From Natronohydrobacter sp. (GTDB lineage Bacteria > Pseudomonadota > Alphaproteobacteria > Rhodobacterales > Rhodobacteraceae), in contig JAFIEL010000002.1 of the NCBI GenBank assembly GCA_020832585.1, forward strand, positions 1-64,000: 64,000 bases of DNA. The letters run 5' to 3'. Each line of letters starts with the position of its first letter. Within the stretch, counting starts at the first letter, position 1. The notes below the pieces were generated by a model. The model ran no database searches. It was not told the DNA's origin and saw only the letters and a program-made list of their open reading frames with translations. Positions 1-64,000 of this stretch are shown one piece after another. Position numbers and translations under genes: made by a program.

Positions 1-1
1 C

Positions 2-553
2 ATGGATGCGCTTGCCCATTGTCTGGAAGCCTATTGCAGCCCGCATTATCACCCAATGAGCCACGGCATTGCGCTGGAAGGGATGCGCTTGGTGATGGAA
101 AACCTGCCGCGCGTCTATGCCACCCCGGATGATCTGGAGGCGCGCGCTCAGATGATGTCTGCCGCTGCGATGGGCGCTGTCGCCTTCCAGAAAGGTCTGG
201 GCGCGATCCACAGCCTCAGCCACCCGATTGGTGCGGTGTATAACACCCATCACGGCACCACCAATGCCGTGGTCATGCCGATGGTGCTGGAGTTCAACCG
301 CCCCGCCATCGAGGACCGCATCACGCGTGCCGCCGCCTATCTGGGCATCACAGGCGGGTTTGACGGATTTGCCGCGCATATCATGGACCTGCGCGCGGCG
401 CTCTCGATCCCTGCCAATCTGGCTGCGATGGGGGTCGAGGCCAACCGTCTGGACGAGTTGACCGACATGGCACTGCTCGATCCGTCCTGTGGGGGCAATC
501 CAATTGAAATGACGCGCGAGAACACCCGCGCCCTATTCGCGGCATGCCTTTAA
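2..553 (+). CDS. Iron-containing alcohol dehydrogenase, C-terminal part (5' end outside window)
   Basis: ORF MDALAHCLEAYCS...GLGAIHSLSHPIGAVYNTHHGTTNAVVMP matches the Fe-ADH metal-binding region (HxxxH style). Confidence 0.85.
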   Translation: MDALAHCLEAYCSPHYHPMSHGIALEGMRLVMENLPRVYATPDDLEARAQMMSAAAMGAVAFQKGLGAIHSLSHPIGAVYNTHHGTTNAVVMPMVLEFNRPAIEDRITRAAAYLGITGGFDGFAAHIMDLRAALSIPANLAAMGVEANRLDELTDMALLDPSCGGNPIEMTRENTRALFAACL

Positions 554-591
554 GCAGCACGCTGGGCGGATGTAACTGATTGCCACAATAT

Positions 592-658
592 ATCGCGCCC
601 TTGATCATAAAGGGCGCGATCAGCCCCTGTCATGATTTCCTGAGTATCGCAGGGGCTG
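592..658. terminator. Two consecutive stem-loops between convergent genes
   Basis: ATCGCGCCCTT (592-602)/AAGGGCGCGAT (610-620), then CAGCCCCTG (621-629)/CAGGGGCTG (650-658); no long T-tract. Confidence 0.5.
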
Positions 659-705
659 TGCGGGCGTCCATGCGCAGCCCCTGAACGCGTTTCAGACGAT
701 CCACC

Positions 706-1461
706 TTAGAGCTGGACGCCCTTGGTCAGCGCGCCATCGATCACAAGATTTGTGCCGCTGGTGAAACTGGATGCCGGGCTTGCAAGAAAGACCACACCGC
801 GCGCGATTTCTTCAGGGGTGGCCATGCGTCCCATAGGGTTCAGGCCAAGGGCGGTTGCGAACAGGTCCGGATTCCCCGTTTCGATCTGGTTCCAGATACC
901 ACCTGCGAAATAGGTGTTGCCCGGCGACACGGAATTGGCACGAATGCCCTGCGGTGCCAGCTTGTAAGCCAAGCCCTGCGCATAATGCACAAGTGCGGCC
1001 TTGAAAGCCCCGTAGGCTGCGCCTGTGAAGTCGATCTCGCGGCCCGACACCGACGACACCAGCGTGATCGAGGCCGCGTCTGACTTCTCAAGCCAGGGCA
1101 TGGAGGCATTCACCAGACGGACGGAATGCATCATGTCCACGTCAAAGCCGGCTTGCCACGCGGCCTCGTCATCGGACACAGCCAGAGCAGAGACATTTGC
1201 AATCACGATGTCGATGCCGCCCATCGCGTCGGCGCTGGATTTCACCCAGCTTTCCAGCGCGGCCTTGTCGGATACATCAACCGCGGTTCCAAGCACGCCC
1301 AGTTCCGAGGCAGTCGCGGATACCTCCGCTTGCGTGCGTGCGCAGATTGCTACCTGCGCGCCTTCGGCAGCAAGGATTTCGGCGCAGCGCCGCCCGATCC
1401 CCTTGCTGCCGCCCGTTACAAGTGCCCGAAGGCCCTTCAATCCAAGGTCCATGTTACCCAT
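706..1461 (-). CDS. SDR family oxidoreductase
   Basis: TGGSKGIGRRCAEILA cofactor motif, YGAFKAA (YxxxK) active site, C-terminal NLVIDGALTKG. Confidence 0.9.
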   Translation of the reverse strand: MGNMDLGLKGLRALVTGGSKGIGRRCAEILAAEGAQVAICARTQAEVSATASELGVLGTAVDVSDKAALESWVKSSADAMGGIDIVIANVSALAVSDDEAAWQAGFDVDMMHSVRLVNASMPWLEKSDAASITLVSSVSGREIDFTGAAYGAFKAALVHYAQGLAYKLAPQGIRANSVSPGNTYFAGGIWNQIETGNPDLFATALGLNPMGRMATPEEIARGVVFLASPASSFTSGTNLVIDGALTKGVQL

Positions 1462-1477
1462 TCCCCGATTTGTGTGA

Positions 1478-2464
1478 TCACTTCAGATAGCGTTTTGCGA
1501 TCGATGCACCGACACTGTATTTCGGGTCCACCATGTTCCCAAGACGCACCTTGCCGCACATCGTCAGCAACATATAGGCGTCGATTTCGCTTTGTCCGGT
1601 TTCCTGTGCAACCCAGCGCACCAGTTCACGGTAAGCAATGCGTGTTGCGTCTTCCAGCGGGCGGGCGGATCCGATGAACATCATCATGTCCTCGGTTTCC
1701 AGTTGCGGCCAAGTGTTGCCATGCCCCTTGATAAGGTCGATCTGCAGTTCCACCGTGGCGGGTATTTCCAGTGCAACACCGCATAATTCCCCGTCCCCCT
1801 GAATTGCATGGCAATCACCAAGATACAGATACCCCCCCTCGCGATTCACGGGCAGATAGATGATCGCGCCGGGTGCCACATCGGGCATGTCCATGTTGCC
1901 GCCGTAGTAGTCGGGCTGAAGGGACGAGATCGCCTCGATTTCCGGCGAGGTGCCGATGGTTCCGATGAAGGGCTCATAGGGTAGCGTGACAGCATCAGAC
2001 CAATAGACGCCGTCCTTGTCGACATTGATCTTTTTCACCACTTCGGCCAGCGGCGCGTTCAGCATGGCGGTGTTTCCCGTGCCCACCAGACCGCCGAATT
2101 CGGGGATCAGGCAGGTGGTGCCAACAGGCTGCGCACCGCGCGGGGTGATGGAAATGATCCGCACGGCCAAAGCATCGCCCTTCTCCGCACCTTCCACATA
2201 AATCGGTCCGGTCTGCGGGTTGAGATAAGGAAAATTCAGGATCTCGGAGGGTTTGTCGCTTTCGCTGGTGATCTTGCCCTCGAACGCATCATGCGTTTCC
2301 ACCGAGACCACAGCGCCGGGTGCAACCTTGAGGACCGGGTCTACATAGGGTCCGTAGACATAGTGAAACTCACCCTGATCGGCGATGGTGATGGTGTGGC
2401 TTGCACCTGGCTTGCCTTTTGCCACACCCTTGCGCGCCATTAATGTCTGTTCCAGCCAGCTCAT
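1478..2464 (-). CDS. Acetamidase/formamidase family protein
   Basis: FmdA/AmdA family-like sequence (HDAFEGKI, GPIYVEGAEKGDALAV, GDCHAIQGDGE). Confidence 0.9.
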   Translation of the reverse strand: MSWLEQTLMARKGVAKGKPGASHTITIADQGEFHYVYGPYVDPVLKVAPGAVVSVETHDAFEGKITSESDKPSEILNFPYLNPQTGPIYVEGAEKGDALAVRIISITPRGAQPVGTTCLIPEFGGLVGTGNTAMLNAPLAEVVKKINVDKDGVYWSDAVTLPYEPFIGTIGTSPEIEAISSLQPDYYGGNMDMPDVAPGAIIYLPVNREGGYLYLGDCHAIQGDGELCGVALEIPATVELQIDLIKGHGNTWPQLETEDMMMFIGSARPLEDATRIAYRELVRWVAQETGQSEIDAYMLLTMCGKVRLGNMVDPKYSVGASIAKRYLK

Positions 2465-2497
2465 GTGTCTAATCCTTCCCGGTTGGTCGTTTTGCGT

Positions 2498-3211
2498 TCA
2501 AATCGTCAGATAGCGCCGCACTTCGTCACGCGACGTGATTTCGCGTTGATCAAGACTGGCGACGATGCGGCCCTTTTCCATCACATAGCCCCGTTGTGCC
2601 ATAGACACGATCAAATCCAGATTCTGTTCGACCAGCAAGACCGCAACGCCGGTCTGTGCATTCAGGGCGCGCACATTGCGCGAGATGTCCTTGATGATCG
2701 ATGGCTGAATCCCTTCTGACGGTTCGTCCAGCAACATCAGGCGGGGATGGCCCATCATGGCGCGCGCGATGGCAAGTTGCTGTTGCTGGCCGCCAGACAA
2801 GGTGCCTGCACGCTGTCGGGCGCGTTCTTTCAGGATCGGAAAAAAGCGATGGACCATGTCGTAATCAGGCGCCCCGCGTGTGCGGCCTGCGACTTCGCCC
2901 ACCATCAGGTTTTCGCGCACGGTCAGCTCGGGGAAGACCTCTCGGCCCTGCGGAATGTACCCGACCCCGCGCAATGCGCGCTGGTTGGCGGGCAGGCCGG
3001 TCACGTCCTCGCCGAAAAGTCGGATCGTTCCGGCACTGGGTGCCAGCAATCCGGTCAGGGTACGGATCAAGGTGGATTTGCCGACACCATTGCGCCCGAT
3101 CACGGCAACGATCTCGCCCGCATCAATGGTCAGGTCCACGCCTTGCAGGACTTGCTCACCCCCGTAGCCGCTGAACAGGCCTTCGGTTTGCAACAGGGCA
3201 GGTTCACTCAT
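2498..3211 (-). CDS. urtE: ABC transporter ATP-binding protein, UrtE type
   Basis: Walker A GRNGVGKST, LSGGQQQQLAIARA, LLLDEPSEGIQPSII (typical of UrtE/LivF). Confidence 0.88.
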   Translation of the reverse strand: MSEPALLQTEGLFSGYGGEQVLQGVDLTIDAGEIVAVIGRNGVGKSTLIRTLTGLLAPSAGTIRLFGEDVTGLPANQRALRGVGYIPQGREVFPELTVRENLMVGEVAGRTRGAPDYDMVHRFFPILKERARQRAGTLSGGQQQQLAIARAMMGHPRLMLLDEPSEGIQPSIIKDISRNVRALNAQTGVAVLLVEQNLDLIVSMAQRGYVMEKGRIVASLDQREITSRDEVRRYLTI

Positions 3212-3923
3212 CGGCGGCCCCCAGATAGATTTCCTGCACACCGGGATGCGCCGTCATTTCGTCGATACTGCCCTCTGCGAAGATGCTGCCCATATGCAGC
3301 ACGGTCACGCTTTGCGAAATCTGCTGCACGAAGGCCATGTCATGTTCTACCGCGAGAATGGTGATGCCACGGGCGTTCAGGTCATGCAGCATCTCGCCTG
3401 TCTTGCGCGTTTCATCGGGGGACATGCCGGCTGTCGGTTCGTCAAGCAGCAGCAGTTTCGGCTCTACGCCCACAGCCATGCCGATTTCCAGCCATTGCTG
3501 TTGCCCATGCGACAGCACGCCCGCGGCCGTTGTGGCCTCGTTGGACAGGTTTGTGAAATCCAGAACACGCCGGACAGTTTCACTCAGGCTGGCACCGTGC
3601 AGATGATGTTGGAATGCGACCTCGAGGTTTTGTCGCACGCTGAGCGCCTTGAAGATGCCGGGAACCTGAAACTTCACGCTTATGCCTTTGCGAATACGCT
3701 GGAAGGACCGCAAATGCGTGATGTCGTCACCGCCAAAGTAGATGGTGCCACTTTCAGGCGTGTGTTCGCCCAGCAGCAATCGGAAGAACGTTGATTTCCC
3801 TGCGCCGTTGGGCCCGATCAGACAATGCATTGCGCCCGCCTGCAGCGTAAAATCAATATTCCGGGCCACCGTTACGCCGCCAAAGCTCTTGTTCAGCTTT
3901 CTGACTTCGAGGATGGTCGTCAT
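3204..3923 (-). CDS. urtD: ABC transporter ATP-binding protein, UrtD type
   Basis: MTTILEVRKLNKSFGGVTVARNIDF, GPNGAGKST, LSHGQQQWLEIGMA, LLLDEPTAGMSPDET; internal start at 3923. Confidence 0.88.
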   Translation of the reverse strand: MTTILEVRKLNKSFGGVTVARNIDFTLQAGAMHCLIGPNGAGKSTFFRLLLGEHTPESGTIYFGGDDITHLRSFQRIRKGISVKFQVPGIFKALSVRQNLEVAFQHHLHGASLSETVRRVLDFTNLSNEATTAAGVLSHGQQQWLEIGMAVGVEPKLLLLDEPTAGMSPDETRKTGEMLHDLNARGITILAVEHDMAFVQQISQSVTVLHMGSIFAEGSIDEMTAHPGVQEIYLGAADE

Positions 3924-5026
3924 TCGCGCCCCTTTCCGAAGATGCGTCCGATCTGACTCATCACTGTGAAAACCAGACCGTTGGGCGTGACCAGAACCGT
4001 GAACACCAGAAGCGCGCCCATGACCACAAGGGCATATTGGCTGCCGTAGATGGTCAGGGACTGAAAGCCTGCGATTACAATAAGGGTCCCCAGAAGCGTG
4101 GCCGTGATATCGCGCCTGCCACCGACGGCGACCCAGACGATGGGCAGGGCTGCCGCGGTCAGCCCCATGCTGGAGGGTGTGATATACTGCCCCCATGCCG
4201 TGTAGAGCACCCCGGACAGCCCCGCCAGCGCCCCGCCCAGCCCAAATGCCAGCATCTGATAAAGCCGGATGCCATAGCCCAGCATTTCGGTGCGTTCGGG
4301 GTTCTCGCGGATGGCCACCAGAACATTTCCGAACGGCGCGTTCAGCAACATGCGCAGCCCAAGATAGACCAGCACAACCATGCCAAGCAGGACGTAATAC
4401 AGTGTCGTGCCTGCATAGAGCAGGATTTCGCCGCCGAACCATGGCACTGTCAGCGGGGGCATGCCGGACATGCCGTTGAACCCGTTGAGCCGTGCCTCAC
4501 CGATGCGCCATTGCGGCCCTGCCGTCTGCGCCATGAAAGTTTCAAGAACCAGCGTCACCGACAGGGTCACGATCCCGATGAACACACCCTTGATGCGTCC
4601 GTAGAACATGAAATATCCGATCAGCAGCGCAAATGCGCCGCCCAGGGCAACAGCAAGCACAAGTGCCAGCCATGTCGCGCCAAAGGCCGAGCCGATATTG
4701 ATTGTGATCACACCATAGGCATACCCTGCCAGCCCGAAAAAGGCCGTTTGGCCGAAGCTGAGCGCGCCACAATATCCCCAGACCAGGCCCAGACCCATTG
4801 CCATGAAGGTCCAGACCAGAAAATAGGCCGCGTTGCCAACAGTATAATCGTTGTTGAAAGCCGGATAGAGGATCGCGGCCAAGAGCACCAGCGCGGCTGC
4901 AATCCAGAAACCGAGCCCACGTCCCATGGTTTGCGGCCCTTCCAGCCGCGAGAGCCACAAGCGCGGCCCTCTGCGCCCCGGCGCTTCGGTTGCATCAGGA
5001 AGTCTGATCTCGTTCATTTCTGCCAC
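3920..5026 (-). CDS. urtC: Branched-chain/urea-type ABC permease, UrtC type
   Basis: LivM/UrtC-like multi-TM protein: VWGYCGALSFGQTAFFGLAGYAYG. Confidence 0.88.
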   Translation of the reverse strand: MAEMNEIRLPDATEAPGRRGPRLWLSRLEGPQTMGRGLGFWIAAALVLLAAILYPAFNNDYTVGNAAYFLVWTFMAMGLGLVWGYCGALSFGQTAFFGLAGYAYGVITINIGSAFGATWLALVLAVALGGAFALLIGYFMFYGRIKGVFIGIVTLSVTLVLETFMAQTAGPQWRIGEARLNGFNGMSGMPPLTVPWFGGEILLYAGTTLYYVLLGMVVLVYLGLRMLLNAPFGNVLVAIRENPERTEMLGYGIRLYQMLAFGLGGALAGLSGVLYTAWGQYITPSSMGLTAAALPIVWVAVGGRRDITATLLGTLIVIAGFQSLTIYGSQYALVVMGALLVFTVLVTPNGLVFTVMSQIGRIFGKGRE

Positions 5027-5886
5027 CGCTTGATGAACGCCGACAGCCCGCCCGGCATGACCCGGATCACGATGATGACGGCGACCAGAAGTCCGATCTG
5101 GCCAAAAAGCTGCCCATACCAGGCCGTCAGCGCAGCCTTGATCACGGCAAGGATTGCCGCCGCAGGCGCTGCCCCAAGGAAAATATCGGCACCGCCCACA
5201 ACCACGGTGACGAAGCTTTCCACGATGAAGGTTGAGCCCATCGTGGGCACCATTGTCATTGTGGGTGCGTAAAGCCCACCCGCCAGACCTGCCAATCCTG
5301 CGCCCAGCCCGAAGGTCAGCGCGTATACGCGTCGTGTATCAACGCCCAAGGCGCGCGCTGTATCTGGTCGCTGAATGGTAGCGCGGGAAATGACACCGAA
5401 TCGGGTGCGATAGAACAACAGATACAGACCCAGAAGCAGCCCGATCGATGTTGCGAACAGCACCAGCCGGTAGATCGAGTAGGAGCGATCCCCGATGAGT
5501 GTGCTGCCGAGCGGCGTGCCGATGCCTTGCATCGTTGGCCCCAACAGGATCAGGACGCCCTGTGTTGCGATCAGGCTGATGCCCCATGTTGCGATGATGG
5601 AGTCCAGGGGCCTGTGATAGAGGTGGCGGATCACCGTGCGTTCGAGCGCCATTCCGATGATGGCTGCCGCGAGCGCGCCACAGGCGATCGCCATAGGTAA
5701 CGGCAGGCCGGCGCGCGCGGATGCGGCTGTGACATAGGCCCCGCACATGATGAATTCCCCATGCGCCAGATTGATAATCCCCATCATCCCGAAAATGACC
5801 GCAAGACCGGCACAGGAGATGACAAGAAACGCAAAGGCATCGCCAAACTGGTAAGAGATGGAAAAGATCGCCAGCAAGAATTCCAC
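5014..5886 (-). CDS. urtB: Branched-chain/urea-type ABC permease, UrtB type
   Basis: FGMMGIINLAHGEFIMCGAYVTA, LivH/UrtB signature. Confidence 0.88.
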   Translation of the reverse strand: MEFLLAIFSISYQFGDAFAFLVISCAGLAVIFGMMGIINLAHGEFIMCGAYVTAASARAGLPLPMAIACGALAAAIIGMALERTVIRHLYHRPLDSIIATWGISLIATQGVLILLGPTMQGIGTPLGSTLIGDRSYSIYRLVLFATSIGLLLGLYLLFYRTRFGVISRATIQRPDTARALGVDTRRVYALTFGLGAGLAGLAGGLYAPTMTMVPTMGSTFIVESFVTVVVGGADIFLGAAPAAAILAVIKAALTAWYGQLFGQIGLLVAVIIVIRVMPGGLSAFIKRWQK

Positions 5887-5931
5887 GAACTGCGCCCCCG
5901 ATTGCGACAGTGGTTGGTCCAGGCAGGGTTT

Positions 5932-5950
5932 GTCCCTGCCCGGAAGCGAA
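5932..5950. other. Intercistronic stem-loop between urtA and urtB
   Basis: GGCAGGG-TTTGT-CCCTGCC inverted repeat. Confidence 0.6.
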
Positions 5951-5952
5951 GG

Positions 5953-7191
5953 TTACTGTGCCGGTGGCGGGTTTGACGGCGTGTACTGTGCGCTGGGATC
6001 GTTCTGGGTCAGATCGCAGCCTGCATCGCCTAGCCAATAGGGGGTGATGTTTTCCCAGACCTCTGGAAAGGTGATCGAATGATCGCTTTCGACACGGGCC
6101 AGATAGATCGTGTGCGACATATGCTGACTTTTCGGGTCCAGACAGACATTGCCCGACGGGCCGTCAAAACACACATCCCCTTCGGCGATAACCGCGCGGA
6201 TCGCATCGTGATCGGTGCTTCCGGCGCGCTCCACCAGTTGCTTGTAGAGGTTGATCCCGATGTAGGAATTTGCGGCCTCCTGATTGATGTAGGGCTCATT
6301 GGGGAACATCGCCCGGAACCGTTCGACGAAATCGTTTGATTCGGGCGTGTCGATCTCTTCGATGTAGTTGGTCGTGACATACATGTTTGCCAGACTTGGG
6401 GGCGTGAAGCGCTTGTGCTCGTAGCCTTGCCCGACATTGACGGAGGATGCCATCGGCAACCCGACACTGGCCGAATTCGCCTGCTCATAGTAGGACGCCT
6501 GCGCGGCACCCACCAGAAGCGTCACGACAAAATCCGCGTCGGATTGCTGGATATTCTGGATCGTCTGCGAGAATTGCGACACGCCCAGCGGGATGAATTC
6601 CTCGCCGACCATCGTACCGCCCTGTTCGGCAACGATCTGGCGCACCCATTCGGCCGAAATCTGGCCAAAATTGTAGTCAGCGGCCAGCGTGTAGACATTC
6701 GGTCCATAGGTTTCCATCATCCATGGGATCAGCGTTGAAAACTGCTGTTCAGGCACAGCGCCCGTAACAATCATGTTTGCGTCGCACACACCGCCTTCGT
6801 ACTGGTTATTGTAGAAGGCCAGACCGTTGAACTGGTTCACGATAGGGCGATACGCTTCGCGTGATGCAGATGAGAACCCGGCAAAGACCACATCTACCTG
6901 ATCCTGCTGAAGCACCCGGCGCATGAATTCCTGATAACGGCGGTTGTCCGACTGGGTGTCATAGATCACCAGTTCGATCGGTCGCCCAGCGATCCCGCCT
7001 GCATCGTTGATTTCCTGCGTTGCAAGCCGGATCGCATTGACCTTGACGTTGGTCGCGGCGGCAAAATCGCCTGACTGATCTTCAAGCACGCCGATCTTGA
7101 TCGGACCATCCTGCGCCAACACTGGCCCAGAGGCCAGACAAGTGCCTGCAAGCAGTGCGGCGATAAGAGTACGATTATGATGTATTCTCAT
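5953..7191 (-). CDS. urtA: Urea/short-chain amide ABC transporter substrate-binding protein
   Basis: Signal peptide then IKIGVLEDQSGDFAA...; type-1 periplasmic binding fold of the UrtA/AmiC family; position in operon. Confidence 0.85.
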   Translation of the reverse strand: MRIHHNRTLIAALLAGTCLASGPVLAQDGPIKIGVLEDQSGDFAAATNVKVNAIRLATQEINDAGGIAGRPIELVIYDTQSDNRRYQEFMRRVLQQDQVDVVFAGFSSASREAYRPIVNQFNGLAFYNNQYEGGVCDANMIVTGAVPEQQFSTLIPWMMETYGPNVYTLAADYNFGQISAEWVRQIVAEQGGTMVGEEFIPLGVSQFSQTIQNIQQSDADFVVTLLVGAAQASYYEQANSASVGLPMASSVNVGQGYEHKRFTPPSLANMYVTTNYIEEIDTPESNDFVERFRAMFPNEPYINQEAANSYIGINLYKQLVERAGSTDHDAIRAVIAEGDVCFDGPSGNVCLDPKSQHMSHTIYLARVESDHSITFPEVWENITPYWLGDAGCDLTQNDPSAQYTPSNPPPAQ

Positions 7192-7844
7192 TTGGTCAGT
7201 CTCCTGTTGGTGGTGGTGGTTTGACTTCTATGGACATTGTTTTCGGCCCCCAGGCACTGTGCTGTCCCCGCTGCGCACGGATCTTGGGCCAGATATTCGC
7301 GCGCGATTTCTTCAACCGGAATGCGCCGGGTCATGGCGTCGGCACGCAGGCGTTGATAGGCTGCATCCAGATCGATTCCTTCGGTTGTTGTCAGCTTCAG
7401 CAACGCGGCAGTCACAGTGCGGCGCCCGGCAAGGCGCTGGCGCAGGCCCGTGATCTCGCGTTCGATCTGCTGGCGTCTTTCATATTCGTTCACCGCAAGA
7501 AGAAGCGCGGTGAACACACCTGAATTTCGCACAGGCTTCAGGATGTGACTTATGCAGCCCTGACGGACAACGCGTGTGAGCTGGCTGGGGGCCTCTGTCC
7601 CGATCAGCGCGATGCAGGGCAGCTTGCAGTAGCGTGTTGCATTGTGGTTGTTCAGGTCGGCATCGACGAAAACAACGTCATATTGCGAAAGATCGTGATC
7701 AGTGTGATCCTCGTGGTGATCGATCAGGTCAACGATCAACCCAAGCTTTCTCAGAACGCTTGCAAGAACCTGACGGTTGATGTCATCGGCATGCACGACA
7801 AGCGCACGCAGGCCGCGGAAATTCGTTTTCACCGCACTCTTCAT
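7188..7844 (-). CDS. amiR: AmiR-like ANTAR-domain antitermination regulator
   Basis: Pseudo-receiver domain, coiled coil, C-terminal GIDLDAAYQRLRADAMTRRIPVEEIAREYL (ANTAR); ATGA overlap with urtA and with the upstream gene. Confidence 0.85.
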   Translation of the reverse strand: MKSAVKTNFRGLRALVVHADDINRQVLASVLRKLGLIVDLIDHHEDHTDHDLSQYDVVFVDADLNNHNATRYCKLPCIALIGTEAPSQLTRVVRQGCISHILKPVRNSGVFTALLLAVNEYERRQQIEREITGLRQRLAGRRTVTAALLKLTTTEGIDLDAAYQRLRADAMTRRIPVEEIAREYLAQDPCAAGTAQCLGAENNVHRSQTTTTNRRLTK

Positions 7845-9007
7845 GGCACCACCCGCAGATGATCCGGGCCGAGTCTGGTGTCGCTTTGCGTTGCGCTTGC
7901 CCATACAAGGTAGGGGTCAGGTCTGACCGGGCCGCGCTCTTCATAGAGAATGTCGAAGGTTCCAGCTGACGTCGATCTGCCAATGCGCGGCCGCATGCAG
8001 CAGTGCAGATTTTCCGGGTCGATTGTGACCAGACCCTGAGGGGCGGAAAACTTCAGCCCGCGCGACGCCGCGCGCACATCGGCAAAGGCAACGGACCCCG
8101 CCCTTGCGATAGAGCCAGCCAGCATATGAATGGCGATGTAGGCGGCTTCGGCATCTGCACAGGCATGCCCCAGATGGCCAAAACGCTGTTCCCAACTGGC
8201 GGTGAAACGGGCGTTTTCCTGAGACTTGATCGTCGAGAAATAGACCGAAGACGACAAATGCCCGGCGGCCGCATCACCGATAAGCGGCAGTTCGGCTTCG
8301 GACAGGCTGCAACTTGCGATAGGCAGTTCGGCGGGCTGGTCGATCCCGGCGGCTTCGGCGGCAGCGCGCAAAAGCCGAAAAAATGTATAGCAGCTATCGC
8401 CGATCAGAGTGTTGAATACAAAGTCGGGCCTATCGCGCACGATCTGCTCTGCCAGCAGCCCCAGATCGGTTTCGCCAACCGGAAAATATCGTTCACCCAG
8501 CACAGCGCCGCCAGAGTCCATCAGTGCTTCGCGCAGGATGCGATTGTTTTCCCATGCCCAGATGTAATTGGATCCGACCAGCCATCCGCGATTGCCGTGA
8601 TGGTTCAGCAAGTGGCGCGCAAGGGGAACGATATGCTGGTTGGGTGCCGCGCCAGTGTAGATGACATTGTCGCTGGTCTCGAACCCTTCATAATGCGAGG
8701 GATACCACAGAAGTGCGTCGTATTTTTCAAAGAGCGGAAGCACCTCCTTGCGGCTGGAGGAGGTATAGCAGCCCAGAATATGGGTCAGCTTCTGATCGAC
8801 AATCAAAGATTGAACCGCATCGCTATAGGCCGTTGTGACGCCGCCCGGATCCTTCATGACGGCGCGGAGTTTGAACGGAGTTGCCGGGTCAGTGTTAACC
8901 TCGTCCATGGCGAGCTGCGCACCTGCACAGATGGACTGCCCAATCGCGCCATAAGACCCTGTAGTCGAGATCACGATGCCGATGTCGAGCGCTTGTTTTT
9001 CCATCAC
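7841..9007 (-). CDS. amiC: AmiC-like amide sensor / negative regulator (periplasmic-binding fold, no signal peptide)
   Basis: MEKQALDIGIVISTTGSYGAIGQSICAGAQLAMDEVN..., SHYEGFETSDNVIYTGAAPNQHIVPLARHLL; UrtA/AmiC fold, coupled to amiR. Start is GTG 9007 or ATG 9004. Confidence 0.85.
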   Translation of the reverse strand: MMEKQALDIGIVISTTGSYGAIGQSICAGAQLAMDEVNTDPATPFKLRAVMKDPGGVTTAYSDAVQSLIVDQKLTHILGCYTSSSRKEVLPLFEKYDALLWYPSHYEGFETSDNVIYTGAAPNQHIVPLARHLLNHHGNRGWLVGSNYIWAWENNRILREALMDSGGAVLGERYFPVGETDLGLLAEQIVRDRPDFVFNTLIGDSCYTFFRLLRAAAEAAGIDQPAELPIASCSLSEAELPLIGDAAAGHLSSSVYFSTIKSQENARFTASWEQRFGHLGHACADAEAAYIAIHMLAGSIARAGSVAFADVRAASRGLKFSAPQGLVTIDPENLHCCMRPRIGRSTSAGTFDILYEERGPVRPDPYLVWASATQSDTRLGPDHLRVVP

Positions 9008-9023
9008 CGCTTCCGATCAAAAA

Positions 9024-9066
9024 CAAAAAAACCCCCTGTGGCGACATCGTTGTCGCCAAAGGGGGC
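9024..9066 (-). terminator. Intrinsic terminator/attenuator in the amiC leader
   Basis: Minus strand GCCCCCTTTGGCGACAACGATGTCGCCACAGGGGGTTTTTTTG: 7-bp upper stem, 5-bp GC lower stem, T-tract, ending just upstream of the amiC start. Confidence 0.85.
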
Positions 9067-9601
9067 TATGCTGCCACGCGTATCATACGCTATATGGAAC
9101 GTTGAATTCAGGAGTAGCACTGTTGCTACGATGCCAAGGTGCTTTACGCTGCCGCAGCTTGTCAAGATAATTTGACCTGAACGTTGGCGCGCTTCCGACA
9201 TGACGCAAAAATTTGCGGAACAGATTCAAATTTAAGCAATCTGCCTTTTGGCAAGGAAGGGCGATCCGGGCACTTGGCGGGGTTTACGCCGAATCAGACG
9301 CAACACATTTCCTTGCCCGGAATGTCCAGACATTGCGCAATAGACAGGTTGCCATGTGTTGACTGCTTTTCAACGAAATCCCCTGCTTCCGGTTGACTTG
9401 CAGTGGCCCAAATGTTCCTCAAGAGGCTTTTGCTCTCGGATTTATGATGATTTAACAGGGACTTCTCTACAGTGATCACCAGATCTGCTGAAGGATATCG
9501 TCGCGATCAGCCTTTGGCGACAATCCGGTTTGACGACCGCGCCTCCGTCGCAAGATGGATGGAACCGGTCGGGGCCGAAAGCGGATCGTGATTGCGATCG
9601 G

Positions 9602-10363
9602 TCAGAAGGCCTTCAGCAAGCGAGAGGTTTCCGGATCCAGAAAACCTGCGATGGTTGCCTCGGTCTCGAGGTCAAGGGCCCGGCGCAGCGTATCGGCTGT
9701 CGTCTGGTTCAGAACGCGCTTCATCGCGCGAATCGAGAGCGTCGGAAGCGCCGCGAGTTGAGCCGCGACCTGACCTGCCTCGGCCATCAGGTCGCTGTCG
9801 GGCACGACCCGCCATGCGACACCGCAGGTCTTCAACTCTGCGGCAGTGTAGCGTTGGCCAAGGTAGAGCATCTCGCGCGCCTTGACGGGCCCCACGATGG
9901 CAGGCAGCAGGGCTGTCACCGCGCCAGTGACGAAGAGGTTGAGCGAGACTTCGGGGAAGAAGGCCCCGGCACTTTCGGCCCAGATTGGAAAATCACAGTT
10001 GATCGCCCATTCGAAACCGCCACCGACCGCCCAGCCATTGATGGCCCCCACGACAGGCTTTGCGCCGAACATGATCTTCACCGTGGCCCGCTGGATCGCT
10101 TCGACGAGGTCGCGCGCGTCATCCTCGGTCGCCGGGTGGACATGTTCGCGACGGTCGTCCCCGGCACAGAAGGCGCGCCCTTCGCCGGTGAAGATGATGG
10201 CACGGGTGGCCGGATCGCGATTGGCATCACCAAAGGCCGCGGCCACATCTTCGATCAACTGGCGGTTCATGGCGTTCAGCGATTTCGGACGGTTCAGCGC
10301 AATGGTCCGCACCCCCTCGGCAGTCATGCTGGACAGAACGGTGTCATAGCTGAATTCGGTCAT
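9602..10363 (-). CDS. Enoyl-CoA hydratase/isomerase family protein
   Basis: Crotonase-fold motifs: ALNRPKSLNAMNRQLIEDV, FCAGDDRRE, GAINGWAVGGGFEWAINCDFPIWAE. Confidence 0.9.
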   Translation of the reverse strand: MTEFSYDTVLSSMTAEGVRTIALNRPKSLNAMNRQLIEDVAAAFGDANRDPATRAIIFTGEGRAFCAGDDRREHVHPATEDDARDLVEAIQRATVKIMFGAKPVVGAINGWAVGGGFEWAINCDFPIWAESAGAFFPEVSLNLFVTGAVTALLPAIVGPVKAREMLYLGQRYTAAELKTCGVAWRVVPDSDLMAEAGQVAAQLAALPTLSIRAMKRVLNQTTADTLRRALDLETEATIAGFLDPETSRLLKAF

Positions 10364-11664
10364 GGGTGTGTCCTGATCACGCGCCGGGTTTTGCCTTCGG
10401 TCACTGGGAGGGTTCCGCTTGGAAGGATGCTCACCGACGCGGTAGCGCCCAGCCGCGCCTTGATCGCGCGCTGCAATCGCGCGACCAATGTGCCATCATC
10501 GTTGCGCCCTTTCGCAAGCTCGGCCTGCACTGGCAAGACATCATGCGGCGGGGGGCTGTCCAGCACGATGCGATAATCGCCCGACAGTTCCGCAAACTCG
10601 GCCACAACACCCGCCACCATGGTCGGGAACATGTTCAGCCCACGGACCACGACCATGTCATCCGACCGCCCGACGACGCGAAACCGGAACCCGGTGCAGC
10701 CGCAGCGGCAGGGGTCTGTGGCGCTGACAGCGATGATGTCGCCGGTGCGGAAGCGCACCAGCGGCTGGCAGTCCCGGACCAGATGGGTCAGCACCAGTTC
10801 ACCCTCGCCACCCGCCTGCAGCGCGCGGGTGGTGCCGGTGTCGGGATCGATCAGTTCGGCATGCAGCACGTCATGAGCGACGAAATGCAGATCGGTGTCG
10901 TCCGGGCACTGTGCGGCGAAATTGCAGAACACATCAGAGACACCGTAATTGGCGTTGCGTGGCTCCATCCCCCAGGTGTCGCGGAAACGCTGGCGGATGG
11001 CGGGATCGTCAAGCCCCGGCTCGCCGCCGAACAGCCCCAGTTTCAGGCCCAGGTCAGTGGGCTTCAGGTCAGGGAATTTCTCTGCCAGGACACGCTCCAG
11101 CACGGCCGGATAGGACGGCGTGCAGGAAATCGCGCTGATTCCAGTCTCCAGGATCGTGCGAATGAGCAGTTCGGTAGAACCTACGCCGAAGGGGACCACT
11201 GTGGCGCCCGTCCGCTCCAGTGTCATGTGATCGGTCAGGCCGCCCATCCACATCTGATAGTTCAGGCAATGCACGACAGTCATTCCCGGCCCCAGCCCGG
11301 CCAGCGCCTGCGCCCGGCCGCCGACAATCTCGGTCACTGTGCAGTCGCGCGCACTCAGCGCAAGATTCATGGCCTGCCCCGTTGTGCCCGAGGTCCGGTG
11401 AAGACGCGACACGGTGGCACGCGGTGCAGCAAGGTAATCTCCGAAGGGCGGATACGCTTCTTGCGACAGACGCAGTGCTGCCTTGTCCGACAGCGGCAAT
11501 TCCGGCAAATCCGCCAGCAGGGCGGGGGTCTGGGTTCCGTCCGACAGGCGCTGATACAAGCTGGAGTGCGCAGCGACATGGGCGCGCTGGTCTTCCCATA
11601 GCGCTTGCCGGTGGGCGGCCAGATCTGCAAGCGGGATCATATGGGCTTTGTCGATCAAGCTCAT
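10360..11664 (-). CDS. Phenylacetate-CoA ligase-like AMP-forming CoA ligase
   Basis: HRTSGTTGQAMNLALSARD, FGGEPGL, ELVLTHLVRDCQPLVRFRTGDI, GRSDDMVVVRGLNMFPT (PaaK family); start MSLIDKAHM at 11664. Confidence 0.87.
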   Translation of the reverse strand: MSLIDKAHMIPLADLAAHRQALWEDQRAHVAAHSSLYQRLSDGTQTPALLADLPELPLSDKAALRLSQEAYPPFGDYLAAPRATVSRLHRTSGTTGQAMNLALSARDCTVTEIVGGRAQALAGLGPGMTVVHCLNYQMWMGGLTDHMTLERTGATVVPFGVGSTELLIRTILETGISAISCTPSYPAVLERVLAEKFPDLKPTDLGLKLGLFGGEPGLDDPAIRQRFRDTWGMEPRNANYGVSDVFCNFAAQCPDDTDLHFVAHDVLHAELIDPDTGTTRALQAGGEGELVLTHLVRDCQPLVRFRTGDIIAVSATDPCRCGCTGFRFRVVGRSDDMVVVRGLNMFPTMVAGVVAEFAELSGDYRIVLDSPPPHDVLPVQAELAKGRNDDGTLVARLQRAIKARLGATASVSILPSGTLPVTEGKTRRVIRTHP

Positions 11665-12329
11665 GGTGCCATTCCCTTTCGCCAGAGGTCGGTCAACATT
11701 TCCAGCACGGCTTCGCGATCCTGCGACAGATCGGCAATCCAGGGGTCGCGGGTCAGGAACAGTGCGGTCAGATACTGATCCACCATGCCGCCCAACGCAT
11801 ATGCACGCCGCATCAGATCGGCTTCCGGACGCGCTGCAGCACCCGCGTCCCGCTGCGTGGCCCGAACCACGGTGACGATCCATTCGCGATTGAGTTCCTG
11901 AAACACTCGGCGTGCTTGCGGAACGGCATCGCCCCCGACGATCAGGCAATTCATCAGGCCTGCATTCTCTTCGAAGTGGCGCATATAGGCCGCTGTGGTA
12001 TTGCGGATTGCATCCCCGCCCGCGCGTGCAGCGGCCCGCATGTCAGCCTGCAGATAATCGGCAAGTGCGCGCAGCACTTCGCCAACCAGCACGTTGCGAT
12101 CGGCGAAATAACGATAGAACGTCCCATGCGCCACGCCTGCCTGTTTGCAGATCGCAGCGACTGTCAGCCGATCAGGCGGAGTTGAACGGAGCAGGCCCGC
12201 ACCGGATTGAAGAAGCGCGGTGCGCGTGCGTTCGGCCTTGCGCGCGTCCGGGTGCGTCTGCCCCAGCCAATCGATGAAGCCGGTCATTGCTGCCTTTTCC
12301 TGAGTGCTTGCAAATGCGGGGTTTGGCAT
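11661..12329 (-). CDS. TetR family transcriptional regulator
   Basis: N-terminal HTH TVAAICKQAGVAHGTFYRYFADRNVLVGEV. Confidence 0.88.
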   Translation of the reverse strand: MPNPAFASTQEKAAMTGFIDWLGQTHPDARKAERTRTALLQSGAGLLRSTPPDRLTVAAICKQAGVAHGTFYRYFADRNVLVGEVLRALADYLQADMRAAARAGGDAIRNTTAAYMRHFEENAGLMNCLIVGGDAVPQARRVFQELNREWIVTVVRATQRDAGAAARPEADLMRRAYALGGMVDQYLTALFLTRDPWIADLSQDREAVLEMLTDLWRKGMAP

Positions 12330-12465
12330 GTCTCGACAGCCTATAAAATATGAATATGATATCAGTGTCATAAAATGATGTGAGTTTCAAGCATCCTTCG
12401 GGACGCGTGGCAATTCGCATATCGCCTATCAAGCGCATGCCAAGTCCAGTCGTCAAAGCGAACGT

Positions 12466-13518
12466 TCACCGCCGCCGCATCAACGCCGCCATCCGGTAGA
12501 AGCCGTGCACCATCTTGGTATAAGGGGTCAGCACGAAGAACGCGAACACCGCACCCAGATGGATCGCCAGAAGCGCAGGCACAGCCGCAGTGCCTGTCGC
12601 CGCATAGAGTGCCAGTCCCGTGGCCGAGACTGTGAACAGCAACAGCACGAAAGCCATTTCACCACCCCAGACCCGTGCCGCGCCGAGTTCCGGGTCAGCA
12701 CGCAGTTTCAGCCAGGCCAGCGCGCCTGTGCCAAGGCAGAGCAATATCCCCCCCGGCACCCCCAGCAGTTTCGGCGGCGACCAGAATGGATAGGGCGCTT
12801 CCCAGCCAAGCCCGTAATGCATCAGTGTCGCGACCGATGTCGCGGCAAAGCACATGAGGAACCCCCAGAGCGTTGCCTGATGCGCGTGGCGACGCGCATT
12901 GGAGTAGCGCGACCCTTTCTCGAAATTGCAGCCTTGCCCTGCACCACCCGACAGGTTCTTCATCCGCGCGACCGATCCGCCCATGCGCGTCAGGTCCGCC
13001 AATGTGACCCAGCCGCCGCCAATCTCGCGCCAATAGCTGCGCAGCGACAGCGCCAGCCCCAGCAGCGGCAACACAAAGGCCGGGGCGAAGATCAACACCA
13101 TCGCATTATGGCTAAGATAGGCATAAAAGCCTTCGCCCGCTTCCGGTCGTAGTGCTGCCATAGCAAAGAACAGAAGCGCAAAGCCCGCGATCAGCGCGGC
13201 AGCAACAGCCACGCCATGCGCATGAAAGACCCGTGCAAGCGCCTGCGGGAGGGCATGCCGTTCCCATGTGTCCTGACGCAACTCTGCCAGCACAGCAGGC
13301 AGGTTCAGATCGAACTCATGCGGCGGGGCATATTGGCAGGCATAGTAGCAGCCCCGGCAGTTATGGCACAGATTGGCCAGATGCGTGGCCTGCGCGGCAC
13401 TCATCTCTGGCAAGGAAAACAGCTGCGGAAACACATCGCAATACCCCTCGCAATAGCGGCAGGAATTGCAGATCTGGAACTGGCGCGTGGCTTCGTCCGA
13501 AAGAGAGTTATCCAACAT
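12466..13518 (-). CDS. tcuB: Tricarballylate utilization 4Fe-4S membrane protein, TcuB-like
   Basis: CNSCRYCEGYCDVFPQ and CHNCRGCYYACQYAPPHEFDLNLP ferredoxin clusters followed by TM helices. Confidence 0.88.
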   Translation of the reverse strand: MLDNSLSDEATRQFQICNSCRYCEGYCDVFPQLFSLPEMSAAQATHLANLCHNCRGCYYACQYAPPHEFDLNLPAVLAELRQDTWERHALPQALARVFHAHGVAVAAALIAGFALLFFAMAALRPEAGEGFYAYLSHNAMVLIFAPAFVLPLLGLALSLRSYWREIGGGWVTLADLTRMGGSVARMKNLSGGAGQGCNFEKGSRYSNARRHAHQATLWGFLMCFAATSVATLMHYGLGWEAPYPFWSPPKLLGVPGGILLCLGTGALAWLKLRADPELGAARVWGGEMAFVLLLFTVSATGLALYAATGTAAVPALLAIHLGAVFAFFVLTPYTKMVHGFYRMAALMRRR

Positions 13519-14893
13519 AGGCTGCGGCCTCCTGTCCTGCGATACGTCCGAATACGGTGCCAATGGTCATCCCGAACCCTGCCAGATAGCCCTGGCCGAG
13601 GATCGAGCCTGCCATGATCTCGCCCGCTGCCCAGACATTCGGCAACAGACCATGCGCGCCCTGCACCTGCGCGCGTTCGGTGACCTTCAGCCCCAGATAG
13701 GTGAAGGTCACACCGGGGCGCAGCATGTAGCCGTAATAGGGCGGCGTATCGAGCGGACGCGCCCAGTTGGTCTTGGGCGGGTCCAGCCCGTCGGTGGCCA
13801 GCCCGTCCAGCACCCCCGGCGTGAAGGTGCCATCGCGGCAGGCAGCGTTATACTCTGCAACTGTCTGGCGTAGCGAATCCCCCGACAGCCCCAGCAGTTG
13901 CGCCACGCCTTCGATCGTGTCGGCCTTCACCGGGGCGAAAACCGGCGGCATGAACAGCCCCTGCGCTTTCTGGTCTGTGATGGCATAAGCGATCTGATCG
14001 GGTTGCCTCGCGACCAGCCGACCCCAGATCGCATAGCGCTTGGGCCAGACATCTTCGCCTTCGTCATAGAAGCGGGCGCCATCGCGATTGACCACCAGCG
14101 CATAGGGCACGCAATCCAGCCGGGTCACGATACCGCCGTCGAATTTGGGGGCGCGCCCGTCAATGGCGACGCAGTGGCATTGCGTGGGATCGCCCACCGA
14201 TACCGCGCCCTGATCCAGCACATCGCGCAGAACGACGCCGCGATTATAGGGCGTGCCACGGATCAGGAAATTCGCGGCCTCTGGCCCCCAGGCGCGGGTC
14301 AGCCAGTCCAGATCGGCCTGAAACCCGCCAGAGGCCAGCACCACGGCCCGCCCCTCGACCCTTGTGCCATCAGCGAGAACCGCCGCCGAAAACCGCCCCT
14401 CGCTCAGATCGATATGGCGCACTTCAGCATTGTAGCGGATGGTGACGCCCAGATCTTCGGCGCAGGCGTAATAGGCATTGACCAGCGCCTTGCCACCCCC
14501 AAGGAAAAACGCATTGGTCCGGTCCAGCGACAGTGTGCCAGAGAGCGAGCCCTGAAAGATCACACCATGCCGCTCCATCCAGGGCAGGCAGGTTTCACTT
14601 TCGCGAATGGCCAGCCGCGCAAGTTCCGGGTCGGTCTGGCCCTTGGTCACGCGCAGCAGATCTTCGTAATATTCGGCCTCATCATAAGTGTCCGTCAGGA
14701 CGGATAACGGCCCCTGATGCATGCAGCGGAAATTCCGCGTATGGCGTGAATTGCCGCCGCGCATGTGCTCGGGCGCCGATTCCAGAATCACCACATCCGC
14801 GCCCGCTTCTGCGGCCTCTATCGCAGCGCAGAGCGCCGCATTACCGCCGCCGATGACCACCACATCATATTGCGACATCGCTGCCTCCGTCAT
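13508..14893 (-). CDS. tcuA: FAD-dependent tricarballylate dehydrogenase, TcuA-like
   Basis: YDVVVIGGGNAALCAAIEAAEAGADVVILE, RGGNSRHTRNFRCMH; fumarate reductase-like flavoprotein next to tcuB (start may be ATG 14878). Confidence 0.87.
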   Translation of the reverse strand: MTEAAMSQYDVVVIGGGNAALCAAIEAAEAGADVVILESAPEHMRGGNSRHTRNFRCMHQGPLSVLTDTYDEAEYYEDLLRVTKGQTDPELARLAIRESETCLPWMERHGVIFQGSLSGTLSLDRTNAFFLGGGKALVNAYYACAEDLGVTIRYNAEVRHIDLSEGRFSAAVLADGTRVEGRAVVLASGGFQADLDWLTRAWGPEAANFLIRGTPYNRGVVLRDVLDQGAVSVGDPTQCHCVAIDGRAPKFDGGIVTRLDCVPYALVVNRDGARFYDEGEDVWPKRYAIWGRLVARQPDQIAYAITDQKAQGLFMPPVFAPVKADTIEGVAQLLGLSGDSLRQTVAEYNAACRDGTFTPGVLDGLATDGLDPPKTNWARPLDTPPYYGYMLRPGVTFTYLGLKVTERAQVQGAHGLLPNVWAAGEIMAGSILGQGYLAGFGMTIGTVFGRIAGQEAAAYVG

Positions 14894-15570
14894 GGTCCGA
14901 GAGTTCCATCAATCCTGCCTCGCGCAACTGACGCAGGCGGATGCGGTGCGCCGCTTCGATATGGGCGCGCATCATCGTTTCCGCCTGTGCGCCATCCCGC
15001 GCCCCAAGCGCCTGAAGCAGCGCCGCATGCTCTTGCGCTGCGATCTTGCTGCGCGCAGGATCATGGAGCGTGGAAGGTCCGAGTATCAGAAGCGTGCGGG
15101 CCATCGCGCCGATCGCGCGCCTGAGATAGCGGTTCTTCGCAGCATTGATCAGTGCTGCGTGAAACTGCCGGTTCAGGCGCGCAATGTCGGCAGGATCAAC
15201 GCTAGCGGTCATCTCGGCATTGATTTCGGTCAGTTCACGCAATTCCAGATCCGAGGCCGAGCGCGCCGCAAGCCGCGCGGCGGTGCCTTCCAGCACTGCG
15301 CGCATCTCGTATAATTCCATCACTTCAGCATAGCTCAGACGCCGCAGACTGGCCCCCTGACGCGGCAGATGTTCGACCAGACCATCCGCTTCCAGACGAC
15401 GGATGGCTTCGCGGATCGGGGTTCTGGAAATGCCCAGCCTTTCGGCAAGTTCAACCTCCCGCAACCGCGCACCGGGAGGAAGCGCTCCGAGGCGGATATC
15501 TTCCAGCAATCGATCATAGGCGCTCTGGCCTTGCGGCAAGTCGGAGGGGGCGTCAGACGGATTGCGCATA
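14865..15570 (-). CDS. GntR (FadR/FCD subfamily) transcriptional regulator
   Basis: GARLREVELAERLGISRTPIREAIRRLEADGLVEHLPRQGASLRRL wHTH plus FCD domain. Confidence 0.9.
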
Positions 15571-15657
15571 TCTGCCTCTTTGGGGGCGGGAGGTTGATTT
15601 TTATTGAATACACTTGGATACAATAGTATGCAAGAAGTATCGTATGAGGGACATGAC

Positions 15658-16695
15658 ATGCTGACGCGCGCCCGCCTGCTGACCTTTGCCATCGCTGCCC
15701 TTGGCGTTGCGGTGTTCCATGCGCTGAACCTGCCGTTGCCATTTCTGTTCGGGCCGATGTTCGCCTGTCTTGCAGCCGCGCTCGCCGGTGTAAGGATGCA
15801 GGGCGCTGGTCAAATCTCGGTCGCCGCGCGCACTGTGCTGGGGGTGGCGGTCGGGGCCTCGATCACACCGGCGATTCTGGGGCAAGTGCCGCTGATGGCC
15901 GTCACATTGGCGATGATGCCCGTCTATATCGCGATCATCGGGCTGATCGGCGTGCCGTTTTTTCAGCGCATATGCGGTTTTGACCGGGTGACAAGCTATT
16001 ACGCTGCCATGCCCGGCGGATTTCAGGACATGGTGCTGTTCGGACAAGAGGCAGGAGGAAACCCGCGCGCCCTGTCACTGATCCACGCCACGCGGGTTCT
16101 GGTGATCGTGACGCTGGTGCCGATCCTGCTGACCGGACATTTCGGCCTGAGCCTCGACCAGCCGATCGGTGCGCCCGCGCGCAACCTGCCATTGCATGAA
16201 ATGGGCATCATGGTTGCAATTGCCGCGATAGGTTGGAAAGGCGGAGAGCGTATCGGACTGTTTGGCGCGGCGATCCTTGGACCGATGATCCTGGCTGCGG
16301 TCTTGTCGCTGGGTGATATCATCCACCATCGCCCCCCTGCCGAAGCCATCATGGCTGCGCAATTCTTTATCGGCATGGGGATCGGGATGCAGTTTCGGGG
16401 CGTTACCTTTACGGAGCTGCGCCATGATGTTGCCGCCGGGGCAGCCTTTGCCCTGATTTTAGCGGTATTGGCCGGGGGCTTCACCTTTCTCGCGCATACA
16501 TACGGGAATGTCCCGATACTGGAGGCTTTCTTGTCCTTTGCCCCCGGTGGTCAGGCGGAAATGACGGTTCTGGCCATTGTGGCCGGGGCTGATCTGGGCT
16601 TTATCGTCATTCACCACCTTATGCGCCTGATTGTGGTCATCACCGGCGCACCGATCATGGCGCGGCTGATCTGGGGAAAAGCGGGCCGATCCTAG
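15658..16695 (+). CDS. AbrB-family membrane protein (putative transporter)
   Basis: Multi-TM, ARTVLGVAVGASITPAIL, YYAAMPGGFQDMVLFGQEAG, LSFAPGGQAEMTVLAIV duplicated motif of the AbrB family. Confidence 0.82.
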   Translation: MLTRARLLTFAIAALGVAVFHALNLPLPFLFGPMFACLAAALAGVRMQGAGQISVAARTVLGVAVGASITPAILGQVPLMAVTLAMMPVYIAIIGLIGVPFFQRICGFDRVTSYYAAMPGGFQDMVLFGQEAGGNPRALSLIHATRVLVIVTLVPILLTGHFGLSLDQPIGAPARNLPLHEMGIMVAIAAIGWKGGERIGLFGAAILGPMILAAVLSLGDIIHHRPPAEAIMAAQFFIGMGIGMQFRGVTFTELRHDVAAGAAFALILAVLAGGFTFLAHTYGNVPILEAFLSFAPGGQAEMTVLAIVAGADLGFIVIHHLMRLIVVITGAPIMARLIWGKAGRS

Positions 16696-16707
16696 CAGGC
16701 CCAGCTC

Positions 16708-17706
16708 TCAGGGCTGGCTCGTCACAAGCCGGGTCGGTTGCCCATTCAGCCAGGCATCAAGGTTTTCAACGGTTTGGCGATAGAAGACCTCGAACGTTTC
16801 CTGCACAGCATATCCAAGATGCGGGGTTGCCAGCAGGCGCGGCAAATGCCGTTCCGGGGCGTTGGCGGGCAAAGGTTCGTGATCAAATACATCAATCCCC
16901 GCCCCGCCTATCCGTCCGTTTATCAGCGCATCATGCAACGCTGCCTGATCGACAAGCGGACCGCGTGACGTATTGATCAACAGAGCATGGGACGGCATTG
17001 CCGCGATGTCCGATGCCGTGACGATCCCCCGCGTTGTCGGCCCAAGCACCAGATGCAGCGAGACAATATCGGCCGCATGAAAAAGCGCCTGTTTCTCCAC
17101 CATTTCCGCGCCGACAGCGGTTGCGCGCTCCGGGGTCAGATTGGGGCTCCAGGCGATCACTTTCATGCCGAAAGCCTGTGCTACAAGTGACATACGACTG
17201 CCGAGCCTGCCAAGACCCACAAGCCCGAGAGTGCGGCCGTAGAGAGCATTTCCCAGCCGCGTCTGCCACGCACCTGTTCGGATCGCCTCTGCCTCGGCCG
17301 GGATATGGCGCATCAGGCCCAGGATAAGCCCCCAGGCCAGTTCCACAGTCGCAAAGGCACCGTTGCCACTGCCATCGGTGGACATGACAGCTATGCCCAG
17401 CTCCGCCGCAGCCGCGCTGTCGAGCGTGCGGTTCTGACGCCCCGTGGCGGCAATCGCCTTGAGATTGGGCAGATTGCGCAACACCTCTGCGGGGAAGTCC
17501 GTCCGCTCACGCAGCAGGCAGAGGGCATCATATCCCGCAAGTTCCGTCGCTAGCCGTTCCGGGGGGATGCTTTGGGTCAGGAATGTCACCTCTGCACGAT
17601 CCGACAGGATTGACCAGTCAGCAAGACGGTGCGCAACGCCCATGTAATCGTCGAGAACGGCAATCCGGGCCTTGCGCGCATGTGTCAGCGGACGAAAATT
17701 CTGCAT
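16708..17706 (-). CDS. D-2-hydroxyacid dehydrogenase family protein
   Basis: NAD-binding GLVGLGRLGSRMSLVAQAFGMKVIAW, NTSRGPLVDQAALHDAL, DVFDHEPLP, TPHLGY. Confidence 0.9.
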   Translation of the reverse strand: MQNFRPLTHARKARIAVLDDYMGVAHRLADWSILSDRAEVTFLTQSIPPERLATELAGYDALCLLRERTDFPAEVLRNLPNLKAIAATGRQNRTLDSAAAAELGIAVMSTDGSGNGAFATVELAWGLILGLMRHIPAEAEAIRTGAWQTRLGNALYGRTLGLVGLGRLGSRMSLVAQAFGMKVIAWSPNLTPERATAVGAEMVEKQALFHAADIVSLHLVLGPTTRGIVTASDIAAMPSHALLINTSRGPLVDQAALHDALINGRIGGAGIDVFDHEPLPANAPERHLPRLLATPHLGYAVQETFEVFYRQTVENLDAWLNGQPTRLVTSQP

Positions 17707-17746
17707 TCATGTCTCTCCAATTGAGATCTGAGCCGATCAATCTGCG

Positions 17747-17971
17747 TCAGAAAGCATTCGTGCCGTTGTCGATTGCAAAGCGACGTACTTCTTTCCCGTC
17801 ACTTATGACTGTGTCGAAAAACAACTCTCGGGGCCGCGCCCACATCTCTGCAGAGGTCGCAGAACGGTAGATCACCAGTTCACTGTGATCCTCCGAATGC
17901 TTCGCGAACCCGACAATATAGTATCGTCCACCCTTGAAATGTGTGCATGGCTTTCCGATCAACTCGTCCAT
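17747..17971 (-). CDS. DUF1653-like small protein
   Basis: HFKGGRYYIVGFAKHSEDHSELVIYRSATSAEMWARPRELFFDTV resembles the DUF1653 pattern. Confidence 0.7.
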   Translation of the reverse strand: MDELIGKPCTHFKGGRYYIVGFAKHSEDHSELVIYRSATSAEMWARPRELFFDTVISDGKEVRRFAIDNGTNAF

Positions 17972-18385
17972 CGCCTCATTCCCTTTGTCACGCCTGTCAT
18001 AAACCCTGAACTAGACTGAACCAAAACCCGATGCTACCCGTGATTGCCATGAAATGGAGAACACGGAAAGCCAGCGGAAACTGGGATATGAATGCGAATC
18101 AATCCTGATTTTTGGGAGATCTGTTTATGTTCCTTCCGGATGCAATGACTGCATCTCGCGTGACGACCTTTGCCAAAACCTTTGGCGTGGAGATCAGTCG
18201 CGTGGCCTTGGTTTGCAGGGATCATGACCAATGTTGCGGCATAAGCGCAGATCACAGCGGATTTTCTGGCAAGGAAGTCACTTGATTGGATGGCAATGAC
18301 AGGCGAACTTGGTTAAGGTAGAATCTTCTTATAGTTGTGCGATCCTCGCATTAGACATTGGCCAACATGCTGGAAGGAGCCTGGC

Positions 18386-20110
18386 ATGTACTTTGAAGAA
18401 ATCAAAGAGATCGGCAGAGACCGTTTCGATGTGCCGATCGCGCATCAGATCTGGGATATGAAGTATCGCTTTCGCCGTGGCGGGATAAACCTCGATGACA
18501 CGGTCGACGATACCTGGCAACGCGTTGCAAAGGCAATTGCGCAGCCGGAGGGCGTGGAAAGCGCCCTATTTTGGGAGTCGCAATTTCTTGGGATCCTTGA
18601 TGATTTTCAATTCCTGCCCGCTGGACGTATCCTCGCAGGTGCGGGAACTGGCCGAAAAGTCACCCTGATCAACACTTTCGTCATGCAGACGATCCCCGAC
18701 TCGATCGAAGGGATCTGCGATACACTCAAGAATGCTGCGCTGACAATGAAGATGGGGGGCGGTCTCGGATACGACTTCTCGACCATCCGCCCGAAAGGCA
18801 CTCTCGTGGCCGGGCTCGACTGCCCGGCAGCCGGGCCGCTCTCTGCCATGGATATCTGCGATGCCATGTGCCGCATGCTGGTCGAGGGTAGCGGACGGGG
18901 TGCGATGATGGGGACCCTGCGCTGCGACCACCCTGACATCGAAGCATTCATTGATGCCAAGACCGACCGCACGCGGCTGCGCAATTTCAACCTGTCGGTT
19001 CTTGTGACCGATGCGTTCATGGCAGCGCTCGAAGCCGATTCAGACTGGCCGCTGATCTGGCAGGGAGAGACCGTGCGCGTCGTCAGGGCCAAAGCACTCT
19101 GGCGGCAGATCATGGAGCGCACCTATGCCAGCGCTGAACCTGGTGTGTTGTTCATCGACCGCATGAACGCGCGCAATCCGATGGTCTGGACGGAAACCTT
19201 GTGCACAACGAATTCCTGCGCCGAGCAACCGCTGCCACCGAACGGAAGCTGCCCGCTGGGATCGATCAATCTTGCGCAGCTGGTCACGGATCCCTTCACG
19301 TCGATGGCACGGCTTGATCTCGACCGGTTGCGTCAGATCGTGCCTGTCGCTGTGCGGTTCATGGACAATGTCATTGATGTCTCTGGCTACCCGATAGAGG
19401 CGCAGCGGGTTGAGGCGTTGGCAAAACGTCGGATCGGTCTTGGCGTGACCGGCGTTGCCGACGCACTTGCGATGATCGGACTTGTCTATGGCGAACCAGA
19501 GGCGGCGGCGGCACTCGAGACATGGGTTTCAGAAATCCAGCGCTGCGCACTTGAGGCCTCAACCGCACTCGCACGGGAGAAAGGTCCCTTTCCTGCTTTC
19601 GAGGCAGAGCCATATCTGGCTACCGAGGCGATGGCATGGATCGACGACGGCCTGAGAAGCGACATCGCAACCCACGGGTTGCGCAACGCCGTGCTGACCA
19701 CAATCGCGCCGACAGGAACGACGTCAATGTTCGCAAACAATGTATCCTCTGGTATCGAGCCGATTTTTGCGGCCTCTTATTTCCGTCGCGTCACGCAGCC
19801 CGATGGATCACACACAACCGAAGAAGTGGTGGATTATGCGGTATCACTGTGGCGTCAACTGAAAGGCCAATGCACTCCGCTACCCCCGGCTTTCGTGACA
19901 GCAATGGATCTCGACCCAGAGGCACATATCCGCATGCAGGCAGCCGCCCAACGTCACATCGACAGCGCCATTTCCAAGACCGTCAATTGTCCGGAGGATA
20001 TATCCTTCGAAGACTTTGAGAATGTCTATCTCTCGGCTTATCGGACCGGGTGCAAGGGATGCACGACGTATCGACCGAATGATGTGACCGGTTCGGTGCT
20101 CAACACATGA
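18386..20110 (+). CDS. Adenosylcobalamin-dependent (class II) ribonucleotide reductase
   Basis: NSCAEQPLPPNGSCPLGSINLAQLV (NxCxE active site), GGGLGYDFSTIRP, GTTSMFANNVSSGIEPIF, GCKGCTTYRPN; RBS GGAAGGAG before ATG 18386. Confidence 0.88.
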   Translation: MYFEEIKEIGRDRFDVPIAHQIWDMKYRFRRGGINLDDTVDDTWQRVAKAIAQPEGVESALFWESQFLGILDDFQFLPAGRILAGAGTGRKVTLINTFVMQTIPDSIEGICDTLKNAALTMKMGGGLGYDFSTIRPKGTLVAGLDCPAAGPLSAMDICDAMCRMLVEGSGRGAMMGTLRCDHPDIEAFIDAKTDRTRLRNFNLSVLVTDAFMAALEADSDWPLIWQGETVRVVRAKALWRQIMERTYASAEPGVLFIDRMNARNPMVWTETLCTTNSCAEQPLPPNGSCPLGSINLAQLVTDPFTSMARLDLDRLRQIVPVAVRFMDNVIDVSGYPIEAQRVEALAKRRIGLGVTGVADALAMIGLVYGEPEAAAALETWVSEIQRCALEASTALAREKGPFPAFEAEPYLATEAMAWIDDGLRSDIATHGLRNAVLTTIAPTGTTSMFANNVSSGIEPIFAASYFRRVTQPDGSHTTEEVVDYAVSLWRQLKGQCTPLPPAFVTAMDLDPEAHIRMQAAAQRHIDSAISKTVNCPEDISFEDFENVYLSAYRTGCKGCTTYRPNDVTGSVLNT

Positions 20111-20211
20111 CAGCGATTCAGCAAAGGAAGCGCCCCGACCGTGGTTCTGGTCTGTTAGAAGAATGTTAGCAATCACGCGAATAGTATTCCAGTCAAGTGA
20201 CAAGTGGGAGC

Positions 20212-20669
20212 ATGTTCGACATGAAACTTTGCGCCTGTGCCGGGTCAGGAAACTGGGTGAGACACTGGATGGCGCTCAAACAGCTTCCAGCGGACCAGAA
20301 ACTGATCGTGATCAATGCACTTCAAGGTCAACAGACCGGATTGGACGTTTCATATCGCCCGCAAGGTTCCTTACCATGATCCCGCCAAGGGAACGCAAAA
20401 CGCGGTCAATCGGTATCGCAACATGGCCAGACCGCGCGCGCTCTGGCCATGACCGCCCGAATCGCCACCTGACAGACAGGGAGTTTGTTCTACGCTCAGG
20501 GTATTCCATTGCGGAGATTGCCAATTTCGGATACCGTCATGCTGCTGGTGACGCCGGGATAGACTACATGGATTATCCGCAAATCACACGCTGGGATGAG
20601 TGCGCCTTGCTGACGCCGGATTTGCAGCCTCACAAAGCGCTTGGTCAATTTGCTGCTTATCCCGCATGA
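20212..20669 (+). pseudogene. Decayed glutathione S-transferase (N- and C-terminal pieces in two frames)
   Basis: Frame 1 MFDMKLCACAGSGNWVRHWMALKQLP...NALQGQQTGLDVSYRPQGSLP* resembles a GST N-domain; shifted frame HLTDREFVLRSGYSIAEIANFGYRHAAGDAGIDYMDYPQITRWDE resembles a GST C-domain; frames meet at ATGA 20376-20379. Confidence 0.6.
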
Positions 20670-20687
20670 TGTTCGCAAGCCCAAGGC

Positions 20688-22619
20688 GTGGCAGAGATGA
20701 TAGCCAAAAGTGAAGTAGCCGAAAGCGACCTGTCATCTGGAAACGTGCAACCAGATGGTGGTTTCGACATCATTCGTCGCTTGCGGGTGCCGGTCTGGGT
20801 TTTCGATATCGACAGATCCCGCATCGCATTTGCCAATGACGCCGCCTGCGCACTTTGGAGCGCGCCCGACGAGGAGGCGCTAAGAGCGCGTGATCTTGGT
20901 TCCGACATGTCTGTGACAGTGGCCAAGCGTCTGAAGCAGTATCAATCTGATTTCACCGCCTCGGACGCCACTTTTTCTGAACTCTGGACGCTTTATCCCG
21001 GCGGTGTTCCCAAAAGTGTCATGGTGGAATATAGTGGCTTTGTATTGCCCGACGGACGGATGGGCATGTTATGCGAGGTCACGGCCGAGGCCGGGGTTGA
21101 AACGGAGCCGCATAACCTGCGCAGCGCAGAGGCCGTGCTGCATACCGACGTGATCATCGCTCTTTTCAGCGCACAGGGCGATCCCCTCTACCTGAACCCC
21201 GCTGCCAGAAGCGCCTTGCCGACTGGCGTGCAAACGCTCGCTTCGCTTTTTTTCGATATGTCGGATTTTGACCTGTTGGAAAGCCAGATGCGAAATAATG
21301 GCGAGGTTCGGTTCGTCACGCGGATACGTCTTTCCGCTGGCGTGCGCTGGATCGATCTCTCCGCCAGATCCTGTCTTGATGCTGCAACAGGCAGCCCGGC
21401 CATTCTATTGACGGCCATTGATGTGACAGAACTGATGTATGCGCGCGAAGCGGCAGAGGCCGCGAACCATGCAAAATCCAAATTCCTTGCGAATATGAGC
21501 CATGAAATCCGCACGCCCCTGAACGGCGTTCTGGGCATGGCTGATCTGATGGCGGAAACAAGGCTGGACGACGACCAGAAGACCATGCTGGCTACTATCC
21601 GGGAGTCCGGCTGGAGCCTGTTGACCTTGCTCAATGACATACTTGATCTGGCGCGTGTCGAATCCGGTAAACTCGGCCTTGAACAAAGTCCGTTTGACCT
21701 GTCTAGCCTGATTGACCGCCTTGCCTCTTTGCATGGACCGAACGCACGCGCCAAGGGAGTCGATCTGACTATTCACCACACTCAGGACTTGGGCGCGCTG
21801 CGCCTGGGGGATGAAACCCGCGTCATGCAAATCCTGCACAATCTGATCGGCAATGCAGTCAAGTTCACCGAACATGGTACTGTATCGCTCTGGGTCCATG
21901 CCAATGATCCACAGGCGTTAAGCTTCACGATCTCTGACACTGGCATCGGCATGTCTCAGGAGCAGGTAGACCGCATATTCAACGAGTTCGAACAAGCCGA
22001 GGCAGGAACAGCCAGACGCTACGGCGGTAGCGGGCTGGGAATGACCATCGTGCGAAAACTGCTGGAACTGATGGATGGCGAAATACGCATCGAAAGCACG
22101 CCGGGAAAAGGTACGGTCGTCGAAATAAGTGCTCAACTGCCTGTCATTTCGAACCCGGTCAATCCACTTCCACACCTATCCACCAACAGCCCCTGGGAAA
22201 TTGCCGGCCTTCGCGGACGACGCGTGCTGGCCGCTGATGACAATGCCACAAATCGATTGATTCTGGCAGCCATGCTGGCAAGGCTCGGCATGGATGTTCG
22301 TTTGGCAGAGAACGGCGTAGAGGCGTGCAATCTCTGGCGCTCGGAGACATTCGATGTGATGCTGCTCGACATTTCGATGCCGGTGATGGACGGGCTTGAA
22401 GCGCTGCGTGTGATGCGCGCCGAATCGCTTGAATCCGGTCGACCGCTTCCTGTTGCCATTGCGGCAACGGCCAATGTCATGACAGATCACGTTGCTCAGT
22501 ATTTCGCCGAAGGCTTTGCCGATACGCTTCCCAAACCGCTCAATCGCCAGCAGCTTGAAGATGTGATGATTCACCGTCTGGCGTCAAAAAACGAGGATTA
22601 TCCTGGCTGGGACGCATAA
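20688..22619 (+). CDS. PAS-containing hybrid sensor histidine kinase/response regulator
   Basis: H-box [23 protein letters not shown], ATPase [29 protein letters not shown] domain [18 protein letters not shown] and LPKPLN. Confidence 0.92.
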
Positions 22620-22633
22620 AAGATGGCGGCAAC

Positions 22634-23428
22634 CTACATCATCCCTTCGACTTCTGGGGCGGTGACAAAACGCCATTTGCGCAAAGGGCCAGCCATCACG
22701 TTGAGATAGTAAAGTTCAAAACCATGAGGCGCGCCGCAAGGGTGATGGCCGCGCGGGACAAGAGCGACATCGTGATCCTCGACGGCCAAGGTCTCGTTCA
22801 GGCTGCCATCATCAGTGTAGACCCGTTGCAGCGCCCAGCCATTCGCGGGATTCACGCGGTGGTAATAGGTTTCTTCCAGATAAGTGATGCGCGGAAAGTC
22901 GTCTTCGTCATGGCGGTGGCTAGGATAGCTGGACCAGTTGCCCGCAGGGGTGAACACTTCTGTCACCAGCAGACTGTCGCAATAATCTTCATTCTCCATT
23001 GCGATATTGTTGATCCAGCGCGTATTGGACCCTTCGCCACGCTGTGTGAGAGAAATGCCATCCGGGCCAATCCGCCGCGCAGCGTGCCCGCCATGGCCCG
23101 GTGCAGAACATACCGCGATGGTGCAATCGGTCTGCGCCACGGCCTGCCAATCCTTGCCTGCCGGCACATAAAGGCAATGCGGCGGGGACTTTTCGAACAC
23201 ATTCATCCGGTCGCCCAAGGTACCCCAGTCCCGCCCTGCGGCCGAAATAGCAGCCTTGCCCTCTACCATGACCACAACCACCTCGCGCGCGCCAGTGGCC
23301 TCATGCACGTCTTCGCCAGCGCGCAGGCGATAAAGGCTGAAACCAACATACCGCCAGCCAGCGGATTGGGGCGTGATCTCGTGCACCTTGCCATGCGTGC
23401 CGAAGGGTTTGCGCAGAAGATATGACAT
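22634..23428 (-). CDS. iolB: 5-deoxy-glucuronate isomerase
   Basis: IolB-like cupin: PSHRHDEDDFPRITYLEETYYHRVNPANGWALQRVYTDD; in iol operon. Confidence 0.92.
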   Translation of the reverse strand: MSYLLRKPFGTHGKVHEITPQSAGWRYVGFSLYRLRAGEDVHEATGAREVVVVMVEGKAAISAAGRDWGTLGDRMNVFEKSPPHCLYVPAGKDWQAVAQTDCTIAVCSAPGHGGHAARRIGPDGISLTQRGEGSNTRWINNIAMENEDYCDSLLVTEVFTPAGNWSSYPSHRHDEDDFPRITYLEETYYHRVNPANGWALQRVYTDDGSLNETLAVEDHDVALVPRGHHPCGAPHGFELYYLNVMAGPLRKWRFVTAPEVEGMM

Positions 23429-23439
23429 GGGCGTAACCT

Positions 23440-23634
23440 CTATTCCGGGTCTTTGGGGTCAAATGCGATGAAGAACTGATGTGCACAATAAATGCCGACC
23501 GCGCCAAAAAGGATCGCAAAGAACGGGCTGCCGGTGGCAAGCTCATAGACTGCCCAGCCAAGGCAGAAGACCACCACGGCGACACGCCGCCAGACCGGGC
23601 GGAAGAAAGAATGTTGCACATCGATCAGTTTCAT
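23440..23634 (-). CDS. Small (64 aa) hydrophobic protein in the iol operon
   Basis: MKLIDVQHSFFRPVWRRVAVVVFCLGWAVYELATGSPFFAILFGAVGIYCAHQFFIAFDPKDPE; two predicted TM segments; ATGA overlap with iolE stop. Confidence 0.7.
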   Translation of the reverse strand: MKLIDVQHSFFRPVWRRVAVVVFCLGWAVYELATGSPFFAILFGAVGIYCAHQFFIAFDPKDPE

Positions 23635-24533
23635 GAGGCGCCGACCAATCCTGTCTTTGCGGCCAGACGTCTGAGCGTGTGCAAACCAAGTGTCTGATAC
23701 AGAAGCGGATTATGGATTGCTGGATCCTGTTCAGCTTCGATCACGATCCACCCATCATAGCTGCTCTCGGCGAGGATGGCCAAAAGCGGTTCGAAATCTA
23801 TCGCGCCATCCTGATCGCCCGGAACCGTAAAGACGCCTGACCGCACGCCATCCATGAAAGACAGATTGTCGGCCTCGATCCGGGCCTTGATCTTGGCGCG
23901 GACGTTTTTTGCATGGAAATGACGCACCCGGCCTACATGCTGCCGCAGCACAGTTTCGGGATCACCCCCGCCAAACCAGCAATGGCCCGCATCGAAGAGG
24001 AGTTTTGTATGTGGTCCCGTCGCGCCCATGAAGGCGTCAATATCCTCGGGCGTCTGAACGACAGTTCCCATGTGATGATGATAGACAAGATCGATCCCCT
24101 GCCCTGCACAATATGCAGCAACGGCCTCAACCTTCGCCCCGAAATCGCGCATGGCCGTCGCGTCCAGCACCGGGCGGGTGGACAGAGGTTGCGCGAGACC
24201 CTGAACGGAATTCGAGGTCTCGCAGACAATCGCGACCGTGCAGCCATTATGTGCAAGTTTGTCCAGATGGGGTTGAATCGCGCGGATTTCATCCTTGACG
24301 GAATGGGCCAGCAGGTTCATCGAATGCCAGCCCGAGATGAAGGCCAGACCATAGCTTGCCAGCAGCGCGCGCAATGCTTCTGGATCATCCGGCCAGCGGT
24401 GGCCATTCTCGATCCCGTCAAAACCGATCAGCACGCCCGCTTCATGCAGGATACGCTCGGTCGGGATATCCGCGCCAAGGGTCTGGTCATCATCATTGGC
24501 CCAGGCAATAGGGTTGGTGCCGAAGCGGATCAT
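23631..24533 (-). CDS. iolE: Myo-inosose-2 dehydratase
   Basis: MIRFGTNPIAWANDDDQTLGADIPTERILHEAG; TIM-barrel IolE family. Confidence 0.9.
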   Translation of the reverse strand: MIRFGTNPIAWANDDDQTLGADIPTERILHEAGVLIGFDGIENGHRWPDDPEALRALLASYGLAFISGWHSMNLLAHSVKDEIRAIQPHLDKLAHNGCTVAIVCETSNSVQGLAQPLSTRPVLDATAMRDFGAKVEAVAAYCAGQGIDLVYHHHMGTVVQTPEDIDAFMGATGPHTKLLFDAGHCWFGGGDPETVLRQHVGRVRHFHAKNVRAKIKARIEADNLSFMDGVRSGVFTVPGDQDGAIDFEPLLAILAESSYDGWIVIEAEQDPAIHNPLLYQTLGLHTLRRLAAKTGLVGAS

Positions 24534-24541
24534 GGGCGTCC

Positions 24542-26398
24542 TCAATTGCTCTGCCGCACATTCGCGGCATGGGTGATATAGGTCTCAAATGCGTCGCGCA
24601 GCCGATCTGTCGTGCCGATTTCCGGCACCGCGACATCCCACCAGTGACCTGCGCCCTCCAAGCCTTCGCCGGGGCCGGTGGCTGCAGTGGTGTCAATCAC
24701 GATAACCGTAGGGATGGCGCGGGTCCGGGCGGCGATGATTTCTACTTTCAGCGCGGCCAAATCACGCGCTTTCACTGCATGCGCGCCCATACTGGCGGCA
24801 TGGGCCACATAGTCGATCTGCGGTTGGTCCTGAACCGTACAATCGGCGTATAGGTTGTTGAAGGGCACGCCGCCTGTGCCCCGTTGCAGCCGGTTGATGC
24901 AGCCATAGCCGCGATTGTCGGTCAGGATCACCGTGAAAGGGATGCGCCGCATGACCGCAGTCGCAAGTTCGGAATTGGCCATCATGTAGCTGCCATCCCC
25001 CACGAAACACAGCACTTCGCGCGCTGGCTGGGCCAGTTTCAGCCCCATTGCGCCCGCGATCTCATAGCCCATGCAGCTATAGCCATATTCCATGTGATAG
25101 CCGCCAGCGCTGGGTTGCCAAAGCAGCTTCAATGCGCCGGGCATCGTGCCTGCTGCGCACATGGCGATACTGGCCTCTGTCGCGACAGCCTGCACCGCCC
25201 CGATGACCTGCGCATCGTTTGGCAGATCACCCGCTGCGACAGGGGCTCCGCATTTGCCATCCACTGCCGCCAGCCATGTGGCGCGGGCGTCCGTATCAGG
25301 CTTGGCGCGGTAATCGCCCAAATGCGCAGACAAGGACTCAAGCGCGACAAGCGCATCGGCCACCAGGCTGATGGCCCCATGCTTGGCTGCATCATAGCCC
25401 TGGATATTGATCGAAACGAGTTTTGCATCTAGCGCGAATAGCGACCGCGACCCGGTGGTGAAATCCTGCAACCGCGTGCCAATCCCGATCACCAGATCGG
25501 CCGCAGCGAGTGCCGCATTGGCCGCAGCCGACCCATCCACCCCCGCCGCGCCGAAATTCATCGGATGCGCTTGCGCCAGCGCGGATTTGCCCGCCTGGGT
25601 CTCCGTCACAGCAATCTGGTGGCGGTTTGCGAAGTCCCCCAGCGCCGCTTCCGCGCCCGAGTAGATCACGCCACCACCACAGATAATCACAGGGCGCTTG
25701 GCATGCGCGATCATCCCCGCTACCTCCTCCAACTCGCGCGCATCAGGCGCGGGGCGGCGGATATGCCATGTGCGGGGGGCAAAGAAATCCTCCGGCCAGT
25801 CATACGCCTCGGCCTGCACATCCTGACAGAAACTCAGGCAGACCGGCCCGCAATTGGCCGGATCCGTCATCACCCGTAGCGCGCGCGGCAAGGCGCTCAG
25901 AAGTTGTTCAGGGCGCGTGATCCGGTCGAAATAGCGCACAACAGGACGGAAACAATCATTGGCGCTGACCGTGCCATCGTCGAAATCCTCGACCTGCTGC
26001 AAGACCGGATCGGGGCGGCGATTGGCAAATACATCGCCCGCAATGATCAGCAGCGGCAGGCGGTTCACATGCGCCAGCGCCGCCGCCGTCACCAGATTGG
26101 TCGCCCCCGGCCCGATGCTCGATGTTACGGCCATCGCCTGACGCCGCGCCCGCCCCTTGGCAAAGGCAATCGCCGCATGCGCCATGGTCTGCTCATTCTG
26201 GCCGCGCCATGTCGGAAAAGGCGTCGCGCATAAATCACCATGCTGCGCGCGGTGCAGCGCCTCGCCCAGACCCGCGACATTGCCGTGGCCGAAAATCGCC
26301 CAGATGCCGGGAATGAAACGGTCTCCTTCGGCATTGTGTTGCGCGCCCAGCCAGCGCACCAGTGCCTGTGCGGCAGTCAAACGAATTGTCTTGCTCAT
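24542..26398 (-). CDS. iolD: 3D-(3,5/4)-trihydroxycyclohexane-1,2-dione hydrolase
   Basis: ThDP enzyme: IPGIWAIFGHGNVAGLGEAL, MEYGYSCMGYEIAGAMGLKLA, VGDGSYMMANSELATAV. Confidence 0.93.
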   Translation of the reverse strand: MSKTIRLTAAQALVRWLGAQHNAEGDRFIPGIWAIFGHGNVAGLGEALHRAQHGDLCATPFPTWRGQNEQTMAHAAIAFAKGRARRQAMAVTSSIGPGATNLVTAAALAHVNRLPLLIIAGDVFANRRPDPVLQQVEDFDDGTVSANDCFRPVVRYFDRITRPEQLLSALPRALRVMTDPANCGPVCLSFCQDVQAEAYDWPEDFFAPRTWHIRRPAPDARELEEVAGMIAHAKRPVIICGGGVIYSGAEAALGDFANRHQIAVTETQAGKSALAQAHPMNFGAAGVDGSAAANAALAAADLVIGIGTRLQDFTTGSRSLFALDAKLVSINIQGYDAAKHGAISLVADALVALESLSAHLGDYRAKPDTDARATWLAAVDGKCGAPVAAGDLPNDAQVIGAVQAVATEASIAMCAAGTMPGALKLLWQPSAGGYHMEYGYSCMGYEIAGAMGLKLAQPAREVLCFVGDGSYMMANSELATAVMRRIPFTVILTDNRGYGCINRLQRGTGGVPFNNLYADCTVQDQPQIDYVAHAASMGAHAVKARDLAALKVEIIAARTRAIPTVIVIDTTAATGPGEGLEGAGHWWDVAVPEIGTTDRLRDAFETYITHAANVRQSN

Positions 26399-26419
26399 GC
26401 TTGTTCCCCGTTCAACGCG

Positions 26420-28339
26420 TCAGGCCGCATCCTTTGCGCGCAACCGCGCCTTGTCCCAAACGCTGCACAGACGTGCGTAGCGCGCGCGCATCTCCGCCAC
26501 GGCCTGCGCGTCATCACAGGCCCCCGCGAACCAGCGCCGCGCTACATCGCCGAAAATCGTGCGCCCCACGGCGAACCCCTTGACCAGCGGGAATTGTGCG
26601 GCCGTGGCAAAGCTTGCCGCCAGCGCATCCTCTGGCGCGTCCAGCCCCAGAACCACAATCCCGCGCGTGTAGCGGTCATGCGTTTCAATCGCGGCAATGG
26701 CATTGGCCCAGGCGGCCTGCGTGGTCAGCGGCTCCAGCTTCCACCAGTCGGGGTAGATGCCCGCGTCGTAGAACCGCGCGATCACCTGCGCCGTGGTCTG
26801 GTCACTGACCGCGCCGACCTTGGACGGGATCACTTCCAGCAGGAATTCCAGCCCGTTGCGGCGCGAGGATGTGAAAAGCCGCCTGACCGTTGCGATCTGA
26901 TCGGCCCACAGACTTTCCGCGTCATCGGGATGGCAGAAGCACAGTACCTTGACCACATTGCCGCGCGCCCAAGTCTCAAGCCCGCCGCAGTCAGGGCCAA
27001 GGGCCGGTTCCAGCGTCAGCGGGCGCGATCCCGGCCATTCCGCAGGCCGCCCGACCCATAGCCCCGTGCCAGAGGCCGCATGCAGCGCCCGCCGCCCGAT
27101 CCGGTCATCACACAGGATGCCATAACCCGCGCGCCCGCCCTGCACCGCCAGTGCTGCTTCAAGGCACAACTCCTTGAACGCCGCGCCGCGTTCGGGCGTG
27201 TAACCCGCCATTTCCTCCAGTTGCATGCGGTGGTCGAAGGCAAAGATGCGGTAGTCGTTCCAATCCGGCCCGTGATTGCGCGCTCGGTTGGTGGACCAGT
27301 GTATCTGCTCCAGTGCCGCGTCATTGCGCAGATCAGGCCGCACCACGCCGCGCTTCAGAAAGAATTCCAGTTCCGCGAGCGAGGGATAGGCCGGTGTGCA
27401 GCCATGGCGCGACACCGCAAAGGCCCCGCAGGCATTCGCGTATTCCAGCGCGGTCGGCCAATCCGCCCCATCGAGCCAGCCCTTCATCAGCCCCGAGAAG
27501 AACCCGTCCCCCGCGCCCAGCACATTGAACACCTCGATAGGAAAGCCCGGACCGCTTTCGCCGTCATCCAGCCTGTCAGGGATCGCGCCACCGAAGGCCA
27601 CCGCGCCTGCGGCACCGCGCTTGCACACCAGCGTGGCGTCCGACACCGCACGGACGGCGCGCAGCGCCGCAATCGTGTCGGTACTTCCACCTGCAATGTG
27701 GAATTCTTCCTCCGTGCCCACGATCAGGTCGAAGAAATGCAGATGCGATTGCAGCTTGGCGGTCACTGCCACCGATTCCACAAACCGGCTTTCGCCATCG
27801 CCATGCCCTGCCACCCCCCACAGGTTGGGGCGGTAGTCGATGTCGAGCGCGGTCTTGACCCCGTGCTGCCGCGCCAGCCGCAGCGCTTTGAGCACTGCCG
27901 CCTCTGTCCGCGGGTGGGACAAATGCGTACCCGTGGGCAATAGCGCACGGGCCGAGGCGATGAAATCCTCGTCAATGTCGTCTTCACTCAGCGCCATATC
28001 CGCGCAATTCTCGCGGTAGAAAATCAGCGGAAACTGATCCTCGTCGCGTATGCCCAGCAACACCAACGCGGTCAGGCGGTCAGGGTCCGTCACCACACCA
28101 TCAGTGCACACCCCTTCCCGCGCCAGTTGCTCGCGTATGAAGCGCCCCATATGCTCATCGCCGACCCGCGTGATCACTGCAGAGCGCAAACCAAGCCGCG
28201 CAGTCCCACAGGCGATATTCGTGGGACTGCCGCCGATATATTTGGCGAAAGACCCCATATCCTCCAACCGCCCGCCGACTTGCGTGCCGTAAAGATCAAC
28301 CGACGAGCGGCCAATGGTGATCAGATCAAGTTTCTTCAA
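26420..28339 (-). CDS. iolC: Bifunctional 5-dehydro-2-deoxygluconokinase / DUF2090 (aldolase-like) protein
   Basis: PfkB kinase domain GGSPTNIACGTARLGL...GAGDGFFSGLMKGWL fused to ~300 aa C-terminal domain (FAFDHRMQLEEMAGYTPERG...). Confidence 0.92.
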   Translation of the reverse strand: MKKLDLITIGRSSVDLYGTQVGGRLEDMGSFAKYIGGSPTNIACGTARLGLRSAVITRVGDEHMGRFIREQLAREGVCTDGVVTDPDRLTALVLLGIRDEDQFPLIFYRENCADMALSEDDIDEDFIASARALLPTGTHLSHPRTEAAVLKALRLARQHGVKTALDIDYRPNLWGVAGHGDGESRFVESVAVTAKLQSHLHFFDLIVGTEEEFHIAGGSTDTIAALRAVRAVSDATLVCKRGAAGAVAFGGAIPDRLDDGESGPGFPIEVFNVLGAGDGFFSGLMKGWLDGADWPTALEYANACGAFAVSRHGCTPAYPSLAELEFFLKRGVVRPDLRNDAALEQIHWSTNRARNHGPDWNDYRIFAFDHRMQLEEMAGYTPERGAAFKELCLEAALAVQGGRAGYGILCDDRIGRRALHAASGTGLWVGRPAEWPGSRPLTLEPALGPDCGGLETWARGNVVKVLCFCHPDDAESLWADQIATVRRLFTSSRRNGLEFLLEVIPSKVGAVSDQTTAQVIARFYDAGIYPDWWKLEPLTTQAAWANAIAAIETHDRYTRGIVVLGLDAPEDALAASFATAAQFPLVKGFAVGRTIFGDVARRWFAGACDDAQAVAEMRARYARLCSVWDKARLRAKDAA

Positions 28340-28413
28340 GGTTCAGCTCCTCATGCCGGACTGAATCGCCACAGATGTCGAGATCGCATCAATGGTCATC
28401 AATCGAGCCTGGA

Positions 28414-29409
28414 TTAAGCATCCTGCACGCGCACAGCAGCGCCGATTTGCGCAGATTTCAGCGCGGCGTCCGCAAGTTCCAACGCGCGCAACCCGTCAAG
28501 CGTCGTAGTAGGCATTGGGGTGTTGTCCCGCAGCGCCGCGACAAAAGCCGCGATTTCGGCAGCATAAGCTGCGGTATAGCGCGTCATGAAGAAATTCAGC
28601 AAAGGCGCGTCATGAAAACCCTGCGCATCGGCAATCTGGATATTCCCTTCATGCTGGTTCTTGGCCGACAGCATCCCGGCCTCGCCAAGCACCTCGATGC
28701 GCTGGTCATAGCCATAGGTCGCCCGGCGAGAGTTGGTGATGATCGCCTGTTTGCCACTGGCGGTGCGCAGGATCACGTTCACGCTGTCATAATCGCCCAG
28801 CTTGCCGATTTCAGGATCGGTCAGGACAGAGGCCTGTGCCATCACGGTTTCGACCTCTTCGCCAAGCAGCCAGCGCGCCATGTCGAAATCATGGATGGTC
28901 ATATCACGGAAAATTCCGCCCGAGCGTGTGATATAGTCTGCCGGCGGGGCACCAGGGTCGCGGCTGGTGATCGTGATCATCTCCACCTTGCCAATACGGC
29001 CCGCATCCAGGGCGGCCTTTAGGGCGGCGAAATCAGGATCAAACCGGCGGTTGAACCCCAGCATGACGCGGCCATGTGTGTCTTCGACCACTTTCAGGCA
29101 TGCGCGCACCCGCGCGGAATCCAGATCGACCGGTTTTTCGCAGAAGACCGCCTTACCCACACGGCAGAAACGCTCGATCAGATCTGCATGCGTGTCAGTG
29201 GGTGTGCAGATCACCACCGCATCCACATCCACCGAAGCTTCGATCGCTTCAATCGTGCGGATGTCGCAGCCATATTTCGTGGCCACACTTTCTGCGGCAG
29301 CCGCGACGGGGTCCGCAATCGCCACAAGACCTGCGCCATCGACAGAAGCAATCGCGCGGGCATGGACCTGGCCGATACGGCCTGCGCCCAGAACGGCAAA
29401 ACGTGTCAT
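28414..29409 (-). CDS. iolG: Inositol 2-dehydrogenase (Gfo/Idh/MocA family)
   Basis: MTRFAVLGAGRIGQVHARAIASVDGAGL, CEKPVDLD, GGIFRDMTIHDFDMARWLLGEE. Confidence 0.9.
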   Translation of the reverse strand: MTRFAVLGAGRIGQVHARAIASVDGAGLVAIADPVAAAAESVATKYGCDIRTIEAIEASVDVDAVVICTPTDTHADLIERFCRVGKAVFCEKPVDLDSARVRACLKVVEDTHGRVMLGFNRRFDPDFAALKAALDAGRIGKVEMITITSRDPGAPPADYITRSGGIFRDMTIHDFDMARWLLGEEVETVMAQASVLTDPEIGKLGDYDSVNVILRTASGKQAIITNSRRATYGYDQRIEVLGEAGMLSAKNQHEGNIQIADAQGFHDAPLLNFFMTRYTAAYAAEIAAFVAALRDNTPMPTTTLDGLRALELADAALKSAQIGAAVRVQDA

Positions 29410-29446
29410 GTTTGGTATCCTTCTTCTGTCCATATTCAGGGCTTTG

Positions 29447-30214
29447 TCACTCAGGATAGGCGCCTGCAACATTCTGATCAAAATCGACCAGAGCGCCTGT
29501 CATCACGCCAGAGTCGGCACTTAGCATATAGCTTGCCAGACCCGCTACATGCGTAGGTTTGACGAGCGTACCAAAAGGTTGCGCAGCCTCTGCGCGCGCA
29601 AGCCAGTCGTCACCCGCCCCATGATACCTGCGCTGGGTTGCGTCTTCGCCCGGCGTATCCATCCAGCCGCAATTGATGCCATTCACGCGGATATGCTGAC
29701 TGCGCAAAGCTTGCGCGGCATTGCGCGTCACATTGGCCAGCGCGGCCTTCGAGGCCGAATAGGGCGCAAGGAAGGACTGCCCGCAATGCACCACCATCGA
29801 CAGGATATTGACAACACTGGCACCGTGCCCCGCGGCGATCGCGCGCTGCGCGACACGCTGCAAGACGAAAAAGGGCGTTCTGGCATTTGCGGTCATCATC
29901 CGGTCCCACAGTTCGGGCGTTGTGTCGAGCACAGAGCCACGATCCGTCAACGCGCCTGCCACGACAAGGGCATCAATTCGGCCCAGATGGTCGGCTGCCT
30001 GATCGACAGCCGCGACAGTTGCCGCCGTGTCACACAGATCGGTCACGGCAAAACGCGCGCCAAGCTCTGCCGCAATGGACGTGCCTTTCGCACTGTCGCG
30101 CCCCGTGATCACCAGCTTTGTGCAGCCTTGCGCGACAAGCTTTCGCGCAATGGCAAGCCCCAAGCCCTGCGTGCCGCCAAGGATAAGCGCATGTGTCTGG
30201 CTGTGCTGCATCAT
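29447..30214 (-). CDS. SDR family oxidoreductase
   Basis: LGGTQGLGLAIARKLVAQG, YSASKAA active site; overlaps the ABC ATPase stop. Confidence 0.85.
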   Translation of the reverse strand: MMQHSQTHALILGGTQGLGLAIARKLVAQGCTKLVITGRDSAKGTSIAAELGARFAVTDLCDTAATVAAVDQAADHLGRIDALVVAGALTDRGSVLDTTPELWDRMMTANARTPFFVLQRVAQRAIAAGHGASVVNILSMVVHCGQSFLAPYSASKAALANVTRNAAQALRSQHIRVNGINCGWMDTPGEDATQRRYHGAGDDWLARAEAAQPFGTLVKPTHVAGLASYMLSADSGVMTGALVDFDQNVAGAYPE

Positions 30215-30990
30215 GTAGCGCCTTCGGTGGAATAGTCGGGTTGCGTCTTGGCACCTGTGATATAGGCAACGACCTCTTCGCCTGTGACATCGCGGGCGAT
30301 CAGGTTCGCGCAGATCCGCCCCCGGCGAAACACCACAATCCGGTCGCACAGATCCATCACCTGTCGCATGTTGTGACTGATCAGGATCAGCGGCTCGCCC
30401 TGTTCCTTCAACGTGCGCACGATGTTTTCGACCTGCGCAGTTTCCTGCACGCCAAGGGCGGCAGTCGGTTCATCCATGATCGTCAGTTTGGAATGAAATG
30501 TCGCCGTGCGCGCAATTGCGACGCATTGCCGCTGTCCGCCTGACATAAACTGGATCGTGTTGCGAATGGACGGGATCTTGACGCCGGTTTTTTCCAGTGC
30601 CGCCAGTGTTTCGGCGTGCATCGCCTTGTAATCCAGCCGCCGGAACGGGCCCAGCCAGTTCCATTTTGTCTTTTCGCGCCCCAGAAACAGATTGTCCGGC
30701 ACATCCAGATGATCGGCCAGTGCCAATGTCTGAAACACGGCTTCGATCCCGGCTTCGCGAGCGGCAAGCGGACCGGAGAACTCGACCTTCGTGCCGTCAA
30801 AATGGATCTCGCCGCGTGTCGGCTGTTCAACCCCCGTAATCTGGCGCACGAAGGTCGACTTGCCCGCGCCATTGTCGCCCATGATCGCGACATGCTCGCC
30901 CTTGCGCAGGGCGAAACTGGCGTCTTCCAGCGCGTGCACACCGCCGTAATGCTTGGTCAGACTGCGGGTTTCGAGAATGTACTCGCTCAT
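30211..30990 (-). CDS. Sugar/inositol ABC transporter ATP-binding protein (single NBD)
   Basis: MGDNGAGKST, MSGGQRQCVAIARTA, TIMDEPTAALGVQE, ISHNMRQVMDLCDRI. Confidence 0.87.
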   Translation of the reverse strand: MSEYILETRSLTKHYGGVHALEDASFALRKGEHVAIMGDNGAGKSTFVRQITGVEQPTRGEIHFDGTKVEFSGPLAAREAGIEAVFQTLALADHLDVPDNLFLGREKTKWNWLGPFRRLDYKAMHAETLAALEKTGVKIPSIRNTIQFMSGGQRQCVAIARTATFHSKLTIMDEPTAALGVQETAQVENIVRTLKEQGEPLILISHNMRQVMDLCDRIVVFRRGRICANLIARDVTGEEVVAYITGAKTQPDYSTEGAT

Positions 30991-31000
30991 TTCTGTCCCC

Positions 31001-32089
31001 TTACATCCGATGGGCCGCGCGGCGCTGGCGCCACTGGTCCAGGACAACCGCGCCAACGATAATCGCGCCCTTGGCCATTTCCTGGTAATAGGCATCCAGC
31101 CGCAGGAACGTGAAACCAGAAATGATCACACCGAAGATCAACGCCCCAAGACAAGTGCCGATGATGGAGCCGCGCCCGCCCTGCAAGGAAATGCCGCCGA
31201 TCACCGCCATTGCGATGGCATCGAGTTCATACATCACGCCCATCCCGGCCTGTGCAGTCAGGTTCTTGGAACTCAAGACGATGGCGGCAATTGCTGCCAA
31301 CCCCCCGGCAATGGTGTAGACCAGCGTCAGATGGCGCTGCACATTGATCCCCGACATGCGCGCGGCATCCATGTTCGAGCCGATGGCATAGGTGTGCTTG
31401 CCATAAACCGTATGACGCATGATCAGGTAAAACAGCACAGCCAGACCGATGAAGATATAGACCGGCATCATGCCTGCACCGATGGCAGCATAGCTTTCCG
31501 TCGGGAACGACACGGGTTGGCCCTTGGTCCACCATTTTGCCACGCCGCGCGCAGCCACCATCATGCCCAAAGTCGCGATAAAGGGCGGGATGCGCGTATA
31601 GGCGATCAGAAGTCCATTGATCAAACCCGCCAGCAACCCGCAACCAAGACCCACCAGGACCGGCACGATGATTGGCAGATCCAGCCAACCCTGCTCGAAG
31701 AAAACCGCGCGTGTGTGGGGGTTTCCATTGACTTCTGCCACTTGCGCAAAACTCATGGCGATCATTGCCGTGGCCCCGACGATAGAGCCGGAGGACAGAT
31801 CGATCCCGCCTGTGATGATCACCTGCGTCACACCAAGTGCAATGATGCCGATGATCGCCACCTGCAGGATGATGATCTGCAGACGCGCTTCATTGAAGAT
31901 CGAGTTGAAGCGGCCCTGCGTGTCGAACAGGAAGCTTTGGCCGTTCATATAGGGCATTGTCTGCCCCAGTAGCTCGAAGACGCCGACAATCAGGACAAGC
32001 GCCAGAAACACGTTCAGTTCCGGCGGTCGGTAGCGCTTTCTGTGGTCGTATTTCAGACCACCAATTCCCACTGTTGCCTCTGCCATGCT
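31001..32089 (-). CDS. Sugar/inositol ABC transporter permease (RbsC family)
   Basis: GVTQVIITGGIDLSSGSIVGATAMIAMS, SGINVQRHLTLVYTIAGGLA, AVIGGISLQGGRGSIIGT. Confidence 0.87.
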   Translation of the reverse strand, partial: SMAEATVGIGGLKYDHRKRYRPPELNVFLALVLIVGVFELLGQTMPYMNGQSFLFDTQGRFNSIFNEARLQIIILQVAIIGIIALGVTQVIITGGIDLSSGSIVGATAMIAMSFAQVAEVNGNPHTRAVFFEQGWLDLPIIVPVLVGLGCGLLAGLINGLLIAYTRIPPFIATLGMMVAARGVAKWWTKGQPVSFPTESYAAIGAGMMPVYIFIGLAVLFYLIMRHTVYGKHTYAIGSNMDAARMSGINVQRHLTLVYTIAGGLAAIAAIVLSSKNLTAQAGMGVMYELDAIAMAVIGGISLQGGRGSIIGTCLGALIFGVIISGFTFLRLDAYYQEMAKGAIIVGAVVLDQWRQRRAAHRM

Positions 32090-32121
32090 CTCACTCCCGC
32101 GCATCGTCGCTCTCCGAGGGT

Positions 32122-32145
32122 GGGGCGACGAAACAGCGTCGCCCC
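32122..32145. other. Intercistronic stem-loop between inositol-type SBP and permease genes
   Basis: GGGGCGACG-AAACAG-CGTCGCCCC, 9-bp stem. Confidence 0.65.
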
Positions 32146-32174
32146 TTCGTCAGCCAGTCCGATCTTGTGTCCGA

Positions 32175-33122
32175 TCAGTTGGCACTCAGGAAGTCACCAA
32201 GGTTTGCCGGGGTGACAAGTTCAAAGGGAACATAGACTTTGGACGCGACTGTCTCGCCAGCAGCAAGCGCAATCGCGGCGTCCAATGCCCCCGACCCTTG
32301 CCCGGCGGCGTTCTGGAACACCGTGACATTCAAATCACCGGCCTGCATGGAGGCCAGCGCATCCTGTGTGGCATCGATCCCGGTGACAATCACATCATCC
32401 ATCGAAATTCCCGCCGATTTCATGGCTTGGATCGCCCCCAGAGCCATTTCATCATTATTGGCCAGCACTGCATCGAACTGATCGCCCGATGAGAGCCAGT
32501 TCGTCATGAGATTGCGCGCCTCGTCGCGCGACCAGTTGGCAGTCTGGCGGTCGATGACGTTCATGAAGTTGCACATGTCCATGCCGATGACATCATCGAA
32601 ATCCTTGGTGCGCTGGATCGCCGCCTGGTTCGACAATTCGCCCATCATGATATAGATATTTGCCCCGTCGCTCTTGCCTGCCGCGCGCAGCAGCTTGCAG
32701 GCCTCGAAAGCGGCCAGGGTGCCGGATTCGATCTCGTTCGATGCAACGAAAGCCTGGTTTTCGGGCAGTTCATCCACATTGATCGGCTGACGGTTCACAT
32801 AGACCAGCGGCACACCGGCGCTGGCAGCGGCATTGCTCATGGCGACAGTAGCCGAGGTGTCCACCGGGTTCACGATGATCGCGTCCACCCCGGAGGCCAC
32901 GAAATTGTTGATCTGGTCAAGCTGGCGCGCGACGTCATTTTGCGCATCCTCGACCTGCAGGGTGACGCCGTCCATGCCCGCAGCCATGTCGATCATACCA
33001 TTGCGCAGCACAGTCAGGAAGTTGTCGTCAAACAGCGCCATGCTGACGCCAATGTTCTGCGCATGAGCTGCAGAGGCCATGAGAGCAGTAGCCGCTGTCG
33101 CGGCGAGAAGGGTCTTCTTCAT
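32175..33122 (-). CDS. Sugar/inositol ABC transporter substrate-binding protein
   Basis: Signal peptide MKKTLLAATAATALMASAAHA; periplasmic binding protein SMALFDDNFLTVLRNGM...LANNDEMALGAIQAMKSAG. Confidence 0.87.
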   Translation of the reverse strand: MKKTLLAATAATALMASAAHAQNIGVSMALFDDNFLTVLRNGMIDMAAGMDGVTLQVEDAQNDVARQLDQINNFVASGVDAIIVNPVDTSATVAMSNAAASAGVPLVYVNRQPINVDELPENQAFVASNEIESGTLAAFEACKLLRAAGKSDGANIYIMMGELSNQAAIQRTKDFDDVIGMDMCNFMNVIDRQTANWSRDEARNLMTNWLSSGDQFDAVLANNDEMALGAIQAMKSAGISMDDVIVTGIDATQDALASMQAGDLNVTVFQNAAGQGSGALDAAIALAAGETVASKVYVPFELVTPANLGDFLSAN

Positions 33123-33187
33123 TTGTCTGGTTCCTCCCAGTGATGGTGTCCGGCGCACCTTGCTCCTCTGCCGGAATTTCTTTCCGC

Positions 33188-34021
33188 TCAGGCAGCCTTG
33201 GCCCGAAGTTGCGCGGAAATGAAATCGAATGACTGGCGCAGCGCGGTCGCTGGATCGTCCAGTGACTGGGTCTCTGGCGAGAAACACTCATAGCTGAATG
33301 CCCCTGTGTACCCCCCCGCGATCAAGGCCGCGATCTGGTCAATATTTCCCAGCCGGTCGTCAGCATCAATCAAGACCCGATGTTCGTCTTCCATCTGATC
33401 CACACTCAGACCCGGTTCGACAACAGCCGAAATATGGACAATTCCTGTTTGTGCGGCGAAGATCGGGCCACCATCCGCAAGCGTGTGGTGGAAGGTGTCA
33501 TGCACGATCAGGAAACGGTCGGCCATATCCAGCGCAGTGATCATCTCGACCAGTTCCTGCTTGGATCGAAGTGACGAGCGCCCGAAGCCCAGGGGCTCGA
33601 CCAGAGCGACCATATCAGCCGCGACAAGCATCGGATAGCACGCCTTGAGCGCAACGCGCAGATTGGCCTGGCGTTCGCCCTCTGCCCCCCCGGTGCCGTC
33701 ATTGCGCGGGATCAGGCTGATTGTCTCTGCCCCCGCGCGTCTGGCGATCTCGATCAGCGAGGCCACTTCTGCTGCGCGCATGTCATCCCAACTGTTGAAC
33801 GGATAGACCTGGCTCAGCCCGAGAAACCGAAGCCCGCGTTCCCGCACCATTTCCCCGACCTGCTCAGCCGACAGGCCATCGAATATCGGGCGGCCAATAC
33901 CGTCCATATCATTGCGCAATTCGACCCCGATGCACCCCAGATCGCGCGCCAGATCAAGAAACGCCACAAGGCTCATGCGAGGCGCGGTCATCTGGTTCAG
34001 GGCGAAGTGCATCTGCGTCAT
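33188..34021 (-). CDS. Sugar phosphate isomerase/epimerase family TIM-barrel protein
   Basis: MSLVAFLDLARDLGCIGVELRNDM..., FLIVHDTFHHTLADG; AP endonuclease 2 fold, head of inositol operon. Confidence 0.82.
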   Translation of the reverse strand: MTQMHFALNQMTAPRMSLVAFLDLARDLGCIGVELRNDMDGIGRPIFDGLSAEQVGEMVRERGLRFLGLSQVYPFNSWDDMRAAEVASLIEIARRAGAETISLIPRNDGTGGAEGERQANLRVALKACYPMLVAADMVALVEPLGFGRSSLRSKQELVEMITALDMADRFLIVHDTFHHTLADGGPIFAAQTGIVHISAVVEPGLSVDQMEDEHRVLIDADDRLGNIDQIAALIAGGYTGAFSYECFSPETQSLDDPATALRQSFDFISAQLRAKAA

Positions 34022-34092
34022 CCTTGGTGGCTTGATCTGGATGAACGGTGCTTGCTATCGCGGATTCGGTCAATCCGGGACTCATGTTTTTG

Positions 34093-34142
34093 CGTCACAA
34101 ATGACGTTTTTCTGCAGGTGCATTATGACGTTATTACGTCAT
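34093..34142. promoter_or_regulatory. Candidate LacI operators upstream of the inositol operon
   Basis: ATGACGTTATTACGTCAT (34125-34142, one mismatched pair) and CGTCA-CAAA-TGACG (34093-34106); same half-site as the 35179-35204 palindrome. Confidence 0.6.
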
Positions 34143-35165
34143 TTCCGGAAGGATGATCCTTGGCTCCAGAAAGTGCTGGCCCGTGATCTTGTCGGACCCG
34201 TCTTGCAAGGCATGCAACATCAGATCGACCAGATCCGTGCACAGTTCGGCAAGGGGTGTACAAATGGCCATGGTCGCATACCCATCCGCCAGCGCTGCAC
34301 GACTATCGGCAGTCAATTCATTGACCACCAGTGCCACGCGTGGACTGGCATGTACCTCGCGAAGCGCGGCAATCGCGCCCTCCATGCCACCACCTGCACA
34401 ATATATGCCAACAAGGTCGGGATGCCGACGCAAGAGATCCAGTGTCGCCTCATAGGTCAACTGGCGCGTCTCCAGATTCACCAGTGTTTCAAGCACAGTG
34501 CACCCTGGCACATTCTCTCGCACATAGGACCGGAAACCGACCTCGCGCAGATCATGGCCATGCCAGCGATTGCCCCCTACAAAGACCGCAAGTTTGCCCG
34601 GACGCCTGATGCGGCCGGTGATCATCCATGCTGCAACACGGCCTACTTTCATGTTGTTAAGGCCAATATAGTTGCGCCGAACACCTTGGGCAAAATCGTT
34701 GAGAAGCGAAAAGACCGGGACACCCTTGTCCTGCAGATCCTGAACGGCCTGAGTCAGTCTTTGATGATTGACCGCCGCTGCGGCGACAGCGTCGCATCGT
34801 GCGCCCAGACCACGCAACGCATCGGCAAAATCGTCCGGGGACTGGGACGAGGCATATCGAATGATCGCCCGTCCCCGCACATCCCTGCGCGCAGTGACCG
34901 CCACTTCCAGCTCACGGGCAAAGTTCTGATAGAACTCCTGCGATTTCTTGATCAGGACAAACCCGAACGTGACCTCTGGCTTGGCCGCATCCACATTCTG
35001 CGCAAGCAACCCGCGCGCATGATAGCCCACACGATGCGCAGCATCCGCAATCTTGCGCAACGTTTCTTCGCGAACTGTCGCGCGGCCATTCAGCGCTCGG
35101 TCTACAGTCGTTACACTTACCCCCGCTGCACGGGCAACATCCTGTGTTGTCGGGCGCTTAACCAT
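34134..35165 (-). CDS. LacI family transcriptional regulator
   Basis: MVKRPTTQDVARAAGVSVTTVDRALNGRATVREETLRKIADAAHRVGYHARG N-terminal LacI HTH. Confidence 0.9.
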   Translation of the reverse strand: MVKRPTTQDVARAAGVSVTTVDRALNGRATVREETLRKIADAAHRVGYHARGLLAQNVDAAKPEVTFGFVLIKKSQEFYQNFARELEVAVTARRDVRGRAIIRYASSQSPDDFADALRGLGARCDAVAAAAVNHQRLTQAVQDLQDKGVPVFSLLNDFAQGVRRNYIGLNNMKVGRVAAWMITGRIRRPGKLAVFVGGNRWHGHDLREVGFRSYVRENVPGCTVLETLVNLETRQLTYEATLDLLRRHPDLVGIYCAGGGMEGAIAALREVHASPRVALVVNELTADSRAALADGYATMAICTPLAELCTDLVDLMLHALQDGSDKITGQHFLEPRIILPEMT

Positions 35166-35178
35166 GTTGTTTTCCGAA

Positions 35179-35204
35179 CATGATGACGTAATTACGTCAT
35201 CATG
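35179..35204. promoter_or_regulatory. 26-bp perfect palindrome, candidate LacI operator
   Basis: CATGATGACGTAATTACGTCATCATG, immediately upstream of the lacI-type start at 35165. Confidence 0.75.
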
Positions 35205-35230
35205 ACAGAATCTCACTCCGCGTTCAACTC

Positions 35231-36034
35231 TCAGGTGGTGGCAAGCTCGCCCAGAAACCGCTCATACTCGCAATCGGCAATCGGTACGGCGTGTTCCGGT
35301 CCGGGATACGTCCCGCGCTCCACATCCTGGCGAAAAGCCTCGAAAGCGCTGATCCGTTTTTGCTGCAACCGCTCATACTCCGTCGCGAAATCGGCATATG
35401 TCCTGGCGTGACGGGGCTTGTGACCGCGCGTACACCCCAGCACGTCCTCCGCAAACAGATATTGCGCATCCGCGCCGGACCCGGCCCCCATACCAAGCAT
35501 GACAAGCGATGTGCGCCGAGAAATCTCTGCGGCCACCCGGTCCGGCACCACTTCGAGTTCGGCCCCGAATGCGCCGACGGCTTCAAGCGCCCGCACATGG
35601 CGCCAGACCGCGAGGGCCGACTCTGCTGTCTTGCCCACGGCCTTGAACCCACCGGTCCAGGTTGCTTTCGAGGGGATGAGCCCCACATGGCCGACCACAG
35701 GTATGCCATCATCGGCCAGCGCCTTGATCGTGCCGAGCGCTGACGCACAATAAACGCAATCGCCGCCAGCCTGCATCGCTGCATGTGCTGCGCGCTGATA
35801 GTCTTCCATCGTGACCAACTGGCCGTAGAGAAGACCGACCTGCACGAAGCAATCACCCGCTGCATCGCGCATCTCGGGCGTCCAGAGCGGGCCAATGATC
35901 GACAACATGTCGATCCCCGCCTCTGCTGCTGCCGCAGCTTCTTCGACGCTCTCGACATACAGCATCGTCAGTTGGCGCTTTCCTTTCAGCGCGCGAATAT
36001 CTGCCACCGTAGGCCGTGTAGATCTGAGGCTCAT
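35231..36034 (-). CDS. 3-methyl-2-oxobutanoate hydroxymethyltransferase (PanB)-like protein
   Basis: PanB-superfamily barrel: TVADIRALKGKRQLTMLYVESVEEAAAAAEAGIDMLSI, PVVGHVGLIPSKATWTGGFKAVG. Confidence 0.75.
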   Translation of the reverse strand: MSLRSTRPTVADIRALKGKRQLTMLYVESVEEAAAAAEAGIDMLSIIGPLWTPEMRDAAGDCFVQVGLLYGQLVTMEDYQRAAHAAMQAGGDCVYCASALGTIKALADDGIPVVGHVGLIPSKATWTGGFKAVGKTAESALAVWRHVRALEAVGAFGAELEVVPDRVAAEISRRTSLVMLGMGAGSGADAQYLFAEDVLGCTRGHKPRHARTYADFATEYERLQQKRISAFEAFRQDVERGTYPGPEHAVPIADCEYERFLGELATT

Positions 36035-36105
36035 GAATTGTCCTTCGTGTTCAGACGGGCTTTATGTGCCGCAACAGCGCCGATACGCACAATGCACGCC
36101 AGTGT

Positions 36106-36414
36106 TCAGACCTCGATCAGGACACGCCCGGCTTCGGTTTTCACAGGGTAGGTGTTCAGGTTGACGCAGGCGGGCGCGCGCTTGGCCTCGCCCGTGCGGT
36201 AATCAAAGGTCGCGTTATGCTTGGGACATTCGATTTCATAATCCATCACCAGCCCGTCTGCGAGATGCACCTGTTCATGCGTGCAAAGTCCATCAGTGCA
36301 GAAAAACTCGTCATCAGGGCTGCGATAGATCGCGAAGGTTCGACCGTCATGGTCAAAACGGATCAGGTCTTCACTCTCGATATCATTGGTGGCGCAGGCA
36401 TCAATCCAGGGCAT
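36106..36414 (-). CDS. MocE-like Rieske-type [2Fe-2S] ferredoxin
   Basis: CTHEQVHL and CPKHNATFDYRTGEAKRAP (CxH/CxxH Rieske motifs). Confidence 0.88.
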   Translation of the reverse strand: MPWIDACATNDIESEDLIRFDHDGRTFAIYRSPDDEFFCTDGLCTHEQVHLADGLVMDYEIECPKHNATFDYRTGEAKRAPACVNLNTYPVKTEAGRVLIEV

Positions 36415-36438
36415 TTGTCTTTCCTCGCAAATCAGGTG

Positions 36439-37518
36439 TCATTCAGCCGCTGTCCCAAGCGCGGCATGGTGGAAATCTTCGCGATAGGGCTTTGCCGTCG
36501 CAGGTAGGGCGCGCTTGAGAAAGAAATCCTCGTTCTTCAACTGACGCCGCAAGGCAGGCCACATCTCTGCGAAAGCTTGCGGAATCGACCGATTGGGTGC
36601 CGGCAGATCGTGCTTGATCGCTTCATGCAACTCCGGAAGTCGATGATAGGGCACCATGGGGAACATGTGGTGTTCGACATGGTAGTTCATGTTCCAGTAG
36701 ATGAAGCGGCTGATCGGGTTCATATAGACGGTACGCGAATTCAGCCGGTGATCGATCACATTGTCGGCCAACCCGCCATGCTGCAACAGTCCGGTCATCA
36801 CATGGTGCCAGGCCCCGTAAAGCCGCGGAAAACCGATCACCATCAACGGCAGGATTGACCCCAGTCCAATGGCAAGCGCGATAACCGTCGCATAGATCAG
36901 AACCCAGATGCGCGCCACCCGAACGACCTTGTATTGCTCAGCGTCAGGGATGTAGGTGGCTTCCTCTGGATGGATCTTGCCCCCCGCATTGTAAAGCATC
37001 CGACCCAACCCATTCCAGGCATCGACCAGCCCGAAGAAATTGGCGATCAGGCGTGCAAATTCCGGCGGGCGCATGATCGCGATTTCCGGGTCGCGGCCCA
37101 CAATGATGGTATCGGTATGGTGGCGCGCATGGCTCCAGCGCCAGGTATGGGGATTGCGGATCATGCAGAAACTGGCAACCTGATAGATGAAATCATTCAT
37201 CCAGCGCGTCTTGAAAGCTGTGCCGTGGCTGCATTCGTGCCAGCGCGAATCCATCGCCGAGCCGTAAAGCACCCCATAAGCCAGCCAGAAAGGCAGCGAC
37301 CAAAGGGATGGCCAAAGCGCGATGCCGACACCCGCAAGACCCAACATCGACCCGAATAGAAGGATCGTATCGCGAATGGCGGGCCCATCTTCACGACGCA
37401 TGAGGTCTTTCATCTGCTTGCGGGAAATTTCCGTGTGATACCATTGAGCAGCGGCAAGACCTGTCTCGACCGCGCATTTCGCATCCGGTCCCAACATCGA
37501 GTAATCTCTTCGTGCCAT
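36439..37518 (-). CDS. Fatty-acid-desaturase-like di-iron membrane oxygenase (MocD-like)
   Basis: Three His boxes HECSHG, HARHH, HVEHH and TM segments; adjacent to MocE-like ferredoxin. Confidence 0.82.
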   Translation of the reverse strand: MARRDYSMLGPDAKCAVETGLAAAQWYHTEISRKQMKDLMRREDGPAIRDTILLFGSMLGLAGVGIALWPSLWSLPFWLAYGVLYGSAMDSRWHECSHGTAFKTRWMNDFIYQVASFCMIRNPHTWRWSHARHHTDTIIVGRDPEIAIMRPPEFARLIANFFGLVDAWNGLGRMLYNAGGKIHPEEATYIPDAEQYKVVRVARIWVLIYATVIALAIGLGSILPLMVIGFPRLYGAWHHVMTGLLQHGGLADNVIDHRLNSRTVYMNPISRFIYWNMNYHVEHHMFPMVPYHRLPELHEAIKHDLPAPNRSIPQAFAEMWPALRRQLKNEDFFLKRALPATAKPYREDFHHAALGTAAE

Positions 37519-37641
37519 TAGATTCCTCCAAACCCGAATCTTGAAATCAGATTATGCGCTTCTTGCTCATGCACCAGATTTCTCGCTTGAAGAAACCTCA
37601 AAACACGTCAAAATCACTGACAGAATTGAGGTGTTTTCATC

Positions 37642-38667
37642 ATGGCGCGCAAACCGACGTTGACGGATCTGGCGCAGGCCGCAGGGGTCAGTCTGGCCAC
37701 AGTCGACCGTGCACTTCATGGGCGGGGTCATGTCTCGGCCCGCACCTTGGCACGGATTCAGGCCGCAGCTTCACAGACAGGCTTTCATGCGCCTGGGTTC
37801 CTGCCTGCAGCCGCGTCACCTGCCCCGGTTCGGCTGGGGTTCGTTCTGCACAAGGGCAATCAGGAATTCTATCGCAATCTGACCCTTGCCCTTGAGCGCG
37901 CGTGTCATGCGCGCAGCGATTTCGACATCACACCTGAATTCCGCTATGCGGCTTCGCAGGCACCAGATGATTTCTGCGCTGAACTGGCTGTCGTCAGCGA
38001 GACCTGTGCAGCCTTGGCGACTTCGGCGATCACGCATGCAAAAGTGGCAAAGTTCGGCGCGCGGCTGATGCAATGTGACCTGCCGATCTTTGCTCTGCTG
38101 AACGACTTTGGCCGCGATGCTCATTTCGGATACTTCGGACTGGACAATTTGCGTGTCGGTCGGATCGCAGGCTGGATGATGGCGCAACGACTGCAAGCGG
38201 GCGGGCGCGCGGCTGTCTTTGTCGGCGGCAACCGCTGGCATGGTCACGCCCTGCGCGAAACCGGATTTCGGAGCGCATTGCGCGAATATGCACCACAAAT
38301 GGATGTGCTGGACACATTGGTCAATCTGGAGACCCGGCAAGTGACCTATGAGGCGACACTCAATCTGCTCGACCGACATCCGGACCTGCGCGGTATCTAT
38401 GTCGCCGGGGGCGGAATGGAGGGGGCGATTGCCGCCCTCAGAGAAGTGCGCCCGGCGGACAAGGTGGCGTTGATCGTCAATGAACTGACTTCGGAAAGTC
38501 GCGCGGCGCTTGCGGATCGCTATGCAATGTTGGCCATCGCGACCCCTGTCGATACGCTGGCCACGTCACTGGTCGAGGCCATGCTGCGCGCAACACAAGA
38601 CCCGAAGACAGCACCACGCCGCGCCATCGTGTTCGAGCCCGCACTTTGGGTGCCGGAGTCATTTTGA
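37642..38667 (+). CDS. LacI family transcriptional regulator (paralogue of 34134-35165)
   Basis: MARKPTLTDLAQAAGVSLATVDRALHGRGHVSARTLARIQAAA HTH; extended identity to the other LacI. Confidence 0.9.
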   Translation: MARKPTLTDLAQAAGVSLATVDRALHGRGHVSARTLARIQAAASQTGFHAPGFLPAAASPAPVRLGFVLHKGNQEFYRNLTLALERACHARSDFDITPEFRYAASQAPDDFCAELAVVSETCAALATSAITHAKVAKFGARLMQCDLPIFALLNDFGRDAHFGYFGLDNLRVGRIAGWMMAQRLQAGGRAAVFVGGNRWHGHALRETGFRSALREYAPQMDVLDTLVNLETRQVTYEATLNLLDRHPDLRGIYVAGGGMEGAIAALREVRPADKVALIVNELTSESRAALADRYAMLAIATPVDTLATSLVEAMLRATQDPKTAPRRAIVFEPALWVPESF

Positions 38668-38830
38668 CCGGTGCGGACGATACGGCCGCGTCGCTTTGTG
38701 GGCTATCCAAGCGGGGGCGAGGCAGATCCGTTATGACATCGATGCCCTGACAACTGGCCTGCAATCCCGATTCCTTGCCCATGGGATTGGTGATATTGCG
38801 GCAAGGCTGGCAGAATGTGCGTATTCGGGT

Positions 38831-39865
38831 TCAGTAGCGGAGCGCCATCTCGGCCAATGACCGCACCCGGATGTGTTCTGCCTGCCCTGCCGTGCCGAAT
38901 GCTTCGAATTTCAGGACGCATTGCGCCTGCATCGCCGCCATTGCGGGCTTGAGATATTTGCGTGGATCAAATTCCGATGGCGACCCGGCAAAGACCTGAC
39001 GGATTGCCGCTGTCGCGGCCAGACGCAGATCGGTGTCGATATTCACCTTGCGCACACCGTGTCGGATCCCGCGCTGGATCTCCTCGATCGGCACGCCCCA
39101 GGTTGGTTTGATGTCGCCGCCGAACTGGTTGATTTTCAAGCAAAGCTCTTCCGGCACACTCGACGAGCCATGCATCACAAGATGCGTATCCGGCAGGCGC
39201 TTGTGAATGGCTTCGATAACATCCATCGCCAGCACATCGCCGTCGGGTTTTCGGGTAAACTTGTAGGCCCCGTGACTGGTGCCCATCGCGACGGCCAGGG
39301 CATCGACACATGTTTGCGCGACGAAACGCTCGGCTTCGTCCGGGTCGGTCAGAAGCTGTTCGTGGCTCAGCTTTCCGGTCGCGCCATGCCCGTCTTCCTG
39401 ATCGCCCATTCCGGTTTCCAGCGACCCCAGAACGCCCAGTTCCCCCTCGACCGAAACCCCGGCGGCATGGGCCATCCTGACCACCTCGCGTGTGACCGCA
39501 ACATTATAGGCATAGTCCGCAGGCGTCGTGCCATCTTCGCGCAACGAGCCATCCATCATCACCGAAGTGAAACCATGCTGGATGGCGGTGGCGCAGGTGC
39601 CCAGATTATTGCCGTGATCAAGATGCATGCACAGGGGGATATGCGGATACAGTTCGGTCAGCGCATCGATGAGCTTTGCCAGAACGATATCATTGGCATA
39701 GGCGCGCGCACCCCGGCTGGCCTGCAAGATGACAGGCGATCCGGTGGCATCGGCAGCGGCCATGATGGCAAGCCCCTGTTCCATGTTCGACATGTTGAAA
39801 GCCGGAACCGCATAGCCGTTTTCGGCGGCATGGTCGAGCAATTGGCGCAGGGTGATGCGGGGCAT
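38831..39865 (-). CDS. fba: Class II fructose-bisphosphate aldolase
   Basis: [59 protein letters not shown]. Confidence 0.9.
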
Positions 39866-39867
39866 GA

Positions 39868-40890
39868 TCAGGGCTCCTGATGTCCGGTTTGAGAAAGATA
39901 GTCGCCAAGGGTCGCAACTTCCGCGCGTGCCCCGAAATACAGCGGAACGCGCTGATGCGGATGGTCGGGAATCATATCGAGGATGGGTATCGCCCCGTCC
40001 GTTGCGGCACCCCCGGCCTGTTCGATCAGAAACGCGATCGGGCTGGCTTCGTAGCACAGCCGAAGAACGCCGTTTTCATATCCGGGACGGCGATCTGCGG
40101 GGTAGAAGAAAACCCCGCCTTTGTGCAGGATGCGGTTCAGATCCCCAACCGCTGCCGCAATCCAGCGCATGTTGAAATCACGCGCCCGAGGCCCCTCGGC
40201 CCCATGCAGGAGATCAGCAACATAGCGTTGCAGGCCAACTGGCCAATGACGCTGGTTGGACGCGTTGAAAGCAATGGTCGCAGAGTCTGGTGCAAGCACC
40301 GCACGCGGTATTCCGACATGGAACTGACCCGAGACCGGATCGAGTGTCGCAATGCTGACCCCATCCCCCAGGCTGAAGCCGAAATCGACCGAATGCCCGA
40401 AGGACAGATAGGCGGCGGCGATGGCCTGACGACCGGGCCGCAGGAAGGACTCGCCGCGTGGGAAGATGCAGAACAAGGCCCCGAGCGGGGCTCCGATCCC
40501 GATACTGCCCGATCCGTCGATGGGGTCCATCGCAATATCAAACAGCCCATCGGGATCCAGCTCGACCACGGCATCGGCCTCTTCTGACAGAACCTTGGCG
40601 ACAGGCAAATCCCGGAACAACGCAAGAAAATGTTGATGTGCGCCAAGATCGAGGGCCTTTTGTGCATCGCCAGAGCTGTTTTCCCCGATCCGCGCCGCAG
40701 GATCACCGGGCAACCGCCCTTGCGCCAGCCGCCGGGAAAGCGGAATACCTGCCTGTGCGATCCGCAAAACAAGTTCTGCAAGCGCCAGGGACTGTTGATC
40801 CGTGCCTGCGGCTGCTTTCAGAAACTCCTGAAGCGACGGGTCGGTGATCTTCGCGTCCGACCCAAGCACAAGACTTGCAACTGCCATCAT
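39868..40890 (-). CDS. fbp: Class I fructose-1,6-bisphosphatase
   Basis: [43 protein letters not shown] metal-binding DPIDGS motif, GGVFFYPAD. Confidence 0.9.
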
Positions 40891-41047
40891 GACACCCAGC
40901 TTCGCAAGCGGCGGGCGGGCTGCACCATGTCAATCATCGTCCGACTCCTGCGCTGGGTAAGGCATTGGCCAAAGTTCCGCAGCAATTACTGCACCGCTTT
41001 TCAAATCACAATATATAATCTCATTTTAACATTGATAGCGTTATTTT

Positions 41048-41066
41048 TGTGATATAGGGTGTGATA
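41048..41066. promoter_or_regulatory. Candidate DeoR operator repeats upstream of the DeoR gene
   Basis: TGTGATA at 41048-41054 and 41060-41066 (12-bp period) plus imperfect inverse AATCACA at 41004-41010. Confidence 0.4.
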
Positions 41067-41081
41067 GTGGGGAGGCGCAGC

Positions 41082-41861
41082 ATGAAACGCGAAGAACGGC
41101 ACCAAGAGATCATGGATCTGCTGGTTGCAGAGGGAGAGGTCGAGCTGGACGCCCTCGCCGTTCATTTTGCCGTATCGCGCATGACCATTCACCGTGATCT
41201 TGACGAGCTGGAAGCGGCGGGGCTGTTGCGCAAGATCAGGGGCGGGGCGACCATTCGTTCCGGAACCCGGTTCGAAAGCGACTTCCGCTTCCGCGAAAGG
41301 CGCGACGCACAGGCCAAGGCCCTGATGGCCCAGACCGCTGCCGACCTGGTGGAGCCGGGGATGACCGTCATCATCAATGACGGCTCCATGGCGGCGGTCC
41401 TTGGTCAGCACCTGGTCAGGAAGCGCCCGCTGACCGTGATCACGAATAACGCAGCGGTCATCGACATGCTCCGCAGTGAAGCCGGGATCACCCTGATCGC
41501 GCTGGGGGGCGTGTATTCGGTGAAATTCAATGCCTTCTTCGGCAAGGTGACGGAAGACGCCTTGACGCAATTGCGGGCCGACATTGCCTTCATTTCCTCG
41601 CCTGCCGTTTCGGGGCTTGACGTTTTTCACATGGATGACAGCGTGGTCAGATCAAAGCGGGCGATGATGATGGCCGCTGCGCATTCTGTGCTGCTGGTCA
41701 ATCACACGCGCTTTGGTCAGATCGCGCTGCATCGTCTGGCCAGCCTGTCGGAATTTTCCCGGATCATCACGGACCGCTGTCCGGGCCCTGATTTTGTCGC
41801 GGAATTGTCAGGCAAGGGTCTGGCGTTGACCGTTGCGACAGCCACAGAGGATGACACATGA
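41082..41861 (+). CDS. DeoR/GlpR family transcriptional regulator
   Basis: MKREERHQEIMDLLVAEGEVELDALAVHFAVSRMTIHRDLDELEAAGLLRKIRGGA. Confidence 0.92.
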   Translation: MKREERHQEIMDLLVAEGEVELDALAVHFAVSRMTIHRDLDELEAAGLLRKIRGGATIRSGTRFESDFRFRERRDAQAKALMAQTAADLVEPGMTVIINDGSMAAVLGQHLVRKRPLTVITNNAAVIDMLRSEAGITLIALGGVYSVKFNAFFGKVTEDALTQLRADIAFISSPAVSGLDVFHMDDSVVRSKRAMMMAAAHSVLLVNHTRFGQIALHRLASLSEFSRIITDRCPGPDFVAELSGKGLALTVATATEDDT

Positions 41862-42631
41862 CGCAACCGCATGTCTGGATCGGCACAAGCTGGAAGATGA
41901 ACAAGACGCTGGCAGAAGCGGAAGAATTCGCACAGCGGCTGGCACAGGCCGATGGCGCGCGTGACAGGCGCATCCAGCGCTTTGTCATTCCGCCCTTTAC
42001 CATGCTGCGCGAAGTGCGGAAGAGTCTGGACGCAACCTCGGTGAAGGTCGGCGCGCAGAACATGCACTGGGCCGATCACGGCGCCTGGACGGGCGAGGTG
42101 TCCCCGGTGATGCTGACCGACTGCGCGCTGCACATGGTCGAACTGGGTCACTCCGAAAGGCGCAGGCATTTTGGCGAAACCGACGAAACCGTAGGTCTGA
42201 AAACAGCCGCTGCCCTGCGCCATGGGCTGATACCGCTCATCTGCATCGGGGAAACGCTAGCCGAACGTGAAAGCGGTCGGGCTGCTGACGTGCTGGCACA
42301 GCAGGTTCGCGCGGCGCTGTCGTCCATTCCTGAAGTGCTACGATCAGCGCAGATCCTGCTCGCATATGAACCTGTTTGGGCTATTGGCGAGGGCGGAATC
42401 CCTGCAACATCAGACTATGCGGACGCGCGTCACGCAGAGATCATCGACATCGCCTGTCAGGTTCTGGGACGACGCATTCCTTGCCTCTATGGGGGCTCGG
42501 TCAATGCCCAGAACTGCGCCGAGTTGATCACCTGTCCACATATCGACGGGTTGTTCATCGGGCGCGCCGCCTGGGCTGTGGAAGGCTATCTTGACATTCT
42601 GGACCGCTGTTCGGCGGCACTACAAACCTGA
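41858..42631 (+). CDS. Triose-phosphate isomerase family protein (tetrulose-phosphate isomerase candidate)
   Basis: [59 protein letters not shown]. Confidence 0.9.
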
Positions 42632-42644
42632 AAGGACCAACCTG

Positions 42645-43103
42645 ATGAAGATTGCAGTTGCAGGCGACAGCGCTGGCGAGGGATTGGCGAAGATGCTCGC
42701 CGACCATCTGAAAGCCACCCATGAAGTGGCCGAGATCTCGCGCCAAGCCGATCTGCCCGATGATTTCTACGCCAACCTGTCCGAGCGCGTGGCCCTTGCG
42801 GTCCTGCAGGGGCAGTATGACCGCGCAATACTGGTTTGCGGGACGGGGATCGGGGTGTGCATGTCCGCGAACAAGGTGCCGGGCATCCGTGCGGCCCAGT
42901 GCCATGACACCTATTCCGCCGAACGCGCGGCCCTGTCAAACAATGCGCAAATCATCACCATGGGCGCGCGAGTGATCGGGGTGGAACTGGCCAAGGCGAT
43001 TGCCGACGCCTATCTCGCGCAATCCTTCGACCCAGAGGGCCGATCAGCCAGCAATGTCCGCGCCATTGACGATGTCGACGCAAAATACCGCAATGCGGGA
43101 TGA
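42645..43103 (+). CDS. RpiB/LacAB family sugar-phosphate isomerase
   Basis: [66 protein letters not shown]. Confidence 0.9.
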
Positions 43104-43107
43104 AAGC

Positions 43108-45186
43108 TCACGACCGGGTCCAGGAAAACCCGTCGCAGGGCGCGTCCAGCAAGCTGGCGAGTTCCTCGTCCAGCGACATCAGTGTGATCGAGGCCCCAAC
43201 CATATCGAGCGATGTGCAGTAATGCCCGACAAGGGTCATATGTGTGCTGGCCCCGCGCGCGGCCAGACGTTGCTGCAACCGTCTGTTCAGGACCATCAAC
43301 TCGATCATCGGCGTTCCGCCCAATGAGTTGACGAGCACCGCCACTCGATGACCAGACTGCAAATCCATCGCAGCGAAAAGCTGGTCGCAGATCTGATCGA
43401 CGATGCGATCTGCTGTCAAAAGCTTCTGGCGCTGCACGCCGGGTTCTCCATGCACGCCAACGCCGAATTCCAGATCATCCTCGGCCAGTGTGAAACTCGG
43501 GCGGCGCGTCTCTGGCATCGAACACGGTTCCAGCGCGACACCGATGGTGTGACAGGCAGCGTTGGCCTTGCGCGCAAGCCGCTCACATTCGTCCAGACTG
43601 TCCATGCGTGCGCTGGCAGCCCCTGCGACCTTGAACACAAACACATTTCCGGCAGTGCCGCGGCGCGCATCGCGGTCTTCGAACCCGCTCGAGGCAATGT
43701 CATCGGTTGTGCGGATTGTCCGCACCCGTATCCCTTCGGCGGCGGCCAGTTCAGAGGCCATGTCGAAATTCATCACATCGCCGGTATAATTTCCGTAGAT
43801 ATAGAGCACCCCCTGCCCCTGATCTGCAAACCGCGTGCAGGTCAGGATCCGATCCGGCGGCGGGCTGGAAAACACGTTTCCGATGGCCACGGCATCTGCA
43901 AGCCCCTGTCCGACAAAGCCCAGAAAGGCAGGCTCGTGCCCCGCACCGCCGCCGATGACGATACCGACCTTGCCCGCTTTGCGTGGCGCACTGGCCCCAA
44001 TGGCGCGTGCTGATCCGTCGATTGACCGGATATGCCCCGGATAGGCAGCGCATGCGCCTTCCATTGCCTCATTGACCACATCACGCGGATCGTTGAGGAA
44101 CTTCTTGATCTGCGTGCGCCCCGGTGCCGGGGTTGTGCCATCGGTCAGGGGCGCGTCCTTGGTGCGCGTGGTGCTGACATATCGGCCCAGCCGGATATCT
44201 AGCGTGCGCAGGATACCTTCTGCCGTGTCCGAATCGATGACCAGCGTGGTGACATAGCCGCCGCGCAAACCGGCAAGGATGGGCTGCACCTTGTCGAACC
44301 CTGCCGCGACCAGCAAGCGTGTCGGCACTTTGCGCAAATCCTCCAGCGACAGGCCGATGAAACGCTCGGACAATGGTCCCGCAACAGGCGCACCGTGCGC
44401 GTCTATGAATTGCCCTGCCAGCGATCCAACGGCCTGATCGTAGAAATCGTGCTGTTGCAGCGCATTGTCGAAGAAGCCGCTGCTATGGATTGTCGACTTG
44501 GGGCGCAGCGAGGACACACCGAACAACACCCGATCAAGTCGCGAGAGATATTGCAACTGCTCTGCCACCACCGTCTCGCCCAACAGCAGATCGCGTGCCT
44601 GCGCCGACGAGACGATGGCGGGTGCCGAAATCGGAACGCAGCGCGCACCAATATTGTCGGCAAGCCGGGTCGCACAGGATTCGGGCGAATACGGGATCTT
44701 GGCAGTGGTGCCGCCAGTTGCCTGAACCACCGTCACATCGCGCAATCCGTCCAGCCTTGCGGCCTGTGCAAGGGCCAGCATCGTGCGCCCCCAAGTGATC
44801 GCAAGTGTATCGCCAGCATGCACAAGGGTTGGCAAGATGCCTGCAGCAGCGTGGCCCACGCGCTCGATCAGCGATCGCCCTTCGCCTTGCGAGGGCACCA
44901 CAAGGCAGTTTTCCAGTCCAAACTGATCTTCCAGCGCGCGCGCCAGCGTGACCGAGCGCATATGTTCATGCGAGATCGAGATATTGACGATCCCGCGCGC
45001 CCGCGCGTCGGCCAGATAGGCATTGACCGTCGGACGAGACGCCCCCATTGCATCCGCGATTTCGCTCTGGGTCAGCCCTTCCTGATAATACAGCCAGCTT
45101 GCCCAGAGCAGAGGATCATCTCCGAAGCGCATCGGCGGACGGATGGTTCCGGCCTCGCGCAAGGGGCGCCCGCGCGTGCCCGCCAT
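43108..45186 (-). CDS. SorC-type sugar-binding transcriptional regulator fused to dihydroxyacetone kinase subunit DhaK
   Basis: N-term LLWASWLYYQEGLTQSEIADAMGASRPTVNAYLADARARG + SorC sugar-binding domain; C-term GGGAGHEPAFLGFVGQG ... LEFGVGVHGEPGVQ (DhaK); start coupled (TGATG) to the upstream dhaL. Confidence 0.92.
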   Translation of the reverse strand: MAGTRGRPLREAGTIRPPMRFGDDPLLWASWLYYQEGLTQSEIADAMGASRPTVNAYLADARARGIVNISISHEHMRSVTLARALEDQFGLENCLVVPSQGEGRSLIERVGHAAAGILPTLVHAGDTLAITWGRTMLALAQAARLDGLRDVTVVQATGGTTAKIPYSPESCATRLADNIGARCVPISAPAIVSSAQARDLLLGETVVAEQLQYLSRLDRVLFGVSSLRPKSTIHSSGFFDNALQQHDFYDQAVGSLAGQFIDAHGAPVAGPLSERFIGLSLEDLRKVPTRLLVAAGFDKVQPILAGLRGGYVTTLVIDSDTAEGILRTLDIRLGRYVSTTRTKDAPLTDGTTPAPGRTQIKKFLNDPRDVVNEAMEGACAAYPGHIRSIDGSARAIGASAPRKAGKVGIVIGGGAGHEPAFLGFVGQGLADAVAIGNVFSSPPPDRILTCTRFADQGQGVLYIYGNYTGDVMNFDMASELAAAEGIRVRTIRTTDDIASSGFEDRDARRGTAGNVFVFKVAGAASARMDSLDECERLARKANAACHTIGVALEPCSMPETRRPSFTLAEDDLEFGVGVHGEPGVQRQKLLTADRIVDQICDQLFAAMDLQSGHRVAVLVNSLGGTPMIELMVLNRRLQQRLAARGASTHMTLVGHYCTSLDMVGASITLMSLDEELASLLDAPCDGFSWTRS

Positions 45187-45866
45187 CAGCTTGCACGCTC
45201 GAGCACAGTGTCGCAAATCGCGCAGATGACTTCGACACTCGACACTGCGCCGGGGTCCAGATGCCCGATGCTGCGCTCTTGCAGACGGGCCGCGCGCCCC
45301 CTTGCCGACATGAGTGCTGCAGTTTCCGCGCAGGCATTGCGCGCGGCGTCACAGGTCTGACGGGCGATGTCAGAAGCCGGTAGCCCTGCACGCGCTGCAC
45401 GCTGCGCGGCCTGTGACGCGGGCAACCAGACATCGAGCATGGTCTTGTCGCCCGGCTGCGCCTGACCGCGTTTGCGGATACCCTCGGCACAGGCCGACAG
45501 CATCAACCCCAACTGGTCCAGTGTCAGGGGGGCGTTCTTTTCCAGACAGGTCGCGGCTTCAAGAAAGGCAGAGGCATAAAGCGGGCCGACCGTCGCGCCG
45601 ACCTCGCCCAGAAAGGCTTGCGCGGCGAGGCGCATCAACTCGGGCGGCGCTGCCGGGCCGCGTTTGCGCAGCATCCGGTCAATCGCGGCAAAACCATTCG
45701 CCATGGAGATGCCGTGGTCGCCGTCGCCGATTTCGCCATCAAGCTGGCACAGCGCCTGCCGCTTGCCTTCCAGCCGCACGGTGGCGAGCCGGAACATATC
45801 CGCGATGAATGGCGCATCGATCCCTGTCATGGCGCTATGGTTGGCGCTTTCGACAGGGGTTTTCAA
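45186..45866 (-). CDS. dhaL: Dihydroxyacetone kinase subunit DhaL
   Basis: DGEIGDGDHGISMANGFAA nucleotide/Mg motif, GATVGPLYASAFLEAA. Confidence 0.9.
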   Translation of the reverse strand: MKTPVESANHSAMTGIDAPFIADMFRLATVRLEGKRQALCQLDGEIGDGDHGISMANGFAAIDRMLRKRGPAAPPELMRLAAQAFLGEVGATVGPLYASAFLEAATCLEKNAPLTLDQLGLMLSACAEGIRKRGQAQPGDKTMLDVWLPASQAAQRAARAGLPASDIARQTCDAARNACAETAALMSARGRAARLQERSIGHLDPGAVSSVEVICAICDTVLERAS

Positions 45867-46510
45867 GCGCTTTCCAGCCTGCGGCTCAACCCCTCTGCGA
45901 AACCGGCCAGGATCAGGGCGCAGGAACTTGCACCCGCGTCCAGCACCCCGCGCGAGCGTTCGCCCAGCCGGGCCGATCGCCCGATCTTCGCCACCATGTC
46001 CACTGTGCTGTCGCGCCCGTTTTCGGCGGCGGCGCGCATCGCGGCAAGCGCGGTGCCAAACGCCGCGCCGCGCGCCTGTTCAAGCTCGAACGCCTCTACC
46101 GCCGGAACCAGCGCATCCAGCAGCGTCTTGTCGCCGACCTTGGCCGCGCCAATATCCTGCACCCCGTCCAAGCCTGCCCGGATCATCCGGCCAAAAGCGG
46201 CGCTGTCTATCGCATCAGCCCCGGACAGCGCATCGGCCATGTCGGAAAACATCATCCCGTAAAGCGGCCCCATCGACCCGCCGATTTCCGACATCAACAC
46301 ATCGGACAGGGTTTCCATCGCCTCGGTCAGCGTTGCTTCGGGGCTGATCCGTTCGGCAGCCCGGCCAAAGCCCTTGGCCATGTTGATCCCGTGATCACCA
46401 TCACCGATCTTGCCGTCGATCTCGGACAGCCAGGCCTTGTTCGCGACGATCACAGACGCAATTTCACGCAGGATTTCGCCCGCCCCGGCATTTGGAATGG
46501 CATCCATCAT
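45863..46510 (-). CDS. dhaL: Dihydroxyacetone kinase subunit DhaL (second copy)
   Basis: DGKIGDGDHGINMAKGFGRA, GGSMGPLYGMMFSDMA. Confidence 0.9.
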   Translation of the reverse strand: MMDAIPNAGAGEILREIASVIVANKAWLSEIDGKIGDGDHGINMAKGFGRAAERISPEATLTEAMETLSDVLMSEIGGSMGPLYGMMFSDMADALSGADAIDSAAFGRMIRAGLDGVQDIGAAKVGDKTLLDALVPAVEAFELEQARGAAFGTALAAMRAAAENGRDSTVDMVAKIGRSARLGERSRGVLDAGASSCALILAGFAEGLSRRLESA

Positions 46511-46519
46511 CCTGTCCTT

Positions 46520-47512
46520 TCAGAAGCCAGGGCAAGCGCAATCGAGATCGAGAAGCGCCTTCAACTCATCATCCAGCGCCATCACGGTCAGTGTGGCCCC
46601 CACCATGTCCAGCGAGGTGAAGTAATTTCCGACATAGGGCCGCCAGACCTTCAGCCCCCGCGCTTCAATCTGCTGCGCCATTCGGTCATACAGGACATAG
46701 AGTTCATTGACCGGCGTCGCCCCGAGGCCCGAGACCAGCACCGCGACCTCGGCACCTGCAGGCAGGTCGTGATCGTCAAGCACGATCCGCACCATGTCAT
46801 CGGCCACATCATTGGCCCGGCCAAGCGCCTCGACCCGCACACCGGGTTCGCCGTGATGGCCGATGCCGACCTCCATCTTTCCGGGCTCGATCTGGAAATT
46901 CGGATGCCCGACTGCAGGCAGCGTGCATGGCCCCAAACCCACACCCACCGAACGGCAATTATCGATGGCCTTCTGTGCGGCCGCAATCACGCCCGCCAGA
47001 TCGGCACCCTCTGCCGCCTTGGCCGCGCCTATTTTCCACATGAATATCTCACCAGCGACACCGCGTCGTTTTTCGCGTTCGTCCGGCGGGGCCGAGCAGA
47101 CATCATCATTGGCAACCACGGTTTCCACTGTGATGTTGTCCTTGGTGGCCATCTTGCGGGCCATTTTCACATTCATGTTGTCGCCAGCATAATTGCCATA
47201 CAACACCGCGACGCCCGCCCCGCCATCCGCCGCCCGGATCGCATCGTGAAAGGTCTTGGCCGTGGGCGAGGAAAACAGCTCGCCAACCGCGACCGCATCG
47301 AGCATGTTGCGCCCGGCATAGCCAATGAAGGCAGGTTCATGCCCGGACCCGCCGCCTGTGATGACGCCAACCCGACCCGGCGTCGCCGCCCAGTTCGACA
47401 CGACCACGCGCGGATTATCCGGCGACAAATGCACCATGTCACGATGGGCGCGCACGAAACCGGCAACGGTTTCATCGACGATATCATCGGGATTGTTGAA
47501 AAAACGTTGCAT
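46520..47512 (-). CDS. dhaK: Dihydroxyacetone kinase subunit DhaK (second, standalone)
   Basis: MQRFFNNPDDIVDETVAGFVRAH, GGGSGHEPAFIGYAG, MEVGIGHHGEPGVRVE. Confidence 0.92.
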   Translation of the reverse strand: MQRFFNNPDDIVDETVAGFVRAHRDMVHLSPDNPRVVVSNWAATPGRVGVITGGGSGHEPAFIGYAGRNMLDAVAVGELFSSPTAKTFHDAIRAADGGAGVAVLYGNYAGDNMNVKMARKMATKDNITVETVVANDDVCSAPPDEREKRRGVAGEIFMWKIGAAKAAEGADLAGVIAAAQKAIDNCRSVGVGLGPCTLPAVGHPNFQIEPGKMEVGIGHHGEPGVRVEALGRANDVADDMVRIVLDDHDLPAGAEVAVLVSGLGATPVNELYVLYDRMAQQIEARGLKVWRPYVGNYFTSLDMVGATLTVMALDDELKALLDLDCACPGF

Positions 47513-47522
47513 GTTTCTGTCC

Positions 47523-48290
47523 TTATTTGACTGTAAAGCCGCCATCGACGATCAGATCAGCCCCATTGATCATACCCGCCGCATCAGAGGCCAGAAACAC
47601 CGCAGCCGCAGCGATTTCACAAGGTTCGGCGAAACGGCCGGTCGGGATCTGTGCCTTCATGGCCTCTCCTTTTGGACCGGCCCAGGCGGATTTGCCCAAT
47701 TCGGTCAGAACCACAGTGGGCGAAACCGAATTGACCGTGATCCCATACTGTCCCCATTCCAGCGCAAGCGTCTTGGTCAGCCCGATTACACCGAATTTCG
47801 AGGCACAATAGGCAACATGCTGGTCAATCGCCACGCTACCTGCCTGCGAGGCAAGATTGATGATCCGCCCGGACCGCTGAGCGATCATCACACGGCCCAC
47901 TTCCTGTGCGACCAGAAAGCTGCCGGTCAGATTGACATCCAGCGTGCGCTGCCATGCCTCAAACGAAATATCCTCGGCTGGTGCCAGATCGACGATGCCC
48001 GCGCTGTTGACAAGAATATCGATGCGCCCAAACCCGGCGCGCACCTGTGCCACAGCCTTCGCGACCGAAGCCGGATCGGCGACGTTGCAGGCGCAGGCGA
48101 TAGCATCCTGAAGTGCGGCAGCGCGCGCGGTCGCGGCCTCTGCATTCAGATCGACAACCGCAACGCGCACGCCCTTGGCCGCCAGCGCCCCGGCGATTGC
48201 CGCACCGATGCCCGAAGCCGCGCCCGTCACAAGCGCCGTCTTGCCCCGCAACGGAAAATCATAATCGAGAGTGTCTGGACCTGCTGTCAT
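47523..48290 (-). CDS. SDR family oxidoreductase (polyol dehydrogenase candidate)
   Basis: TGAASGIGAAIAGALAAKG, NLASQAGSVAIDQHVAYCASKFG (YxxSK), C-term DLIVDGGFTVK. Confidence 0.9.
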   Translation of the reverse strand: MTAGPDTLDYDFPLRGKTALVTGAASGIGAAIAGALAAKGVRVAVVDLNAEAATARAAALQDAIACACNVADPASVAKAVAQVRAGFGRIDILVNSAGIVDLAPAEDISFEAWQRTLDVNLTGSFLVAQEVGRVMIAQRSGRIINLASQAGSVAIDQHVAYCASKFGVIGLTKTLALEWGQYGITVNSVSPTVVLTELGKSAWAGPKGEAMKAQIPTGRFAEPCEIAAAAVFLASDAAGMINGADLIVDGGFTVK

Positions 48291-48319
48291 ACCGGGCCTC
48301 CTGTCATTGTCTGGTACAG

Positions 48320-48350
48320 CCCGCCCGGCTGGCGATGCCAGCCGGGCGGG
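48320..48350. other. Strong intercistronic hairpin between SBP and SDR genes
   Basis: CCCGCCCGGCTGGC-GAT-GCCAGCCGGGCGGG, perfect 14-bp stem, no T-tract. Confidence 0.75.
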
Positions 48351-48363
48351 TTGGCGCAGTGCA

Positions 48364-49350
48364 TTACTGACGCATCTCCAGCAATGCGTCCACGTTTTCA
48401 AGCGTTACCGGCGTCCATGGCACGTTATATTGGGCATCCGCGCCACCGTTCCACGGCATGTCAGGATACTGTTCCCAGATGCTTGACATCGGCTCATACC
48501 CATCGATCACTGCGGCAAGCGCGACATCGAGCGCACCTTGCGCCTGCGCCGCACCATCTTGCAGGATCGACGCCATGTCCCCGGCCTTCACCGCCAGCAG
48601 CGCATCCGTCACACCGTCAATCCCGGCAATGGCGAAATCTGCAACATCCAGACCGGCAGCACGGATCGCTTCAATCGCACCAAGCGCCATCTCGTCATTC
48701 TGGCCAATCACGCCTTTGATATTGTCGCCATGCCGCGTCAGCCAGTTTTCCATCAGCGTCTGCGCCTCGGCGCGCGACCAGTTGGCGGTCTGCTGCTCCA
48801 GCACTGTCACATTCGGACATTCGGCCAAAGCTTTCTGGTTGCCTTCCAGACGCTCGATCTGCGCCGACTGGCCGATCGGGCCTTCGATGATCACGACGCC
48901 ACCTTCGCAGCCGATCTGGTCAAGCACATAGCGCGCTTCCATATAACCCGATTCGACATCGTTCGATCCGACATAGGACAACAACAGATCGCTGTTGACG
49001 CGTGTGTTCGACCCGACGACCGGAATGCCCGCGTCATGCGCAGCCTGAACAGCAGTGGCCCCGGCCTCGATGTCGATGGGAACAAAGATGATCGCATCGA
49101 AACCCTGCGTGATCATTGTCTCGAACTGTTCCTGCTGGACCAGCGCATCATAGCGCCCGTCGAAGACAGTCACATTCACCTTGCCCTCGACAACGGCAGG
49201 ATGCTGTGCCAGCGCGGCCGCCCAGAGCTGCATGAACTCTGCATTCAGGCCGTAGACCGCGGCACCGACGCGCGGCACGTCCTGCGCCATTGCGGATGTG
49301 CTGCCCAGCAGTGCAGCGGCGATAGTCATGGTTCTCAGAAGTTTCGTCAT
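48364..49350 (-). CDS. Sugar/polyol ABC transporter substrate-binding protein
   Basis: Signal peptide; periplasmic binding fold ...GQNDEMALGAIEAIRAAGLDVADFAIAGIDG. Confidence 0.88.
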   Translation of the reverse strand: MTKLLRTMTIAAALLGSTSAMAQDVPRVGAAVYGLNAEFMQLWAAALAQHPAVVEGKVNVTVFDGRYDALVQQEQFETMITQGFDAIIFVPIDIEAGATAVQAAHDAGIPVVGSNTRVNSDLLLSYVGSNDVESGYMEARYVLDQIGCEGGVVIIEGPIGQSAQIERLEGNQKALAECPNVTVLEQQTANWSRAEAQTLMENWLTRHGDNIKGVIGQNDEMALGAIEAIRAAGLDVADFAIAGIDGVTDALLAVKAGDMASILQDGAAQAQGALDVALAAVIDGYEPMSSIWEQYPDMPWNGGADAQYNVPWTPVTLENVDALLEMRQ

Positions 49351-49390
49351 CGTGCGTGTCCTCCCTTGGATTTGGCACAGTTTCTCTGTC

Positions 49391-49410
49391 CACCCACATG
49401 CAAGTGGGTG
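49391..49410. other. Intercistronic stem-loop between permease and SBP genes
   Basis: CACCCAC-ATGCAA-GTGGGTG. Confidence 0.5.
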
Positions 49411-49435
49411 CCAGAACTCTTGAAGGGCTCAGATG

Positions 49436-50428
49436 TCAGGCGTGCTTGTGACGCGCCTGATCCAGCATCACGGCTGCCACGATCAGCATCCCCTTGATGA
49501 CCTGCTGGTAGTAGGATTCCACCCCCATCAGATCGAGCCCGTTATTCACAACCGAAATCAGCAATGCCCCGATCAATGTCCCGGTGACGCGCCCTACCCC
49601 GCCCGAAAGCGACGTGCCGCCGATCACCACTGCCGCGATGGCATCAAGCTCATAGGCGACCCCGGCCTGCGGCAGCGCCGAGCCCGTCCGCGCAGCCAGC
49701 ACCATTCCCGCGAGGCCGGCCAGCGCACCTGATATGACATAGACCACCATGCGGACGCGTTTGACATTGATCCCCGACACCCGCGCTGCATGCGGGTTGC
49801 CCCCGGCCGCATAGACATGACGGCCAAAACGGGAGGATGACAGGACGAAATAGGCCAGCACGAAGACCAGTGCGAATAGGGCGATGGGCATGGGAACCCC
49901 GAACAGGTCGCCCGTGCCGATGAAGCGGTATTCCGGCGTCAGTGACGGAACCGGACGCCCCCCGGAATAGAGCAGGGTCAGACCGCGGGCCGCCGACAAC
50001 ATGCCAAGTGTCGTCACGAATGCCGGAACGTTGAAATAGGCCACCAGAATCCCGTTGATCCAGCCCGCGGCCATGCCCACAAGGATGCCGACAGCGAAAG
50101 CGATATAGAACGCATATGGTGCCCCCGCGACGGCCGCAGTACTGGAGGTGGTGGCCATTGACGCTGACACAACCCCGGCCAAGGCCACGACCGATCCAAC
50201 TGACAGGTCAATGCCGCGCGTCAGGATCACGAAGGTCATGCCAATGGCAAGGATCCCGTTGATCGAGGCCTGGCGCAGCACATTGATGATGTTGCGCTGG
50301 GTCAGGAAAAACTCATTGACCACCGACAACGCGACACAGACCAGCAAAAGCGCGATCAGGATGCCGTATTTCTGGCCATATTGCACGGCCATGGTCTTGA
50401 TGTCGCGATCCGCTGCAGTGGTGTTCAT
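49436..50428 (-). CDS. Sugar/polyol ABC transporter permease (RbsC family)
   Basis: GMTFVILTRGIDLSVGSVVALAGVVSA, VIGGTSLSGGVGRVTGTLIGA. Confidence 0.9.
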   Translation of the reverse strand: MNTTAADRDIKTMAVQYGQKYGILIALLLVCVALSVVNEFFLTQRNIINVLRQASINGILAIGMTFVILTRGIDLSVGSVVALAGVVSASMATTSSTAAVAGAPYAFYIAFAVGILVGMAAGWINGILVAYFNVPAFVTTLGMLSAARGLTLLYSGGRPVPSLTPEYRFIGTGDLFGVPMPIALFALVFVLAYFVLSSSRFGRHVYAAGGNPHAARVSGINVKRVRMVVYVISGALAGLAGMVLAARTGSALPQAGVAYELDAIAAVVIGGTSLSGGVGRVTGTLIGALLISVVNNGLDLMGVESYYQQVIKGMLIVAAVMLDQARHKHA

Positions 50429-50455
50429 TCCCCAAGTCTCCTTTCGCGGCGCGGG

Positions 50456-51937
50456 TTACGCGGCCAGATTCAGCAAAGCGGCGGCAGACAGTTCCGAACG
50501 CCCGACTTCGCCACTGATGCGCCCGTCGCGCAGCACGATCACGCGGTCGGCCATGCCCAGCACCTCGTCCGTTTCCGAACTGATCATGATCACGGCCCCA
50601 CCGCCTTGGGCGAATTCCGACATCACCCGGTAGATTTCACGCTTGGCGCCCACATCCACCCCGCGTGTCGGTTCATCCAGCAACAGGATATGCGGACGGG
50701 TCAGAAACCATTTGCCAAGCACCACTTTCTGCTGATTGCCCCCGGACAGCCCCGAGACATCCAGCCGGTCGGTCGGTGTCTTGATCCCGAAAGCTTCGAT
50801 CATCTGGCGCGCGGCGCTGGCTTCGCGCTTGCGGCTCATCAACCCGGCGCGCGACAGGTCTTCCAGTCGCGCCATGCAGATATTGTCGCGTACATCGGCC
50901 ATCAGGTTCAGACCCGAGCCCTTGCGATCCTCGGTCACGAAGGCCAGTCCTGCGTCAATCGCCTGTTTTGGCGCAGCAAGGGAAACACGCTTGCCCATCA
51001 AGGTGATCTCGCCACCTTCGTCAGGTAGCAGACCGAAAAGGCGCTCGAAAATCTCGCTACGCCCCGAGCCCATCAACCCGTAGAAAGCCAGGATTTCGCC
51101 ACGCCTCAGATCGAAACTCACATCACGCACGAAACCGGCGGAATTCAGCCCTGTGACTGTCATCACCGTCTCGTCGGTCGGGGTATTGGTCTTGGCGAAT
51201 TCCTCGGTCAGCGGGCGGCCCACGATCATCTCGATCAGGCGCTCGCGCGAGACATCTGCCATCGCGCCGCTTTGAACGAAGCGCCCATCGCGAAACACTG
51301 TGTATCTGTCAGCAATTCCGAAAATCTCGGACAGGCGGTGGGTGACATAGATGATGCCCTTGCCCTGCGCCTTCAGTCGCGCAATCGCCGCAAAAAGCTC
51401 ATCAGCCTGCGCTTCGCCCAAGGCGCTTGTCGGCTCATCCATGATGATGATCTCGGCGTTGTAGGACAGCGCCTTTGCGATCTCGACAAGCTGCAATTCC
51501 GCGACGGTCAGATCCATCATCAGGCTGCGGGCAGAAATGCGGAAATGCAGATCGTCAAGTAATGCCTGGGCGTCACGGTTCATCTTGCGGAAATCAACCC
51601 GCCCGAAGCGCCCGACAGGTTCCCGGCCCAGATAGATATTCTCGGCAACGCTCATCGCCGGAACCGGGCTCAGCTCTTGCTCGATAATCGAGATGCCCGC
51701 CGTCAACGCATCGGAGGGACGTGAGAAAACAGCGGCCTTCCCCATCACATTGACCGTGCCATTGTCGCGCTGCTCAATCCCCATGACGATTTTCAGAAAT
51801 GTCGATTTACCCGCGCCATTGCCCCCGCAAAGCGCATGGACCGAGCCGGGCATCAGCGTGAACTGACCGTCCGACAGCGCTGCAACGCCCCCGAAACTCT
51901 TGGTCAGACCACGCACCTCCAGTAGCGGCTGGGTCAT
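50456..51937 (-). CDS. Sugar/polyol ABC transporter ATP-binding protein (RbsA-type, two NBDs)
   Basis: CGGNGAGKST; IIMDEPTSALGEAQ; second NBD LSGGNQQKVVLGKWF, LLLDEPTRGVDVGAK. Confidence 0.9.
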   Translation of the reverse strand: MTQPLLEVRGLTKSFGGVAALSDGQFTLMPGSVHALCGGNGAGKSTFLKIVMGIEQRDNGTVNVMGKAAVFSRPSDALTAGISIIEQELSPVPAMSVAENIYLGREPVGRFGRVDFRKMNRDAQALLDDLHFRISARSLMMDLTVAELQLVEIAKALSYNAEIIIMDEPTSALGEAQADELFAAIARLKAQGKGIIYVTHRLSEIFGIADRYTVFRDGRFVQSGAMADVSRERLIEMIVGRPLTEEFAKTNTPTDETVMTVTGLNSAGFVRDVSFDLRRGEILAFYGLMGSGRSEIFERLFGLLPDEGGEITLMGKRVSLAAPKQAIDAGLAFVTEDRKGSGLNLMADVRDNICMARLEDLSRAGLMSRKREASAARQMIEAFGIKTPTDRLDVSGLSGGNQQKVVLGKWFLTRPHILLLDEPTRGVDVGAKREIYRVMSEFAQGGGAVIMISSETDEVLGMADRVIVLRDGRISGEVGRSELSAAALLNLAA

Positions 51938-51993
51938 CGTCTCCTCCTCGATCCTCCGTCCCGCTACAGGATGTATCAATCTGCCTTCATATG

Positions 51994-52008
51994 TCAAATA
52001 TTATTTGA
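51994..52008. promoter_or_regulatory. Candidate operator in AT-rich promoter of the polyol ABC/DHA-kinase operon
   Basis: TCAAATATTATTTGA perfect odd palindrome 57 bp upstream of the ATPase start. Confidence 0.4.
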
Positions 52009-52285
52009 ATAATGTTATTTTATCTATTTTTATTATTATATTTCATTGGTTTGCATATTATACAATTTCCGATTTCAATCGCAATCACAACATTGCCCGG
52101 TCACAGGCATGTATCGTGGGGAAGACTCGGAAGTGGTTGGGAAGCAGGAAACCCGGCACCCCTGCATGCTGATCGCGCCAGCCTTGCGGATCGCTTGTCG
52201 GTCAGCGGCGCTGCCGGTCCAGCCCGCATCGGCCCAGGCGACACAGCGCCTGCCGCGATCAGTCAAGATCGCGCCGATATGCTGG

Positions 52286-53215
52286 CTATTTCAGATCCTG
52301 TGCGCCCGTATCGATGAAAGGGGCCCAGAATGCCACGCTCTCGGCGATCTGTGCAATCACTGCACGGTCATCAGGTTCGCGTTCCTTGAAGCTCAGCTCA
52401 AGGCAGATTTCGTTGTCCAGCGCACCACCTTCGGCAAGCGCCGCCATCAACGGTTCGGGCTGGACGCGCCCGCGTGCATTGTGTTGCGCCGTGAAGGGGC
52501 GATGCCCGCCCTTGTCCATCATCGACTGCTTGATGTGAATGATCGGGCTGACCGCAGGCACAGCACGGGCCCAGGCATAAGGGTCCGTATCCGCAGGATC
52601 AGGGCTGGTGACATCCCCGTGGTCGATATCTGCCATCATCCACATCGGCAAGGCCATCGCGGTTGCTGACAGCCGATCCTGCAAGGCCAGGCTCGAGGCG
52701 ATCGTTTCGCCGAATTCGCGGCCAATGCTCATCGGCTCCCAGAACAGAAAGGACAGGCCCGCCGAGTTTGCGTGTTCCGCAACTTCAGCCCAGCACGCGA
52801 TCGCCACATCGATCAAGGCCTCGCGTCGCGCCAGATCGTCGAAATCGCGATAAGTGAAGATCGCAAACTGCGTGCCGATGCTCTTGCCGCCCAACTCGGC
52901 AATGATATCGGCAAAGGTCTTGAACCATTCCACATGATATCGTCGCACATCGGCATCGGGATGGCCGAAGTGATTGAGCCTGCCATAAGGTCCGGTCATC
53001 CCCGAAGTGATCCGCACCCCGGTCTGGTTCAGGGCCTGGGCCATCTGCCGGGTCAGACGCCGCACAACCGGAGCAGGCCAGGACGGATTGATGAACTCAT
53101 GGGTCAGTTGCAGGTCACGGATGCGCAAATCGCGCGCCACGGTCTGGATCAGGTCATCGGGTTGCGCAAAGCGATTGACCAGAGGATTGGTGTTCAACGA
53201 CAGCGTCAGTGCCAT
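52286..53215 (-). CDS. EryC-like sugar phosphate isomerase/epimerase (TIM barrel)
   Basis: MALTLSLNTNPLVNRFAQPDDLIQTV...LFWEPMSIGREFGETIAS...HIKQSMMDKGGHRPFTAQHNARGR; located directly after GlpD/EryB-like gene. Confidence 0.7.
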   Translation of the reverse strand: MALTLSLNTNPLVNRFAQPDDLIQTVARDLRIRDLQLTHEFINPSWPAPVVRRLTRQMAQALNQTGVRITSGMTGPYGRLNHFGHPDADVRRYHVEWFKTFADIIAELGGKSIGTQFAIFTYRDFDDLARREALIDVAIACWAEVAEHANSAGLSFLFWEPMSIGREFGETIASSLALQDRLSATAMALPMWMMADIDHGDVTSPDPADTDPYAWARAVPAVSPIIHIKQSMMDKGGHRPFTAQHNARGRVQPEPLMAALAEGGALDNEICLELSFKEREPDDRAVIAQIAESVAFWAPFIDTGAQDLK

Positions 53216-53217
53216 GG

Positions 53218-54747
53218 TCACGCCGCCTGTGCCAAAGTGCGCTCGAACCAGTCCGCAAAGGCGGCTTGCTCCTGCGCGCTCAGATGCAGCCGGTGCTTGG
53301 TGCGCCGCCACAGGATATCCTCGGCGCTGAGCGCCCATTCATGCGCGACCAGATAGCGCACTTCCGCCTCATAGAGCAGGCCGCCGAAATGGCGCCCAAG
53401 CCCGGCCGTATCCTGTGCGCCATTGACCAGCTTGCGAAGGCGGGTGCCATAAAGCCGCGCATAATGCTCGCGCAGGGGGCGGGGCATCCAAGGATATTCC
53501 GCTTTCAGCGCGGCATGAAACAGATCGAAATCAGCCTGCGGCATGTCTCCTCCCGGCAGCGGTGCGGCGCGTGTCCAGACCTTGCCCATGTCAGGAAAAA
53601 ACCGCGAAATGCGGTTCAAACCGCGCTCGGCCAATTCGCGATAGGTCGTGATCTTGCCACCAAAGATATTCAGTATCGGCGCACCACCCGTCTCGTCGAT
53701 GTCGAATACATAATCCCGCGTGACAGCCGAAGGGTTGCCCTGACCGTCATCGAACAGCGGCCGCACCCCGGCAAAGCTCTCGACAACATCTGCCCGCGTC
53801 AGTTGTTCCTTGAAATAGCGGTTCACGGCGGACAGCAGATAGTCGATTTCCGACTCGTCTGGCGCCACATCCTCGGTGCGACCGTCATAGGCGATATCCG
53901 TTGTGCCGATCAGCGCCTTGTCGCCTTCGTAGGGATTTATGAAAATCACCCGCTTGTCATTGTTCTGCACCAGATAAGCATTCTGCCCGGTCCAGAATTT
54001 CGGCACGATGATGTGTGAACCCTTCACCAACCGCACATTGCGGGCCGAATTTGACCCTGCCACGCGCGTGATCACGTCACTGACCCAAGGCCCGGCGGCA
54101 TTGACCAGCATCCGTGCCATGAATTCACGGGTCTCGCCGGTCACAGTGCTGCGTGTGGTTACGCGCCAGAATGCACCGTCACGTCGGGCAGACATGCAGG
54201 CTGTGCGGGTCAGAACCTGCGCCCCGCGTTCGGCTGCATCCAGTGCATTCAGGATCACAAGCCGCGCATCGTCGACCCAGCAATCGGAATATTCGAAACC
54301 GCGCGCATACTTGTCCAGCAAGGCCGCGCCTTCTGGTGCCGTGCGCAGGTCAAGCACGCGCGTTCCAGGCAGTTTTCTGCGCCCACCCAGATGATCATAC
54401 AGAAACAGCCCCAACCGCACCAACCACGCAGGCCGGTCTTCGGGGGAATGGGGCAAGACGAAGCGCATCGGCCAGATGATATGCGGGGCCGCATTCATCA
54501 GCACCTCTCGCTCGATCAGCGCCTCGCGCACCAGCCGGAATTCGTAATATTCAAGATAGCGCAGCCCGCCATGCACCAGCTTTCCGGAACGCGACGATGT
54601 GCCTTCGGCCAGATCATCCTTCTCGCACAGCACAACACTAAGGCCACGGCCAGCCGCATCACGGGCAATCCCTGCCCCGTTGATGCCGCCTCCGATCACA
54701 AACAGATCAACCATGTTCTGTTCTGGCATGTGTTCACTTCCCATCAA
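53218..54747 (-). CDS. GlpD/EryB-like FAD-dependent polyol-phosphate dehydrogenase
   Basis: DLFVIGGGINGAGIARDAAGRGLSVVLCEKDDLAEGTSSRSGKLVHGGLRYLEYYEFRLVREAL. Confidence 0.85.
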   Translation of the reverse strand: MMGSEHMPEQNMVDLFVIGGGINGAGIARDAAGRGLSVVLCEKDDLAEGTSSRSGKLVHGGLRYLEYYEFRLVREALIEREVLMNAAPHIIWPMRFVLPHSPEDRPAWLVRLGLFLYDHLGGRRKLPGTRVLDLRTAPEGAALLDKYARGFEYSDCWVDDARLVILNALDAAERGAQVLTRTACMSARRDGAFWRVTTRSTVTGETREFMARMLVNAAGPWVSDVITRVAGSNSARNVRLVKGSHIIVPKFWTGQNAYLVQNNDKRVIFINPYEGDKALIGTTDIAYDGRTEDVAPDESEIDYLLSAVNRYFKEQLTRADVVESFAGVRPLFDDGQGNPSAVTRDYVFDIDETGGAPILNIFGGKITTYRELAERGLNRISRFFPDMGKVWTRAAPLPGGDMPQADFDLFHAALKAEYPWMPRPLREHYARLYGTRLRKLVNGAQDTAGLGRHFGGLLYEAEVRYLVAHEWALSAEDILWRRTKHRLHLSAQEQAAFADWFERTLAQAA

Positions 54748-54853
54748 GGGGCGACTGCGCTTTGTGCGCCATCGCCGCGCCCAGCGTTTTCTGCTCTGAT
54801 TTTACCACAGTTTCAAGTTCTCAGTTGTATTTTATTACAGTAGCAGATATTTA

Positions 54854-55729
54854 TTACACATCTAGAGCGGCATCAGACACCCCATCCGACCATTGAAATG
54901 CCGTCAGGTAATGGTCCGGCACTGCTCCTTGCTGCGCACATAGGTTTTCCAATGCGTCAGGCGCCAGCCCGGAATGCAGCCCTGTCCCTGTAACTAACGC
55001 AGTCGCCATGCCCGCATCACGCCCGCCGCGCACATCATGCGCCGGACTGTCTCCGATACATAGCACGCGCGCCGGATCGGCCTGTCCAAGATGCCGCAAC
55101 GCGACCTGATAGATCAGCGGCCATGGCTTGCCGATATAGCGCACCGGACCGCCAAGTTCAGCGTAGAGGGCTGCAATCGCGCCCGCGCCGAAATATCGCG
55201 CACCGCCGGACAGCATTTCAAGATCAGGATTGGTGCAATAGGCCGGAACACCGCGCTGCGCCGGGGCCAGAAGTCGTTCACGATACCACTCTAGCGCCAG
55301 TTGGTCGCCCTGACTGCCCGCAATCACGATCACCGCCGCCTTGTCCGGTTGCGACACCTGCACCAGATCAAGCCCATCGATTGCCGAGATATCGCCATCA
55401 CGGGCATGCAGCCAGACCGGGCTTCCAGCCGCGATGCGACCAGAGGCCAGATCATCAGCAATCTGGCGAAACGCCACTTCACCTGAAGACAGGACGCCGC
55501 GCGTGCCTTCGACAGCGAAGCCAAATTGCCCGAGACGTGCCATATTGGGCGCGGAACGCTTGCCCGAATTGGACAGCATCAGAACGGGCTTGCCCGTTGC
55601 CACGAGTGCAGCAAGAGCCGCAGGTGCAGCGGGATAGGCACCTTGGCCATCAAGCAACACACCGAACTGATCCACAAGAAAGGCGTCGTAGCGTCCGGCA
55701 AGCGCCATCAATGTCGTCCAGTCACCCAT
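54854..55729 (-). CDS. HAD-superfamily class IIA hydrolase
   Basis: DAFLVDQFGVLLDGQGAYPAAPAAL, MLSNSGKR, GKPWPLIYQVAL, ARVLCIGDSPAHDVRGGRDAGMATALV. Confidence 0.85.
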   Translation of the reverse strand: MGDWTTLMALAGRYDAFLVDQFGVLLDGQGAYPAAPAALAALVATGKPVLMLSNSGKRSAPNMARLGQFGFAVEGTRGVLSSGEVAFRQIADDLASGRIAAGSPVWLHARDGDISAIDGLDLVQVSQPDKAAVIVIAGSQGDQLALEWYRERLLAPAQRGVPAYCTNPDLEMLSGGARYFGAGAIAALYAELGGPVRYIGKPWPLIYQVALRHLGQADPARVLCIGDSPAHDVRGGRDAGMATALVTGTGLHSGLAPDALENLCAQQGAVPDHYLTAFQWSDGVSDAALDV

Positions 55730-56972
55730 CTGCGACACTCCCCGCGCGCGCCAGAAGTGCCGCCCCGAAAGCGGCCTCTGACGAAAGCGATGCAGGCATG
55801 GACACATTCAGACGCTGCGCGCGGATTGCGGCAAGCACAGGGTTTTCCGCCCCACCACCCACGGAACGCACGGAACGCAGCACTGGCCCTCCCAGTTCCG
55901 CAAGTCGGCGATAGGCCAGATGCTCAACCGATGCGAGCCCTTCGAAAATCGCCTGCAGATGGCGATGATCGGCCGCGGGGCGCGGGCCAAGTCGCGGCAT
56001 CAGGCTGGCGTCATTGACCGGAAAACGCTCTCCCGGAGATGGCAGGGGATAGTAGTCAAGACCAGTGCTGACTGAGGGATCAATTCGCGCAGACAAGGCG
56101 GTCAGGTCGGCGCCGGGCAGTTCCCGCAGGATCACCGCGCCGCCAGTATTCGACGCCCCTCCTGCGAGCCATTTACCAAGAATCCGGTGGCTGTAGATCC
56201 CGTATTCGGGCGCAAAGATCGGCTGGTCGGACAGCAACTTGATCGTCATTGTCGTTCCAAGTGCCGTGACGCCCTCACCCGGTTCTTCGGCACCTGTCGC
56301 AAGGAATGAAGCGCAGCCATCTGTCGTGCCCGCAACGATCAGGCAGTCCGGCGGCAGACCGAACGGGGTCAGGCCGACAGGCCCCACAGGCGTTCCGGGG
56401 GCCACGACCGGGGGCAGGATATCGCCCGACGCCAAGGACAGCACCCAGTCGGGCCAGACTTCAGTCACGGGATCATAGCCGGTTTTCAGCGCGTTATTGG
56501 CATCACTCACCCAAGGGGCACCAAGCTGCATGGCGATCCAGTCGGCCTGATGCACAACGCGGCACGCCCCGGCGCGCGCCAGCACGATCGCGCGGGCCAA
56601 GGCAGAACTCGGACCACGCGCCGCAGTCTGCGCCGGAGAGGCGGCTGTGATCGTGGCCAAAAGCTCTGTGTCTGCGCAAGGATCGTTATACATGATCCCA
56701 TTGCCCATCGGTTGCCAATTCGCATCCAGCCCGAGCATGGTGCCAGAGGTTGCATCAACGGCCAGCGCCTTGACCTGACGGGCATCGATCTGCGCAAGGA
56801 CTGCGTGCAACGCGGTCGTGACAGCGGCCCACCAGATCGCAGGGTCACGATGATCCGCGCCATGCTCTGCAAGCGCGGATTTCGCCTCGGCCAATCTGCG
56901 CGCATGGGCATCGATCACACTGGCGCGCGCGCCGGATGTTCCCAGATCTATGCCCAGATACAAATCAGCCAT
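55722..56972 (-). CDS. FGGY-family carbohydrate kinase
   Basis: MADLYLGIDLGTSGARASVIDA, AVDATSGTMLGLD, GTTDGCASFLATG, SVGGGAENPVLAAIRAQRL. Confidence 0.88.
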   Translation of the reverse strand: MADLYLGIDLGTSGARASVIDAHARRLAEAKSALAEHGADHRDPAIWWAAVTTALHAVLAQIDARQVKALAVDATSGTMLGLDANWQPMGNGIMYNDPCADTELLATITAASPAQTAARGPSSALARAIVLARAGACRVVHQADWIAMQLGAPWVSDANNALKTGYDPVTEVWPDWVLSLASGDILPPVVAPGTPVGPVGLTPFGLPPDCLIVAGTTDGCASFLATGAEEPGEGVTALGTTMTIKLLSDQPIFAPEYGIYSHRILGKWLAGGASNTGGAVILRELPGADLTALSARIDPSVSTGLDYYPLPSPGERFPVNDASLMPRLGPRPAADHRHLQAIFEGLASVEHLAYRRLAELGGPVLRSVRSVGGGAENPVLAAIRAQRLNVSMPASLSSEAAFGAALLARAGSVADG

Positions 56973-57966
56973 TGAGCTTCTGGCGGTATTTCTCCGCGTC
57001 CCAATTCACCAAAGCATCGTTTTCTTCTGCAGTCAGGTAGGACAGTCGCGCATCCGCCGGAACCCGCGCAAGCACATCGCCCAGACATTGCGCCAGGGCC
57101 CATGTCCCGGCGCTGGCACTCTGCGCGACCAGCACGCCACGCCCTCTCAGCAAGATGACAGGCGGCAATGTGCCTGCCTCAGCGGGGGGGGTATCGACTG
57201 CCACCATCCCGACACCGCAGAAAATCACATGATCCGGATAGAGGCTGCCGCCAAGTGCCAGTGACAGTCGCGCCGGATCGCATGCAATGCGCGACAGGCT
57301 GTCCGGACCTGGCCGCCATATCGGCGGCAAGTCATCCGGAAGATCAGGCGCTGGCAGATCGGCAGCCGCAATCGCCAGCGCGTCATGCACATCGGCCAGT
57401 AGTTGCGCTGTCTGCGCCAGATCATCGCCAGCAACGATCAGCCCGTGATTGCCCAGCAGGACGACATTCACCTGACCAGAGGCGACATGCTGTGCCACCT
57501 GAACGGCAAGGCGCGCCCCTGGCTTGGCATAGGGAACAAGGCACCAGCGAAACCCGTCGAGCCGCGTCCCGATGGCTGCGACCGGATCGGCCTGCACCAC
57601 ATGCGCCAGAGTGTGAACACAGTGCACATGCACAACAACCCGTTGCGTGAAAACGGCATGCAGTGATGTTTCGATGGAGGGGCGCAAACCTGCTTGCGAC
57701 AGGCCGAAATCCTGCGCGCGGTCTGCCTGATCCACGTCCTGCGCAAGCGCCGCGCGCATCGCTTCCAGATCGCAAGGCACGAAAATGTCGCGCTGCTCTG
57801 CCTCTGCGAGCAATGTGCCAGACGCCTTGATCCACAACACGCCAGCCGATTTGATGGATGTATTGCCACCTGCGGCCTGTATCAGCAGAGGGTCAGATCC
57901 GATCCGTGCCGATAACGCAGCCAGCGCTTGCAGATCCGGCGGTGGTGTCAGGTCAAGATCGCTCAT
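56965..57966 (-). CDS. Class II aldolase/adducin family protein
   Basis: SDPLLIQAAGGNTSIKSAGVLWIKASGTLLAEA, VVHVHCVHTLAHV, LLGNHGLIVAGDD. Confidence 0.85.
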   Translation of the reverse strand: MSDLDLTPPPDLQALAALSARIGSDPLLIQAAGGNTSIKSAGVLWIKASGTLLAEAEQRDIFVPCDLEAMRAALAQDVDQADRAQDFGLSQAGLRPSIETSLHAVFTQRVVVHVHCVHTLAHVVQADPVAAIGTRLDGFRWCLVPYAKPGARLAVQVAQHVASGQVNVVLLGNHGLIVAGDDLAQTAQLLADVHDALAIAAADLPAPDLPDDLPPIWRPGPDSLSRIACDPARLSLALGGSLYPDHVIFCGVGMVAVDTPPAEAGTLPPVILLRGRGVLVAQSASAGTWALAQCLGDVLARVPADARLSYLTAEENDALVNWDAEKYRQKLNG

Positions 57967-57967
57967 C

Positions 57968-59011
57968 TCAGCACGGGTTCCTCGGACTTTCACCGGCGAG
58001 ATAGCGCCGGACCTCTTCGGCGGCCTGTTCGGCAGCATAGGTCACTGTCCGCACAGAGGCTCCGGCAATATGCGGGGTCAGCGTGACATTCGGGAGCTGC
58101 AAGAGCGGCCAGTCGGCGGGCGCAGGTTCCACGGAAAAGGTCTCCAGCATCGCGCCCGCAATCTGTCCAGACACAAGCGCCTCATAGAGCGCTTCATAGT
58201 CACATAGCGGCCCGCGCGCCGTATTGATGAAAATCGCATCCGGCTTCATGCGTGCGAACGCGTCGCTGTCCATCATGCCGCGCGTTTCTTCGGTGACGCG
58301 CGCATGCATCGAAACTATGTCAGACTCCGTCAGAACCGTCTCCAGATCAACATGCGAGATTTCCGGGTCACGCGCATCTGCCTCGCTGAGCTGAACATAA
58401 GGATCACAGACCAGCACCTTGGTCCCGAAGGCCCGAAGCAGCCGCACGACGCGCGATCCGATCGCGCCATAGCCGATGACGCCCACGGTCATTTCACTCA
58501 ATTCGCGCCCTGTCACATCCGCCCGGTACAGATCGCCGCGCCATTCACCCGCGCGCAGGGCCTCGTGCCCGGCGCGGATGCGCCGTGTCTCGGACAGGAT
58601 CGCGCCCAAGGTGAACTCGGCCACGGCGGTCGAATTGCGCCCCGGCGTGTTCACCACCCGCACACCATGTGCACGCGCCGCAGCCATGTCGATATTGACC
58701 GGCCCGCCCCGCGACACTGCGATCATGCGCAGATCGGGCAATCGGGCGAACATCCCGCGCGACATTGGCGCGAGATGCGTCACAAGGATCTGTGCGTCGC
58801 CAATGAATTCCACCACATCATCGGCAGTGCCGAAATACTCTTTCAGCCCGTCCATGCCCTCGACCGCATAGCCATGTTCCATCGGCAAATCAGGCCAGGC
58901 ATCCTGTCGGCTGCGGATTTCCACACCGTTCGGGCATACGGCACGGATCGCCGTCTCGAAAGCCGAAGGCAGCATGAACAGATCGCCAATGATGGCAATT
59001 TTGACAGTCAT
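57968..59011 (-). CDS. 2-hydroxyacid dehydrogenase family protein
   Basis: VGVIGYGAIGSRVVRLLRAFGTKVLVCDPY, FINTARGPLCDYEALYEAL, LTPHIAGASVRT. Confidence 0.88.
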   Translation of the reverse strand: MTVKIAIIGDLFMLPSAFETAIRAVCPNGVEIRSRQDAWPDLPMEHGYAVEGMDGLKEYFGTADDVVEFIGDAQILVTHLAPMSRGMFARLPDLRMIAVSRGGPVNIDMAAARAHGVRVVNTPGRNSTAVAEFTLGAILSETRRIRAGHEALRAGEWRGDLYRADVTGRELSEMTVGVIGYGAIGSRVVRLLRAFGTKVLVCDPYVQLSEADARDPEISHVDLETVLTESDIVSMHARVTEETRGMMDSDAFARMKPDAIFINTARGPLCDYEALYEALVSGQIAGAMLETFSVEPAPADWPLLQLPNVTLTPHIAGASVRTVTYAAEQAAEEVRRYLAGESPRNPC

Positions 59012-60579
59012 TCCAGTCTCTCCAGTGGATTGCTTGCCAGCCGCCGCCAGACCGGCGGGGCCGCTTCGCGCAGGGCCAGATAGGCGGGGAACAGATGCGC
59101 ATATCGCGCCTGCAATTCGGGACGCGGGGTTTCGGCAGGGCCAAGCTGGGGTTCGACCCAATCACGCAGGCAAGCGTCCATGTCATCATACACACCGATG
59201 GCGCAGGCTGCGATCATCGCGGCACCCGCAGCGCCCGCCTCTTCGCGGCCAGAGCTGCGCACAGGCGCACCGATTGCCGCGGCCATGATATCGCGCAGCC
59301 CCCGCGACCGCGCGGCACCGCCCGTCAGGCGGATCTCTGCCGGGATGGGGCTCATCGCCCGGTAACAGTCATGGGCCGAATATCCCAGACCCTCGATCAC
59401 AGCGCGCACCAGATCGCCAAAACGATGCGCCGACGCCAGACCGGCAAACCCCGCGCGCGCGGATCCATCGACAAAAGGACCGCGCTCGCCCGCTTCCGAG
59501 ATATAGGGATGATAAAGGATCTGTCCCGGTTTGCTTGCCGAAAGCCAGCCATCGATGCGGCCGACCAAATCCGCCTGGCTGACCTCATGACCGAATTCCG
59601 CCATCATCTCGGCGGCCAGTTTCAAAAGCCAGTCAATATTCAGCGTTGCGGCCATATTCGACTGGATCTGCGCCACAAGCCCCGGAACCGGCAGGATCAT
59701 CACATAGCCCGTGCGCGCCTCGTTGAGTGTGACATCGGCAATCGCTGTCGCGCGCATATGCATCCCGGTCGATCCGACGATGGTGCACCCCGCCAGCGCG
59801 CCGGGCGTATAGATCCCCGCACCCATCGCCGTGCAGACCACATCGACATACCCCAGACAGACCGGCGTTCCGGCCAGCAGGCCAGAGTCGCGCGCTGCGG
59901 CCTCGGTCAGAGGATGACTGGTTGTCACCCCGTCCAGCACCGGCGGCAGGATGTGGCGTTGCGCCGACAAGCCAAGCGCCTCGACCACGCTTTCGTCATA
60001 GGCGCGGTGACGGAAATTGCCGAAGGTAAACCCGACCTCGCTGGGATCGGTCGCGCGTATGCCGGTCAGGTTCAGATACAGCCAGTCCTTGCAATGCAAC
60101 GCAACCTCGGTCTGCGCCAGCCAATCGGGATGATGGCGCTGCATATGGGCCAGTTGCGTACCCATCTGACAGGCATTCAGCCCCGACCCGGTCGCCGCGA
60201 AGCGGGCGGGATCAGCGGGATCGGCCCGCAGGCGTGTGACCTCGTCATGCGCGCGCCCGTCCAGCCACAGCCAGGCTTCGGTCACAGGGCTGTTTTCCGC
60301 GCCGACAAGCCAGGTGCCATCCCCCTGCCCTGTCACCGAAATCGCCGCAACGCGCCCCGCCAGTCCGGGCAGTTTCCCAGCCAGCATGCGTAAGGTCTGG
60401 GCGCAGTCACGCCATGTCTGCGCCATATCCTGTACGGCCGCCCCATCGGGTCGCGTGGTGTAACTGTTGGGAACCGACGCCACGGCCAGTTGCGCGCCCG
60501 CCAGCGAGAAGGCCACGGATTTGATCACCGATGTTCCGGCATCGATCCCGATCAGGATATCACCGCCCGTAACACTCAT
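59008..60579 (-). CDS. FGGY-family kinase, EryA-like (erythritol kinase candidate)
   Basis: ILIGIDAGTSVIKSVAFSLAGAQLA, AISVTGQGDGTWLVG, LTGGAARSRGLRDIMAAAIGAPV; neighbourhood contains EryB/EryC-like genes. Confidence 0.8.
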   Translation of the reverse strand: MSVTGGDILIGIDAGTSVIKSVAFSLAGAQLAVASVPNSYTTRPDGAAVQDMAQTWRDCAQTLRMLAGKLPGLAGRVAAISVTGQGDGTWLVGAENSPVTEAWLWLDGRAHDEVTRLRADPADPARFAATGSGLNACQMGTQLAHMQRHHPDWLAQTEVALHCKDWLYLNLTGIRATDPSEVGFTFGNFRHRAYDESVVEALGLSAQRHILPPVLDGVTTSHPLTEAAARDSGLLAGTPVCLGYVDVVCTAMGAGIYTPGALAGCTIVGSTGMHMRATAIADVTLNEARTGYVMILPVPGLVAQIQSNMAATLNIDWLLKLAAEMMAEFGHEVSQADLVGRIDGWLSASKPGQILYHPYISEAGERGPFVDGSARAGFAGLASAHRFGDLVRAVIEGLGYSAHDCYRAMSPIPAEIRLTGGAARSRGLRDIMAAAIGAPVRSSGREEAGAAGAAMIAACAIGVYDDMDACLRDWVEPQLGPAETPRPELQARYAHLFPAYLALREAAPPVWRRLASNPLERLE

Positions 60580-61700
60580 GCCATTTCCGTCCCGTGACTG
60601 ATGGCGCGGCCTGTTTCCGGGTCAAAAATATGCAGCGCATCCGCTGGCAGGGCGATCCCGATACTCTGGCCCACCTGAACATCCGCGCGGTCATGCTCGA
60701 CCAGAACCAATGTGCCCCCTGCAAAGCTTGCCGCGATATGGGTCTGATCGCCCAGCCATTGATTGGCCAGAACCTGGGCCGGGCTGCCCCCTGTGCGGCT
60801 CATGCGCACGGAATACGGTCGCAGCCCAAGCATCACGTCACCGCGCGACAGGATCGCGGCGCGCACCTCGGGTGCAAAATCCGTTGCAGGGTATCGCAGC
60901 ACCACGTTGTCCTCCAGACGCAGCACCAGCGCGTCGCCTTCAGTTACCGCTTTGGCCGCAAAGGTGTTCATCGGCGGCTCGCCAACAAAAGTGCCGGTGA
61001 ACAGGTTTGCGGGCGCTGTCTTGATCTGCTCGGGGCTGGCGAATTGTTGCAGCACACCCGCCTCCATGACCGCGATCTGGTCCGCCATCGCATTGGCTTC
61101 GGCCTGATCATGCGTCACAAGGATCGCGGTCAGGCCACGTTCCTTGATATAGAACTTGATCCGCCCGCGCAGCAGCGTGCGCAACTGCGGCTCTAGCTGC
61201 CCCATCGGTTCATCCAGCAGATAAAGATCCGCCTTGCGCACCAGTGCCCGCGCAAGCGAGGCGCGCTGCTGCTGTCCGCCCGAAATCGAGCTGGGGTAAC
61301 GGTCCAGAATGCCCGCGATTTCCAGCATCTCGGCCACGTCCTGCACCTTGGCGCGCACATCCGCATCGCTTTCCCGCTGGGCCTTGAGAGCAAAGGCGAT
61401 GTTCTCGCGAACGGTCACTGTCGGATAGAGCGAGTAGCCTTCAAACGCCATCGCGACATTGCGACGGACCGGGGGAAGCGCCTGAATCTCGCGCCCGGCC
61501 AGAATGATCTTGCCTTGCGAGACTTCCTCGAAACCGGCGACCATGCGCAGGGTCGAGGTCTTGCCACAGCCCGATGATCCCAGAAGGGCCACGATATCAC
61601 CTTGCCGGATCTCCATGTCCAGATCCTTGACCGCGTGAACACCGCGAAGAACCGGGCCATAATACTTGTTCAGGCCCTGAAGGCTGAGTTGCACTGTCAT
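60576..61700 (-). CDS. Carbohydrate ABC transporter ATP-binding protein 1 (MalK/UgpC type)
   Basis: LGSSGCGKTSTL, ISGGQQQRASLARALV, YLLDEPMGQLEPQL, VTHDQAEANAMAD; Q-loop position AMAFEGYSLYP. Confidence 0.9.
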   Translation of the reverse strand: MTVQLSLQGLNKYYGPVLRGVHAVKDLDMEIRQGDIVALLGSSGCGKTSTLRMVAGFEEVSQGKIILAGREIQALPPVRRNVAMAFEGYSLYPTVTVRENIAFALKAQRESDADVRAKVQDVAEMLEIAGILDRYPSSISGGQQQRASLARALVRKADLYLLDEPMGQLEPQLRTLLRGRIKFYIKERGLTAILVTHDQAEANAMADQIAVMEAGVLQQFASPEQIKTAPANLFTGTFVGEPPMNTFAAKAVTEGDALVLRLEDNVVLRYPATDFAPEVRAAILSRGDVMLGLRPYSVRMSRTGGSPAQVLANQWLGDQTHIAASFAGGTLVLVEHDRADVQVGQSIGIALPADALHIFDPETGRAISHGTEMA

Positions 61701-62812
61701 TGCAGGGCTCCTTGCGGCACGGTCGCCTTGGCAGCACCAACAATCCGGCGGCCTGTCGCACGCTCGAACAGATGTAGCGATGAGGGATCAGGCAACACAT
61801 GTGCGACTCCCATGCTCGGAGCCTCCTGGGTCGCAGGGCGCGAAATCATGACCTCGCGGCCGTTTCTGGTCAGGGCTAGCGTGATGGTCTTTTCATTCAG
61901 GGGCGCTTCGGTCTCGATCGTGACCGGGATAGCCCCGGCCGTATCTGCGGGTACGAATTTCAGCGCCTCGGCACGGATGCCAAGCGTGCAGTCGCGCCCC
62001 ACGGCCTGTTCAAATGCCGCACCCAATGGCACCGCCACGCCGGAAAGCATCGCCTGCACCCGCCCGTCAACCATCTGGGGCGTGACATCCAGAAGATTGA
62101 TCACCGGATCACCGAAAAGCCGCGCGATCTCGACTGTTGCCGGGCGCAGATAGATGTCTTCGGGTGTGCCGATCTGATGGATCTGGCCCGCATCCAGCAC
62201 CGCGATCGTATCGCCAAGCGCCATCGCTTCCTTGTAGTCCTGCGTAACATAGATCACGGTCGCCCCCTGACTTTTCAGCAGGCGCGGTAATTCCAGTCGC
62301 ATCTCGAAGCGCAGTTTTGCATCGACATTGCGCAATGGATCATCCAGCAACAGAACATCGGGTGCCGCGGCAAGCGCACGGGCAAGCGACGTGCGCTGCT
62401 TCTGGCCATTGGACAATTCCTTGGGCTTGTGATGCAGCACATGCTCGATCTTGAGCATCCGCGCGACCCTGGACACGGTCTCGGCCATGCTGGCCTTGTC
62501 CATGCGCCGCGCAGTCAGGGGGGCGGCGATATTCTTGCGCGCGTCCATATGCGGAAACAACGCGAAGTTCTGAAACGCCATGCCCAGCCCGCGATCTTCC
62601 GGCTCGACCCCGGTCATGTCCTGCCCGCCAATCGCGATCCGGCCTTCATCCGGGTCGATCACACCCGCGATCAGCCGCAAGAGCACAGTCTTGCCCGCCC
62701 CGGACGGGCCGAACAGGACCAGCGTTTCCCCGCGCGCCACGTCCAGCGACACTCCGTCCAGAACAGTCTCGGACTTGTATCTTTTGACGATATTCTCAAG
62801 TGACAGGCTCAT
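61697..62812 (-). CDS. Carbohydrate ABC transporter ATP-binding protein 2 (MalK/UgpC type, degenerate motifs)
   Basis: FGPSGAGKTVLLR, LSNGQKQRTSLARALA, LLLDDPLRNVDAKL, YVTQDYKEAMALGD. Confidence 0.9.
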   Translation of the reverse strand: MSLSLENIVKRYKSETVLDGVSLDVARGETLVLFGPSGAGKTVLLRLIAGVIDPDEGRIAIGGQDMTGVEPEDRGLGMAFQNFALFPHMDARKNIAAPLTARRMDKASMAETVSRVARMLKIEHVLHHKPKELSNGQKQRTSLARALAAAPDVLLLDDPLRNVDAKLRFEMRLELPRLLKSQGATVIYVTQDYKEAMALGDTIAVLDAGQIHQIGTPEDIYLRPATVEIARLFGDPVINLLDVTPQMVDGRVQAMLSGVAVPLGAAFEQAVGRDCTLGIRAEALKFVPADTAGAIPVTIETEAPLNEKTITLALTRNGREVMISRPATQEAPSMGVAHVLPDPSSLHLFERATGRRIVGAAKATVPQGALQ

Positions 62813-62815
62813 GTC

Positions 62816-63673
62816 TTACCCTTTCACCGCGCCAAGGCTCAGGCCTTCGACCAGATAGCGCTGCGCCAGAATGGCCAGAAGGAAGGTCGGCGTGATCGAC
62901 AGCACGATCCCTGCCGCGATCTGACCATATTGAATCCCGGATGCCGTGACGAAGGCGAGCGCGCCCACAGTCACCGGCTGCTTGTCCGCCGAAGCCAGAA
63001 CCAGCGCGAAGATGAAATTGTTCCACGCGAAGATGAAGGCCAGCAGTCCCGCCGCCGCAATACCGGGCATGGCAAGCGGCAGCGACACTTTCCAGAACGT
63101 CGCCCAGAAATCATGCCCGGCGATGCGATAGGCGTATTCGACATCCGCCGGGATATCCTCGAAATAACCGCGCACGATCCACAGGATCAGCGGCAGCACA
63201 ATCAACTGATACACCCAGATCAGGCCGCCATAGGTGTTGGACAGGCCAAGTTGCTGGAAATAGATCGTCAGCGGCAGCAACACCAGCAAAGGCGGGGCGA
63301 AACGGAACGACAGCAACGTGAAGGCGATATCCTCGGACCCGCGGAATTTCAGCCGGGCAAAGGCATAGGCCGCGGGCACCCCAAGCAACAGCCCCACCGC
63401 GACCGACGTCGCTGACAGGAAGAACGAGTTGTAGAGATTGCTCATGAAGCGGATCTCCAGCGTGCTGGTCTGGGTTTCCAGCCGCCCCGTGATCAGTGCC
63501 CGATAATTCTGCAAGGTTGGCTCGAACACCATAGAGGGCGGCACCCGCAGAATGGTTTCGTTCGTCTGGAAACTCATCAGAAGAATCCAGAAGATCGGGA
63601 ACATGAAGAACAAGATCACAAGGCTGATCGCGATACCGCGCAGCACACGTTCCACGGGTCCGGTGGTATCCAT
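62816..63673 (-). CDS. Carbohydrate ABC transporter permease (MalG type)
   Basis: Multi-TM with EAA-like loop DVEYAYRIAGHDFWATFWKVSLPLAMPGIAAAG. Confidence 0.9.
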   Translation of the reverse strand: MDTTGPVERVLRGIAISLVILFFMFPIFWILLMSFQTNETILRVPPSMVFEPTLQNYRALITGRLETQTSTLEIRFMSNLYNSFFLSATSVAVGLLLGVPAAYAFARLKFRGSEDIAFTLLSFRFAPPLLVLLPLTIYFQQLGLSNTYGGLIWVYQLIVLPLILWIVRGYFEDIPADVEYAYRIAGHDFWATFWKVSLPLAMPGIAAAGLLAFIFAWNNFIFALVLASADKQPVTVGALAFVTASGIQYGQIAAGIVLSITPTFLLAILAQRYLVEGLSLGAVKG

Positions 63674-63687
63674 GTCTCTCTCCTGGC

Positions 63688-64000
63688 TCAGGCTTCGCCG
63701 CGCTGCTTTTCGCGCAGTCGCAGCCAGTTCTTGATGAAAATGCTCGAAAGCACATAGGTGATGGCCCACAGGATCAGCAGCAGTGCCGCCGACCGGCCCA
63801 CATTGGTCGCCTGAAAGAAATTCAGATAGGCTTCGACCTGAAACACCATCAGCGTATTGCCCGGCCCGCCCTGGGTCATTGCATAGATGATGTCGAATTG
63901 CTGGATCGACTCGATCACCCGGAACAGGGTCGCGGTCAGCAGAAAGGGCATCAGCATCGGCAGGGTGATGCGCCAGAACACGAACAGACGCGGCACACCG
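63688..64000 (-). CDS. Carbohydrate ABC transporter permease (MalF type), truncated by window end
   Basis: RLFVFWRITLPMLMPFLLTATLFRVIESIQQFDIIYAMTQGGPGNTLMVFQVEAYLNFF; reading frame runs off the window. Confidence 0.85.
   Translation of the reverse strand, partial: GVPRLFVFWRITLPMLMPFLLTATLFRVIESIQQFDIIYAMTQGGPGNTLMVFQVEAYLNFFQATNVGRSAALLLILWAITYVLSSIFIKNWLRLREKQRGEA

Follow-up and report, generated by a model that had tools for sequence, protein, structure and literature searches.

Whether one or two ATP molecules are hydrolysed in each cycle of an ABC importer has been studied mainly on symmetric models such as the maltose transporter MalFGK2, whose two sites are hard to alter independently. 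The locus described here lies in a 64,000-nucleotide window (the whole stretch of DNA that was analysed) from a Natronohydrobacter sp. contig, and encodes two adjacent MalK-type ATPases with altered motifs. Are they two unequal halves of one importer, and which of their ATP sites would be productive? The two genes are as follows.

60576..61700, minus strand: ATPase 1, MalK-type subunit of 374 aa (open reading frame, Pfam ABC_tran and TOBE_2, fold match to MalK structures)
61697..62812, minus strand: ATPase 2, MalK-type subunit of 371 aa (open reading frame, Pfam ABC_tran, fold match to MalK structures)

The genes share a 4-bp overlap, ATGA. Pfam placed ABC_tran in both products and TOBE_2 above its cut-off in ATPase 1, and OB_MalK stayed below its cut-off in both (23 of 27 bits). 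The domain plan of CUT1/MalK-type subunits, an ABC NBD with a C-terminal OB/TOBE-type domain, was found in both ATPases. The predicted fold of ATPase 2 matched MalK-type structures with a TM of about 0.75-0.80. The single-chain model of ATPase 1 also resembles such structures, with an uncertain domain orientation (pTM 0.61). Walker A is whole in both subunits, reading GSSGCGKT in ATPase 1 and GPSGAGKT in ATPase 2. The other motifs are listed below with their conservation in the set of loci described later.

61440..61442, minus strand: ATPase 1 Q-loop Glu, E87, in MAFEGYSLYP; invariant in 97/97 loci
61272..61286, minus strand: ATPase 1 signature ISGGQ, residues 139-143, essentially consensus; I/V/LSGGQ in 95/97, ISAGQ in 2
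61206..61220, minus strand: ATPase 1 Walker B LLDEP with catalytic Glu E164; invariant in readable rows
61191..61202, minus strand: ATPase 1 D-loop GQLE, E170 replacing the usual Asp; QLE in all readable rows
61107..61118, minus strand: ATPase 1 H-loop VTHD, H197; invariant across loci
62564..62581, minus strand: ATPase 2 Q-loop MAFQNF (in MAFQNFALFP), Q81; Gln retained in 97/97
62402..62416, minus strand: ATPase 2 signature LSNGQ, N135; 97/97
62336..62350, minus strand: ATPase 2 Walker B LLDDP, D158 replacing the catalytic Glu; 97/97
62237..62248, minus strand: ATPase 2 H-loop VTQD, Q191 replacing the switch His; 97/97

The D-loop is SNLD in canonical single-ATPase MalK relatives, and RNVD is retained in ATPase 2. 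At these positions, Gln, LSGGQ, Glu and His are present in nearly all of the other MalK-like ATPases read from this genome; the GlpT of the genome departs from this, as does a pair on contig C112 at the signature Gln. The coordinates 60576-62812 and every motif quoted in the first-pass annotation were matched exactly in the two minus-strand open reading frames. All four changes that it quoted stand, and a fifth one, GQLE in the D-loop of ATPase 1, had been overlooked.

The composite-site geometry was taken from PMC7756269. In this arrangement, site I would be composed of the Walker A/B motifs, Q-loop Glu and His of ATPase 1 together with LSNGQ and the D-loop of ATPase 2. Site II would be composed of the Walker A/B motifs with Asp/Gln and the Q-loop Gln of ATPase 2 together with LSGGQ and the altered D-loop of ATPase 1. 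It had been proposed that one site combines an intact Glu/His with an altered signature, and the other a degenerate Glu/His with an intact signature. This division was retained. However, the Q-loop Glu falls in the first site and the altered D-loop in the second, so that neither composite site is fully consensus in the motif reading.

The conservation of the pair was examined at several levels. In a family-level search of 150 genomes, the ATPase 2 gene appeared in six, the window genome among them, and all six carry both ATPases adjacent with identical key residues. A wider scan covered 84,980 species genomes and yielded 339 relatives; the peptides GMAFQNF or QDYKEAM served for pre-selection, which biases it at two of the motifs. 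The best 80 of the 339 were combined with plasmid and genome loci into a set of 97 loci, 92 of them distinct. Among the phylum-wide matches, 12 of 16 were canonical ATPases and were excluded from the member count. Both ATPases are adjacent in every locus of the set (97/97), and neither was seen alone there. All 97 loci have the Q-loop Glu, LSNGQ, LLDDP and VTQD without exception, and the D-loop Glu of ATPase 1 is invariant where readable (one row is unreadable). Pairwise divergence among the 92 distinct pairs reaches 53% in each subunit, and the invariant columns number 105/373 and 88/366 in the alignments of the pair. The ATPase 1 and ATPase 2 distances are correlated across pairs with r = 0.95. 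The same residues were found in 25 pairs from whole-protein and profile searches without motif pre-selection, and in isolates, MAGs and complete replicons of many genera with intact reading frames. The possibility raised by the first reading, that the changes are absent from close homologues, was checked in this way; they are present in the 92 distinct and the 25 unbiased pairs. The five changes are neither chance nor error. That they are so strictly fixed among alphaproteobacteria shows the asymmetry to be functional.

The surrounding genes were used for the assignment of the transporter.

62816..63670, minus strand: MalG-like permease 2, belonging to this transporter, with a conserved non-canonical EAA loop, EYAYRIAGH
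63688..64000, minus strand: permease 1, MalF-like, truncated where the window ends; the contig runs on past this point
L135:3689-4612, 4764-6212 and 6240-7181: permease 1, binding protein and EryD-like regulator beyond the window
59008..60579, minus strand: EryA-like FGGY kinase, sharing 60% identity with EryA as annotated in Marinovum
53218..54720, minus strand: EryB-like polyol-phosphate dehydrogenase, sharing 81% identity with EryB as annotated in Marinovum
52286..53338, minus strand: EryC-like TIM-barrel protein, sharing 80% identity with EryC as annotated in Marinovum

The SBP_bac_1 binding protein and two BPD_transp_1 permeases are those of a CUT1 operon, and the transporter stoichiometry by genes is 1:1:1:1:1. 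The sugar-binding regulator has 66% identity to EryD. Across 84 loci, the order of regulator, binding protein, permease 1, permease 2, ATPase 2, ATPase 1, FGGY kinase and 2-hydroxyacid dehydrogenase is near-universal. Each of the first seven is found in 79-84 of the 84 loci, EryB in 73 and EryC in 47. This operon and the conservation are strong support for the earlier proposal, in which the two ATPases of one transporter are asymmetric and their changes complementary. The permeases also differ in their EAA loops, EAAALDG in permease 1 versus EYAYRIAGH in permease 2, and the coupling helices may therefore be asymmetric as well.

In S. meliloti Ak57, the locus of the pair at 2.51 Mb contains the 17 genes expected of the ery/rbt locus, one of them read by tblastn only. 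The fucA gene is present in S. meliloti and absent from S. fredii NGR234, the same pattern as reported in PMC3599248. The binding protein of the window contig has 70% identity to its counterpart in the Ak57 locus; the MptA cut-off used in PMC3599248 is 56%. The five-gene transporter lies between EryD and EryA in Ak57 and in about 80 other loci. Gene order and neighbours are shared with MptABCDE of S. meliloti, namely the EryD-like regulator, binding protein, two permeases, two ATPases, EryA, FucA, EryB, EryC, EryR, TpiB and RpiB. Since the content of the locus matches that of the ery/mpt locus, the transporter is taken as MptABCDE-type, an assignment made from locus architecture with the Ak57 record as comparator. 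The window pair is probably orthologous to the MptABCDE ATPases. The substrates of MptABCDE in S. meliloti are erythritol, adonitol (ribitol) and L-arabitol (PMC3599248, PMC10433430), and erythritol, ribitol and L-arabitol would be the polyol substrates of the window transporter. Two further Ak57 loci, the GlpST locus at 3.41 Mb and a single-ATPase locus at 3.11 Mb, were set aside as Mpt candidates because the 2.51 Mb locus fits. The ATPase asymmetry is unmentioned in the two papers naming MptABCDE among the literature searched (PMC3599248, PMC10433430).

The first-pass annotation had suggested an alignment with rhizobial GlpS/GlpT-type pairs. GlpSTPQV is also a CUT1-type importer with two distinct asymmetric ATPases. 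The alignment was carried out with GlpS/GlpT from Rhizobium, Tistrella, Sulfitobacter, S. meliloti and the glycerol transporter of the window genome itself, and gave identities to the rhizobial proteins of about 28-38%. In GlpS, ATTEP replaces VTHD (His to Thr) with LSGGQ and DEP intact. In GlpT, LTAD replaces LSGG with Gln, Glu and His intact. Because the sites are composite, the GlpST defects all belong to a single site beside one consensus site, whereas the defects of the window pair are split between its sites. ATTEP, LTAD and close identity are all lacking in the window pair. The DUF2160 small protein, GlpV-type binding protein and GlpK, which are present in the Rhizobium and Sulfitobacter glp operons, were not seen in the window operon. 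Therefore, orthology with GlpS/GlpT was rejected on low identity, other motifs and another operon, which matches MptABCDE instead. In the trees, ATPase 2 and GlpS, both of which have lost the switch His, are grouped with support of 97/89, and of 99/90 without the motif columns. ATPase 1 is unplaced and does not come out as sister to ATPase 2; the test of the two as sisters gave a p-AU of 0.195 with all columns and 0.045 with the motif columns removed. In-place duplication of one ATPase is weakly disfavoured as the origin of the pair. For ATPase 1 with GlpT, where long branches are involved, p-AU values of 0.455 and 0.225 speak neither for the grouping nor against it. These trees support the ATPase 2 and GlpS half of a putative ancient split common to GlpS/GlpT.

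Asymmetry is well established in exporters, and an MptABCDE-type transporter has already been characterised genetically. The heterodimeric exporters PatAB, TM287/288 and BmrCD have a degenerate site, and D158/Q191 of ATPase 2 is the same Asp/Gln replacement of Glu/His in one subunit as D490/Q521 of the degenerate site of PatA (PMC9541285). However, the altered signature of PatAB lies within the degenerate site, whereas LSNGQ on ATPase 2 faces the Walker site of ATPase 1, in the composite site opposite to the Walker B/His change. The exporters also have an exporter transmembrane fold without a binding protein, whereas the window system has separate MalF/MalG-type permeases and a binding protein. 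In human transporters with a degenerate site, the altered signature is always in that site (PMC7756269). MalFGK2 has the same ATPase fold with a C-terminal regulatory domain and two distinct permeases, but its MalK homodimer forms two identical sites, whereas the window pair consists of two different ATPases. The fused type II importers RbsA and NupO have one degenerate ATP site (PMC11466899); there, both NBDs are in one polypeptide and the Walker A lysine is lost, whereas the window subunits are separate with Walker A intact. No description of asymmetric ATP sites in a MalK-type importer was found in the literature searched, which included few subscription journals, and no ABC transporter paper mentioning LSNGQ was found there. 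The earlier remark that such asymmetry is less discussed for carbohydrate importers was corrected in that degenerate sites are already noted in RbsA/NupO, and GlpS/GlpT display another pattern.

Taken with the motifs, these comparisons suggest a mechanism. The importer would have an obligate 1:1 heterodimer of ATPase 1 and ATPase 2 beneath its two permeases. Site I, in which Glu and His are kept, would be the main hydrolytic site, tuned by the Q-loop Glu and the facing signature Asn. As LSNGQ faces an intact Glu/His here, unlike in the human degenerate-site transporters, site I itself may be weakened. Site II would bind ATP and hydrolyse it slowly or not at all. It would keep the dimer partly engaged, at a cost of one ATP in each cycle. 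Hydrolysis is far slower where Asp stands in for Glu, and such sites are reported as too slow to support transport directly (PMC7756269). We consider it fairly probable that the ATPases of the MptABCDE-type importer form an obligate heterodimer with site I hydrolysing and site II mainly holding ATP. The broader proposition, of a family with a fixed split asymmetry in which neither site is consensus, Asp/Gln was reached independently of exporters and a single productive ATP hydrolysis occurs per cycle, is given an even chance.

The main competitor is an importer of the usual two-ATP kind that happens to have unusual residues, in which both sites hydrolyse and mild substitutions compensate across the interface. 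Most of the changes are indeed conservative (E to D, H to Q, Q to E, D to E), the Walker A lysines are intact, and Asp-containing sites are reported to hydrolyse still, although slowly (PMC7756269). However, the Asp/Gln pair is the mark of a degenerate site in exporters (PMC9541285), and Glu or His is restored in 0/92 pairs, which makes this explanation unlikely, though one to be taken seriously. The roles could also be reversed, with site I slow or structural on account of its Q-loop Glu and signature Asn, and the Asp-bearing site of ATPase 2 hydrolysing. ATPase 2 retains the Q-loop Gln and faces a near-consensus LSGGQ, but neither the catalytic Glu nor the switch His is present in it, and these have the closest tie to hydrolysis (PMC9541285); the reversal is improbable. 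Separate homodimers, or service of two transporters, would leave no asymmetric site. MalK itself is homodimeric, and some MalK-type ATPases serve several transporters (PMC7658222). On the other hand, the genes overlap by 4 bp and co-occur in 97/97 loci, each operon has one binding protein and two permeases, and an ATPase 2 homodimer would carry two doubly degenerate sites; this arrangement is very improbable. Sequencing error or gene decay, for which only a negligible chance is left, might be suspected in a fragmented genome (259 contigs, 87% complete), but is ruled out by the conservation in 92 distinct pairs and by the same residues in intact frames from many genera, in isolates, MAGs and complete replicons alike.

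The heterodimer with one main hydrolytic site would be the preferred reading. The locus offers a naturally occurring importer whose ATPases are non-equivalent and encoded by separate genes, so that each site can be mutated alone. Its exporter-like Asp/Gln pair suggests an independent arrival at one solution, and GlpS/GlpT represent a second natural pattern of asymmetry in the same superfamily. If true, the single-hydrolysis cycle of the MptABCDE-type importer would contrast with the symmetric paradigm of MalFGK2.

The genome of the window also encodes a GlpS/GlpT glycerol transporter (contig C74, L137:3-1843), in which GlpS carries ATTEP and GlpT an LTAD signature. This asymmetry follows another pattern than that of ATPase 1 and ATPase 2 of the MptABCDE-type importer in the window. 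A single genome thus holds importer ATPase pairs with two different forms of asymmetry.

A third two-ATPase pair lies on contig C112 (L136:3-1869), directly upstream of a dihydroxyacetone-kinase-like gene. Its signatures are LSGGD and LSGGE, and its Glu/His residues are intact.

Among 86-87 sequences, the EAA loop of the MptABCDE-type transporter is kept as EAAALDG in permease 1, whereas that of permease 2 (window 62816-63670) is non-canonical, EYAYRIAGH, and conserved. The binding protein of the transporter, encoded past the window end (L135:4764-6212), has an N-terminal twin-arginine-like leader, KIDRRELLRG.

The S. meliloti Ak57 record CP090106.1 (3.7 Mb), source of the comparison locus, is labelled pSymB. 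It holds the F0F1 ATP synthase genes in addition to the ery/mpt-type locus, and therefore looks like a mislabelled chromosome.

One further cluster adjoins the ery-like genes of the window:

45863-51997, same strand as the ery-like genes, ribose-type (CUT2) ABC transporter, SDR and DhaK/DhaL-like kinase genes

Because of this gene content, adjacency and shared strand, the cluster suggests a second uptake route, for a polyol or ketose.
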